Source: Branchiostoma lanceolatum (Eukaryota; Chordata; Leptocardii; Amphioxiformes; Branchiostomatidae). From it: a DNA stretch of 64,000 bases. Shown one piece after another: positions 1 through 64,000 of this stretch (positions are counted from its first letter, which is position 1; each line of letters starts with the position of its first letter). Location: NCBI RefSeq assembly GCF_035083965.1, contig NC_089727.1, forward strand, positions 9,367,501-9,431,500, written 5' to 3'. A program made the position numbers and the translations under genes. The notes below the pieces were generated by a model. That model was not told where the DNA came from and ran no database searches. It saw only the letters and a list, made by a program, of their open reading frames with translations.

Positions 1-2072
1 TGGAACTAGTAGTTTACAGTCACGCACACCTTTTCCACACACACACGTCTTTTCCTCGTCATGTTTTGTAGTCTGGAAGGTTTGTAGAAAGATACGATTG
101 ACTCAGAGTCTTTAGGATAAAGATCATGTACTTAGGCTTCTCTACATTATATACCTGAGTGTGTTTTGTACAAAGTGGAACTAGTTACAGTCACGCACGC
201 CGTTTCAAGCAAAGGAACATTTCTCGAGCTTGCTATTCCGTCTAAATCTAATCATGGTCTTGTTTGTCGTGCTCTGGATACAGCACAGGGCACTGTTTTA
301 TACGATATCGATGTATCTGTATTTCATATAAGTTTTTACACCGATTAAAAGCATTTCAATCATAGGACACAATGAAAAATACTCGCTAGCAAATTCAGTA
401 ATCTCGACACACACCATTCCTGTACACGTGTTTCTGTATAATTCCGATCAGATAAGCTAAGGTATTAGACTATGCGTCAACCGTAACATTATCAACGTGA
501 CATCTGTGACATAGTGTGCATTCTGCATAGTTTTAGATAGTTGAAGCAATTACTGCAAATGCAGAAATGTTCGCGGGGATTCAATTTCGCGGTAGGGAGA
601 AAATGGAGTGTTCGCAGTGGTTTTGAGTACGCGTTTGAAACAATAATAGCGCTACAGTCACACAATGGAACGGCTTTTTGCGGTGGTTTTAGGTTCACAT
701 GAAACATGAAACCACCGAGAACATTTCAGCATGTACAGTATTCATGTAGCGAGAAGTTGTCACAGCAGACTAATCTCCTTATTGTCATGCATGACGCCGT
801 GTATCATCTTCACTGTCATCACCCAACTATGTATCAACTCTCTGTCCGATTATAGGTAAGACAATGTTAAAGATAAATATGATTCTTTCATGACATGTCC
901 CGCCTATACTGTAGATAGACATAGAGATAGAGATAGATAGGAAGTTTATGAATATGATCACATGTAAATCTAGTACACACATGCCAAAGACAAGCTCAGA
1001 TATTTTCCATCAGATATCTATATATGTCATGTCCCGACTTTATATCTACGTATTCGGGTCAATACATATGTAGCGCTTTGACAAAGAGAGAATATATCAT
1101 AAATTACAGATAGAAACTTTTAACATACTCTATGCCAATCCGCCATTCTGCAGTCAATGTTTTTTAGAATAACGAGTATCATTTTGTATTGATTGCTTTT
1201 TTATTGTTGCTATACGTTGTACCATGTACAACTATTGAGCATTTAAGTACATTCATTCATTCATACAGAAAGGCTGCAAAATGAGCGTATGAATGCTATC
1301 TGTTGCAAAAGAAAAATTTGGGAAATGGATGCTAATATCTCAGAATACCAAAGTCAGTTCCAAAGTCAAATAAGAAGATGTGAAAGTGTAAACATATAGT
1401 TGTTCTGTGTGTTTAGTCATTTGTTCCTTCCTGACCACTTAGATTTCATAATGAAGGCAATTCTAGTGGGGGTCCACCTTTTGCTATTCGCACGCTCGAT
1501 GTCATCCATATGATCAAATCAGTACGGCCTTATCTTCTACCAAAATAACCGCCTTTGATGTAACACTCGGGGTTTGCGCGAACGCTGTGGTGGCCATAGG
1601 TTAACTAGACAGACTTTGAGCTAGAACAGGAAGCATAGAATGCATACGCACATGAAAGAGCCAAAGTTACGGCCTACGACCTGACAAATTCGATGTGGTG
1701 TTCAAGTTAAGTGAAATGGGGGGTACGGTGCAGCGCAACACTCTCAGATGCTTACTGAATGAAAACATAAATGCCATTGGCATGATTTCACCACAAACGG
1801 AACAAAATACGTCTATTATGCTATGATGCCGAACAGAATCATAATCCACATTCTTTCAACGTGCTTCTCCTAAAATATTTGTTAATCACAAGCACGTAAC
1901 CCAACCAGCAAAAATACACAGATGTGCCGAACATTAAAGGCTGTGGACACGACGTGACATTTCGTCCTATACATGTTGTAGCTATGGACCGGAAGTACAC
2001 CGTTTCATTAAAGAGTAATTACTGGGTTTAATGACCATCATCACTGGAGGCAGGAACGTTTGCATAACCTGA

Positions 2073-2158
2073 GTACCATCCTCCGTAGTAACCGCTGGCT
2101 CAATCTTTTGGTTAGCAAGCGAAAAAATGGAGGCAGCGGTTACTACGGAGGATGGTAC
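2073..2158. repeat. Hairpin with ~25-bp near-perfect arms
   Basis: The arm at 2073-2098 (gtaccatcctccgtagtaac then cgctg) is the reverse complement of 2134-2158, with a loop of about 35 bases. This is the form of a small palindromic MITE. No coding potential. Confidence 0.75.
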
Positions 2159-4539
2159 ACCAGCTAAATGAATGTATCATATGTGGGTAAGACATAGAAT
2201 ACAGCTGCTCATGTTCTTCGAAGAGGAAAATTAGTGTAAGATATGTACTTGTTGCAAGTGTCTGGTCTTGTCTGGAAGCACATATTCGATAATATGAAAG
2301 TGAATTTGTTGTGAACAATCTGTAGTTGGGGCGTAGCTGTTAACAACAACCTTTCGGTTAGCCTCCATTAGCAGGCTCTATGGGTCGGTCTGTTTTTTTT
2401 CTGATCGAATATCATTTCTATTGCACATAGGTTCTTGTAGCGGCGCCTCGATATGCCATAAAAGCCCTGCTCACAGGGCCTGCTAACTAGGCTACTTTTC
2501 GGTGCAAAACAAATAAACCAATGACAAAACACACTGTTACCTTTGGCTAATATATTGTACAATTGGACGGCATTCTAGATTTGTAAAATAAAAACGATCT
2601 TACCATGATGTTCTAGATCCGTATACGTAGTTCTCTCTGCTACCCGCAGCCTTGGTATAGTGACTTCAATTAGCTTGTCTACACTACAGCACGGCTTGTA
2701 GTATCTCCTGTTGAACCTCAGTAGCAGAATTTTACAGACGCTCGATAGACTCCTCTGTGGTATTCAACAAAAGAAACGGCTCTGGTGCCTTGAGCAATCC
2801 TCCTGCGCTTCCACGGCGGGCGCGACGCAGCGAGCTTACTGCGCTGAAGGGTGGCGATGGACATCAATAGAATCCGCTACATCTTATTAGCCCGCCGCAC
2901 ATCGCCGTGGACTTAACGCTTAGTAAATGATGTGGTGAAGATAATCTCATCAACGTCACGACTGACGGGGGCAACGTCACACGCTTTGGGTAGAAGAATC
3001 ACTAGGACCGAACGTAAGCCCCTAAAAAGGTAGAACACCACGCCCCCAGAGAGGGAACGTCTCCTAGCAGCGCTCATACGTGCAAACCAAACAGGTAAGG
3101 TAGAGATAATGGGATTCGTTGAGAAGCGGCCCGGCTAACCGTGTTCTAATCATTCGCCCAAGGAGTAGTCTCCCAATTTTATTCCGTCAAATTGTGAAGG
3201 TGTCTCGAAAAAGGGACTAATTACCAGACGTAGAGAGCCTTAAGGTAGCAAAGGCTGGGCGAATTTCCAAAATAATAATCTTCAAAGACATAACCATATC
3301 GTTATGCAATGGGATAAACTTTACATAACAAACGCTGAAATAATTATGACCAATTTATGGCATATCTGAGTAAGTCCCAATTATTTCAGTGTTGGTTATG
3401 TTGAGTCTAGTCTCTTTCATAATGTTATTTACCAAATAACACAGAAGAACTTTTCAGTGCATACCATCTCATTTGGTAGCTATGCAGCTCTATGTTCGTA
3501 CGCTGACATAATTTTCCCCTCAGATGTTGCTATTTGACTGCAGAATCCAATGGTAGAGTTACAGTTTCCAACGCCCGGCCGATACCTTTTGGAACAGCCT
3601 AGTGGGTCACCCTGTGAGTGACGGGCGAAGACTCCGATGACAAAGGGTCAGGAGTGGTAAGTGTGGGCAATTTCGCAACCCTCCAATGACTCTGCCCTTG
3701 GAACCTGATGCATGTATCTGGATTAGTTCGAACTCATCTCCAATCCCCCGTGTAACAATGATCTTAGCTTAATTCGGTCTATAAGATATATATACCATCA
3801 GCTGGATAATAGGACGGACTTCTAAGTGATTTTTACCTCCATGAAAAAAGGAGGTATCATTTTGGCGTGTCTCGCTGTGTGCGCGTGTGTGTCTGTCTGT
3901 TTGTGTTTTCGGATATTTGTGGCCAGCTTGACTTAAGAACGGCTGGATTGATTGTGATGATATTTGGTATGTGTGGAGGGCTTGGGGAGATGAAACTCAA
4001 GTTTACGTTTGGGCCTCCTGGCAGTTATGCTTTGCACTGCAGCAGAACGTCCAATGTTTGTTGTTCATAAGCCAACATATGCAGACCCTGGTAAGATGAC
4101 AGCATTAAATAGGCAGTTAACGTTATCACGGTGGGTTCGTATACGATGGAAGGCACAAGATTTAGTAATGACTGCTTATCGCCCTCGATTCTTGTCGTGA
4201 CCGTCACCGAACCGATAAAGAAGTCTATATTCCCCGGGAATATTCGCTGTCTGGTGGCCGGCAATGAGCCCAGTCACCCCGCAAAGATTGTGCAGCCTTC
4301 CCACTCCCTAATGATGTACGAAAGGCACAGTCAGGCAAAAAGAAGTACATTTTATGGATAACGTCCCATCTAGGCTCTGGGTTTACCTTTTGTTTGTAGC
4401 TGTTTGTATTGCATACCCGGTAAACCGCCTCATAGCGTAACACACCAGGTTTGTATTGAACAGTACAAGATGCATACCCGGGGATATCTATCTGATCCAA
4501 TCACACCGGGATGGACCCTACTCTTTTCGTGTGGTGGGT

Positions 4540-4700
4540 TCTTTAACGTGCTCGAGGTGCGGCTCTCCTCAAACACGTCCTATCCGAGGGACCCATTTAC
4601 ACCTCAGTCGAGTGGGGAAATTGTCGTTAAGTGCATTTCCCAAGGGCAGAACATCGGGACCTGTCAGGGATTGGACCTCCAGGTTCTGAGTCAACAACCA
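4540..4700. repeat. Interspersed SINE-tail-like fragment
   Basis: The block containing 'gtggggaaattgtcgttaag' and 'gcatttcccaagggcagaac' matches, with divergence, the block at 16190-16250 ('gtgttaagtgcctttcccaa', 'ggacacaacatcttggcagg'). Two copies of the same order of words show a dispersed repeat. The copy here appears to lack a clear tRNA-like head. Confidence 0.5.
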
Positions 4701-5731
4701 TGACAACAAGGCCACCGTGCCAATGAATGAGAAACAATATTCAAATCGTTTTCTATGGTATTTTACGTCGTATATACTAATTTTTTTGACAGTTGCAAGT
4801 AAAACATACATTTTGTAAAGTTGCTGTAGTTTTGCCAATAGATAATGTGTGAATAATAAACAAGATGTCACAGGGGGTAAATCAGAAATGCTTCACCCGG
4901 TATAAACGGTTGTAGCTCATATTTCAGGGCATAATAATCATCATAAAACATAAAATCATGTATCACTGTCCACCAAACTTTAAAACATTATCATCATTTT
5001 CTTGAACGCGACGCCATTTCGAAAATCAAGCAAAACAAGGAAGACGTCGTGATTTTCTCTCATTTTACCACGGATGTTTAAAAAGTCGTCCCGTGCAGAT
5101 GAAAGATGATGACAATATTTTGAAATTCAACATTGATAGAGGACGTTTTAGTTTATAGTTATGGCCCGAAATTTGAGGTATGCCCCTTTGCTCTGGATTA
5201 ATCCACATCCCCTCACACACATACTTTATGATTTTTCCCTCGAACGAGTATTGTTACTGAGCACTAATCATCTTTTTTCTCACAGTAAAATAGGCAATCT
5301 TTGCTTGCGTGGCTGTCATCCACAAAGTCTATTTCATGAGGCCTTAACAACAGCGTACTGACTCCATCGCCATCCGTAATTGCCGAGAACATGCCCTGTC
5401 TTTTCCGAATATAAAGCATCATCTGGCAATTTAAGCCCGCTTTTTGATACTCATCAAATGCGGTATGTGTTCAAACCAATGACCGTTACTTTCTGGCCTG
5501 TCGCAAAGATGTTTCAGTCTGAAATAAAGTGGGCCATCTTTTGAAATGCTTGGATAAATATAGATACAACGCTGATTTGCTCGAACGTTCTAAGAAACGA
5601 TGTGTTTCATCTTGTGGCCTGCAGTATACGGGGAATGCGTTTTCTGCAAAATGGCCGACAAGGATACAAAATTCAACATTACTTGTAAACCTATTTACCT
5701 AATCATATATTGTGAGTTCATACACATGCAT

Positions 5732-5732
<1 letters not shown>

Positions 5733-5781
<49 letters not shown>
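5733..5781. repeat. (AC)n microsatellite
   Basis: About 24 uninterrupted AC units. The open frames running through it on both strands (His/Thr or Val/Cys runs) are artefacts of the dinucleotide repeat. Confidence 0.95.
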
Positions 5782-5783
<2 letters not shown>

Positions 5784-6480
5784 TGCGCACAGACAAGTAC
5801 ACGCAAAAAACAAGAAAAATTGCAAAAAGCTTCATTGATCAACAAAAGTACAATAGTACAGATAGCACCAACTACAGATAAACTAATGGAATGATAATTC
5901 ATTTTATCAATGAAAAGAAGCACAGACGCATGGAGCAATAGAAAACCGTAGTCTATGTCGCTTTTGCCGCGGCGGCTTAGATATATATACGTGAAGGCTT
6001 AAACAGCAGATACAAAACGCATATCAATCACTTAGCAATGAGTACTGTATGGCTTGACAGTAGTGTCCCATCCATCGCACATTGTACGGGTGCTCGACCT
6101 TCCATTATCGGTGCACCACCTTCTATCCCCCAGATGGCCCCGGCTGGTTCACCCTTTTACCATGTCACGCGGAGCCTAACGTGCCCATCAAGGGTGGGCA
6201 TTTAGCACTGGCCAAAGAGGAATACAAGTATTTTTGTACAAAACTCGAGTAGGCTGCTTAAAAGGCGTACCAATTTGGTTTTAGCTACGAAGGTGAAGGG
6301 ACATTGAAAACGAGGGATTTGAAGTGACTACAATGAACAGAAAGGTAGCTTCAAAGGTACTTACTGAGTGGTAAGGTAATGTGAATGTGCAGGGAATGAT
6401 ACCTTGATGACATTTGTCGTTATGCTACCTTGGAGACGGCAACGCTATTGCTTCATTGGTGCGGTATAAAGAAGTTCGCC

Positions 6481-6721
6481 ACTGATTCTGGCTACTGGCG
6501 ACATAACTCATGAATAATTGTTAATGAGCTAGCCTTATTTGGCAGAAACAGCCGTTATTTTGTTCTGAACCCCAAGTAGCGATCGATGCAAGACGTAACC
6601 TGTTTGGCTGATAACTTCCCAGCGACCTTTGTGGATTTCCACAAGATGAGCTTGTGGCAATCCTCGATCTAAAAAGCTGAAAGCTGTCTGGTGGTGACAT
6701 CGCCAGTAGCCAGAATCAGGG
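6481..6721. mobile_element. MITE-like element with ~25-bp terminal inverted repeats
   Basis: The left end 'ctgattctggctactggcga' recurs in reverse complement at the right end ('cgccagtagccagaatcagg'). The element is about 240 bp with no coding capacity. Target duplication could not be resolved by eye. Confidence 0.65.
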
Positions 6722-8327
6722 GAGAGAATAGCAAGGCTGATGCCGGGAGATTCGTTGTACCGAGCGCTTCAACTCTACAGGTGGAGGGTGTTCGTAGGTG
6801 GATAGATACACACAGTATCGCATAGTTAGCTGGGCGACCAAACCCATACTAAAATTTAACGAGCCCAAGAGCTATCTGCCGCCGAAAGATACCATCATGC
6901 AATAGGATGTTCAGAACACAAAATATTAAAACCGGACGTTCTGCTGCAATTAACACAGAAAGCCACTAGGGTTCCACAATCGAACATGTTCTTCGTTTTA
7001 TCGACACCTCCCAACTATCATAAAGATCCATCCACAACTTCTCGACTCGTGACACACACATACCTTCAAACTAAACATATCTTACAACACTACAAATCCA
7101 GAACATTGACGTTCTTTATGCCGTGTCAATGTGTCAATCTTACCAAAATTTCTTAACAGTGGCAGTGTGTGTATTCATATATCTTCTCGCAAGGCTCAAC
7201 TAATAACAATTACTCCACATAATGTTTAAGATTAATGTTACTACCGGAAATACGTCAAGGGGTTATGATGTGGGGCCCTGTGGAAATATTCTTGTCATAT
7301 AGTCAGCTTATTAGCAGGATAAGCTTCCCCCTCGATTCACTATCCGCAAACCGCCTACGAAAATAGCAAATAACTCCTGTCACCAAATGGCATAAAACGA
7401 GAAGGCTGTGAGCTGCATAGATTTGTGGATTAATGTGTTTGTAAGGAATAGCAAGGTTTTTCGATGAAAAGTGAAGACAGACTCCAGTTGTTGCCGTGGC
7501 CGAGAAACGATCTTTATTCCACTCTCACATGTTCTCTCCTCTGTATTCCTCGAGTCGGTCTGTCTAGTCTAACATACTGTGTTCCTAATTTTATACATTT
7601 CTCAACATCTTCAAGATTAGTCATAAAGGATGTGGTAAAGGAGTAGCAGTCTCCGGGGCAATGAAGAGCCTAGTGCCGTCTTGCACAGCCTTGTACAGTC
7701 TTAGTCATACAGCGATACACACGTGTCATGCACAGAGTACATTTCTCAGAAAACTAGGGAGGTCCTCTACTTACACATATCTGCTTACACATATTTGATA
7801 TGCGCTATATTTACATGTTAACGGGCTTTACAAAAATGTATTAAGTTCTGCGTAAACATGACCATTAGATTTGATAAGCTTGCCCATCATCTTTGCGGGT
7901 TTTTAGAATTGTAATGTGTAAATCAGTGAATGTGTAGACCACAGGAAAGACCACAGGAAGAATAGCCTATTACGAGGCTAATTTTAGATCTAAATAAAAC
8001 TCCAACTCTGTTGAGTTTCTTCCATTCTGATCCCTTGTGCACTGGTGGTACACCTCTTACGAAAGTCGCCGTAGAAAATCTTCTGCCATTTAATTACACA
8101 GTATGAAGACGGCCATTGTAGGGTTTATTTTGCGATGAGTAGGTTAAAGATATATGTTGACATATCCGTTTTCCTTTTACAACCTTTCCCTTTTATTCAA
8201 CTTCTCATCTGCTTATATGGGGTAAGGGACTGGCAGAAAAACAAAAGTCCGGCCAGCACTCAGAAAATATCACGATCTTGCTGAAGATCCTATTCGATTT
8301 CCCATGACAACTTCGGTATTTCAGGCC

Positions 8328-8552
8328 CCCCTCACACTTCTGCGTATATTTATGTGCGCATGAGTTACATATGAACATTTTTTTTGCTTTAGGTAAAGTT
8401 TGCGGGGAAGAAGTTGTTTTCTATTTCAACACACCGTTGTGCAGCCTGATTATCAAACCAAAGAAATTTTCGGCCGCAAACTTTACCTAAACCAAAAAAA
8501 AAGAATGTTAATACGCAACTCACGTGGACATGCATATACACTTTACTTGACT
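8328..8552. mobile_element. MITE, same family as 18955-19200
   Basis: The internal phrases 'tttgcggggaagaagttgtt' and 'caccgttgtgcagcct' are shared with the copy at 18955-19200. The outer parts form diverged inverted repeats (cacacttctgcgtatattta on the left; its approximate complement at 8515-8550). An inner pair around 8393 and 8480 (ttaggtaaagtttgcgg / ccgcaaactttacctaa) makes a strong hairpin. Confidence 0.7.
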
Positions 8553-9068
8553 GATCGACCATCCGCTTGAGCATGTTTGATAAACATTTAAACACAAGAC
8601 AATCAGGCATCAAGGACATACAGCCATGGATACAACCTTCCTCCTCATGAAAGAGGATCTATTGCTAATAATAGTAATATCGTGTGATAATGTGTTCTGT
8701 GTGCTAAATTATATATGTTTACAACCGGCTAAGTCATGAATTAGATTTTTTGACCGTTCGCTCACAACAAAGTTGGGGTGTCTAGAGGCTGTCATTCGAA
8801 AAAAAAAACAAGTCCGTGTTGTACTAGCAAAGCCAGTGTTGTCCAAGTAAATGATTAGATCTTTAGACTCCTAACGATTTTCATTGTAACTACACTAGTA
8901 CTGGTCCCAAGTAACTTGGTCCAGTGCATTTGGAACTTATTTGTGTAAGAACATTACACTACATCTGAATTTGCCGTGTATACAGAAAAAAGATTATCTC
9001 ATGGTTAATAGGTCATCTTATCACCTTGCTTTGTTTGCATAATTCCTAATGTATCTCACGATAGATGT

Positions 9069-11217
9069 TCACTGAGACTTCAGCTTGCCGCCACTTTTAC
9101 AGCAAATCTTCCTACAGAAGAACGAACAGCTGCACCACACGGTACCAAGGACAGCCGAACAGACGCCAAACAGGAACACAGCCACGTCCAGCAGGTAGTA
9201 CTGGTACCACGGCAGCTCCACGGAGCGTGCGTGGAGATGGGTCAGTCGGCCATGTTTGATGACGTATTCTATCCACCAGACGGCCCGCTCCATGGGTGAC
9301 TGGGGCTGGTCACGGTGCAGGCGGGACAGGCGGGTTGCGGTCTCCTGGTAGCTGTGAAGTAGGATATAAGACGGACCAAAATGATTATGAAGAATTTTTG
9401 TTTTGGTTCACGTTGTCTTTGTACGACTATGAACAGCTTGTTTAGTACCAAATCCTTCACATCCATGAAACATCAGCAGTACCTGTTGTTTGTGACAACA
9501 TGAAGAATGGCCTGGTACAACTGTTCGGCGGTGACCGTGCTGAAGTCCAACTTCACCCCCAGTCCCCTGGCCACCACCCGGGCGGCGTTGGCGGGCTGAT
9601 CCCCGAACAGCGGCAGACAGACCATGGGCACGCCATGGTGCAGGGCCTCGTACAGTCCGTTCGACCCAGCGTGAGTGATGAAAACTCGGGTCTTTGGGTG
9701 GGCTACAACAAATACAGCATGTTAGAATCAAAGAAAGTCATCTGCAATGTGCTATATTTATATATAGAGAGAGACTAAGAGATAGGAAACCCCGTCCCCG
9801 AGTAAAATGTATGAATATATAATTACAGACACAGAATCCCATGAATGCTTGATTTAGAAAGAGATTTTTTCACTGATCCAAGTTTTTTTCTGTATTATTG
9901 CTGTATTATCATCATTATTACTTCAAATTTTCAAATTTCTCATGTTTTAATTTTTCAACTGTTATAATCACTTAAATCTCACCTAGCAGGTCGTTCTGAG
10001 GCAGCCAGCCCAGTAGTTTGGTGTTGTTGCCCAGACCGGTCGGCTTCTCTCCCACGTACCGCCACACCACCTTCTGTCGGAGTCGGGCGAAGGCTGCCGC
10101 GAAGACTTCTTTCCTCCCCGTTGACATTGTCCGGACCATCGACCCGAAACTGACCACAATCACTCCATCGTCTCCAGCGCTCTGGACAAACGCTTCCATG
10201 TCCTGTGGAAAGATTAATCATTCATAGTGAATTTTCTTTATTTCAATCAAGGAGGTTTTATATAAAACCTCCTTGTTTCAATCGACATCCACCTATGTCG
10301 AGTTTACGTATGAGCAGAGTTTTATTCGCTACTGATCAGTAGTGTAAGAACTCACCTCAGTAAGGGGGGCGGCCACACGGACATTCAGTCCCCCAATCTG
10401 AACCATGTTAGGCATGCTGGGACGGGGAAAATCCAGCACATTGTCGGTTCGATAAAGCCACAAGTCCGTACGTAACGTCACGCTCTGAATAGTTTCATCC
10501 TCGCTGATGTAGGTACGGGCCAGTCCGTCGTACATGCTACTCGCAGCCCAGTGCCCCAACATATGTAAAAGAGTAGACAAGACGACGTTCTGAAGTCGTT
10601 GAACAAAAGTCATTTCATCGGTAAAATCGGTAAATATAGAAGGCACGTACGACAGAGGCAGCGGCACACCTGTAGCTTTTCCGTCAATGAAGAAAGAATC
10701 TAGACGCAAAACGGCGATGTTGGGTACCCGCAAGTCTAGATGGGCTGAGAGGATAGCGCCGCAAGGAAACGTGGGATCAGAAAGGACAACACTGTGCCCT
10801 GATATCCTCAGCCGATCCACCAGATTACTGTCACCCAGAAGCAGGGAACAGTGTTGTTTGAAACCTTCGGACGTAGAGATTAATGCTTTTCCTAATATGT
10901 AGGGGGACAATTCTTCAGCCGCGGAAAGCATTTGGTCTTGTATTTCCTGGAGCCTTGCTTGGGTTCCTTGGTCTTGGAATGCCTCAAACTGAAAGTCAGG
11001 CCACTCTGCCCGCCTTTTTTCTACAATGTCGCCTGAAACAACCACAGTTACGATATGACCTTTGTCCACCAAAGCACGCCCAATTTTGGCCTGATTCATC
11101 CAGTGGCTGTCGCCGGTTGGCGGGGGTACCAACAGAACCTTCTCTGCGCTGCTCCTGTGTAATACCCAGAAAAACTAGCAGAATTGCGAAAAATCGAAGC
11201 TTCCATACGATTCCCAT
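9069..11217 (-). CDS. UDP-glucuronosyltransferase, tandem copy A (frameshifted near N-terminus)
   Basis: Family 1 UDP-glycosyltransferase, which transfers a sugar from UDP-glucuronate to lipophilic substrates in the ER lumen. Coding exons by splice consensus and phase: 11217-10356, 10202-9983, 9702-9483, 9351-9069 (stop TGA). The N-terminal domain has the catalytic-histidine context DSHW and the SDPTFPCG segment. Exon 3 encodes the donor-binding signature [19 protein letters not shown] and [10 protein letters not shown]. Exon 4 gives a C-terminal membrane segment ([12 protein letters not shown]...) and a short basic tail. Compared with copy B, 8 bases are missing just after the signal-peptide core (about 11155-11165): the frame starting [18 protein letters not shown] does not continue into the enzyme frame, which is open only from about 11132. 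The rest has no stop and intact splice sites, so this is a recent pseudogene, a null allele or an assembly error. Confidence 0.8.
10248..10275. repeat. 28-bp perfect palindrome in UGT copy A intron 1
   Basis: caaggaggttttat is followed directly by its exact reverse complement. A near-identical palindrome lies at 23438-23465, and the two halves of the same motif flank 62065-62801. It lies between UGT exons 1 and 2 and is absent from the matching intron of copy B, so it was gained after the duplication or lost from B. Confidence 0.9.
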
Positions 11218-12315
11218 CTTGCTGCGCTTGATTCTTTCCAAACTTTGTAGACTGTTATTAGGAGTGATCAAAGGTTATCATTCAGTACCAGTCAACTAAA
11301 TCTATTTGTACCGTGGCCGACAGGTACAAAGAGCAACACACACCTACTATGGGTGCGCACACACCTACTTTGGGTACGTCAAGAACCCTAGTTTAGCTAC
11401 GCGTCGACACCACCTCTTTGACTGCGCGTCGACATCCCTACTTTGGCTGCGGTGTACACACAAGAGTTCGTAAGGTAACACCTCTTCCCGGACGGTCAAA
11501 GGTCAAAGGTTAACTAGAGTTAGGGGCCTTAGATATTACTAGTAGCTGTTTCAGCAGGAATGAACGGATTTGCGTTTTTGTGTAACTTATGTGAGTGAAA
11601 ATAAACATAACTAGAAAGGTAACATTTGTACGCGAATGCAGCATATTTCACTCCATCTCCCTCCCTATACAAAAATGGACTGTTCCAAAATGGAATTTAA
11701 AAAAATTCACCACGTTACGAGAATGAACTCGTCCGGTTGCATCTTCATAATGTGACTATTCCTTCATTCTCACGGTCAACAACTAGCAACATAACAAATA
11801 TCATAAAGACCTATTCACAACGTTATGTCGTTCACACAAAAAATCACACAGACACAAGGCCCCGAAAACATAACTATCTTCGGAATGGTTCTTGGCAAAA
11901 GTACTTATTAAGCCGAGTATTAAGATTACATAAACTCAAACCTCAGTAAACATAGGCTGTGAGCGAAAATATCTGTGCACCATCCATGAAATCAAATCAG
12001 TGTGACCTAGGTTAGTTTTACCCCATCAGTAAACGATTAAGAATTTGAGACAACTAATAATTTGCGAAATTGCATCAAAGATACTCTGGCGTCCAAGCCA
12101 TTTAGTCCAGTACATATGGAACTAAGAGGGGTAAGAACATTTTAAGATATGAATCAATTTGTTGTTTATAGTCAAGTTTTTAAGAAAGAAATAACTGCGT
12201 TGGGTCGTTATACAAAGTACTAGAGGTCACCCTTCTATGTCACTACATCATTTTTTCTCGTGTATACAGAAAAGTGAATACCTCATGGTTAATACGTCAT
12301 CTTACCACCTAACGC

Positions 12316-12640
12316 TTATTTGCATATTTCCAAGTGTCTACTATTGCCGCTTTTACAGAAAATCTTTCCACAGATGAACGAACAGCTGCACCACACGGTA
12401 CCCAGGACAGCTGAACAGACGCCAAACAGGAACACAGCCACGTCCAGCAGGTAGTACTGGTACCACGGCAGCTCCACTGCGCGTGCGCGGAGATGGGTCA
12501 GTCGGCCATGTTTGATGACGTATTCTATCCACCAGACGGCCCGCTCCATGGGTGACTGGGGCTGGTCACGGTGCAGGCGGGACAGGCGGGCTGCGGTCTC
12601 CTGGTAGCTGTGAAGTAGGATATAAATCGAACCAACATAA

Positions 12641-12697
<57 letters not shown>

Positions 12698-12721
12698 TAT
12701 ATAGATATATAGATATATGTA

Positions 12722-12763
<42 letters not shown>

Positions 12764-12805
12764 ACAGTGTGTGTGTGAGAGAGAGAGAGTGAGAGACAGA
12801 GAGAC

Positions 12806-12860
<55 letters not shown>

Positions 12861-14573
12861 ATGTTTGTGTGTGTACAACACTGCCGTCATGAAAATTGAC
12901 CTCAAACAATTCTACACCACATCTAAAACATGTAGCATTATAAACATGATTTGATGTATACAAAATCCTGTACACGTACACGCAAAAGACATCAGCAGTA
13001 CCTGTTGTTTGTGACAACATGAAGAATGGCCTGGTACAACTGTTCGGCGGTGACCGTGCTGAAGTCCAACATCACCCCCAGTCCCCTGGCCACCACCCGG
13101 GCGGCGTTGGCGGGCTGATCCCCGAACAGTGGCAGACAGACCATGGGCACGCCATGGTGCAGGGCCTCGTACATTCCGTTCGACCCAGCGTGAGTGATGA
13201 AAGCTCGGGTCTTAGGATGGGCTTCAACAAATACAGCAAATTAGAGGCTAAGAAAGTCATCCCGTATATATATATATTTTCTACTTCCCACTGTTTATCT
13301 GTAATGAGAATCTTACCCAGTAGGTCGTTCTGAGGCAGCCAGGCCAGTAGTTTGGTGTTGTTGCCCAGACCGGTCGGTTTCTCTCCCACGTACCGCCACA
13401 CCACCTTCTGTCGGATTCGGGCGAAGGCTGCCGCGAAGGCTTCTTTCCTCCCCGTTGACATTGTCCGGACCATCGACCCGAAACTGACCACAATCACTCC
13501 ATCGTCTCCAGCGCTATGGACAAACGCTTCCATGTCCTGTAGAAATATGAATCGAACATAATGAACCTTCTTTATCTCAATCGACATCAACCAATGTCGA
13601 GTTAAGGTTTGAACAAAGCTTTATTGCCGACAGTTCCTATTGGCGGCTCGCGGCCGCGGGTAATATAAGAACTCACCTTAGCAAGGGGGGCGGCCGCACG
13701 GACATTCAGTCCCCCAACCTGAACCATGTTAGGCATGCTAGGACGAGGAAAATCCAGCACATTGTCGGTTCGATAATAAAGCCACAAGTCCGTGCGTGAC
13801 GTCACGCTCTGAATGGTTTCTTCCTCGCCGAAGTACTTACGGACCAGTTCGTCATAGTTGCTGCTCACATCCCGACGCGCCATCATATGTAAAAGAGTAC
13901 ACAAAACAACGTTCTGAAGTCGTTGTACAAAGGTCATCTCGTCGGTAAAATCGGTAATTATAAAAGGCACGTACGACAGAGGCAGCGGCACACCTGCAGC
14001 TTTCGTGTCAAGAAAGTTAGGATCTGCATGGATAACGGCGATGTGAGGGACCCGGGTGTCTAGATGGGCTGAGAGGATAGCGCCGCAAGGAAAGAAGGGG
14101 TCAGAAATGACGACACTGTACTGGGATGCCCTCAGTCGATCCACCAGGTTACTGTTGCCCAGCAACAGGGAACAGTATTGTTTGGCCCCTTCGGACGCAG
14201 CGGTGAATACTTCTCTAAATTTTTGTTGAGACAACTCTTCCGCCATAGATAACATGTGGTTTTGATGCTCCTTGAGCCTTGCCTGGGTTCCTCCATCTTG
14301 GAATGTCTCAAACTGAAAGTCAGACCACTCTGCTCGTCGTTTCTTTGCAGTGTACATGTCCTCTGAAATTACCACAGTGACGGAATGACCTTTCTCCACC
14401 AAAGCACGGCCGATATTGGCCTGTGTAAACCAATGGCTATCCGATGGGGCATCTATAGCTGGTACAAACAGGACCTTCTCTGCGCTGCTCCTGTGTCTGA
14501 TTAGAAAACCCAGGAAAACTAGCAGAATGGCGAAACATCGACGCTTTGATACGATTCCCATTTTGCTGCCCAT
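12316..14573 (-). CDS. UDP-glucuronosyltransferase, tandem copy B (intact)
   Basis: Family 1 UDP-glycosyltransferase of the ER membrane with a lumenal active site. Coding exons: 14573-13677, 13536-13317, 13221-13002, 12607-12316; they join in phase to about 542 residues, the usual UGT length. Seen in the sequence: signal peptide with a hydrophobic run ([12 protein letters not shown]), catalytic-histidine context DSHW at about residue 47, SDPFFPCG, exon 2 VVSFGSMV and WLPQNDLL, exon 3 UGT signature [19 protein letters not shown]-terminal transmembrane helix in exon 4 and a Lys-containing cytosolic tail. The ATG at 14561 is an alternative start and is the one conserved in copy A. Exons 2 and 3 are 220 bases in both copies. 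Intron 3 has expanded by a microsatellite. Orthology to a vertebrate UGT subfamily cannot be assigned. Confidence 0.9.
12642..12860. repeat. Compound AT / GATA / GT / GA microsatellite
   Basis: The order is (AT)n to about 12694, degenerate GATATATA units, (GT)n at 12725-12762, a GA-rich patch, then (GT)n at 12808-12858. It lies in intron 3 of UGT copy B, about 35 bases from the exon 4 acceptor. The His/Thr/Ile-rich open frame across it is not a gene. Confidence 0.95.
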
Positions 14574-14772
14574 TATTCCTTTTCAAACGACGTTGTACAA
14601 ATGATCAAAGTTCACGTGACAAGTGCAAAGTGCGTACAAGTCAAAAGTACAAAGCCGTAAGTATGACTACAAGTTCTAGCTATTTAGCACATTTATTTAG
14701 TTCAGAAAAGTATTTCAGTCAATACACGTGTTAAGCACATTTACCTGTGTTAACAATTGGCAACACATCCCA

Positions 14773-15000
14773 ACTCATCAAATCACTAATAAGGGATTGT
14801 TTACATCCCTTACTAGTGATTAAATGAGCTAGCATGCCTCTGACTCATTAAATCACTAGTAAGAGATGATTTGAATCTCTACTAGTGATTTAATGAGCTA
14901 GCTTGCCTCTAACCTATTAAATCACTAGTAAGAGATTATTTAATTCTCTAACTAGGGATTTAATGAGTTAGATGTATGCTAGCTCATTAAATCACTAGTA
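14773..15000. repeat. Tandem array of palindromic ~69-bp units
   Basis: Units start at about 14773, 14844, 14913 and 14982 (partial). Each full unit is itself a hairpin: ctcattaaatcactagtaag, a short spacer, then the complementary cttactagtgatttaatgag. The spacing is 69-71 bases. No coding capacity. Confidence 0.85.
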
Positions 15001-15390
15001 GATGCAAACAGTATTGTGTTACTCGTACAAAAAACACTAGCACAACTTTTTCACTTACTTCGTCTTTCGGCATCTTTTACTAGTACTAACTAAATAGATG
15101 TGTTATTGCTGAATGGTTGAAATGTGATTTGCTTCAACAGCAGTTAGGGCCTTCACGTATGTAGTTGATCGATCATATCTTACTTGTAATCTAATTATAC
15201 ATTTGTCTTAGCATACAAGGCTTGATCACTTCTCGTTAAAATGACATCATTTGTTATGATCATGTAATGCATACACCGACCGTGACCGGTACTGGGGCGC
15301 CCCCTTGTGACGAACGAAGAGCTGGAGACCAGCAAGACAGTGACTAACATCCCACCTTTTGTCTGTATTAGATATGCCAGCTACACATTC

Positions 15391-15512
15391 AAGATAATAG
15401 TTACTCAAACAACTGGATAGATTTTGAAAACGATCAGACGGATGCTGCCTGAAACGTCTGACCATTTTCAAAATCTATCCAGTTGCTTGGGTAACTGTTA
15501 TCTTGCGTATCT
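15391..15512. mobile_element. Foldback MITE, same family as 54313-54543
   Basis: The left arm 'gttactcaaacaactggata' 'gattttgaaaa' is complementary to the right arm ending 'ccagttgcttgggtaactgt'. The inner phrase gaaacgtctga is shared with the copy at 54313-54543. Confidence 0.75.
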
Positions 15513-15857
15513 TAAGTGACCTGGATTCTAACCTTCTAGTTCTACGACGTAGATATGTCAACTTTTTGGCCAATTGTCATATACCAAGACTAAAAATTCG
15601 GCAAGAAATAAGCAAATTTGCGACACCGTACTTAACTTTGTTTGCCGGCTGTTTTATACTTTCAATTTTCCTATTCTATCAAAAATCAAATGGTATTAAG
15701 ATACTATTAACTGAAAATTAAGCTGAATCTTCAGGTGCATCCTTTTTCTAAAGCCCTTCATTATGAATGGAGCAACTGTCATTCACGTTCACCATTCACT
15801 TAACAATTAGCACTTTGGCATTTTCAGTAGTGTGAGCCATTACTGTCAAGAGATATA

Positions 15858-15931
15858 CACCAACATCATGATAGACAAAAAACAGCATATTTTCTTAAAT
15901 ATGCTGTTTTTTGTCTATCATGATGTTGGTG
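15858..15931. repeat. Perfect 33-bp inverted repeat with 8-base loop
   Basis: Positions 15858-15890 are the exact reverse complement of 15899-15931 (caccaacatcatgatagaca at the outer end), with loop 15891-15898. No mismatch was found in the arms, so the structure is recent or maintained. It could form a long RNA hairpin if transcribed. No coding capacity. Confidence 0.9.
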
Positions 15932-16033
15932 ACATTCTGTCAATTGCAACCAAATAATGTCAGGAGAGTAAAGTATTGCTTCACTTTGTCTGTGTATGTT
16001 TCTGACCTACTTTGATGAACACTTTTTTTTTTT

Positions 16034-16320
16034 TCAGGCTGTGACACTAAATGTAGTCCCAAAGCCTTTTTGAAGCCGTAGGGGCAGTGGGTTGTTATCC
16101 ACTGTGTCTAGGGAACAGTACTGGAAGGTGGAGCCCATCCCTCTCCTTTCACCGTCTTTTATCTCCCCAACCGAAGTAAGGTACCCATTTTTACACCTGG
16201 GTGGAGTGAGGAAAGTCGTGTTAAGTGCCTTTCCCAAGGACACAACATCTTGGCAGGAATCAAACCCGTGACCACTCAATCTCGTGCATGTCCACTTGCC
16301 TAGCCACTCGATGCCACATA
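16034..16320 (-). mobile_element. tRNA-derived SINE
   Basis: Read on the minus strand from about 16320, the head looks tRNA-like: an A-box-like stretch (TGGCATCGAGTGGCTAGG) and, about 40 bases on, a B-box-like GGGTTTGATTCC. The body continues to a 3' region shared with 4540-4700. On the minus strand the left edge at 16022-16036 is an A-rich tail (poly-T on plus). The boxes carry mismatches, so the copy is old. Confidence 0.6.
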
Positions 16321-16499
16321 TTACAGCGTTGCACTATTACAGAAAAAAACTATGACAGTTGTGGCCACTACTGGTTAGATGAACATAAATATATACAAGC
16401 AATAGCGAAGTGTAAGGAAGTAAAACAACTTGGTGATAATAAGTCCCATTGAAATTAGTGCAGGAAGTCTACCTTAGTTTTGATAAATTATCCACAGGT

Positions 16500-16632
16500 C
16501 GGAGGTATGAGCCGGATATAGCCGGCACGTTACTGGTTGGGGTTGCATGTAGTCTTATATATTTGTACAACACTTTGCCTTACATTGTACCTGTTACAAC
16601 TGTTGTGCAATAAACTTTGACTTGACTTGTCC
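16500..16632 (+). mobile_element. Non-LTR retrotransposon 3' end fragment (probable)
   Basis: The segment ends in 'tgtgcaataaactttgactt' followed by gacttg, the kind of short tandem tail (TTGACT) that ends CR1/L2-type elements. No reverse-transcriptase sequence is attached. Family assignment is inferred from the tail only. Confidence 0.4.
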
Positions 16633-17666
16633 TTCAGAGGAATGTGGTTAGGAGAGCCTCAAAGAACCTATCACACTTAAGAGCAAGGCCATGTTGATTT
16701 TATTACATGGATGACATCTCTGTGCGCATCAATCTTCATCCGTTTCCGCAAAAAATAATCTGTAAATCATAAAAAGCAGCTGCAAAATAAGAAAATACAT
16801 GCTGTAAATTAAAAAATATGTATATATTTGAGAAAATGGATACTAATGTCGTAGAATGCCAAAGTCAACTGCAAAGTTAAAAAAGTTTTGAATGAACAAA
16901 AATGAAGAATCTATTTCGGTATACCATACTCTATGTGTTTAGTTTTGCCTTCATTTATTTCATAATGAAGGCAACTTTTTTTTTTTTTTGCCAAACCTTT
17001 TTTTTCATTTGCACGCTTGCATCAGTTTTGGTGTCCCCAGAGGATGTCATCCATATAATCAAATCAACATGGCCTAAGATAAGAATATGAGTCCGCCCCC
17101 ATGTACATGTACTCTGCCCAAAAGCATGGCAAGCCACACTGCTTTTCCAGCCCCATGCTTCCCCTCAATATATCACAACTGCTCTTCACCTTTCACCTTT
17201 ACACCTGGTCGGTATCTATTGCATGAATGACACAAATGGCCCATTGTTTCAACTTTCACATCAAACTCCTTTAATACCATGACACATGTAGAGATGACAG
17301 ACAGCAATTCTCCTCAGCTCATTATTATTCTTAAAAGTTTCTCCACATGTAGAGAAAAACCCAACAATCATCATGAACACTCTAGCTGTGAATCTTACAT
17401 CTGTAGTTCGTCTGGGTAGATTACTTTTGTTAATCAAAGCATTAAACACTCTCACTTTTAGACAGATATATATAGGATGAGACAATATATAAGACACAAT
17501 TATGTATGTCAGTCAATAAATTACTTGGCCCCTCTTTTAAACAAATTGTTTCAACTATAGCATTCATAAGTATATTTAAAAGGCTGTCCAAAGAAAAACA
17601 AAACCTGGGGATAGACTTTGGCTTGATATCTCTTCTTGGGTTGTTATCTCGTACTCTTCTGTGTTT

Positions 17667-17746
17667 TTAACCTTCTCCCTGCTGCCTAACTCTGTAGCCA
17701 ATAGGTAATAGGGTGCCAAACGGGTACTTCAGAGTGCTAAAAGTTA
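17667..17746. mobile_element. ~80-bp MITE (TTAACCTTCTCCCTGCTGCC family)
   Basis: It starts ttaaccttctccctgctgcc and ends ctaaaagttaa. Related copies are at 28469-28548 (about 80 bp) and 57092-57165 (a self-complementary version). TTAACC/GGTTAA ends suggest short inverted termini. Confidence 0.65.
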
Positions 17747-18607
17747 ATCTCCGAGCAGATGTTGGGGTAGAAGACTGTAATGCCTGCTGATTGCTGGGCT
17801 TCTCTAACAGCCAAAATCAGAAAACATTGCATCCCCTTACATCTGCTTGGAGATATTAGAGAACACTTCCATCCTTAGTAATGTCTACTACTTGCTTGCC
17901 ATCTAGCCCCAAAGATTCTTTTTCTGGAACAGCCGAATCATACTGTAAATATTGCAAATTTGAAGACTTGTGCTGTTGATTTAAAAAAAAGAGAAGTCTA
18001 TTGGCAACTTTAAAATGTAGAGTAGAATCTGTAGTTAGAGAGCACCTGTCTTGATCATTCCTACCAAGTACTAAGTACATAATTCCAGGTATCACGTCCA
18101 TCTCTCTTCATAGGACTTTCCATTCATTCATTATAATCAAGCTTGTAGAGTACCTCCTAACAGATTGAAGGTAGATGTAGACATTTTCCGTATGACTAAT
18201 GTAAACAAAAGGGAGTACAAAGTACCACAACAGCTTCACAAGAAAGTTCCTTAAAAACACAACAAGGTAGAGATGTTACTTGGACTATCACATTGCACAA
18301 ATTCTACACCTCTCAGGTTTACATGCTTCAACGCTTCTTCTCACAGGAGATATTGAATTCGTCCTTCCAATCTGTGTTCTCAGCAACGCACATGGGGAAT
18401 GGATGAATAAATATCAGTTTGAATGATAAATGTAGAGAAGAGCTCCCGTTTATCTAAAGCACTGCTTGAGTACGACTCAATCTTTCACTGAGATGTATCG
18501 TCAAAGGGCATCTTTCCACGGTTTCACTTCGAGATGGTGCCAGCATGACATTCGTATGACACAACTACGCTTACACTCATCTGCAGAGCTTGTCCTGTGC
18601 CATCCCC

Positions 18608-18808
18608 TCAGAGTACTATGCAAGACTTCTTCTCCTTGAAAGGGTTTTCCGACGCGGGCACTCCCACCAGTAGCGGGTCGTCACGGGCGTGCTGTTCGCA
18701 GTACGCCTGCAGGTCGGCGGCCGCTTTGGAGACGCGGATGCGTTCGATCTGCGCCTCGAACCGGAGCTGGTCCACGGTCTTGTGAGCCTGCGCTATGCTG
18801 TTGGACAT
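18608..18808 (-). CDS. Guanine nucleotide-binding protein gamma subunit
   Basis: A 66-residue G-protein gamma subunit, partner of G-beta in the membrane-bound beta-gamma dimer of heterotrimeric G proteins. The sequence shows the family's full order: an N-terminal helix that pairs with beta ([20 protein letters not shown] then [11 protein letters not shown]), [12 protein letters not shown], the NPF motif ([10 protein letters not shown]) and a C-terminal CaaX box CIVL. A Leu in the last position predicts geranylgeranylation. It most resembles the vertebrate GNG2/3/4/8 branch. The start MSNSIAQ was chosen because a good splice acceptor (ttccag, exon from 18819) lies only 11 bases upstream; the in-frame ATG at 18832 would lie inside the intron. 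The full coding sequence sits in one exon; 5' UTR exons were not located. Confidence 0.93.
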
Positions 18809-18879
18809 GTTGTTGGAATCTGGAACGAGCATGCATTATTGGATTAGTGGTTCTATACACGCAAAGTCAAACCTACACG

Positions 18880-19265
18880 TACAGTCAAACCTGTACAAGT
18901 GACCACCTCTGCATAAAGACCACCTGGCCAATGTGATCACTTTGTGTGGTGGTCCCTTAAGGAACGCCCTGTCACACTTGTGTGTGTATATTCAAGTGCG
19001 TATGGGTTGCACATTAATATTTTTTTCGGTTTATGTTTGCGGGGAAGAAGTTGTTTTCTTCTTTGACCAGAGACGCACCGTTGTGCAGCCTAGTTATCCA
19101 ACCAAAGAAATGATCAGCTGCACACTTAACCCAAACCAAAAAAAAACGTATGTTAATACGCAACTCATACAGACTTGTATATAAGCACAAGTGTTAAGGG
19201 AGCTTTAGATAATTTTTCCCATTGACGTAAGCATTAAGAATCCTGTCTGTAGAGACCACCTGTCC
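18880..19265. mobile_element. Nested repeats: older element split by a MITE
   Basis: Outer element: 'accacctggccaatgtgatc' up to 'ggtcccttaa', resuming after 19200 with 'ataatttttcccattgacgt'. The uninterrupted equivalent is at 49510-49690. The inserted MITE occupies about 18955-19200, belongs to the family at 8328-8552, and is bounded by TTAA on both sides (cccttaagg / gttaaggg), suggesting a TTAA target duplication. Confidence 0.7.
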
Positions 19266-22200
19266 AACAGAACTAAGTGGTCTTCTTCGGCAGTTTTTGA
19301 CTGTAAATCTATACAGTGCAATCCTTACATCTGAGAAAATCAGACAACTGCAGCATGATGTTTTCATGGCAGACAAACGTACCAACATCACTGCCACAGC
19401 ACTTCACACTACAACTACTCAACTTTTTGAACACCATGGCGGTGAGATATCTTGGCACTCTGGGTTGGTATAGCATCGCATCGCTGGGAGAACACACTGC
19501 AGCATTTAAGTTAATTATAATGTAACACTACTTAAAACGGGCACGGACTGTGTCACAATACAAAGACGTTGTATAAACTTTCTATTACGTCTATCTTTGT
19601 ACTGTAATTGTGATCGTCATGGGATGGGCCACAATGTACTGGAAAAGTCATTAAGGGGCTTCTTTCATATCAAACAAACTATACTTAACACCTTTCCACT
19701 AGAGGCTGCGACTGCTGAGCAAAAAAATATTTGACAGATCGCTCAACAAATTTCATAGATAAAGAATGAATTTTTTTCCTTTTTGCACGATTTTCAAATC
19801 ATACGTTCTACATTTTGCATCATTGGTTGCTGTACACAGTACAGTCCCTCAGCAAGCAATGTCTGGTGAAAAGGGGCCTAAAAGAAGTGGAATATCAAAA
19901 CAAGAAAAGAAGAGATCTGCAGATTTGATATACTATGTAAAATAGATGTGAATAAGTTAAGGGAAGTCATACGTCTGTACTTGGCAGCTGTGGAGCTGAG
20001 GGCACAAACACTGCAGTCAGCCTGTAGATCTGGGTGACAATCAGCTGTGGAAAATAAACAAAACAACATACTCTATTACCTATGTATACTGAGGTTTTGT
20101 TTTCGGTGTGTACAGTATTTGTTTGTGCGACCGCAAATATTTGATTGGTGCACCTAACCTTAAAATTTTTTGTGCACAGAAAGATCTTTGGGTGCACAAC
20201 ATGAAATTAAGTCCAATATCTGCAAAACTTGATTGATTACAAACCCTACTGTCTCTTAAGAATTTGAAGCTTTAATTCCATAGTTACATGACGTGTAACC
20301 TTAAACTTTTAAAAGTAATACATCAAATAAAGTACAACAAAGGATTAATTACCTTTTCTGATACTAACATTTCAAGAATATGCTGTACAGTATATCACTA
20401 CCAGTCAATAGTACCTTTACCCTATACTAGGCTATAGCCTACAAATATGTCTAGGTGCACTGGTGCACCCACAGTAAAAATTGAGGTGCACAATTTATTT
20501 CCCACAGCTGATAAAACTTGAGGGGCACAAAATTGCACATGCATCCTGTATTTCGAGCCCTGTGTAAATGTAGTGATGTATACAAGGCTCTCTCTGCACT
20601 CGCCACATTGTCTCACTGTTCTGTAAGTCTAAGTGTGATGGTGAAATGCTTAGTGCCAAGCGTGAAAGGTAAGAATGGTTTAGGGGATTCGGGGGCATGC
20701 TCCCAATGGAAATTTCAAAATTGTGACCTGATGAAAATGTTTGATTTTTGTTTGTTCAAGCGATGGGACAGAATTTTTCCATCTGAAGCACTAAAAGGAT
20801 GGATGCAGAAGAGAACCCTTATGTATACTTGTAATAGATAAATATACCCTTTATGCACACATGTATGAGATTGTATCAGCCATTAATCCAGATGAGGAAA
20901 AAGCTCGAACAAGCCATTATGGCTTCTTTTCTACCCCCAGCAGACTACCCCCTTTTTTTTCTCTGTTATTCATGTTTTGTTCATTGCTTACTACATGCAG
21001 TATGAGTATGAGTATGAGTATGAGCAATCAAATGAAATCAAATCAGAAGACATCCTGGCTGCCTACCTCAATTTTATGAGGACAAATTTTAATTGTAATT
21101 TCCAAGACAAAAGAAATCGCACCCAACACGTTTTCAAATTTAAGCTAGTTCTGGCTTCATAAGCATGCTGGAATTACGTTTATTCTTTTAATACTTCATT
21201 GTATTTTCAGAATTAGTAGAATATGCAGGACAGCCACTTGACAATTTACCACAGCATATTGTGAAAAAAGCCAATCTAATTACATCCACTGCTGCTATCC
21301 TGATAATCAACTCTCAGCGGGGAGTACCCTCGGACTAGAATATTCACCTCTCTACAACACACACGCACATCACAAAGACGAGGAAGCAAAAAAACACAAA
21401 ATCTATGTTATATGCATGAAAAACAGTAACATGAGTGGAGAGCAGGGACTTTTGACATGTTAAGTATATGTTAAAGGTGCATTATAAAAGCCAGGTTAAG
21501 GCACGAACACGCAGCTAGTGTGTTATGACGTGGGGTTTCCATGGTAAAAATGGCAGGTGGCTGGATCAAATGCAGACGTACAAACACCTGCTACAAAAAA
21601 GGACAAGGTAACAATACAATAGTAGATCGTGGCTAAAGATTAACAGGAATGGTAATATTTGCACTGCAATTTGTTGACGGAAGTGAAAAGGGCAGGTTTG
21701 CATTTCTTAGTACAAAATATTACACTGATTTCCCTTAGAAATTGCTCAAACATGCTTCAATGAAACCCTTCCCAAAACACCAAATACAAGACACCTCCCT
21801 GAATTTTCAATTTCATTTTGGGCAATAATCTAGTACACTTTCTTCTTAAAACAACAGATAAATTTTTGAATGACTAACAACGTTCAAGCTCACATTGCAC
21901 ATTTTTACTACCTTCAATGATATGGTAAATGGGAATTGATAAATCTTATATTAAAAAAACTGCAAATCATCATCGCCAAATGCATGCCAACATTACCATA
22001 TCTTCTTCTAGGTCCTGATGAAAAAGAATTACCTATAGCTATGGTGAACGTGCACAGAATTCTATACCTTCACACTGTTGCATGGTTCCTTATTTAATCA
22101 TGCATACAATCCTGCCCAGTTCACGCTCTTGCGCTCGCTAATGCGTACATCAGACCTATCTTCTGTCCACGCCTTTGAAAATGGTCGCATTTTCCCGTCG

Positions 22201-23437
22201 TACAGACCGCATCTGTTTGCATTAACGCTATTCGGCCAGGAGACGGTTATGGCTATTTGTCTGGCTCCTGTGCGTAATGCTCCTACGTCACTACATTCCA
22301 TTTTGATGTTGGAGCATCTCTAGTCTATACTCCCTGGAGGTTTTGTGGGGAGAGTCCATTTTGGTCACAAAACTGGGGGTGGCAGGGAGTTGAAACATAA
22401 ATTATGCACGCTAACGTTAGAGTAGGACTCAATGACCTTTTGCAAAGTATGCAATTTGGAAATAAGAAAACCATAAGGGAACGTATACATGCAAAATCAG
22501 ATTCATGAATAGTTAATTCATCCATGATTTATGATATGAAATATGCTGTAAACAGTGTCACATGTACCTTTATATGTTCATAGGCTTATAATTTATATAG
22601 ATATCGCTGTCATAATACTACAGATTAGAAATTTTGTGAGGATAGCAATCCATGATTATACCACATTCAGTTGAGATAGGATTGTTGTAAAGACGGTGTG
22701 TTTATGATTGATGGTATGATAAAAATTATGAACCGGATCTAGAAATATAACGGGACATGGCAACCTGACACAGAAAATCAAGTCAGTAGGATTTTCTGCT
22801 GTGATTTGAGATGATTTTACGCCATTTTTGCACAAGTAGACGAAAACATTTAGCAATAAGTCTTTCAATCCCTTTTTCTGTGCAAAATATGAGCTGAAGG
22901 CGGCTACCGATTGGCAGATTCAGATTTACCGCAGGGCGTTTTGTAGATTATCCACACAAAAAATACCGGCATATTTTTGTGATCTCGCCATTTTCTCTGT
23001 GTGTTCCTCGATATAAAAACACAAATACGAGAAACCAGTGAAAAACAAAAGCGACTACATGGTACCTAATGTATGCCTATTCCATTTCCTACGTCACCTG
23101 TGCCCCAGAACGATGTCTGGAGTAGATTATGAGGTAAATCATGGGGCAGATTGTGAAGTAAAATGTTCACCTACCTGTCTTCTTTCGGCACTATGGGTTC
23201 TACTCCCTCGTAGCACCGGAAGTAAAGGGAATTGTGGGATCGATGAGGGCCCCCATGCGGTTTAGCGGTAGCATGTATGTCATTTGTTGAATGCAAAAAT
23301 TTTTGGAAAGGTAAACCCCAAAAGCTTTTCTAATGTTTCACCATTTTTGACACACAAGATTCATGATACTGATATGTAACCTAATTGTTCTTGCATAGAC
23401 GCTATGGTACAGGCAAGTAGGTTGACACAGGTATGAT

Positions 23438-23465
23438 CAAGGAGGTTTTATATAGAACCTCCTTG
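23438..23465. repeat. 28-bp palindrome, second copy
   Basis: Same as 10248-10275 with one mismatch between the arms (tatagaacc in place of tataaaacc). Confidence 0.85.
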
Positions 23466-25083
23466 GTATGCGACATTCAACAAGAATATATATACCAAAC
23501 TGTCTTTATTTGAAGATGTGAGGCCGGTGACTGTATTTCAACAGATCAGTTGTTTTAGTCACAACAATGCAGATCCCAATACATGCACACCACAGTTGGA
23601 GTGGCGAAATTCAGAAAAGAAAATTGAAATACGACAAGGAATGTTTGGTATTCTAATTTTACTCTTTTATGCAAGGTTTTGGAAAAAAATGTGCTATATA
23701 AATGATACCCTTGGTAAATTTTATTGTTAATATTGTACATGTATATTGGATATGATATGACCCATACACAAGCCATATGGATTTCAAGCATAGATCTATA
23801 AAGTATATGTGTGAAGGTACCCTTATAGGACCTCCTAAATATAATTCCTATGGCTATTTACAATTCTCTCACCAATATTTGTTACATTTGTCATCTTTTC
23901 CTTTTTCACAAGTTCAGAAAAATAAACCACTTTTTGCATTACTCTGGGGGTGTTCCTTATATTCCATTGACCATTGTACAACTAACATCAGCAAAGAAAA
24001 AATATCACACTTAAAATTCAACACAACTGAATTATAAGGAAAAATTTACAACAAACCATTGATTATGTTCTTTCTTCTACATGTGGGCCAATACACAATT
24101 TTGGACAATTTCTGCATGAATAATTAGATAACATCTCCAAAAATCTGCCAGGTCGAAAAAGTGATGATTGATTTGTCATGCAATGTGCAAAATGACAGAT
24201 CATTTGAGTTGAAATTTTCTGACCAAGTCGAGAGTTTATGAATACCCCTTTACACCCTCAGGTAGTCTCAATGATTTCCTCAGGCTAATCCAGGGCTAAT
24301 CATAATCCACCTACTATTTGCATATTTGATTTATGTATGGGAAATGCAAATGGATGCAAACGTTAAAATTTCATGCCATATTCAATAAATTATTCACAAA
24401 TAAAAAACAAATTACACACTACAACTTACATAAATAGCAAAAAAATCTCATTTGCAACTGCTACCAAAATTGTTTGCTATTCCAAAGATAAATTACAATC
24501 AATATACAATTGGACGAAACAGTGTTTCATGTTTACAGACCTTTGCAGCATGAATAATTCTTTTGCATACATTGGTAAAAGGTCTCTCACTATTTCTGTT
24601 GGACTTGTGTACAGTAGTTTCAATGGCAAAACTACCAACCAGGGGAATGACAAACTTCTGAAAAATAACATTATTGATAGTTCTGACCAATTGAATCATA
24701 ACAGCTACTCATTCATGGCATTGCTAATCATTAGCAAAGAAATATAATCAGATGTTCTATTTTCCCACCAATACTAATTTCCAAATAGGCTGCAGTGCTT
24801 GACTCGAAATGCTACAAATTCAACATATACCTTCTACCAACATACAATTTGTACATATGATTTGTACTATGGTTGTTATCATTTATTTACTATTGTTATC
24901 ATTACCTTCATTGTTTTCATTATGATCTTTATTATTATTATTTCTATATGTTGATATTTCTGTTTGTATTATCAGTTATTTTATGTATGGCAGGGCCCCT
25001 CTGAAAAGCAGTGGTAACCACTGAGCAGGGCCACCCTGGATGAATATGACAGAATAAAAATAAAAAAAAATAACAACAAATAA

Positions 25084-25172
25084 TGGTAGTAGACCGATTC
25101 TGACTGTCCATCACAAAAACCAGTTTAAGCAATGACAGCATGGTAATCGACAGCATGGTAGCCATTCGACCA
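25084..25172 (-). repeat. Dispersed repeat containing 'ctctcattggtcgaa'
   Basis: On the minus strand it contains gcagcctctctctcattggt followed by cgaa, and further on tgtgatggacagtcaga. Plus-strand copies are at 50150-50265 and 60313-60440. Three copies in one window show an interspersed family; its class is unknown. Confidence 0.6.
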
Positions 25173-25674
25173 ATGAGAGAGAGGCTGCATGTCTGTCAAA
25201 TATATGGCATTTTCATGATTTTATTTTGCATTTGTATGTTTTGATGAAAGTGGGCGAAGCTATGGCATCAGTCTATAGGCATAATCCACTTATATGTAGT
25301 TTCAATATCATATTTTCATGCCCAAGCACATTTTCACTGCAAAGCAGACAACCTTTCTTCAATTTGAAAATTGTGAACATATCTTTGTCACTGTTCACAC
25401 CAATAATCATATCAGGCTCAAATTTTCTAAAAACGTTTCTACATCAAATTTACAATAATATTTACAATCTTTTCTTCTGCTTTCTCCACACAAACACATC
25501 AAGACAATTGTGACAATCATTTGAAACACACTCCACACCTTTGATATATTCTGGGACATATTACATGTTCTTGGCATGTAACAACATAAAATTGTTCAGC
25601 TGCCAGTTTAAAAAATACATTTGATACTTGCTAGATTTCATTGGTTTGCCTAACAGTAAGCTTTTTCCCCCCGT

Positions 25675-28600
25675 TCAATCGTTGGGTGCCACGTGTCCCA
25701 CGAGGTAGATGTTGTCGTAGAGGTGTCCGGCGAATTCGGGGTCAGTTTCTGGGGTGGCGTGGCGTAGGTTCTTGATGAATTCGCGCTTGGACATCTTGTT
25801 CTTGACATGTGGACTGCTCAAGTCGACGGACAGGAGGATCAGGGCAAAACATAGGACCTCAATCACTCCTGCAGGAAACAAAACATAAAACAAATTTCAA
25901 ACATTCACTGAACCAAAGACATTTCTACATCTAGAAGGAAACTTAATGATACATGTATGTTATTCAGACATTACAAGAACATATTACACGTACTGAAGTT
26001 AAAACAGAGGAATTGCAGGGAAAAACAACTTAATTAATCACGGAATAATATTACATTGTACATTGTACATTGTAATTATGGTATCTGTCACAATCACAGA
26101 AGTGGCATGTAACACACACAAAAACACACATGCAAACACAGACACACACAAACAGCACACACACTACACGCATGCACTTGCAAACACCCACACGTCCAAA
26201 CATGCACACTACACACACATAACATGCACACTACACATACGAACACAACACACACACGGCACAAAAAATCACACACACACACACACCCATTCAGGACATA
26301 CCTGGTGACAATCCACAGTCTGGGTTACACTGACAGAATCTGTGGGAGAATTTCTCCACTAGTTTCTGTAGGTAGTCCCCCCTCTCCTCGGGCGCATGGA
26401 TCGTCAGGAAGAACTTTCGGAGGGCGTTGGGAAGGAACTGGTTCCTGTAGTTCTGACGAATGACTAGCTCGTCCAGAACATCTGGCCTTTATGGGAAAAA
26501 AATGTTGACATTCGAAAATGGCAAACGTAATACACTGACCTCAGAGTGCAGTCAGAGTTCAAAACAATTATAATCATACACACATAAAAATAAATATTAC
26601 TATCTTTACTAAACCCCTACTAGTACTAGGGAGTAGAGTATCGTTTTTTACTTGTCTGTCTGTGTTTTTGATGTCATGACCACAGAGCAGTATGGGTGAT
26701 TACATCATGGGCTCTTATTGTGTACATGGGGCGAAGGCTGCCATGGCCATCTCTGCATACCTTGGCCAATGCAAAGGTTCTTAACTTGATTATAACTTTC
26801 AGTGCATTCTTTCTATATTCAATAAGCTGTGTTTGTAAGATTGCCATGCAATGAAAAATGCCACACATACTGTACCTGTTTTCTAGGAAGATTCGGAGGG
26901 GTTTCCATCTGAGGGTTTGTGTGCCGTGGATAAAAGCTGCCAACTCTCGGGGGTGGTTGTCCAACACACCCTGGGCCACCAGATACTCAATACCCTAGAA
27001 ATAAAAGTACTCATAAGATTCTTGTACAAGTAATACAGCCTCTACCACCCCAGCCCAACAATGAGGGTACTATAGTACAAACATAGTCTTAGAATACAAG
27101 GTTTAGAAGCAGCTTAACTGTTACAGTCTGATCCCACTTCTGACACCATGTTGTATCATGTTGTAAAATTAATCAGACAGAGATATAGTAGATGATGCTA
27201 TTTGTCTTGTCTAGGATTGTGTAAGTACTATAGACAGTAGGTGTGCTCGTTCCAGAGCTGGTGGTATAATTTCTTACACACCGTCTTGCAGCAAACCATA
27301 TAGTTCATATTCATGATGGACTATACCAAGTTACGTAGATCGGAGGGGTGCTATCAGCTGTATTACACACAAATATACTAGTACCCAACATGATAAACAA
27401 CCAAATTCTATACCACAGTCATGAAGGTTTTTTTTTAAACTTAAGATTCATAATAGCATTCGTTATAAAGTATAAGCTACTTCAAGCCAACCTTCAACTT
27501 TGACATGTTACCAACAGTGCATCAACGCTGCACATGCTCACTTTAAACCGTCATCATTATCATCACTATGCCTCCGGATTTAATCCGGTGAAATACAATT
27601 ATAATAGTAAACCGTGAAGTAAATTATTGGGTACTTACTGACTCAGGGTCTGCATTAAAGGTGAGAGAACCTTCATCTAAGATAAGGTACAATCTCCTGA
27701 AGGAAAAGTTGCTGTCTCTCTGCTTTCTGTAGACGGTGGCATAGTTCCATGTGGCTTTGCAAAGTCTAGTAGAAGAAACAAGACATGTTATCATCATAAT
27801 TCTTACATATCTAGTCAATTGATTAATACCAAATATGCTCAAAATGAAAGACCTTGTTACTGACCTCATCATAAGGTAAAAACTTGCATGAAGTTAACTT
27901 TAAGTGCAAAGTTTAACAACAAAAAAAGAAGGCTTAAAGCTTTGATCATTTAGTACTAAGTTTTTGCAAAGTCTCCGACCTTAAAGTAAAACTCATACCT
28001 AAAAATTTGTTCTGTCTACCTTGATTTCTAGGTTAGGTGCACCAGCGCACCATTTTCTAAAAAACGAATTTCGAGCCCTGTACCTTACATCACTCTAGCT
28101 AGCCAGTTGTTGTCATAAAATATGCAATTATAATGCTGTGTATAAGTTATAAGCCAGCGCAGTGTGCCCTGGAAGCCAAGAGTTCAGCGGGTCTTATATA
28201 CCTGGGCCCCTAGCGACTTGGCCAGTAAAGTGAGACCATTGGGCTGACGGACTTACACAGCACCGCAGGGGCGCAGTGTGCGCAATGTGGATAATATGTC
28301 AAAGGTAAAGGCCCCTAACATGTATTTCTTGTTGCCCCCTATTTTTAGCTAAAACATGCCCATACATGTTTGCTTTATGTCTTAGGGGCCTTCAACTTTG
28401 ACCTACTAGTATAACCCTCAATGCACCTGGCCGTGCATGCACAGTTTGAACCGTGAAACAGCTTACTGTTAACCTACTCCCTGCTGCCTAACTCTGTAAC
28501 CAATAGAGAATGGGGTGCCAAACGGCTACTTCAGTGTGCTAAAGGTTAAAAACTTACCCCATCCACAGGACGTCATCATTGGCCATGTTCCAGACACAGG

Positions 28601-28766
28601 AGGCTAGACACAGGTCTGTAGCATTCAGGTGCTTCAGGACGGCCATGCCCACCTCCGGGGGGAGGGTCTCCAGGTCTGGGAACTTCTGCTGATCCCGGTG
28701 GTGGTGCCTCCCCCTCCGGAGCCTTAACCTCTCGGCATGCAGCATGTGGCCCAGAGAATGTCCCAT
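25675..28766 (-). CDS. FBXO8: F-box only protein 8 (F-box + Sec7-type domain)
   Basis: Coding exons 28766-28558, 27765-27639, 26994-26876, 26486-26302 and 25868-25675 join in phase (834 bases, 277 residues; human is about 319). Start MGHSL matches the human MGQ start and follows an acceptor (caacag|GCAATGGG). Exon 1 carries the F-box (LPPEVGMAVLKHLNATDLCL, SCVW...NDDVLW); a few residues seem lost in it (CVWNMANDD versus CVWQDLANDE). Exons 2-5 carry the Sec7-like domain: FSFRRLYLILDEGSLTFNA, NQFLPNALRKFF, HAPEERGDYL, LCFALILLSVDLSSPHVKNK, MSKREFI and the end GHLYDNIYLVGHV. In vertebrates the F-box binds SKP1 in an SCF ubiquitin ligase, and the protein is linked to ARF6 turnover. A 5' UTR exon probably ends near 29870 (CTACAGAG|GTAAGTC on minus). 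Confidence 0.95.
26107..26287. repeat. CA-rich simple sequence in FBXO8 intron 4
   Basis: Degenerate CACA/CACGCA repeat ending 15 bases before the exon 4 donor. The His/Thr-rich frames through it are spurious. Confidence 0.9.
28290..28460. mobile_element. MITE of the 'gtcaaaggtgaaggccc' family
   Basis: Inner inverted repeat: tatgtcaaaggtaaaggccc cta at the left and taggggccttcaactttgac at the right. Other copies: 33600-33735, its mirror at 43195-43262, and 59318-59465. Confidence 0.65.
28469..28548. mobile_element. ~80-bp MITE adjacent to FBXO8 exon 1 donor
   Basis: Starts ttaacctactccctgctgcc and ends gctaaaggttaa. Same family as 17667-17746. Its right edge is only about 9 bases from the splice donor of FBXO8 coding exon 1, so the first bases of that intron are element-derived or abut it. 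Confidence 0.65.
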
Positions 28767-29052
28767 TGCCTGTTGTTGTTTGCTACTTGGTTTTGCACAA
28801 ATGTGTGGCTACATGAAGGAAAAAATAAAGCAAAAGTGTATAATGACCACTGCCAAACACTATTCTGACTTGACAAGTGCTGCATACCTAAACTCATGTT
28901 CAGTTTCAGGTCTGGATTCAAGTGCAGGGGTTCAGGTTCAGTACTGAACCCATGGCACATGTAAAATTCCATGTTATAATCCCACCCTCAACAGGAAAGG
29001 AGGTCTACCCATCGAACTTTCAGGCACTTGGGTTAACACGCTACCCCCACTA

Positions 29053-29069
29053 CCCCCCCCCCCCCCCCC
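29053..29069. repeat. (C)17 homopolymer
   Basis: Seventeen consecutive C in the presumed 5' intron of FBXO8. Confidence 0.95.
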
Positions 29070-31511
29070 TGCTATTTCAAGAGGCCCTAACTGTATTTGA
29101 TGACAACCTGTTCCACTCTGCAATGGTTTCATAGTCATAACAGTCCTGCATTGTACAATCATAACAGTCACGCATGTAGCATTCCAACAAGATTAGCTCT
29201 CAAACCATCTTGAGACTTATATAGGCCATATATTGATTTTTAATTTTTAATGACCCTCGACATATAATAAAAACAAGTTGAATTTTCAGAGTAGGCATAA
29301 TGAACAAGCCTTATCTTGTATTTAAAAGTCACTGTTAAAATGGCTTTAACGTTAACATGTTAGCTTGTTTGAACACGATGCAATTTTGTTTTATTTATGG
29401 GGTCTCTTCTGCATTGTGTGCAGCAAACCTAAAATAGTGTATTAAAGCAAAAAGCATATAAGGATGACGTCACAATTTCTGACCTTAGAGAATGCTGTGA
29501 CAACATAACGATCAAAAAGAAGACTACCATTAATACTCTATGCGTGAAGTATCCGTGAAATAGCCGTAGGGCAGGATTCTAAAGAAAACAACAATCACAA
29601 ACTGAAGAAAGGGTGGGAGGGTCACGGTATATGGCTCGAGCAAACCAAAACCTGACGTTGGCATTGTTGATATCCAGCAAAAAAGTCACTGTGTGGCGAT
29701 TCAGACTTATCAAGGAGCAAATTGTAACGATTATTATGTCAAATTATGATATGAGTAGAACAGTTTGTACGTTGTGGAATGGATCATAACACTACAGCAG
29801 TTAAACGTTTACGAAGCAAAGGAATGTGTCTTTCTCACCATAAACGAAACTATGAAGGCTTGACTTACCTCTGTAGTTATGCCATAGGTGTCTATGGTCC
29901 CTCTGCTACGAGGTGGCAACTTTATGTATCTTCTACATGATAATACAGGAGGTAAACAAATAAAGATGATGATTCATTTTTACACGACCTCGATTCTGAC
30001 GTGTTTCAGGACAGCTCAGCTCAGACTGCACCGCAGACAAACGCAAAAATCAAACTGTACAGTGAAGAGCATCTTCCGAATTTATTATATTTTCCCTAAG
30101 AGACAACAATTACATTTCTATACATTACCTTACAGTTTATCTGTAGATATGAAGAGTTGCTGAATATACGTGTTTCTGTGAGGAAAAGGACTTTATGGTG
30201 AAAATACATGTACTGCTTACGTTAGGTTGCGAGCATAGGAAAACTACATGGTACTGCAGCGACATCTAGTAATTTAGGATGGTACCTCAGCCAAGCAAAT
30301 TACAGTGTGGTCCAGCAATCGACCAGATGGAGATTGCTCACAGGTGTATCCAGGTGATTATTATCTCCGGCGAGGAGGTTGACCTCCGACGGGAGGTGTT
30401 GTCTTTAATTGTGTATGTGTGTTTGCCTCTGTATAAATCCTACATTTATGTGGGAAATATATACTCCATAAAACTTCCACAAAACCAAGTTGACACATAA
30501 AAGTGAGGAATGCATCCTCTCAATCTAACCTCTGTCACTGGTTCATTTTGGAAGTGCTCAAATACCGACACTTGGCAGAATAAAGATGCAGTACGAAAGA
30601 GCGAACTGTCTCATTGAGTTTTAGAATGGAGCAATAAGCTCTGACATGTACCTATGATGATGAATGGCAAGGAAATCGCAGGTACTAGTATATTGCTGAA
30701 GCACACATTGTTACACAAATATCAGTCCAAATATTTGATTCACCATTTCATAATTGGAAGCTTCCATGTCCTGTCGTCAATACTAGATTCGTCAGAGAAT
30801 AGAAAAACAAGAATGACAGGAAATAATGGAAGGCAGAGATTGATACAGAGCTCAATTTATTTGGTTCAATGCAGACTTTGAAATGGGATAGATGAGAGCA
30901 TTTGGCAACACTTAACTGAGATGTGCTCATACTATACAGTCATATCATTGAGTTTTTTTCTTCCCCCTTCAAAGATTGGAAATATTGCATTGAAAACCAT
31001 AACAGACAATATGAAAAGACTAAGCTTTACTTTCCAAAACAGCTATGATAATCTGTACTACAGATAAGCATTCACACAAATGGAAAATGTTAGTGTTATC
31101 TAACATCAAACAATATAAATACAAATATGGCATAAACTGGATCTATATAGCTAAAAATACCACACTCAACTTGACTTCAATCCCTAATATGTGGTGCCAA
31201 ATAAGAAAAATTATCAATAATAATGACTTTATTGCAAGTTCATGCCCGAAGGCTAATTGCAGACAAACATGTACAGTACATGAAAATACATGGGAATCAA
31301 AAATAGTTATCTAGACTACTATCAAAGTTCTAAGTTAACTAAGGTTGACTATGGTTGGGTTTGACTTCTTTTTTGAAGGCAGTGGAAAATGAAGAGACCC
31401 ACGTTTTTTAATTGTGCTAATTCAACTTTACAGATGTGAATCATCCTATATCATTCCTTATGTAACTCATTGTACTTGAGTAGTAAGCCTAGAAGAGCTA
31501 TGTTTACCACA

Positions 31512-33230
31512 TCAATCTCTGGCTATGGTTACAGAACAGTGTCTGGCTAGTTGAAATGGCAGATCCTTTTCCCTCGTCATGGTATCATTGCTTGTGTTGT
31601 AACACTGAAGTGTAGCCAGGAGTGTATTGTAAAATTTGTCTTCTGATGTGGTCTGTGGATTCCAACCCCCAGAGGGCAGCCTTCGCCGCCCACCGGTGAT
31701 GAAGATCTCTGAGCCAAGCACAGTGGCACTGCAGTAACGCCATGGACCTTGTCGTTTTGCCAACTCCTCATAAATGTTTTCTTCATGATTGTACCGCAGG
31801 ACACACCCTAACTTACCACCAACAAGATAGATCCTAGAGTCCACTGTGCATGCCCTTATTCCTCTCATCAACTTGGGCAAGGGCGTTTTGAAAGACCACT
31901 CATTTTCGATGGGGTCATAGCACTCCACTGATTGCAAAGTGTTCATGCAATCGTCACAGAGAAAAGTCACACCGCCAAATACGTAGATCTTTCCTCGACA
32001 TGTAGATATACCAAAATCCTCCGATGACTGTAGTAGCGGTGCTCTCTCTCTCCAACTGTTTGCGCTCTTGTTGTATACTTCTACAGAAGTCTGAGCCATG
32101 TTGCTGGGAGTGCCACGACCACCAACAACGTACACCTCTCCATTCACAGACGCCATCCCATGGAAACTTCGACCGTTTCTTACGGATCCCAGCTTAGTCC
32201 AAGAATCCTGAGACGGCCTGTACCTCCATGCTTGATGCTCAGACTCGTCTCCCCCTGTCACAATCACGTCATTCTCCACAACACATGCTGCAATTCCCTT
32301 ACTCTTCTGAAAGGATTGCTGCAGTGCATTTTTGCCCACACAGATGCCATTGAGATCAAGTCTGTACATGGCACAATTTATACCGTCCTCTTCCTCACAC
32401 AATTGCAACTTACCACCAAGAACCAGAATTTCTTCTTGCCGAATTTTACGAGGTCTTGCATGTGCAGACTGGTTCCTGATTAGTTTCCTGATTTCGCGAA
32501 CTCCTGCCAACACTTTGTCGTTCTTCAGTATGTTCTCCAGATAGTTTTGGTCCACATTTGCGAAATCAACACACTCCATAAGCTCTGTAAGGTGTCTTTG
32601 CCGTTCTTCGTGATCATGTCTTGCCCAGAGCACGATCGCCTCCAACACCCGTTCCTCTTTCTTGGCATGAAGGCCATCGTCTGATAGGTACGTCTTCAGG
32701 AAGTCTACAGGTAGCTGAAGGAACTCCTCAGTCATGTGTACTTCTTCAAAACTTTTCAGGGCAATGTCTCTTGCCATCTCAGACAACTTTGTACTCGACA
32801 CTAGGTCTGCCAATGCCCAAATTCCTAAACAGGACTCGGTCTTCAGACGGTTCCTTAGGAACACTTCACAAGCCTTTGTGATATGTGAAACCTGCAGCAT
32901 GTTGGCTGCTTTGAGCAGGGGCTGTACATTATCAGTAGTGATGGCTATCTTGGAAGTGTAGGCAAAGTCCACCAACAGTTGTAGAGCCTCAGCACTCACC
33001 CCTCCTATCTCTATCTTGTCCTTCTTACTCTCGCTGTGGGCTCCGTTGAACATGGCGTGGAAGTAGTCGGAGTAGGCAGCCAGGACCAAACGGTGACAGG
33101 CAATCTCCTTCCCTTCAGCGCACAGCGTCACATCTACCATGTATCGTTCTGACCGTAGCTCCGCCAACCGCTCCAGCAACGTGACTGGATACAACTTGTC
33201 CACATCAGAACCATTTAAACTGTCATCCAT
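31512..33230 (-). CDS. Kelch-like BTB-BACK-Kelch protein, left copy
   Basis: 572 residues in one coding exon; the ATG follows an acceptor (cttcttctag). BTB domain about residues 20-125 (DVTLCAEGKEIACHRLVLAA, SDYFHAMF), BACK about 130-235 (CLGIWALADL, VLEAIVLWARHD), then six kelch blades marked by strand-GG motifs (ILVLGG, VIVTGG, VYVVGG, IYVFGG, IYLVGG, IFITGG). Proteins of this plan are substrate adaptors for CUL3 ubiquitin ligases: BTB binds CUL3, the propeller binds the substrate. The N-terminus lacks about 16 residues found in the right copy (it runs directly from NGSDV into DKLYPV). Which vertebrate KLHL it matches is not clear; the BTB/BACK part is broadly KLHL24-like. Confidence 0.93.
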   Translation of the reverse strand: MDDSLNGSDVDKLYPVTLLERLAELRSERYMVDVTLCAEGKEIACHRLVLAAYSDYFHAMFNGAHSESKKDKIEIGGVSAEALQLLVDFAYTSKIAITTDNVQPLLKAANMLQVSHITKACEVFLRNRLKTESCLGIWALADLVSSTKLSEMARDIALKSFEEVHMTEEFLQLPVDFLKTYLSDDGLHAKKEERVLEAIVLWARHDHEERQRHLTELMECVDFANVDQNYLENILKNDKVLAGVREIRKLIRNQSAHARPRKIRQEEILVLGGKLQLCEEEDGINCAMYRLDLNGICVGKNALQQSFQKSKGIAACVVENDVIVTGGDESEHQAWRYRPSQDSWTKLGSVRNGRSFHGMASVNGEVYVVGGRGTPSNMAQTSVEVYNKSANSWRERAPLLQSSEDFGISTCRGKIYVFGGVTFLCDDCMNTLQSVECYDPIENEWSFKTPLPKLMRGIRACTVDSRIYLVGGKLGCVLRYNHEENIYEELAKRQGPWRYCSATVLGSEIFITGGRRRLPSGGWNPQTTSEDKFYNTLLATLQCYNTSNDTMTREKDLPFQLARHCSVTIARD

Positions 33231-33956
33231 TCCTAGAAGAAGGAAAAGGGAACTTTAGACAAAACACAGATGCAATTTTGGAATGTTATATGTTTATATA
33301 GAAAAATGTCTAATCAAGGTACTTGAGGAAACAGGAATAGCCATGCGCTAACCACCTCCTGGGCGTGTAACAGTTATAACCAAGGGGCGTTGTCCAGTAC
33401 ACAACCAGAACCAGAGAAGATAACTTGGTAGATTGTAGTCAACATCCACTATGCCATGAGTTATTATAAACTGTATATGTACACAATTGACCTTGTGGCA
33501 TGTAGACTAGCATAAGCAGCAGGCCATTATAAACTAAACTACATTGTTGTATTGTAGACAATAAGGAGGTTCACGATTCTAAGTACGAATGCGCAGTAAA
33601 ATGCACTGCTAATATGTCAAAGGTGAAGGGCCCTAACTTGCAAACAGTTCTTGTCTCAACCATTGTTTCGATTTGCATAACAATGTCCAGACGTGTTTTG
33701 TTTATGTCTCAGGGCCGCGTATGTAATAAAGTGAACCCTTCGTTAGTCGCCACGGCTAAAAGTGGGCTTTAAACAAATTATCGCTTTGATCATAACAACA
33801 TATTTTGCAAAATTATGGAACAAATCATCTTAGATTAGAACCAGTTAAGTTACATCGTACATATATGGAGGCATGGGGTCCGCTTGAGTAGTTATACTCA
33901 CTGTCAATTACTCCATATGCAAACAAGCCGACGAAAAACAGAAATGAAGGAGTAAA

Positions 33957-34272
33957 CTATCTACACTGCGCAATCATTGAATCATCCTTAATGAGTTATG
34001 GGGTAGTGCCGAAGTCGCGTGATGAAAGAGAGTCCCTACATATCAACTAATGAAAGGAAGGGCGGGTGGGTGGGGGCGCTAAAACCAAGAGCCCGACTCC
34101 TCGCTACTTTTGTCCAACCCTTGCTCACTCTGTCCGGGACCTGCCTTCCACCACGCTCCTCGGCGTTGCGGATGATTTCAGTTAACTACACAGCATGGTC
34201 AACTGCCGCTCCTTTTATAGCATTAGGTGATGTCATTGGCGGATTGATCCAATTATAGCGCAGTGTAAATAG
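33957..34272. mobile_element. 316-bp TIR element (A), short relative of 34277-42530
   Basis: It begins ctatctacactgcgcaatca and ends attatagcgcagtgtaaata g; the two ends are about 30-bp imperfect inverted repeats. It is flanked on both sides by TAAA (33953-33956 and 34273-34276), read as a 4-bp target duplication. Its first 54 bases and last about 100 bases are identical to those of the 8.25-kb neighbour, so it looks like an internally deleted derivative. No protein. Confidence 0.8.
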
Positions 34273-34882
34273 TAAACTATCTACACTGCGCAATCATTGA
34301 ATCATCCTTAATGAGTTATGGGGTAGTGCCTACGTCGCTACGTTCTATCCTGATAGCCCTACTTATATCAACCTTTCTTCATGACCGTAGGCAATTCATA
34401 ACTACAACCCCCATACTCATCCAAACCGCCACAACCTAAACCTATCCCATTCTCATCCCATCCTAATCAGCACCTTTTCGGACGGGTGACAGAAAAATAT
34501 ATTAAAACCCCAAGCCAATAATCGCAAAAATATTCCCTCTTTGCACAGGCTTGGCACAAAAACCGACATACCGCAAATAAACTGCATAACGTTGACTTAC
34601 AGTATTCTTGCCGTAAGGCTAATTGTACGTCTCTATGTACAACATTCTTACCTCGAACCAAACGCATCGTCTATCCCCCATCCTAATCACTTACTGGGAC
34701 GTAAATGAGCACACATGTAGTATTCACCAAATATGGGGGGATGACACAATTGACATCTGGGACGAGTTAGGGCACTGTCCCTGATTGATAAACCTCCGAC
34801 CATGCGGTCCGGAGTCAGTCTGAAGTCCATCTCCGTGTGTGCTGCTGTGCCTCTCTTAGCCTTGTTCTTACCACATAACAAT

Positions 34883-34894
34883 TGGTGGCAGCGG
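34883..34894 (+). promoter_or_regulatory. Primer-binding-site-like sequence (tRNA-Leu type)
   Basis: tggtggcagcgg equals the complement of a typical tRNA-Leu 3' end (CCGCTGCCACCA). It sits 32 bases before the gag ATG, where a Ty3/gypsy primer-binding site would be. The match stops after 12 bases and no matching LTR pair was found. Confidence 0.45.
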
Positions 34895-34925
34895 CCTATA
34901 CTTCGGAGTATATTTTATCCACGCC

Positions 34926-35816
34926 ATGGCAGCCGCACAACGTTCGACTCCCCCCGAGACCCCCCCCCCCCCCCCCCCCCCGTCCTTCGACGGGAGCGAC
35001 GACTTCCAGTTCTGGAGCCAGCAATTCGATGCCTGGGCCGAGTCCCAACCACTGGACGACCCATGCAGCGAAGCTGCGCCACCTCCCCACCTACCTCACC
35101 GGCGCAGCGTTCGGCTACTACACCGAACTGCCGGACGCTACCAAAGGCCACAGTATGAATCCCACCTCATCTCCGAACTCTGCACCCGACTTGGAATTCG
35201 TAAAACGCGCACATCGCCCTACCACCCACAGGGCGACGGCCAAGTCGAGCGATTTAACCGGACGATGAAAGACATACTTGCGAAGTGTTTAGCAGGGCGC
35301 GAGAACGACTGGGACAGAATCCTACCCCACGTCGCCCTGGCCTACAACACCAGCCGCCACACCACCTCCAAGCGCTCTCCTTTCTACCTCGTCCACGGCC
35401 GAGAAGCCCACCTACCAGTGGACGTCGCCTGTCAGCTACCAGCCACAACAGCACACCTGGCCGACCTGACGACAGCCATCACGTCAGTCCGCGACGCCAT
35501 CGCCCAGTCCCATCAGACGCAAGACCAACATCAAGCCCCCCGTGTCAACTACCACCAGTACAGAGTCGGTGATCGCGTCTGGCTTCACCATCCACCTTTA
35601 GCACTGTACAAACTCCGTCTCCCTTGGACTGGACCGTTCACGGTCATGGCCACCCTACCACCCGGTGAGCCAGCGCCCATCCTGTATCGTATACAACATG
35701 ACACCGGTCGCCAGCGCCAACAAGTAGTCCATCACAACCGACTGAAGCCGTACATCGCCCCTACCCGCCGACTCCTGCCACACACATACCCAATATGTAT
35801 TTGGATCTGCCTTTAA
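34926..35816 (+). CDS. Ty3/gypsy-type gag-integrase fusion ORF (internally deleted)
   Basis: A 296-residue open frame. Residues about 1-50 look like the start of a gypsy gag (Pro run, then FDGSDDFQFWSQQFDAWAES). After a short junction the frame enters an integrase: HLISELCTRLGIRKTRTSPY then HPQGDGQVERFNRT, which carries the last catalytic acidic residue (Glu of the DD-35-E core). It ends with a C-terminal integrase/GPF-type region (RVGDRVWLHH, WTGPF, HHNRLKPY). Protease, reverse transcriptase, RNase H and the first two catalytic Asp of integrase are absent, so it cannot be an autonomous element. The Pro run is encoded by a roughly 20-base poly-C tract. Confidence 0.75.
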   Translation: MAAAQRSTPPETPPPPPPPSFDGSDDFQFWSQQFDAWAESQPLDDPCSEAAPPPHLPHRRSVRLLHRTAGRYQRPQYESHLISELCTRLGIRKTRTSPYHPQGDGQVERFNRTMKDILAKCLAGRENDWDRILPHVALAYNTSRHTTSKRSPFYLVHGREAHLPVDVACQLPATTAHLADLTTAITSVRDAIAQSHQTQDQHQAPRVNYHQYRVGDRVWLHHPPLALYKLRLPWTGPFTVMATLPPGEPAPILYRIQHDTGRQRQQVVHHNRLKPYIAPTRRLLPHTYPICIWICL

Positions 35817-35841
35817 TCTCCCTCCACTGACTAGGTGGAAA

Positions 35842-36180
35842 CCAAACCTATCACCGTCAACAGAGGATCACGTCTTCCTTTAGTTAATGGCCTAGCTTGT
35901 GGATGATGACAATATCTTAATCCAAGACCCTCTCTCATCATAAAGTGATATCGCGTCTCCAAAACTAGGAGCTGCTCAATCCAAACCAAAATGCCATTCT
36001 AGTTCACCCAAGAACCTCTCACCGTCAACAGAGGATCACGTCTTCCTTTAGTTTAGCCTAGCTTATGGATGATGACAATATCTTAATCCAAGACCCTCTC
36101 TCATCAGAGAGTGATATCGTGTCTCCAAAACTAGGAGCTGCTAAATCCAAACCAAAATGCCATTCTAGTTCACCAAAGAA
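35842..36180. repeat. Two-copy tandem repeat, unit ~166 bp
   Basis: The phrases ccgtcaacagaggatcacgt, gatgatgacaatatcttaat and ccattctagttcacc occur twice in the same order, about 166 bases apart, with a few differences. Confidence 0.85.
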
Positions 36181-37099
36181 GAACCAATAAAGCCAGGGAA
36201 CATCTTCCGACGCCTCAGCCTTTCTTTACCGACAAGGACAGGGTCTGAAAACCGCTGCAGACTAAAGCTTACCTTACGCCTAATATTTCCTCGAATGGGC
36301 GGGTCTGGTAAGCGCCGTCCTGCTCGAAGCCCCATTGAAGCTCGTTGTGAGTCAAACGCCTAAGCCAGCCTCTCTTCAACTCTAAGAAGTGCATTTGAAC
36401 CCATACTCAAACTCGAGCAGACCATTTCCCTTACTCTACCGTCACGTAAACTTGCGTTTATCCGGCTTCCGACCTACAGCCCCAATCAAAAGATGGCTTT
36501 ACCATCGATGGGCCCAGTCGTTTGAGACGAAAAAATATCTAAAATAGCTCTTCGCTTCCACGCCTTAACTGGGCCGGATCACCTAAACCCGTTGGCCTAG
36601 ACCCCATCTGGCGTAGTCGCACCCGCTGCCGGCAACTTATCCCCTTAGCTAACATTTTTTAAGGAACAGATTTCTCTCCCATCTTGCATTTCTCCTAGGT
36701 TTAAACTCCCATGCCCTACAAGGACATAGCCACTGTTACCATCTACCAACGGTCTCCCAATGTACCTACCGTGACCGAAATAACAATGACTGTTTTCTAA
36801 GAGCAATCTGTCACAGTTTCAGTCCATGCGCACCGTCCCTTCAGCACTCCCGGCTTGTGTCTTACTCATATGCATGACGAGACCATCGATATCGCCATTG
36901 AGTGCCTCTATCCACCACGAGCGTGACCTATCAACCTTCAGCGCTAGTCATGTGTAAGACGGCATCTGACTGCGTATTACTGGTCATTCACACATAAAAC
37001 GCGCCGAACAGACACTCTCGTGGCGAGAGTAACGAACGTCACATGCCCGATGCCAAATTACTCCCTGCTTGCCAAGTGTGTCACCGCCGGACCGCCCAT

Positions 37100-40000
37100 C
37101 AATTGGTGCCTCTCTTGCAAATCGCCACTATAACAGCCAAGTGACCCGACAACATGCACGACAAATACTCTCGCCTGTCAAATGTGCTACCAGCATTCGC
37201 ACTCGAAAATGCGCCACAATGACACTCAACTGACGATGTCGCCGAACCTGACATGCACGACGCAAACTCTTTGCCGCCCTATTATCCGACAGCGAGAGCG
37301 TGCAATAAACACCAAAATACCTCTCAACCGACAACATCGTCGTACATAACATGGGGCACGTAAATCTTACAACCCTTGCCATGTGATCCTCCGCCCAGCT
37401 GGTAGTGCTACCATGTCGAGTGTACGTGTGCAAACAGCCACCTTACAACATTGATGCGCCGCACCTGCACAATTCAAAGTCATCTGGCGCTCGCCATACG
37501 AGCCCCACACTTAACCTTTCAACAACTAGGTCATAAACGTATTCCCATGGCAACGAATACCTACTAACGCTCGCCATGTAGGTCACGCTCGCCTTCCCGA
37601 CACACCGCATGCACGTTACACACCCTTCACGAGCATGATGTATGCCACATGCACGAATGCCTGCCCTAAGACATGCCAAAGAAGACCCTACCCTACCGAG
37701 GATATTGACAAACCCCACATGCACGACGTAACCCTTCACGATCGCCACGTGTGTCATGCTCGCCATTAGCCATCCGTACTAAGATCGTGCCAAATAACAT
37801 TCAACGGAGGATATAGACGACACCACATGCACGTCGTAAATCTCCTCACACTCACCATGTGTGTCACGCGTCAGTGTGCCCGCACTGAAACGTGCCAAAT
37901 GAACACTCCACTGAAGACAACGACGAACACCGCCTAAACGACGTATACCCTTCACACTCACCATGTGTATCACGCTCGTTCTGCCCGCCAACGAGTGTCC
38001 GCACAAACTGTGCCCAAAGAAACCCTCCACTAATGACATCAACTGACACCACATGCATGACGTATACCCTTCACACCCGCCATGTGTATCACGCTCGACC
38101 ACCCTACAACGAACGTCCGCACTAAAACTGTGTCATAAGAATATTCCACTGACACCAAATGCACGATGTTAAGCCTGTGAGCCTCGCCCTGTGAGTCACG
38201 CCCGATAGCCCGACCGTGAGTGTCCACACTAAATGTGCCACAGAAATATACCACTGGGACATGGACGAACACCACATGCACGATGTGAGGCCCGTGAGCC
38301 CCGCCCTGTGAGTCCCGCTCGACAGCCCGACAGCGAGTGTCCACACCAAATGCACCAAAAACGCTCCAGTGAGGACACCATATACACGATATACTATATC
38401 CTTCCCACCCAACCTATGTATCGCTCGACTGCCCCTCCGCGAGTGCCCGCACTAAATGCGCTAGATACCCCTCCCCTGAGGGCATAGACACGTACCACAT
38501 GCACGATGTAACGTGTCTGCAACTCTCGATCTCGCGATGTGTCACGCTCCACCGCGAGTGCCCGCACTAATTGTGCAAAGGAACACTCAACTGAGGACAT
38601 CAAAGAACACCACCACGACACAAATCCCATGTTACGGGTGTCACACTCGAAGGCCCCTCAGCGAGCGTCCGCGCCAATTGTACCGAAGAACACTACACTC
38701 AACTGAGGAGATCGACGAACATCACCACGACGCACACATCTGTCACGCTACGTGTATCACCGATCGACTGTCCCTCAGCTAGTGCCAGCACTAAAATGTG
38801 CCAAATAACACTCAACTGAGGACATCGACGAACACCACTACGACGTACACATCTCTCACGTCACGTGTCACACTCGACTGCCCCACAGCAAGTGTCCGCG
38901 TTAATCGCGCCTAAGAGCACTCAACTGAAGACATCGACGAACACCACTACGACGTGTAAATTGCTCGTGTCACGCGTGTCACGCTCGACTACCCCACAGC
39001 GAATGCCCACACTAATTGTGCCTAAGAACACTCAACCGAGGACATCAACGAACATCACGACGTGCCCAATTGTCACGTCACATGTGTCACCGCTCGACTG
39101 CCCCTCAGTTAGTGTCAGCACTCAACTGTGCCAAATAAAACTCAACTGAGGGCATCGACGAACATCACCACGACGTACACACCTCTCAAGTCACGTGTGT
39201 CACCGATCGACTGTCCCTCAGCTAGTGCCAGCACTAAAATGTGCCAAATAACACTCAACTGAGGACATCGACGAACATCACCACGACGTACACATCTGTC
39301 ACGCTACGTGTATCACCGCTCTACTACCCCTCAGCTAATGTCAGCACTAAAATGTGCCAAATAACACTCAACTGGTGACATCAACGAACATCACCACGAC
39401 GTACACATCTGTCACGTTACGTGTGTCACCGCTCGACTGCCCCTCAGCTAGTGTCAGCGCTAAAATGTGCCAAATAACACACGACTGGGGACATCGACGA
39501 ACATCACCACGACGTACACATCTGTCACGTTATGTGTATCACCGGTCGACTGCCCCCCAGCTAGTGTCAACACTAAAATGTGCCAAATAACACTCAACTG
39601 AGGACATCGACGAACATCACCACGACGCACACATCTGTCACGTTATGTGTATCACCGGTCGACTGCCCCTCAGCTAGAGACAGCGCTAAAATGTGCCAAA
39701 TAACACTCAACTGAGGACATCGACGAACATCACCACGACGTACACATTTGTCACGTCACGTGCGTCACCGCTCGACTGCCCCTCAGCTAGTGTCAGCACT
39801 AAAATGTGCCAAATAACACTCAATTGAGGACATCGACGAACACCACCACGACGCACACATCTGTCACGTTATGTGTATCACCGCTCGACTGCCCCTAAGC
39901 TAGCGTCAGCACTAAAATGTGCCAAATAACACTCAACTGAGGACATCGACGAACATCACCACGACGCACACATCTGTCACGTCACGTGTGTCACCGCTCG

Positions 40001-40885
40001 GCTGCCCCTCAGCTAGTGTCAGCACTAAAAATGTGCCAAATAACACTCAACTGGGGACGTCGACGAACATCACCACGACGCACAAATCTCTCACGCCACG
40101 TGCGTCACCGCTCGACTGCCCTTCAGCTAGTGTCAGCACTAAAAATGTGCCAAATAACACTCAACTGGGGACGTCGACGAACATCACCACGACGTACAAA
40201 TCTCTCACGTCACGTGTCACCGCTCGACTGCCCCTCTGCTAGTGTCAGCACTAAAATGTGCCAAATAACACTCAACTGGGGACGTCGACGAACATCACCA
40301 CGACGCACCCATCTGTCATGTCACGTGTGTCACCGCTTGACTGCCCCTCAGCCAGTGTCAGCACTAAAATATGCCAAATAACACTCAACTGGTGACGTCG
40401 ACGAACATCACCACGACGTACAAATTTCTCACGTCACGTGTGCAACCGCTCGACTGCCCCTCTGCTAGTGTTAGCACTAAAATGTGCCAAATAACACTCA
40501 ACTGGGGACGTCGACGAACACCACCACGACGTACACATTTGTCACGTCACGTGTGTCACCGCTCGACTGCCCCTCAGCTAGTGTCAGCACTAAAATGTGC
40601 CAAATAACACTCAACTGGGGACGTCGACGAACATCACCACGACGTACAAATTTCTCACGTCACGTGTGCAACCGCTCGACTGCCCCTCTGCTAGTGTTAG
40701 CACTAAAATGTGCCAAATAACACTCAACTGGGGACGTCGACGAACACCACCACGACGTACACATTTGTCACGTCACGTGTGCAACCGCTCGACTGCCCCT
40801 CTGCTAGTGTTAGCACTAAAAATGTGCCAAATAACACTCAACTGGGGACGTCGACGAACACCACCACGACGTACAAATCTCTCAG
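37100..40885. repeat. Tandem satellite, ~113-bp monomer
   Basis: The phrase gtgccaaataacactcaact recurs every 113 bases or so from about 38800 to 40850 (for example 39353, 39918, 40370, 40483, 40596, 40709). Upstream, from about 37100, units are recognisable but diverged (cgccatgtgtgtcacgctcg, cactaaa-tgtgcc). Many monomers carry CACGTG and cgacgaacatcaccacgacg. Because 113 is not divisible by three, the open frames in it (MPNNTQLGTSTNI...) cycle through all frames and are not genes. Confidence 0.92.
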
Positions 40886-42420
40886 TAATACGTACCTCAT
40901 ATTGCTACTCGACAGTTGTCCACGGCATCCCTAATGTCTCCACCGCACGCCTCTCTACTCCAGCATGTTTTCTCCCGTCTCGGTAGCGACTGCTGCAGCC
41001 GAAGTGGTTGTCATTTCTGTCACCGCAGTCTCCCATCTTCCGGAGTGACTTGCCAGCCTAAAATAAACAACACCCATGAGACAACCACTCGTAAACAAAG
41101 CAAAGGAAAATCAACAAACAACACGTCTCAAAAGAAACGAGCTCCGAAAAGCCTGAAGCCCTCGCCTATAAATTACAAACAAACGCGGAGCTTGTTCCAC
41201 CATCGCTTCTCTGTCACTGCAAGGTTCTTGTCCGCCACAATTGGTAGGCAGCTTTTCATAGGCAGTACCGGCCTCCAGGACGCCAAACTGTAGACAACAA
41301 AACACAAAACGTATCGCATCAGGCATAATCAGAACAAAAACGCAGACAAACATGTCCGGCGTCTCCGTCATACAAATGCAAATCACCGAAATACGATTCA
41401 AAGAAAGAAAACCCAAGTACGCCGGACTCCCGCCAAAATTCCTGCAGACAAAAATGGTGGCAGCAGGTCAGCTGCCCTGGCAGATGCCACTTCACGCCAT
41501 CGCCACAGGTCCTGCATCTCTCGAGTAGGCAGCCCCAAGTGTCCGCGTGTCCCATCCTTCTGGGTGCTGAGTTGGACTCTGACGAGGCCCATCCAGCACT
41601 TGAACAACGGCGGCGACTTTCTTGGTGTAACGCCTGCCTGACGTGCTAAACATGTCCGCTGCGGAACCGCTTGCCTCCTAAGTGTTGACTGCCGGGGTCG
41701 CCTGTTGTGTGAAGTCCTGCAAACTCGCAGTGGGTACCCGTGGAGCTTGGCTTATCACTGTAAAGGCACACAACACCACTTAATGGCCGAAGCAAAACAC
41801 ACAAAACACACGCTACCCACCCAAGGAAACTTACATCGAAAGGGAAGAACAAGTCCCAATCCGACCGAGGGCCAGGACACCGATTTGCCAAGGCCGAAAG
41901 CTCCACTCAGGTACCCTTCCCTTACCATTTACTGTAAACCACCCGAGTAACCCTGTTACGAAAACCAGAGAACAAAAGAAATTCTCCACGCATACAAATG
42001 CAAATGTCCCACGTGCAAAAAAGCCGCCAAAATCCCGTCGACAAAAACAGCTGCAACGAGAAATCGTCAAAACACGCTAAAAAAGGCACTTGAGAAAACC
42101 CCGAGGTTAAAACAAGCTACAAAACACCCCAGGAAACAAACCCAACTCGTAAAAACGAAGCCACAAGCAGAAAACTGAAAAACGGGAAAATAACAGCCGT
42201 CAACTAAACTCGTTACGGCCTAAAAACAAAACGTCCCCCGCTCTGCCAAAACCAGCTCAGTAACTAGCCAAACCTTGACCGAAATTCGGTCGTGGTAGTC
42301 CAGAAAACCTCTCCTAGGACTCAAGACGCTGCCAAAGGCCGCTCGAAGCACCGGTGGACGCACACTCCATTGTAAGAAGACCCCACTTCGAGCCCGGGAC
42401 AGACTGCCCACCACGTCCAG
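40886..42420. other. Unassigned segment of composite element
   Basis: No protein family was recognised on either strand. Two places share the phrase catacaaatgcaaat followed by an A-rich stretch with cgccaaaat (near 41370 and 41990), so part of it may be an old internal duplication. Confidence 0.35.
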
Positions 42421-43666
42421 TCGTTGCGTAGGATTTCAGTTAACTACACAGCATGGTCAACTGCCGCTCCTTTTATAGCATTAGGTGATGTCATTGGCGG
42501 ATTGATCCAATTATAGCGCAGTGTAAATAGCAAAACGATGTGCACAGGGCAAGATCAGACCGGACACGTTTGCTCCCTTGAGAGTATTGACTTCTAACCC
42601 TTAACCTCGCGACCGTAATCCACTTGTCAGTGAGGACCCCTAGCGATCCATGTTATTTTTGCCGCTGCTGGGTGTAAATAGTTTTAATACGGTACATAAA
42701 ATACTTCAACTAGCTCAAAAGTCATTGCCAATGTCTGCAAGTGTTCTGGTCATATTCCAACAATGAAGTTGTAAAGGATCTCGTTGAACTGATAAAATTA
42801 TATACTTACTGGTCGCGAGGTCAAGGGTTAGAGGCCATATGTCAATACTCTCAAGGGAGCAAACGTGTCTAGTCTTGCCCTGTGCACGTCGTTTTGCTCC
42901 TTCATTTCTGTTTTTCGTCGGCTTGTTTGCATCTTGAGTAATTGACAGTGAGTATAACTACTCAAGCGGACCCTTTGCCTCCATATATGTTGTACGATGT
43001 AACGTAAACTAAGATGATTAGTTCCATTTGCCAAAAATGTTGTTATGATCACAGCGATTGTGTAGGATACACATGTATGGACACTTCTAAAATTCGTTAA
43101 AACAATTTCAGGAGACTCATCTACTGTTGCTGAGAGACTTTGTAGTGTAGGAATACTAGGAATAGATGTGACATAAACAAAACACGTCTGGACATTGTTA
43201 TGCAAATCAAAACAATGGTTGAGACAAGAACTGCAAGTTGGGGCCCTTCACCTTTGACGTATTTATTGACGGTGCATTTGGCTGCGTATTCGAACTTAGA
43301 ATCATGAACCTCCTTAATGTTTTGTTCATAGTTTAGCTTATCATGGCCTGCTGCTTATGCTAATTTGTCACAAGATCCAGAACCTGAGAATTTGGTCTTG
43401 TAGACAACATCTACTTTGCCATGTACATACTTGACCTCGTGCCATGGTAGACTACATGCCACAAGTACATGTAGTTGATGTTGACTGCAAGACCAATTTC
43501 TCAGGTTCTGGATCTGGTTGTGTACTGGACAACGCCCCTTGGTTATAACTGTTACACGCCCAGGAGGTGGTTTACTAAGTGTGTGGCTACTCCTGTTTCC
43601 TCAAGTACCACATTTTTCTATACAAATCAGCCATAAGTTATAACATTCCAAAATTGCATCTGTGTT

Positions 43667-45463
43667 TTGTCTGAAGTTCCCTTTTTTCTTCTTCTAGAAA
43701 TGGACGACAGTTCCAATGGTTCTGATGTGGACCAGAGTCTGGATGTGGACGTTGGTTCCGATGATGCTATGGACAAGTTGTATCCAGTCACGTTGCTGGA
43801 GCGGTTGGCGGAGCTACGGTCAGAACAATACATGGTAGATGTGACGCTGTGCGCTGAGGGAAAGGAGATCGCCTGTCACCGCTTGGTCCTGGCTGCTTAC
43901 TCCGACTACTTCCACGCCATGTTCAACGGAGCCCACAGCGAGAGTAAGAAGGACAAGATAGAGATAGGAGGGGTGAGTGCAGAGGCTCTACAACTGTTGG
44001 TGGACTTTGCCTACACTTCCAAGATAGCCATCACTACTGATAATGTACAGCCCCTGCTCAAAGCAGCCAACATGCTGCAGGTTTCACATATCACAAAGGC
44101 TTGTGAAGTGTTCCTAAGGAACTGTCTGAAGACCGAGTCCTGTTTAGGAATTTGGGCATTGGCAGACCTAGTGTCGAGTACAAAGTTGTCTGAGATGGCA
44201 AGAGACATTGCCCTGAAAAGTTTTGACGAAGTACACATGACTGAGGAGTTCCTTCAGCTACCTGTAGACTTCCTGAAGATGTACCTATCAGACGATGGCC
44301 TTCATGCCAAGAAAGAGGAACGGGTGTTGGAGGCGATCGTGCTCTGGGCAAGACATGATCACGAAGAACGGCAAAGACACCTTACAGAGCTTATGGAGTG
44401 TGTTGATTTCGCAAATGTGGACCAAAACTATCTGGAGAACATACTGAAGAACGACAAAGTGTTGGCAGGAGTTCGCGAAATCAGGAAATGTAAACTAATC
44501 AGGAATCAGTCTGCACATGCGAGACCTCGTAAAATTCGGCAAGAAGAAATTCTGGTTCTTGGTGGTGAATCACAGGAGGAAGAGGACGGTATAAACCATA
44601 CCATGTACAGACTTGATCTCAATGGCATCTGTGTGGGCAAAAGTGCACTGCAGCAATCCTTTCAGAAGAGTAAGGGAATTGCAGCATGTGTGGTGGAGGA
44701 TGACGTGATTGTGACAGGGGGAGACGAGTCTGAGCATCAAGCATGGAGGTACAGGCCGTCTCAGGATTCTTGGACTAAGCTGGGATCCGTAAGAAACGGT
44801 CGAAGTTTCCATGGGATGGCGTCTGTGAATGGACAGGTGTACGTTGTTGGTGGTTATGACAAAACTCGCAACAACATGCCTCGGACTTCTGTAGAAGTAT
44901 ACAACAAGAGCGCAAACAGTTGGAGAAAGAGAGCACCATTAATACAGGCAGTGGTCGATTTCGGTATAACTACATGTCAAGAAAAGATCTACGTATTTGG
45001 TGGCGAGACATTTCTCTTTAACGAGTACATGGAGACTCATGCAGTGCAGTGCTATGACCCCATCCAAAATGTGTGGACTAACATGTATAGAACGCACTTG
45101 CACAGGCCGATGAGAGGTATAAGGGCATGCACAGTGGATTCTAAGATCTATCTTGTTGGTGGCAAGCTAGATTGTGTCCTGCGGTTCAATCATGAAGAAA
45201 ACATTTATGAGGAGTTGGCAGAAGGACTAGTCCCATGGCGTTACTGCAGTGCCACTGTGCGAGGCTCAGAGATCTTCATCACAGGCGGGCAGCCCTATGG
45301 GGCTTGGGATCCACAGGCCACATTAGAAGACGAATATGTCTTTTACCGCACGAGCCTGGCTACAATTCAGTGTTACAACACAAGCAATGATACCATGATC
45401 AGGGAAAAGGATGCGCCATTTAAACTAGTCAGGCACTGTACTGTAACTATAGCCAAAGACTGA
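43667..45463 (+). CDS. Kelch-like BTB-BACK-Kelch protein, right copy
   Basis: Open from 43667; the likely start is the ATG at 43700 (MDDSSNGSDV), just after the acceptor ttcttcttctag, because the preceding codons lie in the presumed intron. It has the same domain order as the left copy: BTB (DVTLCAEGKEIACHRLVLAA), BACK, six kelch blades. Extra N-terminal residues (DQSLDVDVGSDDAM) are absent from the left copy. The BTB and BACK parts are almost identical between copies, while the later kelch blades differ more (for example YDKTRNNMPRTS versus RGTPSNMAQTS), suggesting relaxed or divergent substrate recognition. The predicted role is a CUL3 adaptor. It is transcribed away from the left copy. Confidence 0.93.
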   Translation: MSEVPFFLLLEMDDSSNGSDVDQSLDVDVGSDDAMDKLYPVTLLERLAELRSEQYMVDVTLCAEGKEIACHRLVLAAYSDYFHAMFNGAHSESKKDKIEIGGVSAEALQLLVDFAYTSKIAITTDNVQPLLKAANMLQVSHITKACEVFLRNCLKTESCLGIWALADLVSSTKLSEMARDIALKSFDEVHMTEEFLQLPVDFLKMYLSDDGLHAKKEERVLEAIVLWARHDHEERQRHLTELMECVDFANVDQNYLENILKNDKVLAGVREIRKCKLIRNQSAHARPRKIRQEEILVLGGESQEEEDGINHTMYRLDLNGICVGKSALQQSFQKSKGIAACVVEDDVIVTGGDESEHQAWRYRPSQDSWTKLGSVRNGRSFHGMASVNGQVYVVGGYDKTRNNMPRTSVEVYNKSANSWRKRAPLIQAVVDFGITTCQEKIYVFGGETFLFNEYMETHAVQCYDPIQNVWTNMYRTHLHRPMRGIRACTVDSKIYLVGGKLDCVLRFNHEENIYEELAEGLVPWRYCSATVRGSEIFITGGQPYGAWDPQATLEDEYVFYRTSLATIQCYNTSNDTMIREKDAPFKLVRHCTVTIAKD

Positions 45464-45519
45464 TATGGTTAACATCTTGGCTCACTACTGGTACACAAGG
45501 AATGATATATACATGTAGG

Positions 45520-45648
45520 TACTTTCCAAGCAGAGGTTGGGTTTCGGCTTTTTTTTTACGTAGTCTTATGCGTTTTTGTCGGGCTTTCTGTTAACAGAAA
45601 GAAACTGTGACAAAAACAAGCCAAAACCCAACCTCTGCTTGGAGAGTA
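45520..45648. mobile_element. Foldback MITE in KLHL right-copy 3' flank
   Basis: ccaagcagaggttgggttt at the left is complementary to aacccaacctctgcttgg at the right; about 128 bp. It has no counterpart in the left arm, so it inserted after the duplication. Confidence 0.8.
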
Positions 45649-46439
45649 TGATATAGGATTGTGTCCATCTGCAAAGTTGAAGTTGTCAAACGAAAATCAT
45701 CCGTTTGTTAAGTTGACCTTGCTGTAATGATGGACATATGAACAAGTGTCTTGATACTTTGATAGCACAGAAGTCATGTCATTCCCCTAATGGATTAGGG
45801 TTTGCATTCCACTACTACTGGTACTAGCAAATTCAGTTTTAATCACAGTATTGGTGCACACACTACACAGCTAGGTAGGTTGCTGACATTCCTTTTTGTA
45901 CATTACTTTTGTGGTAAGCAAATATCAGGAAGACTTTAATCAGAAGCATAGTTTCCACTTAAATAGTAATAAGCACAATTAATGTTTTTTGTTTACTTAT
46001 TTTACACAACATGTTGTTATATCATTAAGGGTTGAGCCAGACTTTAGATCTTATTTGTATTTTTACATTTTTGTTAGATATAGCACTAACATTCTAATTT
46101 TCTTTTTGGTATGAATGCTTATCTGCAGTACAGATAGCTTGTTTCGAAAAAGAAATCTTAGTCTGTGCACCTTTTCTGTTGTGGTTTTCAATGCCATATT
46201 TCTCATCTTTGAAGCTGGGAAAACCTGTATATTGTGGGCACATCTCATTTAGGTGTACCCAAATGCTATCATCTACACCAACTGCATAATAAAATGAACT
46301 CTGTATTCATCAGTGTGTGTAATCTCTGCCTTCTTCTACTTCATACATTCTTGTTTGTCTCTGCACTGACAAAACCAGAATTAACAAGAGTTCAGGGACC
46401 CCATACCTCCATGAAACATTTTAATCATGCAAATGACTC

Positions 46440-47000
46440 ACACATTCACATAATCTATGCATGGTTATGTACACCTTTAACTTACTTAAACATATCGCAA
46501 GTGTGAAATCATGATGAACTACATAGATTAGGCAGGTATCTCATTGGGCTGCACCTGTTTGAGAAAGACATTAGCCAACGGGTGCCAATTAGTTGCCTGA
46601 AATGGCGATTTTTAAAGATAAGTTCCAAAACCAATTGCAATTGGCAAAATGGCGTGAATGGGCACAAACTAGATACCAGAAATAGATGTCAGTCAAAAAG
46701 GTAATTAACAACATTTTGCAAATGTGTCGTTGAGTTTATTGATGAAAATACAACAAAACTACCCGAAAGTGACATTGTAGAAAAACTGTATAATACACAA
46801 GTTAGCATATGCAAAATAGAATATTTCTGACTACGCAAAACAGCTACATTTTAGCTACTCTTTGTACATTATCTACAAATAGATTACAATGCAAAAAGCA
46901 TGCTTAGTGACTTGGAAGGCTTGGTAAAAAAATTAAGTATTATTAAAGATAGTCTTAAAAGAATATAAGGTTATCAGGTCTCGAGCAATTGAGCTGCAGT
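46440..47000. other. Intergenic, nothing recognised
   Basis: Between the right duplication edge and the TMEM237 stop. AT-rich, no gene or clear repeat seen; it may hold the TMEM237 3' UTR and polyadenylation site. Confidence 0.4.
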
Positions 47001-47014
47001 TCCGTTCAGCATTG

Positions 47015-50000
47015 CTAGGCGACTGGATTCCTGGGAACCATTTCTGTTGCAACAAGGGAGTCCTCTGGGTCATAAAGATGTTCTGCAACAAACACATGAA
47101 CTGATTTAGGGATACTGAACTTAATTCCTTTCAAATATCAAGAATATAGGTAGAATCTCCTGAAATTCAATATGGGTACCAAATTTTTCCCCATGGTCTA
47201 AATAAGTACATGCCCTTTGCAAGGAATAGCTACCAAATCCTACCAACACAAATTCTTTTGCACTTTAAACAATAAGTAATTGATACCGAGAAGTTCAACT
47301 TAATCTCAAAGTAACCTTTTAGGGTATAAAGACATCAGCATGTCTAAAGGTCACAATGGACTTTTTAGCTCACAAAACTTGCTGTAGAGCCTTCTTAGCT
47401 CTAAGGTGGATTTTAACAGACCTCCACTTGAGCATTTCCAGACACAGTTAAAAATTTTACTACAGCTGCTAATAAAGATGAATTCACCCAAGACGTTTAC
47501 CTCTAATTTGTATGTGATTGACAATTGCAATCCGCCAAAAAAACAGGAAGAAATTGTCAATTTAGCTGGAAAGCTCATCTGTGCTGATAGAATTCATTCT
47601 GTAGCAGGTTCAAACTATAATTTAAAACATAACCTTTTTTAGAAGTAAAAGAAGTCGTATCCATCAGGGCCTTACAACTATCGCTGAACAAAGACGGCAG
47701 ACGCTATAAACTTTCTGCAATATTTGGTTCATTGAGTAGACAAATACCTGACATGCTGTTTAGTTGAACAGTTATATTTTTGCGTTTCGGCGCATGCGCG
47801 CCGGAACGCATTGTCCTGGCTTTTACCTTCAAGCAAGGACCAGGGAAGCTTGGTTCAACACTGTGTCGCACACAATAAGACCTTATATGGCAATACGTTC
47901 TCAAATCCTTGTATAGCCGTTGCCTTATATGGCAAGAGAGCACGAAAAGGCAGGCAGGCTAGATTTGCATGTGACACAGGAGGGCGACCGCATGTAACTG
48001 CTACAACTGTTCGGAAATATCATTGCATTGTGGTTTCGGACTTTGATATCCTGAAAAATGACCATATTACATCTATTCCACAAGATTGCAGAAGAAAAAA
48101 AATGATTTCGTCAAGAAAACGAGCAAAAATCGGCATAAATGATACCATATAGTGAGTTTATAGCATTACGTCCAAAGTAAGTAAGGACGTACCGCAGCTT
48201 GGCCGATCTGGCAACGCGAAGCACTTCGGACCCAGAAGATCCGGGTTCGTGTCCGTGCATGAATTTTTTTTTCTTTTTAGATATTGAATATCAAAAATAT
48301 ATATTGATATTATATTAATCTATCAATATCATATTTATGAATATCATTTTTTTCATTAATAAATAAAGAAATATTTTATATTTGTTATTCTTAAATATTC
48401 ATTTAATATATACAAGGCCTTTGTCTTATGAACAGGACTTCATAGATTCCAAACCCGGCATTCGAATTTTTCTGTTCATTGTAATGGAAAATACCGTGCA
48501 GCGGCTCCTATGCGCGGTAAGATGATTCTTGCAAAACACTCGCCACTAAACTTCTATCCCCGATGTAAACAGAGGCTCTTGATGTTGTTTGCAAAACAGC
48601 GATTCTTTGTTACAGTAGCAAATGCTCCATTGTTCAGTATCGACTTCATTCAGACAACACGGACGTGGAAAGTGGCGCCCCTCGGCACAAAACTATGGGA
48701 ATTTTCATGAATTTTAGCAAAATTACCCAGGAAAATAAGGAAGAAATGTTGTAAATGCGGAAACCAGAATAATACGGATGAGGTAGCTGTTGATTTGTTT
48801 GACATTTGGTAGTCATTTTAGATAGAACCTTAGCTGTTATGAACTTCTATTTCACTTAATTACCATAGTGCTGATGATTCAATGGTGCTTTTTCAAATTT
48901 TATGTTTTATTGCGTGCCATGTACATAATTACATTGATAGCTTTTATAATGAGCCTATTATACATTTTACAAATAAGCACAAGTTGTAGGCCAAGACCAG
49001 CTTTTTCAAAAGCACTTAAGTTAGTGACGTAACTTCAAAATTGCTTTCCCCAATCTGCCTTTCTCTATTAAAACAGTACTCATTTCCCAAAATGACAATT
49101 TTTCTTATAGACTGAACAGCCCTTGAGTGACTTCCTCTGGCAGATTTTACTTCAAGTAAAGGGAAAAGACAATTCACACTTATAAACGTAGCCGAAACGC
49201 CAGCTTTTTTTAAAAGCTCTTGTTTCCTTTCTGTTGGAAATTCAGTTCAATCCTGCTATAGAAAATTATACTGCATAAATGAAGTACCTGAGGTGTGATC
49301 TACTGTCGGGTTGAGTGCCACGATGAGCCAGCCCAGTATGGCCCCTCCTACCCTCATGGTGTTGATGATTCTCCAGATGTACAGTCTGTTGGCCGCGTCT
49401 GAATCAGTCCTGTAAGGAACCAAGCAAGTCAAGTTGGCAAAGAGATTAAAGCACACATAAAAGAGTGATTTTGTACCTTGTTATGGTCACATACTCAATA
49501 CAAATGTACAGTAATATAAAACCTGTACAAGTTACCACCTCGACCTCTACATAAGGACCACCTGGCCAATGTGACCACTTTTTGCTGGTCTCTTGGAAAA
49601 TTTTTCCCATTGATACAAGCATTAAGACTTCCGTCTATAGTGACCACCTGTCAACATAGACCAGATTTCTTGAGCAGTTTGACAAGCTTGCTAAAGTCAT
49701 GATGCATTCTGTTCCCTGAAACTAGACACAACTGCACACATGTTTCAATAACAACAATAAGAATAGCAATATAATGGACAGAAATAAACTTTTAATTGTT
49801 TGTTAGGCTTACATAGAAAATGATTTCTACGATAATAAATGTCTGCCAAATGTGTTGAGGAAGCTGGTAAGAACCGTGGTCTCACCAGAGGTCCTGGTTG
49901 GTGGTTGCCACGGTTACTGTACTGACGTCTGACGGCAGGACGGTGGGAGTGGCCTCCACAAACAGGCCGATCCTGTCATCTATACTGGCTATACTCACAC

Positions 50001-53000
50001 TGAAGATGATGGAGATCAGATAAACTGGGGGTAAAATTGAGAAAAAAATGACCTTGGGACAAATCAATGAATGACTGTCAGAGGTTGTGTACAATAGATT
50101 CATCCCATAACCCTGCCCACCTCAATTAAAACATAGAAATGCAAAATAAAAACATAGAAATTCAAATATTTAACGGACATGCAACCATTCTCTTATTGGT
50201 CGAACTGCTTATTGCCATTCTCTCATTGGCTGAACTCCTAATTGTGATGGACAGTGAGGATATGTCTATTGTAGGATGGAATTTCTTTTTGGAGAGAGGG
50301 AAACTCATTGTACATTTTACCCCCTTTCATCCTCATCATCCTTTTGGAATATTTCATAACATATGAAAATACATAGAAATCATACACCATTGCCTGCTCA
50401 TACAGTAGATTCCGCATATCTGTATAGCCCATTTGTCAGCGCAAATTATACGACTCCCCGAACTATACGACTGTCCGAACTAGCGATATTGACGTCCCGA
50501 AGGAGGGGAGGGGGGGCGAATTGGATTTTGGGCAAGACACACAATTACGCTAACGCTTTCGCAACTTTATTTTGCAAAATTTTAATCAAAGTACAATCCG
50601 ACCTTTTCGTCGATCTTAACGTCACCATATGGATAAATACGCGATCCATTTTGTTCAGATAAGCCCGAACTGCGTGGGAAACTCCTGCCAAATAAAAAAC
50701 TCCCGCTGCATGTTGATCACGTGAAATCTTACAGTCAACCAATCAGAGCACAGGTTTTTATGACGTAAACGAATCAGCGCGTAGAAAAATGCATATCAAT
50801 GAGTAAACAAAGATGGCCGCCCAGCGTCACCAGACCTTCGTCGCTTTATTTTTGTCTGAAATCGCGACGTAAAATACGATTCATCTACGCTACATAAGCA
50901 GGATTTTCACGGGGAAAGAATCTGAGGAATAGGTTCTCCGTCGAATACGGCCACAAATAACTGTAAATCGCGGCAAAATACAGCGTAGAGGCTCAAATGC
51001 TCCGACAAAAATCGTGTTTTTCTTTTCGTATTTTTGTTCACTTTCGTCGCTTGAGTCTTGAAAAACAGGTTTTGATGAGATCACCGTATGTCAAAGGCAC
51101 CGATATCGATTGTTTGCAAGCATGACAATAGCGAGTAACAAAAGAATGTGATTGTTGAACGGTAGACGGCGTCCCCACTCCCGAAACAACAATTCAAATC
51201 CAAAATTTAGCTGTAGTTGTGGGTCATTTTACGATAAAATCGGACAAGATTCTATACAATACCCCGAACTTTACGATTATGGGCTATACAGATATGCATT
51301 GTTTTTACAATTGAGTGAATGGTAAATGGTTTGGTGTTTTGGAATTCTATACAGAAAGACGAAATATACAGAAAAAAGGTATACAAATAATTGGCATATA
51401 CTGTACAATTTGTTCCTTTCTTTGGCAAGAAAAAAATCCTACCTTAACCTACTATTTTCACAGTTTTGGCAGTGACCGCTCACAACAGTATCAAAACATC
51501 GCAAATATGTGTTTTGTAATTCTACTGTACTACAGAATTGTTCCAGTTGGGAACTTCAAACAATGCAAAAACTTCCTTTTCCCCCCTACCACAAAATAAG
51601 ACCACCCCAAAAGTAAATGCCTTTACAGTACCTAGAATAGAGATAGCACCAGACTGAGGCGTGAGAAGGCTTCGGAAGAACCTGCGGTTGGGACGGGCCA
51701 CGTCATAACTGTAGGAAGCATAAAACCATAAAAATGATAAAAATCACACAATATTTCAGTTTTCCCCACAAATTAGATTTGAGAAACCTTAGAATCAATT
51801 CAAGACATGAATATTACAAAAAATTACACAAAAAGTCAGCTTTGATTAGGGACGTCCCCTTGGATGGAATGAAAGGCCAAAACTTTCAGGTTTGATGAGG
51901 AGAGCCATACCTCGAGCACTCATCGAAAAGAGAAGGGGTCCTTCCTGGTGTGAGTGGATCAAACCTTACTACAGTCTAGTTTTATGTAGCTAGTGGATAT
52001 TCTTTTCTTTTTTTGATACATGTGTTTTGTAAATACTGTATGGGTTGTCTAGCCTGAGACAAACAAACAGTAAATAAACAATTCACCTGTCGAACACAGA
52101 GACTGTACAGATGGCCAGTAGTATGTAGAACAGTGACTGTGCCGGCTGGGCCAGTCGGCTGTACTGCTGGAGGAAGTTCAGGTCTCCCTTCTCCGTCAAC
52201 AGGAAGACCACGATGCAGTGCCACAGCGAGTAACCGGCCAGGATCCCATGGCAGAACAGCGCAAACTTCTTAAACCCTCGATGAGTCGACTGCAGGGGAG
52301 AGATTATAACCCTTAGCAGGCCAAACTACAATATGTACCTCCATTACTATGCAGCAGTATATATGCTTGTGTTATGGAGTAACCATTGCATTCTACTACT
52401 TTCTACAGGTGCAGGTTAAAGACAAATTATTGTCAGCTTTTACTGGGCATATTTTTGTTTGTTTTGGAATATCAAGGGAACTTTATGGACACAACAAATG
52501 TACACATACCATGCCACACGTACGTACACATACTTTTGTAAGGTCCTATACATGTACATCTATTGATACATTAAATTAAAGTAAATACAATCATTAAGAT
52601 TTTAACATAGTAATCATAAGGTATAGGAGTATAAATGTATCACAAAGAAATCTGGTTTCCTTTTTGCAGTTTTTATGGTGACCTGCCACCAATTTAGCAT
52701 TTTCACTTGACGAACATGCATCTCCAATGCATTACTATACTACAGAATTGTTTCAAGCACAAATTCAAAACGCAACAAAAACCTTCTTTTCCCTCCTGCC
52801 ACGAAATACAACCACTGCAAAAGTAAATGAATATACAGTATTTGTAGACAGTAGGGTTTAGTTACCAGTGCCAGTTCCCCTGTAGTCCTGTCTGCCTTGT
52901 CCTGCTCTGCATATTCTTCATCCGTCTCCTGTAACCGTGACAACCGTCGTCGCTGCTCCACCCGGAAACCACCTTATTTGGAACAAGGACAGCATTCAAT

Positions 53001-56000
53001 TTTTGCCAAAACATCATGGGCCGAGCAAATCCATACAATTGGGAGGCAAATATCTAATCATGCAAATGTAGTCGGAAACACTTCCCCAAAGGGCTCTATG
53101 GATTAACAATTATCTGGTAGCTTTGTATGTCAATCATTCTACATGATGTCCCAGGGTCTGGTATGAGGGTAAAAGCACCACTGGTAGTGTGGCAGTGTGT
53201 GTGGTACCCATGTACATGTCTATATGTATGTATGTTTTACATTTTTAGACCCAAGGTCTTATGCTACATGCTTTAGAAAATTACTTTATCTTATTGATTC
53301 TGGCATTCCACATGCGCCTGTTTCTTGCTTGCCTAGCTAAGTGTTCAAAAGGTAAGTGTTCACAGTCCATCAGCAGGGAGCCTTCCGGCGGGGTGTCTCC
53401 TCCGCACACGTAGGCTTTCAGGGTGCGCCTGACCAGTCTGGAGGGGTCCATGCGGAGAATGTGGCCCAGGTACCGGAGTCTCCTACTGCGGATGGCTGAC
53501 ATCAAGTTGTAGTCTGGGTTTGTTGCTGTGTCCCGAAAATGTTTCTTAGTGATCACGTGTAGACATCTGCTGTTGAAACCGTTGACCATTCTTGTGATGT
53601 CCTGCGTCATGTCCCATGCTTCACAGCTGTGGGTGAGGGTTGAACAGACAGAAGATTTGTACAGACGTATCTTCATTGGATGCGGAAGTCTGTGGTCCCT
53701 CCATATATGTTGTAGGGAGCTGAAGCGGGATTGTGCGATGTCCATTCTGTATTTCACATCTGCTCTCTGGTCACCATCACATTGCATGCGGCTTCCAAGA
53801 TAGTCAAATGTGTGGACGTTTTCTAGTTGTTGGCCTTGTAGGGTGACGTGGCCACGTTCCTTTTCCTTGGCAACTCTCTTCTGGCGCTGTACTTCCTTGT
53901 CCGCGAGGCTACCGGCACGTGACCGGGTGTTGGCGGTGGAGGGGTGATGTAGGCACCAGCGACTCCGGTGAATGGCTAGCCCTCTTTTTGTTGGAAAATC
54001 TCTTGTGCAATCTGGGCATTTGTGTTTTAGGTTCAAGGCAGCTACCTCGGCCTCTGTCGTCGTTGATACACGGTCTTTACGGTGTATGTGCATGGCTTTT
54101 GTTTTTGGGACTGTCCCATGTCTATATATTTACCAGGGAAAAAGGGAGTCCTCATCATCAGGGCATCCCCTGCAACAGGAGAGCATCTAATTTCTTTGTT
54201 TTCTTCGTGTAGGGCGTCCAGAGAACTCCCTAGTGCCCTTCTACATATAGCTATTAGCCTGATGTCCACACACCTAGAAATATGAACACTGTACTTACTT
54301 TTGCAACAAAACACAGTTACCCATTGACAAGCAACTGGATAAAATTTTGAAGCAGTCAGACGTTTCAGACAGCATCTGCTATCTTTCCTCGGTGACTATC
54401 ACCTCGATATCATTAACATTCCAATTCAGAGCTTTGGTATGGGAAGTGGTTCTTCTTTCCATTAGACATTGACAAAAGATAGCGGATACTGTCTGAAACG
54501 TCTGACAGCTTCAAAATTTTATCCAGTTGCTTGAGTAACTGTTTTTTGGCATATCTTCTTACCTGGATGTCTAACCTTTATCAAAGTACTTACTTTTGGT
54601 TTCCACAAAGAGCGGTCCTACAGGCTGGCTGGTCATGGAGGAGACCTTGTGGGGTTTCTGCATGTCTGTGGTCTTGTCACCAACGATGATGTCTTCATCT
54701 GCCACCATGAAGTCTACCGAAACTGTAAACACACGAAACAATTTTCTGGGGCACAATCAAGACACATAAAATGGTGCATTTCCTAGAACACTGCAAATCC
54801 AGCCCTGGCATACTGTTTATTATTTAATTTTCGCAGAGTTTTTTTAAGTTCTCGGTTTTCGCAGTGACCTGTCACTGTGAACCTATCCCACCGCAAACAT
54901 TTGTTCTTTCTTGCATTATTTAAGTTAGTACAACTGTGAACTCAAAGACAATGCACACTCTTGACTTTCACTATAGCTATACCACGCAATTTAAGTGCAG
55001 CAAACTCAAATCTTTTTAATTTGCAGTATACAAACCTTCTCCATCTGCTTGGTAGGCCTCATCAGCTGAAGTCAGGTTAGTCCTGAAAGGAGGAGAGTAC
55101 TGTAAGTCTTCAAACTTTCACAGTGCTTTTATTTTTGTGGTGACCTCTCTGCCGTGAACTTGTGACACCACAAACGTGCGTTTTCATCGAATTACTACGG
55201 TACTACAGAATTGTTTCAACCATGATCATTACAAAACACAGCAAAAACCTCCCTTTCCCTCCAACCACAAAATAAAACCACCACAAAAGTAAATGAATTT
55301 ACAGTAATCATTGGTGACATTTGTTTCATTAAGTCCTTTTTTGTTAGACCCCCCAGCTTAATGTGATCAGCTGTTTTCTAGGATCTTTCATGACAAAGAC
55401 ATGTAAGAACAACATGAAACAGAACTTTGGAGTAGTAGAAGAATCGAAATAATGGTTCTATGAACTTCTATACAACTTCAATAAGCAATAATAGGGTTTG
55501 TAAATGATCACACATTTCTTTACAACTACTTCTTAACATGCTTGAATGCCAAGCAAGTCAATTGATATTACATCAAAACACAAGTCAAGGGACAAAGCAA
55601 GCAGTGCAGTTTTTTTACCTGGCATTTTTCTTCTTTTTCTTCTTCCCAGGCTGGGGACGAGGGGGTCGGGCCTTCTCACCTCCCTCCCCCTCCCCCTCCG
55701 CACTCCCTTCCCCCTCCCCCTCTGGAGCAACAGACATGTCCATATTCAAAGTTTTGTACTAACAAAAATTTCCTGACATAGTATGGCTAGTTCAACAGTT
55801 TGGATGAAGATAATGACAAATCGAGGCCTCAGGAGCAGAGCCATTAACACCCCTTTGTCCTTTTCTGTAACTTTCCCATATCAAACAAAATCTAATCCAA
55901 AAGAAGTACAATATACTTCTTATATTATGATGATGTACCAGGTCTGGATTTGGGTTTCCTACGCTTCTTTCCGGAATCTGGTATCTCATCGATTCCTTCC

Positions 56001-59000
56001 TCGCTCACCGACCTCCGCACACGTGGGGACTTTGTGACGGCTGAAAGAATGAAACCTTAGTATCAGATTCCGTAACTTAAATACAATTACATGTACCTTC
56101 ATTGCCATGATACTTGTTCAACATAGGGTTAACAAGAAACCATCAGAATGTTTATATCATAAATCATGACTACTACAAACTATCTTATATACTGGTACAT
56201 GTAAATATCTAGACCCGGAAAGCTTCCTCATGTACATATATGTGATGCACTGAAAGAAAAACTCAATCTGTACATGTCAAATAAGAATTTTCCGACACAC
56301 ACAATCGGCATACAAAAAATGTCTGAAAACCAAATATCTTGAGAAAGTTCCTTGTTCACATTTGCATGTATACACGAATACATACTTTGATGGAAACATG
56401 CATGCATGACTATGGCCTGTAAAAGAAATTTTACTAATATAGATACTGTGCAGGGGACCCAAGATTACCCTTGAGGTACCCCTGTTCGTTGCAAGGAAGT
56501 TCAACAAAAACATACACAAAGAAGTGACATGAACACTCAAGATATGATTTCCTTATAAATATGTGTTCATGGCTAATGATATGTTTTGTTTATGAAAATG
56601 TGCATATGGCTTATGACATGTGTTGTTTGTGAAAACGTTTATGTGTTTGTAGCTTACACTTGATCTGGGCCTTCCTGGCAGTACGAGGGGAGGGAGTGAC
56701 TCCACTACTCTCACTGGTTTGTGTGAGGAAGGTGGTCACACCTTTATCAAAGTACACAGAGAGAGGGACAGGAAGGAGATAGTAGTAGTCAAGCAGAGAA
56801 AACATACAGAAAAACAACATGTAGGGTGGACAGAAAGATCTAGTACCGCTTTCAAAACTTTTGAAACTGCCATTTTCAAAACTACTATTTCTGAATAATG
56901 TAAAATTCCAGCTGTTAGCATTTTACCAATTGTACAATATTGCACTGCAATGGTTATAGTAAAAAGCTTCTTGTACAATTTTGTAAGTACACACAACTTG
57001 AATGTAACACTGATATTTCTGTTACAAACAACCTTATTGTACACATCAAGACAACAGAAAATATCCAGCATATCTGAAACTTGCACAAATCTTAACCTTC
57101 TCCCTGCTGAAATAGCCTATGGGCACCAATTTTTTTTATTAGAGTTAGGCAGCAGGGAGAAGGCTACAGTTCAATAGAAGCTTACACTATCAACTTTGTA
57201 ATCAACTTCTCAACATGCTCTACAGTGTGTCATATTCCATAGTGCATTTGACATGCCAAACTTCTGCAATTTACAAAACTGACCCTGCCGAGAAATGTTA
57301 CGCTTGGTTTTTGGAGAGGCTGCTGGATTTCTGCCGTTTTCCCCTCGTCTGCCTAAACCATTATCAAGAATGGAGTATGGTTACGAGAAGGGGGAGGGGG
57401 GCAGCAGAAAAACATAAAAAAAGCACAGAATAGAAATGTAGCATGTCGTATTGTAAGTGGGAAAAGTAATCATTATCACATGATAGAAAAACAATGATAA
57501 AGGGGATGTAGCTTTAATGATATATTACAAAGAGTTGAGGACAAACATAAGAACTGAATGCATGATACATACATTGTACATGCATTTATATGTGATAATA
57601 TTAAATACTATGTACAATGGAAAAAAAAATTCAAAAAAGCAAAATGTGATGTATGCATCAAGAAAATCCATTGGTTTATCGATATATGTGGCATACTTGT
57701 ATTGTAATGTAAGTACAGTAAAGTACTGCTTGTAAGCTAATTGTTTTTCCTCTGGAGTTTCTTTGAAACCTATTTTGGGTATTATCAATATCAAATTTCA
57801 TCACATTCAACATTCTTACAAAGCAGCAAATGTCCAATATAACCTGATACAAAATATCATCAACAAACATAGCAGGCTAGCTAGACAAAGGATGGAGGTA
57901 TCAAAAAGACATAGCCTGGAATCCATCCTACTTAAGCTCCAGCCTGTTCTCCGATCGCTTCCCTGAAGAATAGTCTGGCACCTGTACCCTTGAAATGTTT
58001 GGCCCTTACATAATCGTTAACATTCCATTTTAAAGGACCACGCAACACAAAGCCAATCAGAGCTCTCGCTTACATTTCAGATGAACATTCAAATGTCAAA
58101 TGATCGTCTATCAACTGTTGCCAGACTGTTATGAGGAAAAGCAGTGCAAACTGGATACTGTAAATGCATTTAATTTTGCCAGGTTTAATTCTACCATTTG
58201 TCTACGGTAGGGATAAAATGGAGGTATTTGCGATGGTTTTTAGGTCGCAGCTGAAACGAGGGGATAGGCAAGCAAAAGACAAAACAAGCATTTTGCGGTG
58301 GTTTTAATCTTTTTTGCTACGTCACCGCGAAAACTGTGAACATTGATTAAATCATCACAAAAATCGACAGTAGCTCGAATAGGACGAGTTCCAGGCTATG
58401 AAAGGCATGCAGTAGCAGGAAAAGAAGGGAAGGTGCCGGAGAAGAGTACCTCTGTGGTGCCGCCGCCTTTGCCGAGGAGAGACTGCCACCTTGTCTTTCC
58501 CTTCCTCGTCATCCAAAGCTTTGTGCAAGCGTGAGGAAGGGTGGAAGAAGAGAGGCAGAAACGGAGGACAAGTGGTCAAACCCACAGTGAGTGAATACCA
58601 ACTTTGGTGTGAAAAGAGACGGGTGCAATTATAGCAAACTAACTACAGCTTCAGTGCAGATGTTCATAGCACAAAATGACTGAGTTGAAACTTGAAAGAT
58701 TCAAGGAAGGCCATTATATAGGGAATAATGTCCTTGATTCAAGCAAGCTGCCTAACAGAAACATGCATGTACGTAGATAGTAGTCATATACATGTATAAC
58801 ACAAGTTGAATGCTATGTTTGTATTGTTTTCTCTAACCTTGACGCCAGGCCTTCAATCCTTGTCCATATTGTAAAAAATCATACCTAGTACATGTATATT
58901 ATGATTCTATTTGAAACAGCTATAACCTTCATGCATGAATAACACAGTTAACTGTTAGCTTTTTCTTAAACTGTATGAAAAAGAGTTAGATGGAAAATAG

Positions 59001-61934
59001 AACAAAGGACCTAAATGTACAAGCAGTACTAAATGTACATGTCCTTTGTACATGTACATTTACCTATATTACACATGAACCTACATGTATATTACACAGC
59101 CATTGACATACATGTAGATTTTATTGAAACCATGCAAAAAGTACAAGGACTTAGCAGTAGAAGTCTCTACATGGTATACTACAACTAAAACATTAAATAC
59201 ATGCCTAGACACAGGCTGCTCCAAAGATGATTTCCATGGGCAAATGTTGCAGTATAGTTTCTTCACCCTCCATAATGAAAGATCTCTCTGTCACTATAAG
59301 CTGGCTCACAGTTTGAAATGCACATGGGCGAGGTCAAAGGTGAAGGCCCTTAATTTGTAAATAGCTCTTGTCTAGACCTGTTTTGTTTTTTGTCACAGGG
59401 GCTTTCAACTTTCACAAATAACCTACAATGTATCACACTGCACAAGTGCATTTCAAACCATGAACTAGCTGATAGATCATAAGGTTGCTTAGCTCCATAC
59501 CCCAGAATCATTTTTGGAAGAGCCCTCACTACAGCAGGATTGGACAAAGGATGGGATCAGTACACTACATGTATGTTTGTGGGTTAAGTTCTGCAAGCAG
59601 CTCTAAATCTGTGGACAGATGTTAGTAAGGCAGGTGAGGGATGTTAATCATTAGTGCCTTCACCTTTGCTTTGTCTCTTGCTCTTTTCTGACAGGTCAGT
59701 GCCAGCACCTGCAAGGAAACTTACAACTTTAGTTCACCCGCAAAGCATAACAGTCCACCTATCAAGCGTTTTCATCTGACGTCATTGCTGTGTTCGAACA
59801 CCATGTTAGTGTCTTTTTTTGCATTTCAGTGAATCGTAGTTCTAGGGCATTTTTGGACATTCAAAGATCTTCTGACCCTCTCAAATAACCACTATCAAGT
59901 GTCTACAGCTCAAAAAGGAGACTGCAAATGTACCAGAAGAATAATTGAAACAATGTGAGAAAATACAAAAATAATGTGTACCCTTAAGCTATGATCCATT
60001 GAAATGCAAATAGGGACACCAACATGGCTTCTCAAATACTATATTCTAACTGAAGGTATATGCAAGTCAGGTGGAGCATAAATTCAAAGTAAATTGTAAG
60101 ATGATTCTGCATTTGCGTCTCTAATTCCTTCCATGTTGAATGTATCTTACCGTTACAGTATATACATGTAGTAGTCACTACTGATGCGCACACACACACA
60201 CACACACACACAAACGCATGCATGCACACATACACACAAACAAATAAAGACAAACACATTGGTTTATAGACAGATCCTATAGCCCCAGCCACCTCTGTCA
60301 AAACGTAGACGTGCAAAATAAACATATAAAAGTGCAAATGCTTTGGGGATGTGCAGCCACTCTCTCATTGGTCGAATAGCTAATTGCCATCCTCTTATTG
60401 GCTTAACTTCTAATTATGATGGACAGTCAGGATCAGTCTATTACCTTCTTCCTCCACATTTCTGGACTGTCTCTTCTTCCTCTGCCTGGCCTTCCTCTCC
60501 TGTCGGTCCTGCTGTGGTTCCCAGACGTTGTCCACGCTGCCGTTGGCCGACGCCCCATCCTCCACCCCGTCTACCCCGCCCCGAGACGCCAACGCAGACG
60601 ACGACAGCTGAGAATCACTCCCGGTGATCCCTAGGACAATGTAGGAGAAAGATTGAAGACGTTATCAAATAACATCAAGAAACTGGAAAATGTATCTAAA
60701 ATACTGTTTTAGATCACAGGAAAGCTACACTTTCACTGGTCATAAGTCATATAAGACAGAAATATGCTATTGAAAAGTGTATGCAAACTTATGAAGGATA
60801 CTACATGTACTATACAGAAAAGAAAACACACAAAATCAAACCACCACAATATCTAATGACTAATAAAAATGACATATTTACACAGAAATGCACCACAAAA
60901 TTGTATCGACAATCTAACCTTTATCATACAATATAGGTGTAGTTGATTTACGCTACATTATAAGTACTGTAAATCATAAAATATTTGCTGTAGTTTTATT
61001 TTCGCAGTGAGAGGCCTAGGTCATCGCGACTTCATCCCACTATGAACATGTACTCTTTCGTTCACTGTGTAACTGTTACTACTACTAAATTCTATAATTA
61101 GTATAAATATGGTGTGTTTCAACAACAAACTTAAACCATTACAACTCACTGCAAATTTAAATGACCCTGCAAACTTAAAATTATTCACAATACCTCAGCA
61201 TTGTTTAACTTAAAGACTAAGTGGCCAAGTGCATACTAGTAAGTAAATACCTGCTGACAATCTTTTCTTTTTCTTGGACGTGGTTGCCAAGAGATCTATG
61301 TGAATGAAAAAAAGTACATATAATCAAGTGTCCATGTGCAATGGAAAATAAATCAAATGAATAAAGAAAAACTAGATACAAGTACATGATAAGTGAAAGC
61401 CTAGTAGTAGAAGTATGATACATTGATTACATCAGAAGCATTGACCAATGAGAAGGGCAATATATTTAATTAGATGTACCCTTACCTGGTCCTTCAGTGA
61501 TTGTGCTGTCCAATGTAAGGGGAGAAGACACAAGGATATGTGATTATGATACAGTATTTGAATATTCAACGAATACAAATTCAAATTTCATGTAAGAAAA
61601 TGACAAATCAGCAGGAAGACTATTTGGGACTATTTTAGTTACGTACATCGAAATCAGTCGTTTTAATTACGCCTAATTCATAGCCTGACCCCTCAAATTT
61701 TACGAACATTGTAATCTGTACTTTTTTACACAAAGAAAAATTGGCGCCTGAATGTAACGTGAAGCAGAGCAAGCCTGCAGAATTTATTAATACGTAGCTG
61801 CCTTCCTGAATTTATCGTAGAGCGTTGATGGTACCCCCCATGCAGGCCCCTATATATAATATTATAACCCCCAAATAACCAATGGGAACTCACCTTGGAC
61901 CTGGTAGGGGAGGAAGGTTTCTTGGAGGGAGGTC
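47015..61934 (-). CDS. TMEM237: Transmembrane protein 237 (ciliary transition zone)
   Basis: Seventeen coding exons: 61934-61894, 61505-61486, 61295-61251, 60630-60445, 59708-59664, 58518-58450, 56741-56658, 56040-55939, 55721-55619, 55082-55036, 54722-54594, 52972-52866, 52289-52087, 51708-51632, 50024-49886, 49409-49288, 47082-47015 (TAG). All junctions are in phase (1587 bases, 528 residues); the ATG exon upstream was not found. Early residues match human (LPPRNLPPLPG), then come Lys/Arg-rich blocks, VADEDIIVGD, TSQPVGPLFVETK and four transmembrane segments (FCHGILAGYSLW; QPAQSLFYILLAICTVSVFD; YLISIIFSVSIASIDD; MRVGGAILGWLIVAL). The human protein is about 408 residues; the extra length is in the basic N-terminal part. 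TMEM237 acts at the ciliary transition zone and is mutated in Joubert syndrome 14. Confidence 0.93.
48185..48261 (+). tRNA. tRNA-Arg(TCG)-like pseudogene or SINE head
   Basis: The segment 'cacttcggacccagaagatc' followed by cgggttcg resembles the anticodon and T-arm region of tRNA-Arg(TCG), with TCG at 48226-48228. tggccgatctgg fits the D-arm/A-box region, and a T run follows at 48265. The B box (ggttcgtgtcc) and acceptor pairing are imperfect, so a functional tRNA is unlikely. It lies in the last intron of TMEM237. Confidence 0.45.
49510..49690. repeat. Dispersed repeat (intact form of that at 18880)
   Basis: Contains accacctggccaatgtgacc, aatttttcccattgata and gtgaccacctgtcaac in the same order as the interrupted copy at 18880-19265. 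In a TMEM237 intron. Confidence 0.6.
50150..50265 (+). repeat. Dispersed repeat containing 'ctcattggct'
   Basis: Contains 'aacggacatgcaaccattct', cttattggtcgaactg and tgtgatggacagtgagga. Same family as 25084-25172 and 60313-60440. In a TMEM237 intron. Confidence 0.6.
50404..51305. mobile_element. ~0.9-kb non-autonomous DNA transposon (pogo-like ends)
   Basis: The left end is cagtagattccgcatatctg tatagccc after TA; the right end has gggctatacagatatgcat, the complement of the inner terminal repeat, followed by a diverged edge. CAGT..GATTC after TA resembles Tigger/pogo termini. The interior is GC-richer, with ccccgaact in opposite orientations near both ends. No transposase. In a TMEM237 intron. 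Confidence 0.55.
51515..51632. mobile_element. MITE of the 'aaagtaaatg..tacagta' family
   Basis: Shares tactacagaattgtt, ttcccccctaccacaaaata and ccccaaaagtaaatgc..tacagta with copies at 52733-52850 and 55190-55312. Its right edge meets the exon donor at 51631. Confidence 0.65.
52733..52850. mobile_element. MITE of the 'aaagtaaatg..tacagta' family
   Basis: tactacagaattgtttcaag, ttccctcctgccacgaaata and gcaaaagtaaatga then tacagta. In the TMEM237 intron just before exon 52866. Confidence 0.65.
53281..54093 (-). mobile_element. Non-LTR retrotransposon reverse-transcriptase C-terminal fragment
   Basis: A 270-codon open frame. It has a C2H2-like knuckle (CPDCTRDFPTKRGLAIHRSR then WC) followed by the conserved tail of LINE polymerases: TFDYLGSRMQCDGD, LYKSSVCSTLTHSCEAWDMT, CLHVITKKHFRDTA and RRLRYLGHILRMD. 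The catalytic RT palm (YADD region) and endonuclease are missing, so this is a 5'-truncated copy. It is intact across 270 codons, so fairly young, and lies in the TMEM237 intron between exons 52972 and 54594, in the same orientation. Clade not determined. Confidence 0.82.
54313..54543. mobile_element. Foldback MITE (gaaacgtctga family)
   Basis: acagttac then aagcaactggataaaatttt gaagc at the left is complementary to gcttcaaaattttatccagt tgcttgagtaactgt at the right. Related to 15391-15512. Confidence 0.8.
54815..55312. mobile_element. Diverged MITE copies flanking TMEM237 exon 55036-55082
   Basis: Two or more fragments of the ACTGTAAAT..TTTTGTGGTG family: a 'ttcgcagtgacctgtcactg' segment near 54860, and 55095-55312 (actgtaagtc... 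ttatttttgtggtgacctct ... aaagtaaatgaatttacagt). A 47-base exon sits between them. Confidence 0.55.
57092..57165. mobile_element. Self-complementary MITE (ccttctccctgctg family)
   Basis: ttaaccttctccctgctg at the left is complementary to cagcagggagaaggct at the right. Related to 17667-17746 and 28469-28548. Confidence 0.7.
58158..58345. mobile_element. MITE of the ACTGTAAATGCATTTA family
   Basis: Begins tactgtaaatgcatttaatt and contains 'tttgcgatggtttttaggtc' and 'ttttgcggtggttttaatct', the family's Gly-like GGTGGTTTT phrases in repeated form; ends near cgcgaaaactgtgaac. In a TMEM237 intron. A similar phrase, ttttgcggtggttttaggtt, occurs near 675-695. Confidence 0.5.
59318..59465. mobile_element. 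MITE of the 'gtcaaaggtgaaggccc' family with long ends
   Basis: gtttgaaatgcacatgggcg at the left pairs with gcacaagtgcatttcaaacc at the right; the inner aggtcaaaggtgaaggccct pairs with ggggctttcaactttcaca. This is the best preserved copy of the family also seen at 28290, 33600 and 43195. Confidence 0.75.
60187..60212. repeat. (AC)n microsatellite
   Basis: About 13 AC units in a TMEM237 intron. Confidence 0.9.
60313..60440 (+). repeat. Dispersed repeat abutting a TMEM237 donor
   Basis: Contains 'gatgtgcagccactctctca', ttggtcgaatagct and tgatggacagtcagga; same family as 25084-25172 and 50150-50265. Its right edge is within a few bases of the exon donor at 60444. Confidence 0.6.
60962..61190. 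mobile_element. Diverged MITE (actgtaaatcataaa)
   Basis: 'gtagttttattttcgcagtg' and 'ctgcaaatttaaatgaccct' mark a decayed copy of the family at 55095-55312, between two TMEM237 exons. Confidence 0.45.
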
Positions 61935-62064
61935 CTATCAGAGAACAGGACAGAAATATGATTCATAAAACTATTTCAAAACATAAGTGCTTTAATTTTA
62001 AAAAGTATTTTTCTGTTATATTCATAATTTTGGAGCTGTAATTTTGACCTTTCCCTGAGTACTA

Positions 62065-62801
62065 CCAAGGAGGTTTTATATAGAAGGAGAGCGGACGAGC
62101 TAGCGCCCCGCTGGGTCCTTTTGTTTCGCCCCGCTGCGACCCATTGTGTATAGCTGGCGCGGCGCCATCTTTGAACCCGATGCGTGAATCGCGGTTCTCT
62201 ATGCAAATGAGCTTCGGCATGACGTCACACGTGCCGAGCTTGAGCCGACCGGCAGCCGAGATGCCTCGGGTTTCCGACGATTTCCTTATTTGGGACACCC
62301 GGTAGGGTTCGGCTGACGTCATCATTCGATTGAGGACAAAATGGCGGTCATCTAGACATTTGAGTTTTCGTCGTGCGAGCAACATGGGTGAGTTTATGGT
62401 CTTTTTCGTCCACAAGTCTCCGTTTTTTAGCGTTCGAATTATAGATCAATAGCTATAATTTCATGTAGCCACAAAAAATTTGTATCGTTATTTTAGAAAG
62501 GTTTTTTTTTTTTCCTGAATAGCTGAAGGGTTCCTCGTTCCAAATTTGTAATTTTTGGCGCCGGTACCTGGGTAGATTTTCCGGTACCTGGGAGTGACTT
62601 TTTGTATAATTTTCGGGCCCGTCCGTGCATGGAGGTCCTTAGTTCGTGTCCATGGGTTCTTCGGTCATGATTTGGATAGCTATGTGTGTTTCCTTAAGAG
62701 ACTTTTAGGTCTATTTATGTCGGCTCCCGATTGACATGTTTACCGGCATATTAAAGAAAGTATTTGCGAGCCAAGCCAAGCTAAGTGTGTAACCTCCTTG
62801 G
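62065..62801. repeat. Segment bounded by CCAAGGAGGTT / AACCTCCTTGG
   Basis: The left edge 62065-62085 (ccaaggaggttttatatag) and right edge 62791-62801 (aacctccttgg) are the two halves of the palindrome seen at 10248 and 23438. The GC-rich divergent promoter region and the ATG exon of the plus-strand gene lie inside. It may be an element with these as terminal repeats, or a palindrome split by an insertion. Confidence 0.4.
62085..62400. promoter_or_regulatory. Putative divergent promoter between TMEM237 and the RAG1-N-like gene
   Basis: A GC- and CpG-richer block between the first located TMEM237 coding exon (minus) and the ATG of the plus-strand gene at 62384. It includes gatgacgtca-type (atgacgtcac at 62219, ctgacgtcat at 62313) CRE-like words and a plus-strand ccaaaatggcggtcat stretch (YY1-like AAGATGGCGG relative). 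Function is inferred from position and composition. Confidence 0.45.
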
Positions 62802-64000
62802 TAAGCCAAGCTCAGTCGGCATTATATTGCAATACCACGAGCAAAGTACAAAATACTATAACTTCTGCTAAAACGATCAGTTTTGTGAGAGGTTTGTGAT
62901 GTACAAATATGATTTTGCAGATCTTATATTATACCTTGTTTGTTCAATGTAATTCAAAGGGAGGTTTGAACCACTTTGTACAGGGAAACTTAAAAGGATG
63001 TCTTATTTTTCTAAATTGCTGATATTTGAGAATATTGCTATCATTGTGCTTTGCCCTAGTCCTAAGAAGCCCCCCCTTCAGGAATTGATATTTTGGTAGC
63101 ATAGGAGGGAAAATTGGACAAAGAAGTTGCACAAAGATACATTAAATTTTGCCTGCTATATACTTGTTTTGTTTCTATTTTATTTGTGTCCGGCCCTGGG
63201 TCCATATCAAAAACAAGGACAAAATATCAGTATGTATGTATCTAAATACATACATTTAGATATAACTTTGTGGGTATATGCATATATTACAAATCTTTTG
63301 ACATGAGCTTCTTAATCTTATCCTTATTCAGATCACAAAGGAAACCTTGCAAGGGTTTGTAGAGTATGCGGCACGCGCTTCAAACCTCCAAAAGATCGGA
63401 AACCCAAACCTGTAACTGCATTTCGAGAAACCATTTTGTATCTGTTCGATGGTTTTGACATCATACATGACAAGGAGGACACTCATCCCCCCTTTGTGTG
63501 CGAGAAATGCCGGCTCACCTTAATCAAGGCACAAGCAAAGCTTAAAGATGGAAAAGGTGCAACAACAATGTTGGGTGACAAGATGGCAGACTTCCATCCA
63601 CACACGGAGGACACTTGTACCATATGCAACTACAGACCAACTGGCAGACCAATAAAGAAAACTCCCCCTGGGTTGCGAGCGCCCTCCACAGCGGTACCAC
63701 CTGAAAACGGCTCAACTTTTGACACACTCACTGATGGAGAGATTATTGACGAAGCAACGAGACACGGATTTGCCCATCTGGGGAGTGCTGGGAATGGTGA
63801 TCTGGTTTTCGCCAAATATCAGGTCAAGAGCGTTCATGTCAAAATCCAACAGCAGGTCAACGTCAAACAGGACAGGACATGGGAGGTGTTTGTCCATGAC
63901 AAACCACTTCCTCCATCCCACCCCATATATTCTTCCCGAAGTCTTCCATCCGTGCTCACCAAAGATACAAAGTCAAAGTTGTTTTTGGAACTAAAGGAAA
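62384..64000 (+). CDS. RAG1-N-terminal-region-like zinc-binding protein, 3' truncated by window
   Basis: Exon 1 is ATGG (62384-62387, donor ggtgagt); exon 2 starts at 63332 (acceptor ttattcag) and stays open to the window end, giving about 224 residues. The N-terminus has CRVCGTRF (Cys11, Cys14), then THPPFVCEKC (His53, Cys58, Cys61), then FHPHTEDTCTIC (His90, His92, Cys97, Cys100). The same order and spacing style (CxxCG.xF ... HPxxxCxxC ... HPHxxxCxxC) marks the zinc-binding region that precedes the RING finger in vertebrate RAG1. In RAG1 a RING and the recombinase core follow; here the 120 residues after the motif look like neither, and no DDE core is visible before the edge. It could be a host gene or part of an N-RAG-type transposon. 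Function unknown. Confidence 0.72.

Follow-up and report, generated by a model that had tools for sequence, protein, structure and literature searches.

The window, that is, the whole 64,000-nucleotide stretch of Branchiostoma lanceolatum DNA analysed here, carries two elements, A and B, side by side in one arm of an inverted duplication (Table 1). The outer ends of A and B are identical, and their interiors are otherwise different. The left ends agree at 54/54 positions, or 60/62 when the comparison is extended to 62 bp, and the right ends at 99/99, or 108/113 when extended to 113 bp. The inverted termini of both elements are imperfect and start with CTATYTACACTGCGC; the ends read CTATYTACAC, with CTATC or CTATT at the start. 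In B, 24 of 28 terminal positions match (14/15 over the first 15). None of 200,000 random site pairs drawn from the same window reached 24 inverted matches (the highest had 23), and so the TIR of B is beyond chance. When up to three mismatches are allowed, a 15-bp end motif occurs seven times in the window: it is exact at four places, which are the four ends of A and B, and the other three occurrences have three mismatches each. The preliminary description had proposed a TIR element pair of one family, bounded at 33957/34272 and 34277/42530, with shared ends of 54 bp and about 100 bp and imperfect inverted termini of about 30 bp. The boundaries hold, and the shared ends and inverted termini support the pairing. 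Non-autonomous TIR transposons are expected to have inverted termini in common between two or more copies, as A and B do.

Table 1. Features of the A–B locus, in window coordinates.
Feature	Position	Strand	Details or basis
TAAA, left target copy	33953..33956	.	Sequence; alignment to mirror arm
Element A	33957..34272	+	316 bp, TIR element (MITE-like); ends identical to B, own TIR
TAAA separating A from B	34273..34276	.	Sequence
Element B	34277..42530	+	8254 bp, TIR element with cargo; TIR 24/28, ends common to A
Cargo of B	34340..42407	+	GC 0.51, GC skew -0.26
PBS-like 12-mer TGGTGGCAGCGG	34883..34894	+	No second exact copy in the window, both strands considered
Open frame, gag-like start and Ty3/gypsy-type integrase C-terminal part	34926..35816	+	Pfam, PDB matches
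166-bp tandem duplication	35845..36180	+	2 copies, 94%; repeat detection
113-bp tandem array	36950..40884	+	TRF call covers 38557-40884; rest is patchy diverged units
CAAA, right target copy	42531..42534	.	Alignment to mirror arm
Mirror arm of inverted duplication, single CAAA at uninterrupted site	42806..42990	-	Alignment

Element A has no listed ORF of at least 120 aa, and as single-stranded DNA it does not fold clearly better than its shuffles (z -1.29; 10/100 shuffles as good or better). Its middle (34019-34147) is without a match in B: the best local score is 21, and the top three of 20 shuffles scored 24, 25 and 25. A simple derivation of B from A by an insert is thereby ruled out.

The cargo of B includes a retroelement piece. 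The open frame matches Pfam Integrase_p58_C (1.6e-08) and integrases in the PDB, including Ty3 Gag-Pol (2.7e-09). By eye, its start is gag-like and a GPF lies near the C-terminus of the integrase piece. Upstream is the PBS-like 12-mer, which may match the 3′ end of a tRNA-Leu. The alignment to PFV integrase (3l2q) starts at chain position 192, and the first two catalytic residues, placed by what we take to be their positions in the PFV and Ty3 enzymes, fall outside both printed alignments and the listed PFV and Ty3 ranges. The piece appears to keep only the last catalytic position. Since the frame runs from a gag-like start, behind a PBS-like 12-mer, into an integrase remnant, the piece is reckoned to be deleted Ty3/gypsy debris. 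Among the 30 of 56 stop-to-stop pieces of B of at least 60 aa that were scanned, only the integrase piece has a Pfam match above the curated cut-off, and no transposase is recognisable; with 26 pieces in the array region and those under 60 aa outside the scan, B may hold a spliced or very diverged transposase.

The rest of the cargo is repeat-rich and strand-biased. The 113-bp array is most homogeneous from about 39.1 kb; leftward of the TRF call the units become patchy and diverged, to about 36950, and the score of one block (37404-37516) does not exceed that of sequence beyond the array. This gypsy-type integrase piece with its gag-like start, together with the tandem array, agrees with the gag-integrase fragment plus satellite described at the outset. 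GC skew is negative in 40/40 200-bp bins of the cargo, as against 152/275 outside it; the weakest cargo bin (41540-41739) reaches only -0.017. Outside the cargo no stretch attains a skew of -0.2, be it 1.5 kb (0/523 overlapping stretches, lowest -0.193) or 2.6 kb (0/501, lowest -0.144). The skew of A as a whole is -0.006, and that of the 8-kb flanks -0.06 and +0.03. The best C-over-G segment of the window, 34079-42418, starts inside A rather than at the edge of B; because of this start and the nearly unbiased bin, the bias domain is not an exact fit to B. As the strand bias is shared across it, most of the cargo would seem to derive from a single source element; a gypsy derivative whose 3′ part was rich in repeats is one possibility.

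The mirror arm preserves the insertion site. The reverse complement of 42780-42990 aligns straight over the two joined flanks of A–B, with one YAAA in place of the three around A and B. The 36 bases to the left of the mirror CAAA are identical in both arms, and to the right 19/20 match. Read from this alignment, the empty site is real, as the preliminary description had claimed, and insertion was clean, fixing the boundaries of A and B to within YAAA. The simplest reading makes the insertion younger than the duplication. The 4-bp YAAA target duplication proposed at the same time fares less simply: there is a YAAA at each junction and an uninterrupted mirror site with one CAAA, which supports a duplication of up to 4 bp at one locus, but 4 bp is an upper limit and the left and right copies differ by one base (C/T). 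Formally, the duplication could also be shorter and the element longer and less symmetric. Apart from this base, a target duplication and a paralogous empty site accompany the elements, as in non-autonomous TIR transposons.

A and B are likely to belong to a single cut-and-paste (TIR) family, as two non-autonomous copies mobilised in trans, and the interior of B is likely to have been captured or accumulated. The family would have inverted repeats of about 28 bp starting CTATYTACACTGCGC and would duplicate YAAA (4 bp at most); the transposase moving both copies would act in trans and is not recognisable in the pieces scanned. The proposed sequence of events is as follows. The inverted gene duplication would have come first. 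B would then have entered one of its arms, leaving CAAA-B-CAAA, after which the left CAAA would have changed to TAAA; finally, A would have entered this TAAA to the left of B. That B preceded A is probable, if weakly so, since this order needs one base change and the alternative two. The interior of B would comprise the deleted Ty3/gypsy retrotransposon piece and the 113-bp array. The family reading rests on two copies and one insertion locus. Some observations sit less easily with a non-autonomous pair: B is long for a passive TIR element, the left target copy is one base off the right copy, and the strand-bias domain does not coincide exactly with B.

One alternative makes B a DNA transposon of Ginger type, with both A and B moved by the integrase-like enzyme of B itself, a comparison that had been suggested from the integrase and the 4-bp duplication. 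According to PMC2836005, Ginger1 and Ginger2 are likewise TIR elements with Gypsy-like integrase sequence and 4-bp duplications; both have TGTNR at the start, their targets are CCGG/CCGT or, by preference, RTATAY, and Ginger1 enzymes have a GPY/F motif. The GPF of B recalls this motif, although it does not separate Gypsy from Ginger1. Against these published features, the ends of A and B are CTATC and CTATT; the target, at the one locus, is YAAA, neither the CCGG or CCGT/ACGG of Ginger1 nor the RTATAY preferred by Ginger2/Tdd. Nor does the integrase piece correspond to a Ginger1 transposase with zinc finger, DDE core and GPY/F: it matches no zinc-finger family, its C-terminal domain with GPF is present, its PFV alignment begins past what we take to be the first two catalytic aspartates, and its frame opens with the gag-like part. 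We give this reading almost no credence, and ends, target and catalytic residues are the grounds for rejecting a Ginger identity for B. It is scarcely more probable that the shared ends are parts of LTRs, which would make A a solo LTR and B a retrotransposon of the LTR type. The gag-integrase order and the PBS-like 12-mer within B would fit, but A and B lack the TG..CA-edged LTR pair of Ty3/gypsy elements: no direct repeat is shared by the two ends of B, and nothing downstream in B pairs with 34330-34960 as an LTR (its best local score is 25, while the top three among 20 shuffles reach 29, 29 and 31). Edges and the missing pair are the grounds for rejecting LTR or solo LTR identity.

A less remote alternative, though still doubtful, is that B began as a short TIR element and received its cargo when a gypsy derivative integrated by means of its own integrase, not by capture during repair. 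In favour, the strand-biased domain lies mostly in B and stops near the shared right end (42418); against it, no LTR pair was found, and the unmatched middle of A means that B is not A plus an insert, leaving a different short parent possible. That middle also speaks against the tandem arrangement being an assembly artefact of two haplotypes or a collapsed repeat, as do the YAAA at each junction and a window without any N. Such an artefact might look like this, with neighbouring copies that have identical ends and a tandem array in the longer one, but we think it very improbable. Only slightly better is the chance that A and B were already in place when the duplication arose and later left the mirror arm by precise excision. 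Excision would leave one clean YAAA, as is seen, but both elements would have to be lost without a footprint, and their ends are identical (153/153 bases) while the arms differ: from the site outwards, identity is 93/100 columns, then 57, 49, 89 and 79 of 100, with each gap scored as a difference. The 36 identical bases left of the site, and possible constraint on transposon ends, weaken this divergence argument.

The termini do not match those of two other groups either. piggyBac has 5′-CC..GG-3′ termini and a 4-bp duplication, and IS481EU has TNT..AYA or TGT..ACA termini (PMC10045372); the ends here are CT..AG and CTA..TAG. The PHIS groups (Harbinger, ISL2EU, Pangu, Nuwa, Spy) duplicate TWA, AT, ANT, CWG or TNA, with none for Spy, in AAATTT (PMC4482050); YAAA as read fits none of these, but the A/B duplication could be shorter than 4 bp, and a PHIS affiliation may thus still apply.

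Searches beyond the pair gave no relatives. In IMG/VR the 15-bp end motif matched once at each of 23 loci; because the match ran at most three bases further into an element end in 23/23, these are taken as chance. For the integrase frame, two IMG/VR stretches fit a pattern and none was confirmed as a relative. A plus the first 62 bp of B had no match among phage records, and a 21-bp right-end pattern had 0 matches in the genome contig collection. Within the window, Rfam gave nothing at gathering scores, and ARAGORN (bacterial code) no tRNA. The papers listed for the TIR piece ACACTGCGC in full text included, going by titles, none on such an element, and for GCGCAGTGTA there was no paper at all. 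Among the matches listed for amphioxus/Branchiostoma repeats or Ginger, and for 4-bp superfamilies, captured cargo and tandem MITEs, none was recognised, by title and opening of the abstract, as describing the A/B element.

The pair resembles MITEs and their larger non-autonomous siblings in that the short A and long B share terminal sequences only, with a target duplication and no transposase recognised; it differs in the 8.25 kb of B, with retroelement and array cargo. PMC4079207 describes a further parallel, Tetris of Drosophila virilis, a long non-autonomous element with tandem repeats of about 220 bp whose outer ends are common to the MITE DAIBAM; both are probably mobilised by the same autonomous element. 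As with B and A, a long array-bearing element is paired with a MITE having the same outer ends. In Tetris, however, the repeats lie within long TIRs and the duplications measure 8-10 bp (Mutator has been suggested), whereas A and B have TIRs of about 28 bp, an internal array and a duplication of 4 bp at most. Pack-MULEs (PMC6431247) are also TIR elements packed with foreign fragments and moved in trans; in B the duplication is 4 bp at most and the cargo is retroelement debris, not gene fragments. Cargo of this size in a TIR element was initially called unusual; by these sources, foreign cargo or an internal tandem array in a TIR element is less so than had been supposed, and TIR elements bearing them are known kinds.

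The A/B pair does not extend the Ginger group. That CTATYTACACTGCGC ends and a YAAA target mark an undescribed TIR superfamily, with a transposase that tolerates an 8-kb load and with a strand-biased, array-bearing retroelement derivative as a regular passenger in many copies, is an unlikely further proposal. Because the mirror site fixes the boundaries, probes for the family and its transposase can be taken from the outermost 54 bp on the left and 99 bp on the right. In B, a class II shell is loaded with class I debris and a tandem array, and satellite sequence could spread by this route.

Elements A and B, a short and a long cargo-bearing element with terminal inverted repeats (TIRs), lie side by side along the locus as TAAA-A-TAAA-B-CAAA. 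Their outer left ends are identical over 54 bases, after which identity is lost (60/62), and their outer right ends over 99 bases, with identity then lost (108/113). Both have inverted ends. Those of B agree at 24/28 positions, including 14 of the outermost 15, and none of 200,000 random site pairs within the window reached 24 matches (maximum 23). Under Repbase practice, as described in the available text of PMC4455052, non-autonomous elements form a group if they agree in duplication length and, with one mismatch allowed, in their first 11 bases; A and B fall together on that basis.

The outer flanks were joined by script with one YAAA, the putative target sequence, and aligned to the reverse complement of 42780-42990 on the mirror arm of an inverted duplication. 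The alignment has no break at the site, where a single CAAA is found, and the arms match at 36/36 bases to its left and 19/20 to its right. The mirror site is a genuine paralogous empty site. The preliminary description was thus right to propose a TIR pair with common ends and an empty site recoverable from the mirror arm. Its 4-bp YAAA duplication is supported at this one locus, with 4 bp as an upper limit: the target duplication is at most that long, and a shorter one could also account for the arrangement, if the element extended further and were less symmetric.

Coordinates of elements, genes and cargo components in the window
Feature	Position	Strand	Remark
UDP-glucuronosyltransferase-like frames	10.3-14.6 kb	minus	
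BTB-BACK-Kelch gene	31512-33230	minus	one of inverted pair
Element A	33957-34272		316 bp
Element B	34277-42530		8254 bp
Open frame, gag-like start and integrase piece	34926-35816		Pfam, structure matches
Tandem duplication, 166-bp	35845-36180		
113-bp array	38557-40884		Tandem Repeats Finder, 20.7 copies
BTB-BACK-Kelch gene	43667-45463	plus	second of inverted pair

The genes in the window suggest animal DNA, possibly from a lancelet. The Kelch genes are located on the duplication arms (31447-33711 and 43167-45509, ~85% identity), with long open frames of 572 and 598 aa, one per arm, and additional matching blocks of the duplication flank the insertion site on either side. Insertion of A and B after the duplication is the simpler reading, because the alternative needs traceless loss of both elements from the mirror arm. 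The ends shared by A and B are identical at 153/153 bases. Moving out from the site, with gaps scored as differences, the arms agree in 93/100 columns, then in 57, 49, 89 and 79 per 100 and in 15 of the last 46, mostly gap; on the right side they agree in 75/92. The comparison of end with arm divergence is weakened because the arms do not differ at all over the 36 bases beside the site. As to order, B would have inserted first, giving CAAA-B-CAAA; one C-to-T change would have produced TAAA, into which A would then have inserted. This order requires one base change, against two for A first, and weakly suggests that B preceded A, the argument depending on one base.

Other repeats occur in the window. 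A dispersed short repeat at 28298-28402, with inverted ends GTCAAAGGTAAAGGCCCCTAA and TTAGGGGCCTTCAACTTTGAC, has related stretches at 33610-33714, 43170-43263 and 59333-59389; the 28.3-kb copy looks like a separate MITE-like element. At 14772-15000, a 70-bp unit, nearly palindromic by eye, is present in ~3.3 copies. A 270-aa minus-strand frame (53281-54093) has a weak C2H2 finger, with no family above cut-off; by eye, we take it to resemble the C-terminal region of a non-LTR retrotransposon.

The integrase piece in B's cargo matches Pfam Integrase_p58_C above cut-off (1.6e-08) and, below it, rve_3 (5.8e-05), MLVIN_C (0.0093) and Acb1 (0.019). Among solved structures, the frame matches foamy-virus (PFV) integrase 3l2q (2.4e-11) and Ty3 Gag-Pol (2.7e-09, frame residues 82-275). 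The 3l2q match begins at chain position 192, past the first two catalytic aspartates, which we take to be residues 128 and 185. The VER-motif glutamate is kept in both printed alignments, to the integrase-named chains 3dlr and 2x6n, and it alone of the DDE triad appears recognisable from sequence. The frame's first part is proline-rich; by eye it looks gag-like, as does further sequence in an overlapping frame, and no gag family matched. Just upstream, at 34883, is a 12-mer like a primer-binding site, presumably matching tRNA-Leu. Another such string, ACAATTGGTAGGCAGC at 41237-41252, is one base longer than its 34.88-kb counterpart, which it matches with a score no better than shuffles. A downstream search for an LTR partner of 34330-34960 found none: the highest local score was 25, and the three best among 20 shuffles were 29, 29 and 31. 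This arrangement is explained most simply by a large internal deletion that broke a retrotransposon.

A GPF near the integrase piece's C-terminus is compatible with either Ty3/gypsy debris or a Ginger transposase. In the available text of PMC2836005, Ginger1 and Ginger2 both have TGTNR ends, with CCGG or CCGT/ACGG targets for the former and RTATAY preferred by the latter; A and B differ from both in ends and in targets. The layout itself points to deleted Ty3/gypsy debris rather than a Ginger transposase. The gypsy gag-integrase fragment of the preliminary description stands (Integrase_p58_C and Ty3 Gag-Pol matches, the gag part by eye), as does its satellite cargo, which is the 113-bp array; its Ginger comparison does not, as far as the available source text extends. 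Also absent from A and B are the CC..GG ends of piggyBac and the TNT..AYA ends of IS481EU, as given in the available text of PMC10045372. The YAAA duplication, as read, fits none of the PHIS-group duplications listed in the available text of PMC4482050, and its true length may be below 4 bp.

Aligned to the 113-bp unit, the units left of 38557 are increasingly diverged and patchy back to ~36950, and the score of block 37404-37516 does not exceed that of sequence beyond the array. At the right end (40200-40884), two unit types seem by eye to alternate, which suggests a 226-bp higher-order unit. The cargo as a whole (34340-42407; GC 0.51) has a GC skew of -0.26, negative in 40/40 200-bp bins versus 152/275 outside, the weakest bins being -0.017 at 41540 and -0.068 at 34740. 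The skew of non-array cargo is -0.29 (34340-36950) and -0.20 (40885-42407). Among stretches outside the cargo, which overlap one another, -0.2 is reached by 0/523 of 1.5 kb (lowest -0.193) and 0/501 of 2.6 kb (lowest -0.144). Element A as a whole is without bias (-0.006); the window's best C-over-G segment, 34079-42418, starts within A. Most of B's cargo likely came from one source.

B holds 56 stop-to-stop pieces that are 60 aa or longer. The Pfam scan covered the 30 outside the array region, the other 26 (starts 36948-40707) lying within it. No transposase is evident among these 30; beyond integrase families, there are only weak matches below cut-off (SLBP_RNA_bind 0.46, Viral_Beta_CD 0.015, Pox_A12 0.14). 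We therefore infer that A and B moved in trans.

The closest design that we found, in the available text of PMC4079207, is Tetris of Drosophila virilis. This non-autonomous element is long, contains tandem repeats internally and has its ends in common with a MITE; one autonomous element probably moves both. Tandem repeats that arise within MITEs are listed in the available part of a review (PMC9659126), and Pack-MULEs are a known precedent, in the available text of PMC6431247, for TIR elements with foreign fragments. With these precedents, A and B would fall within a known kind of element.
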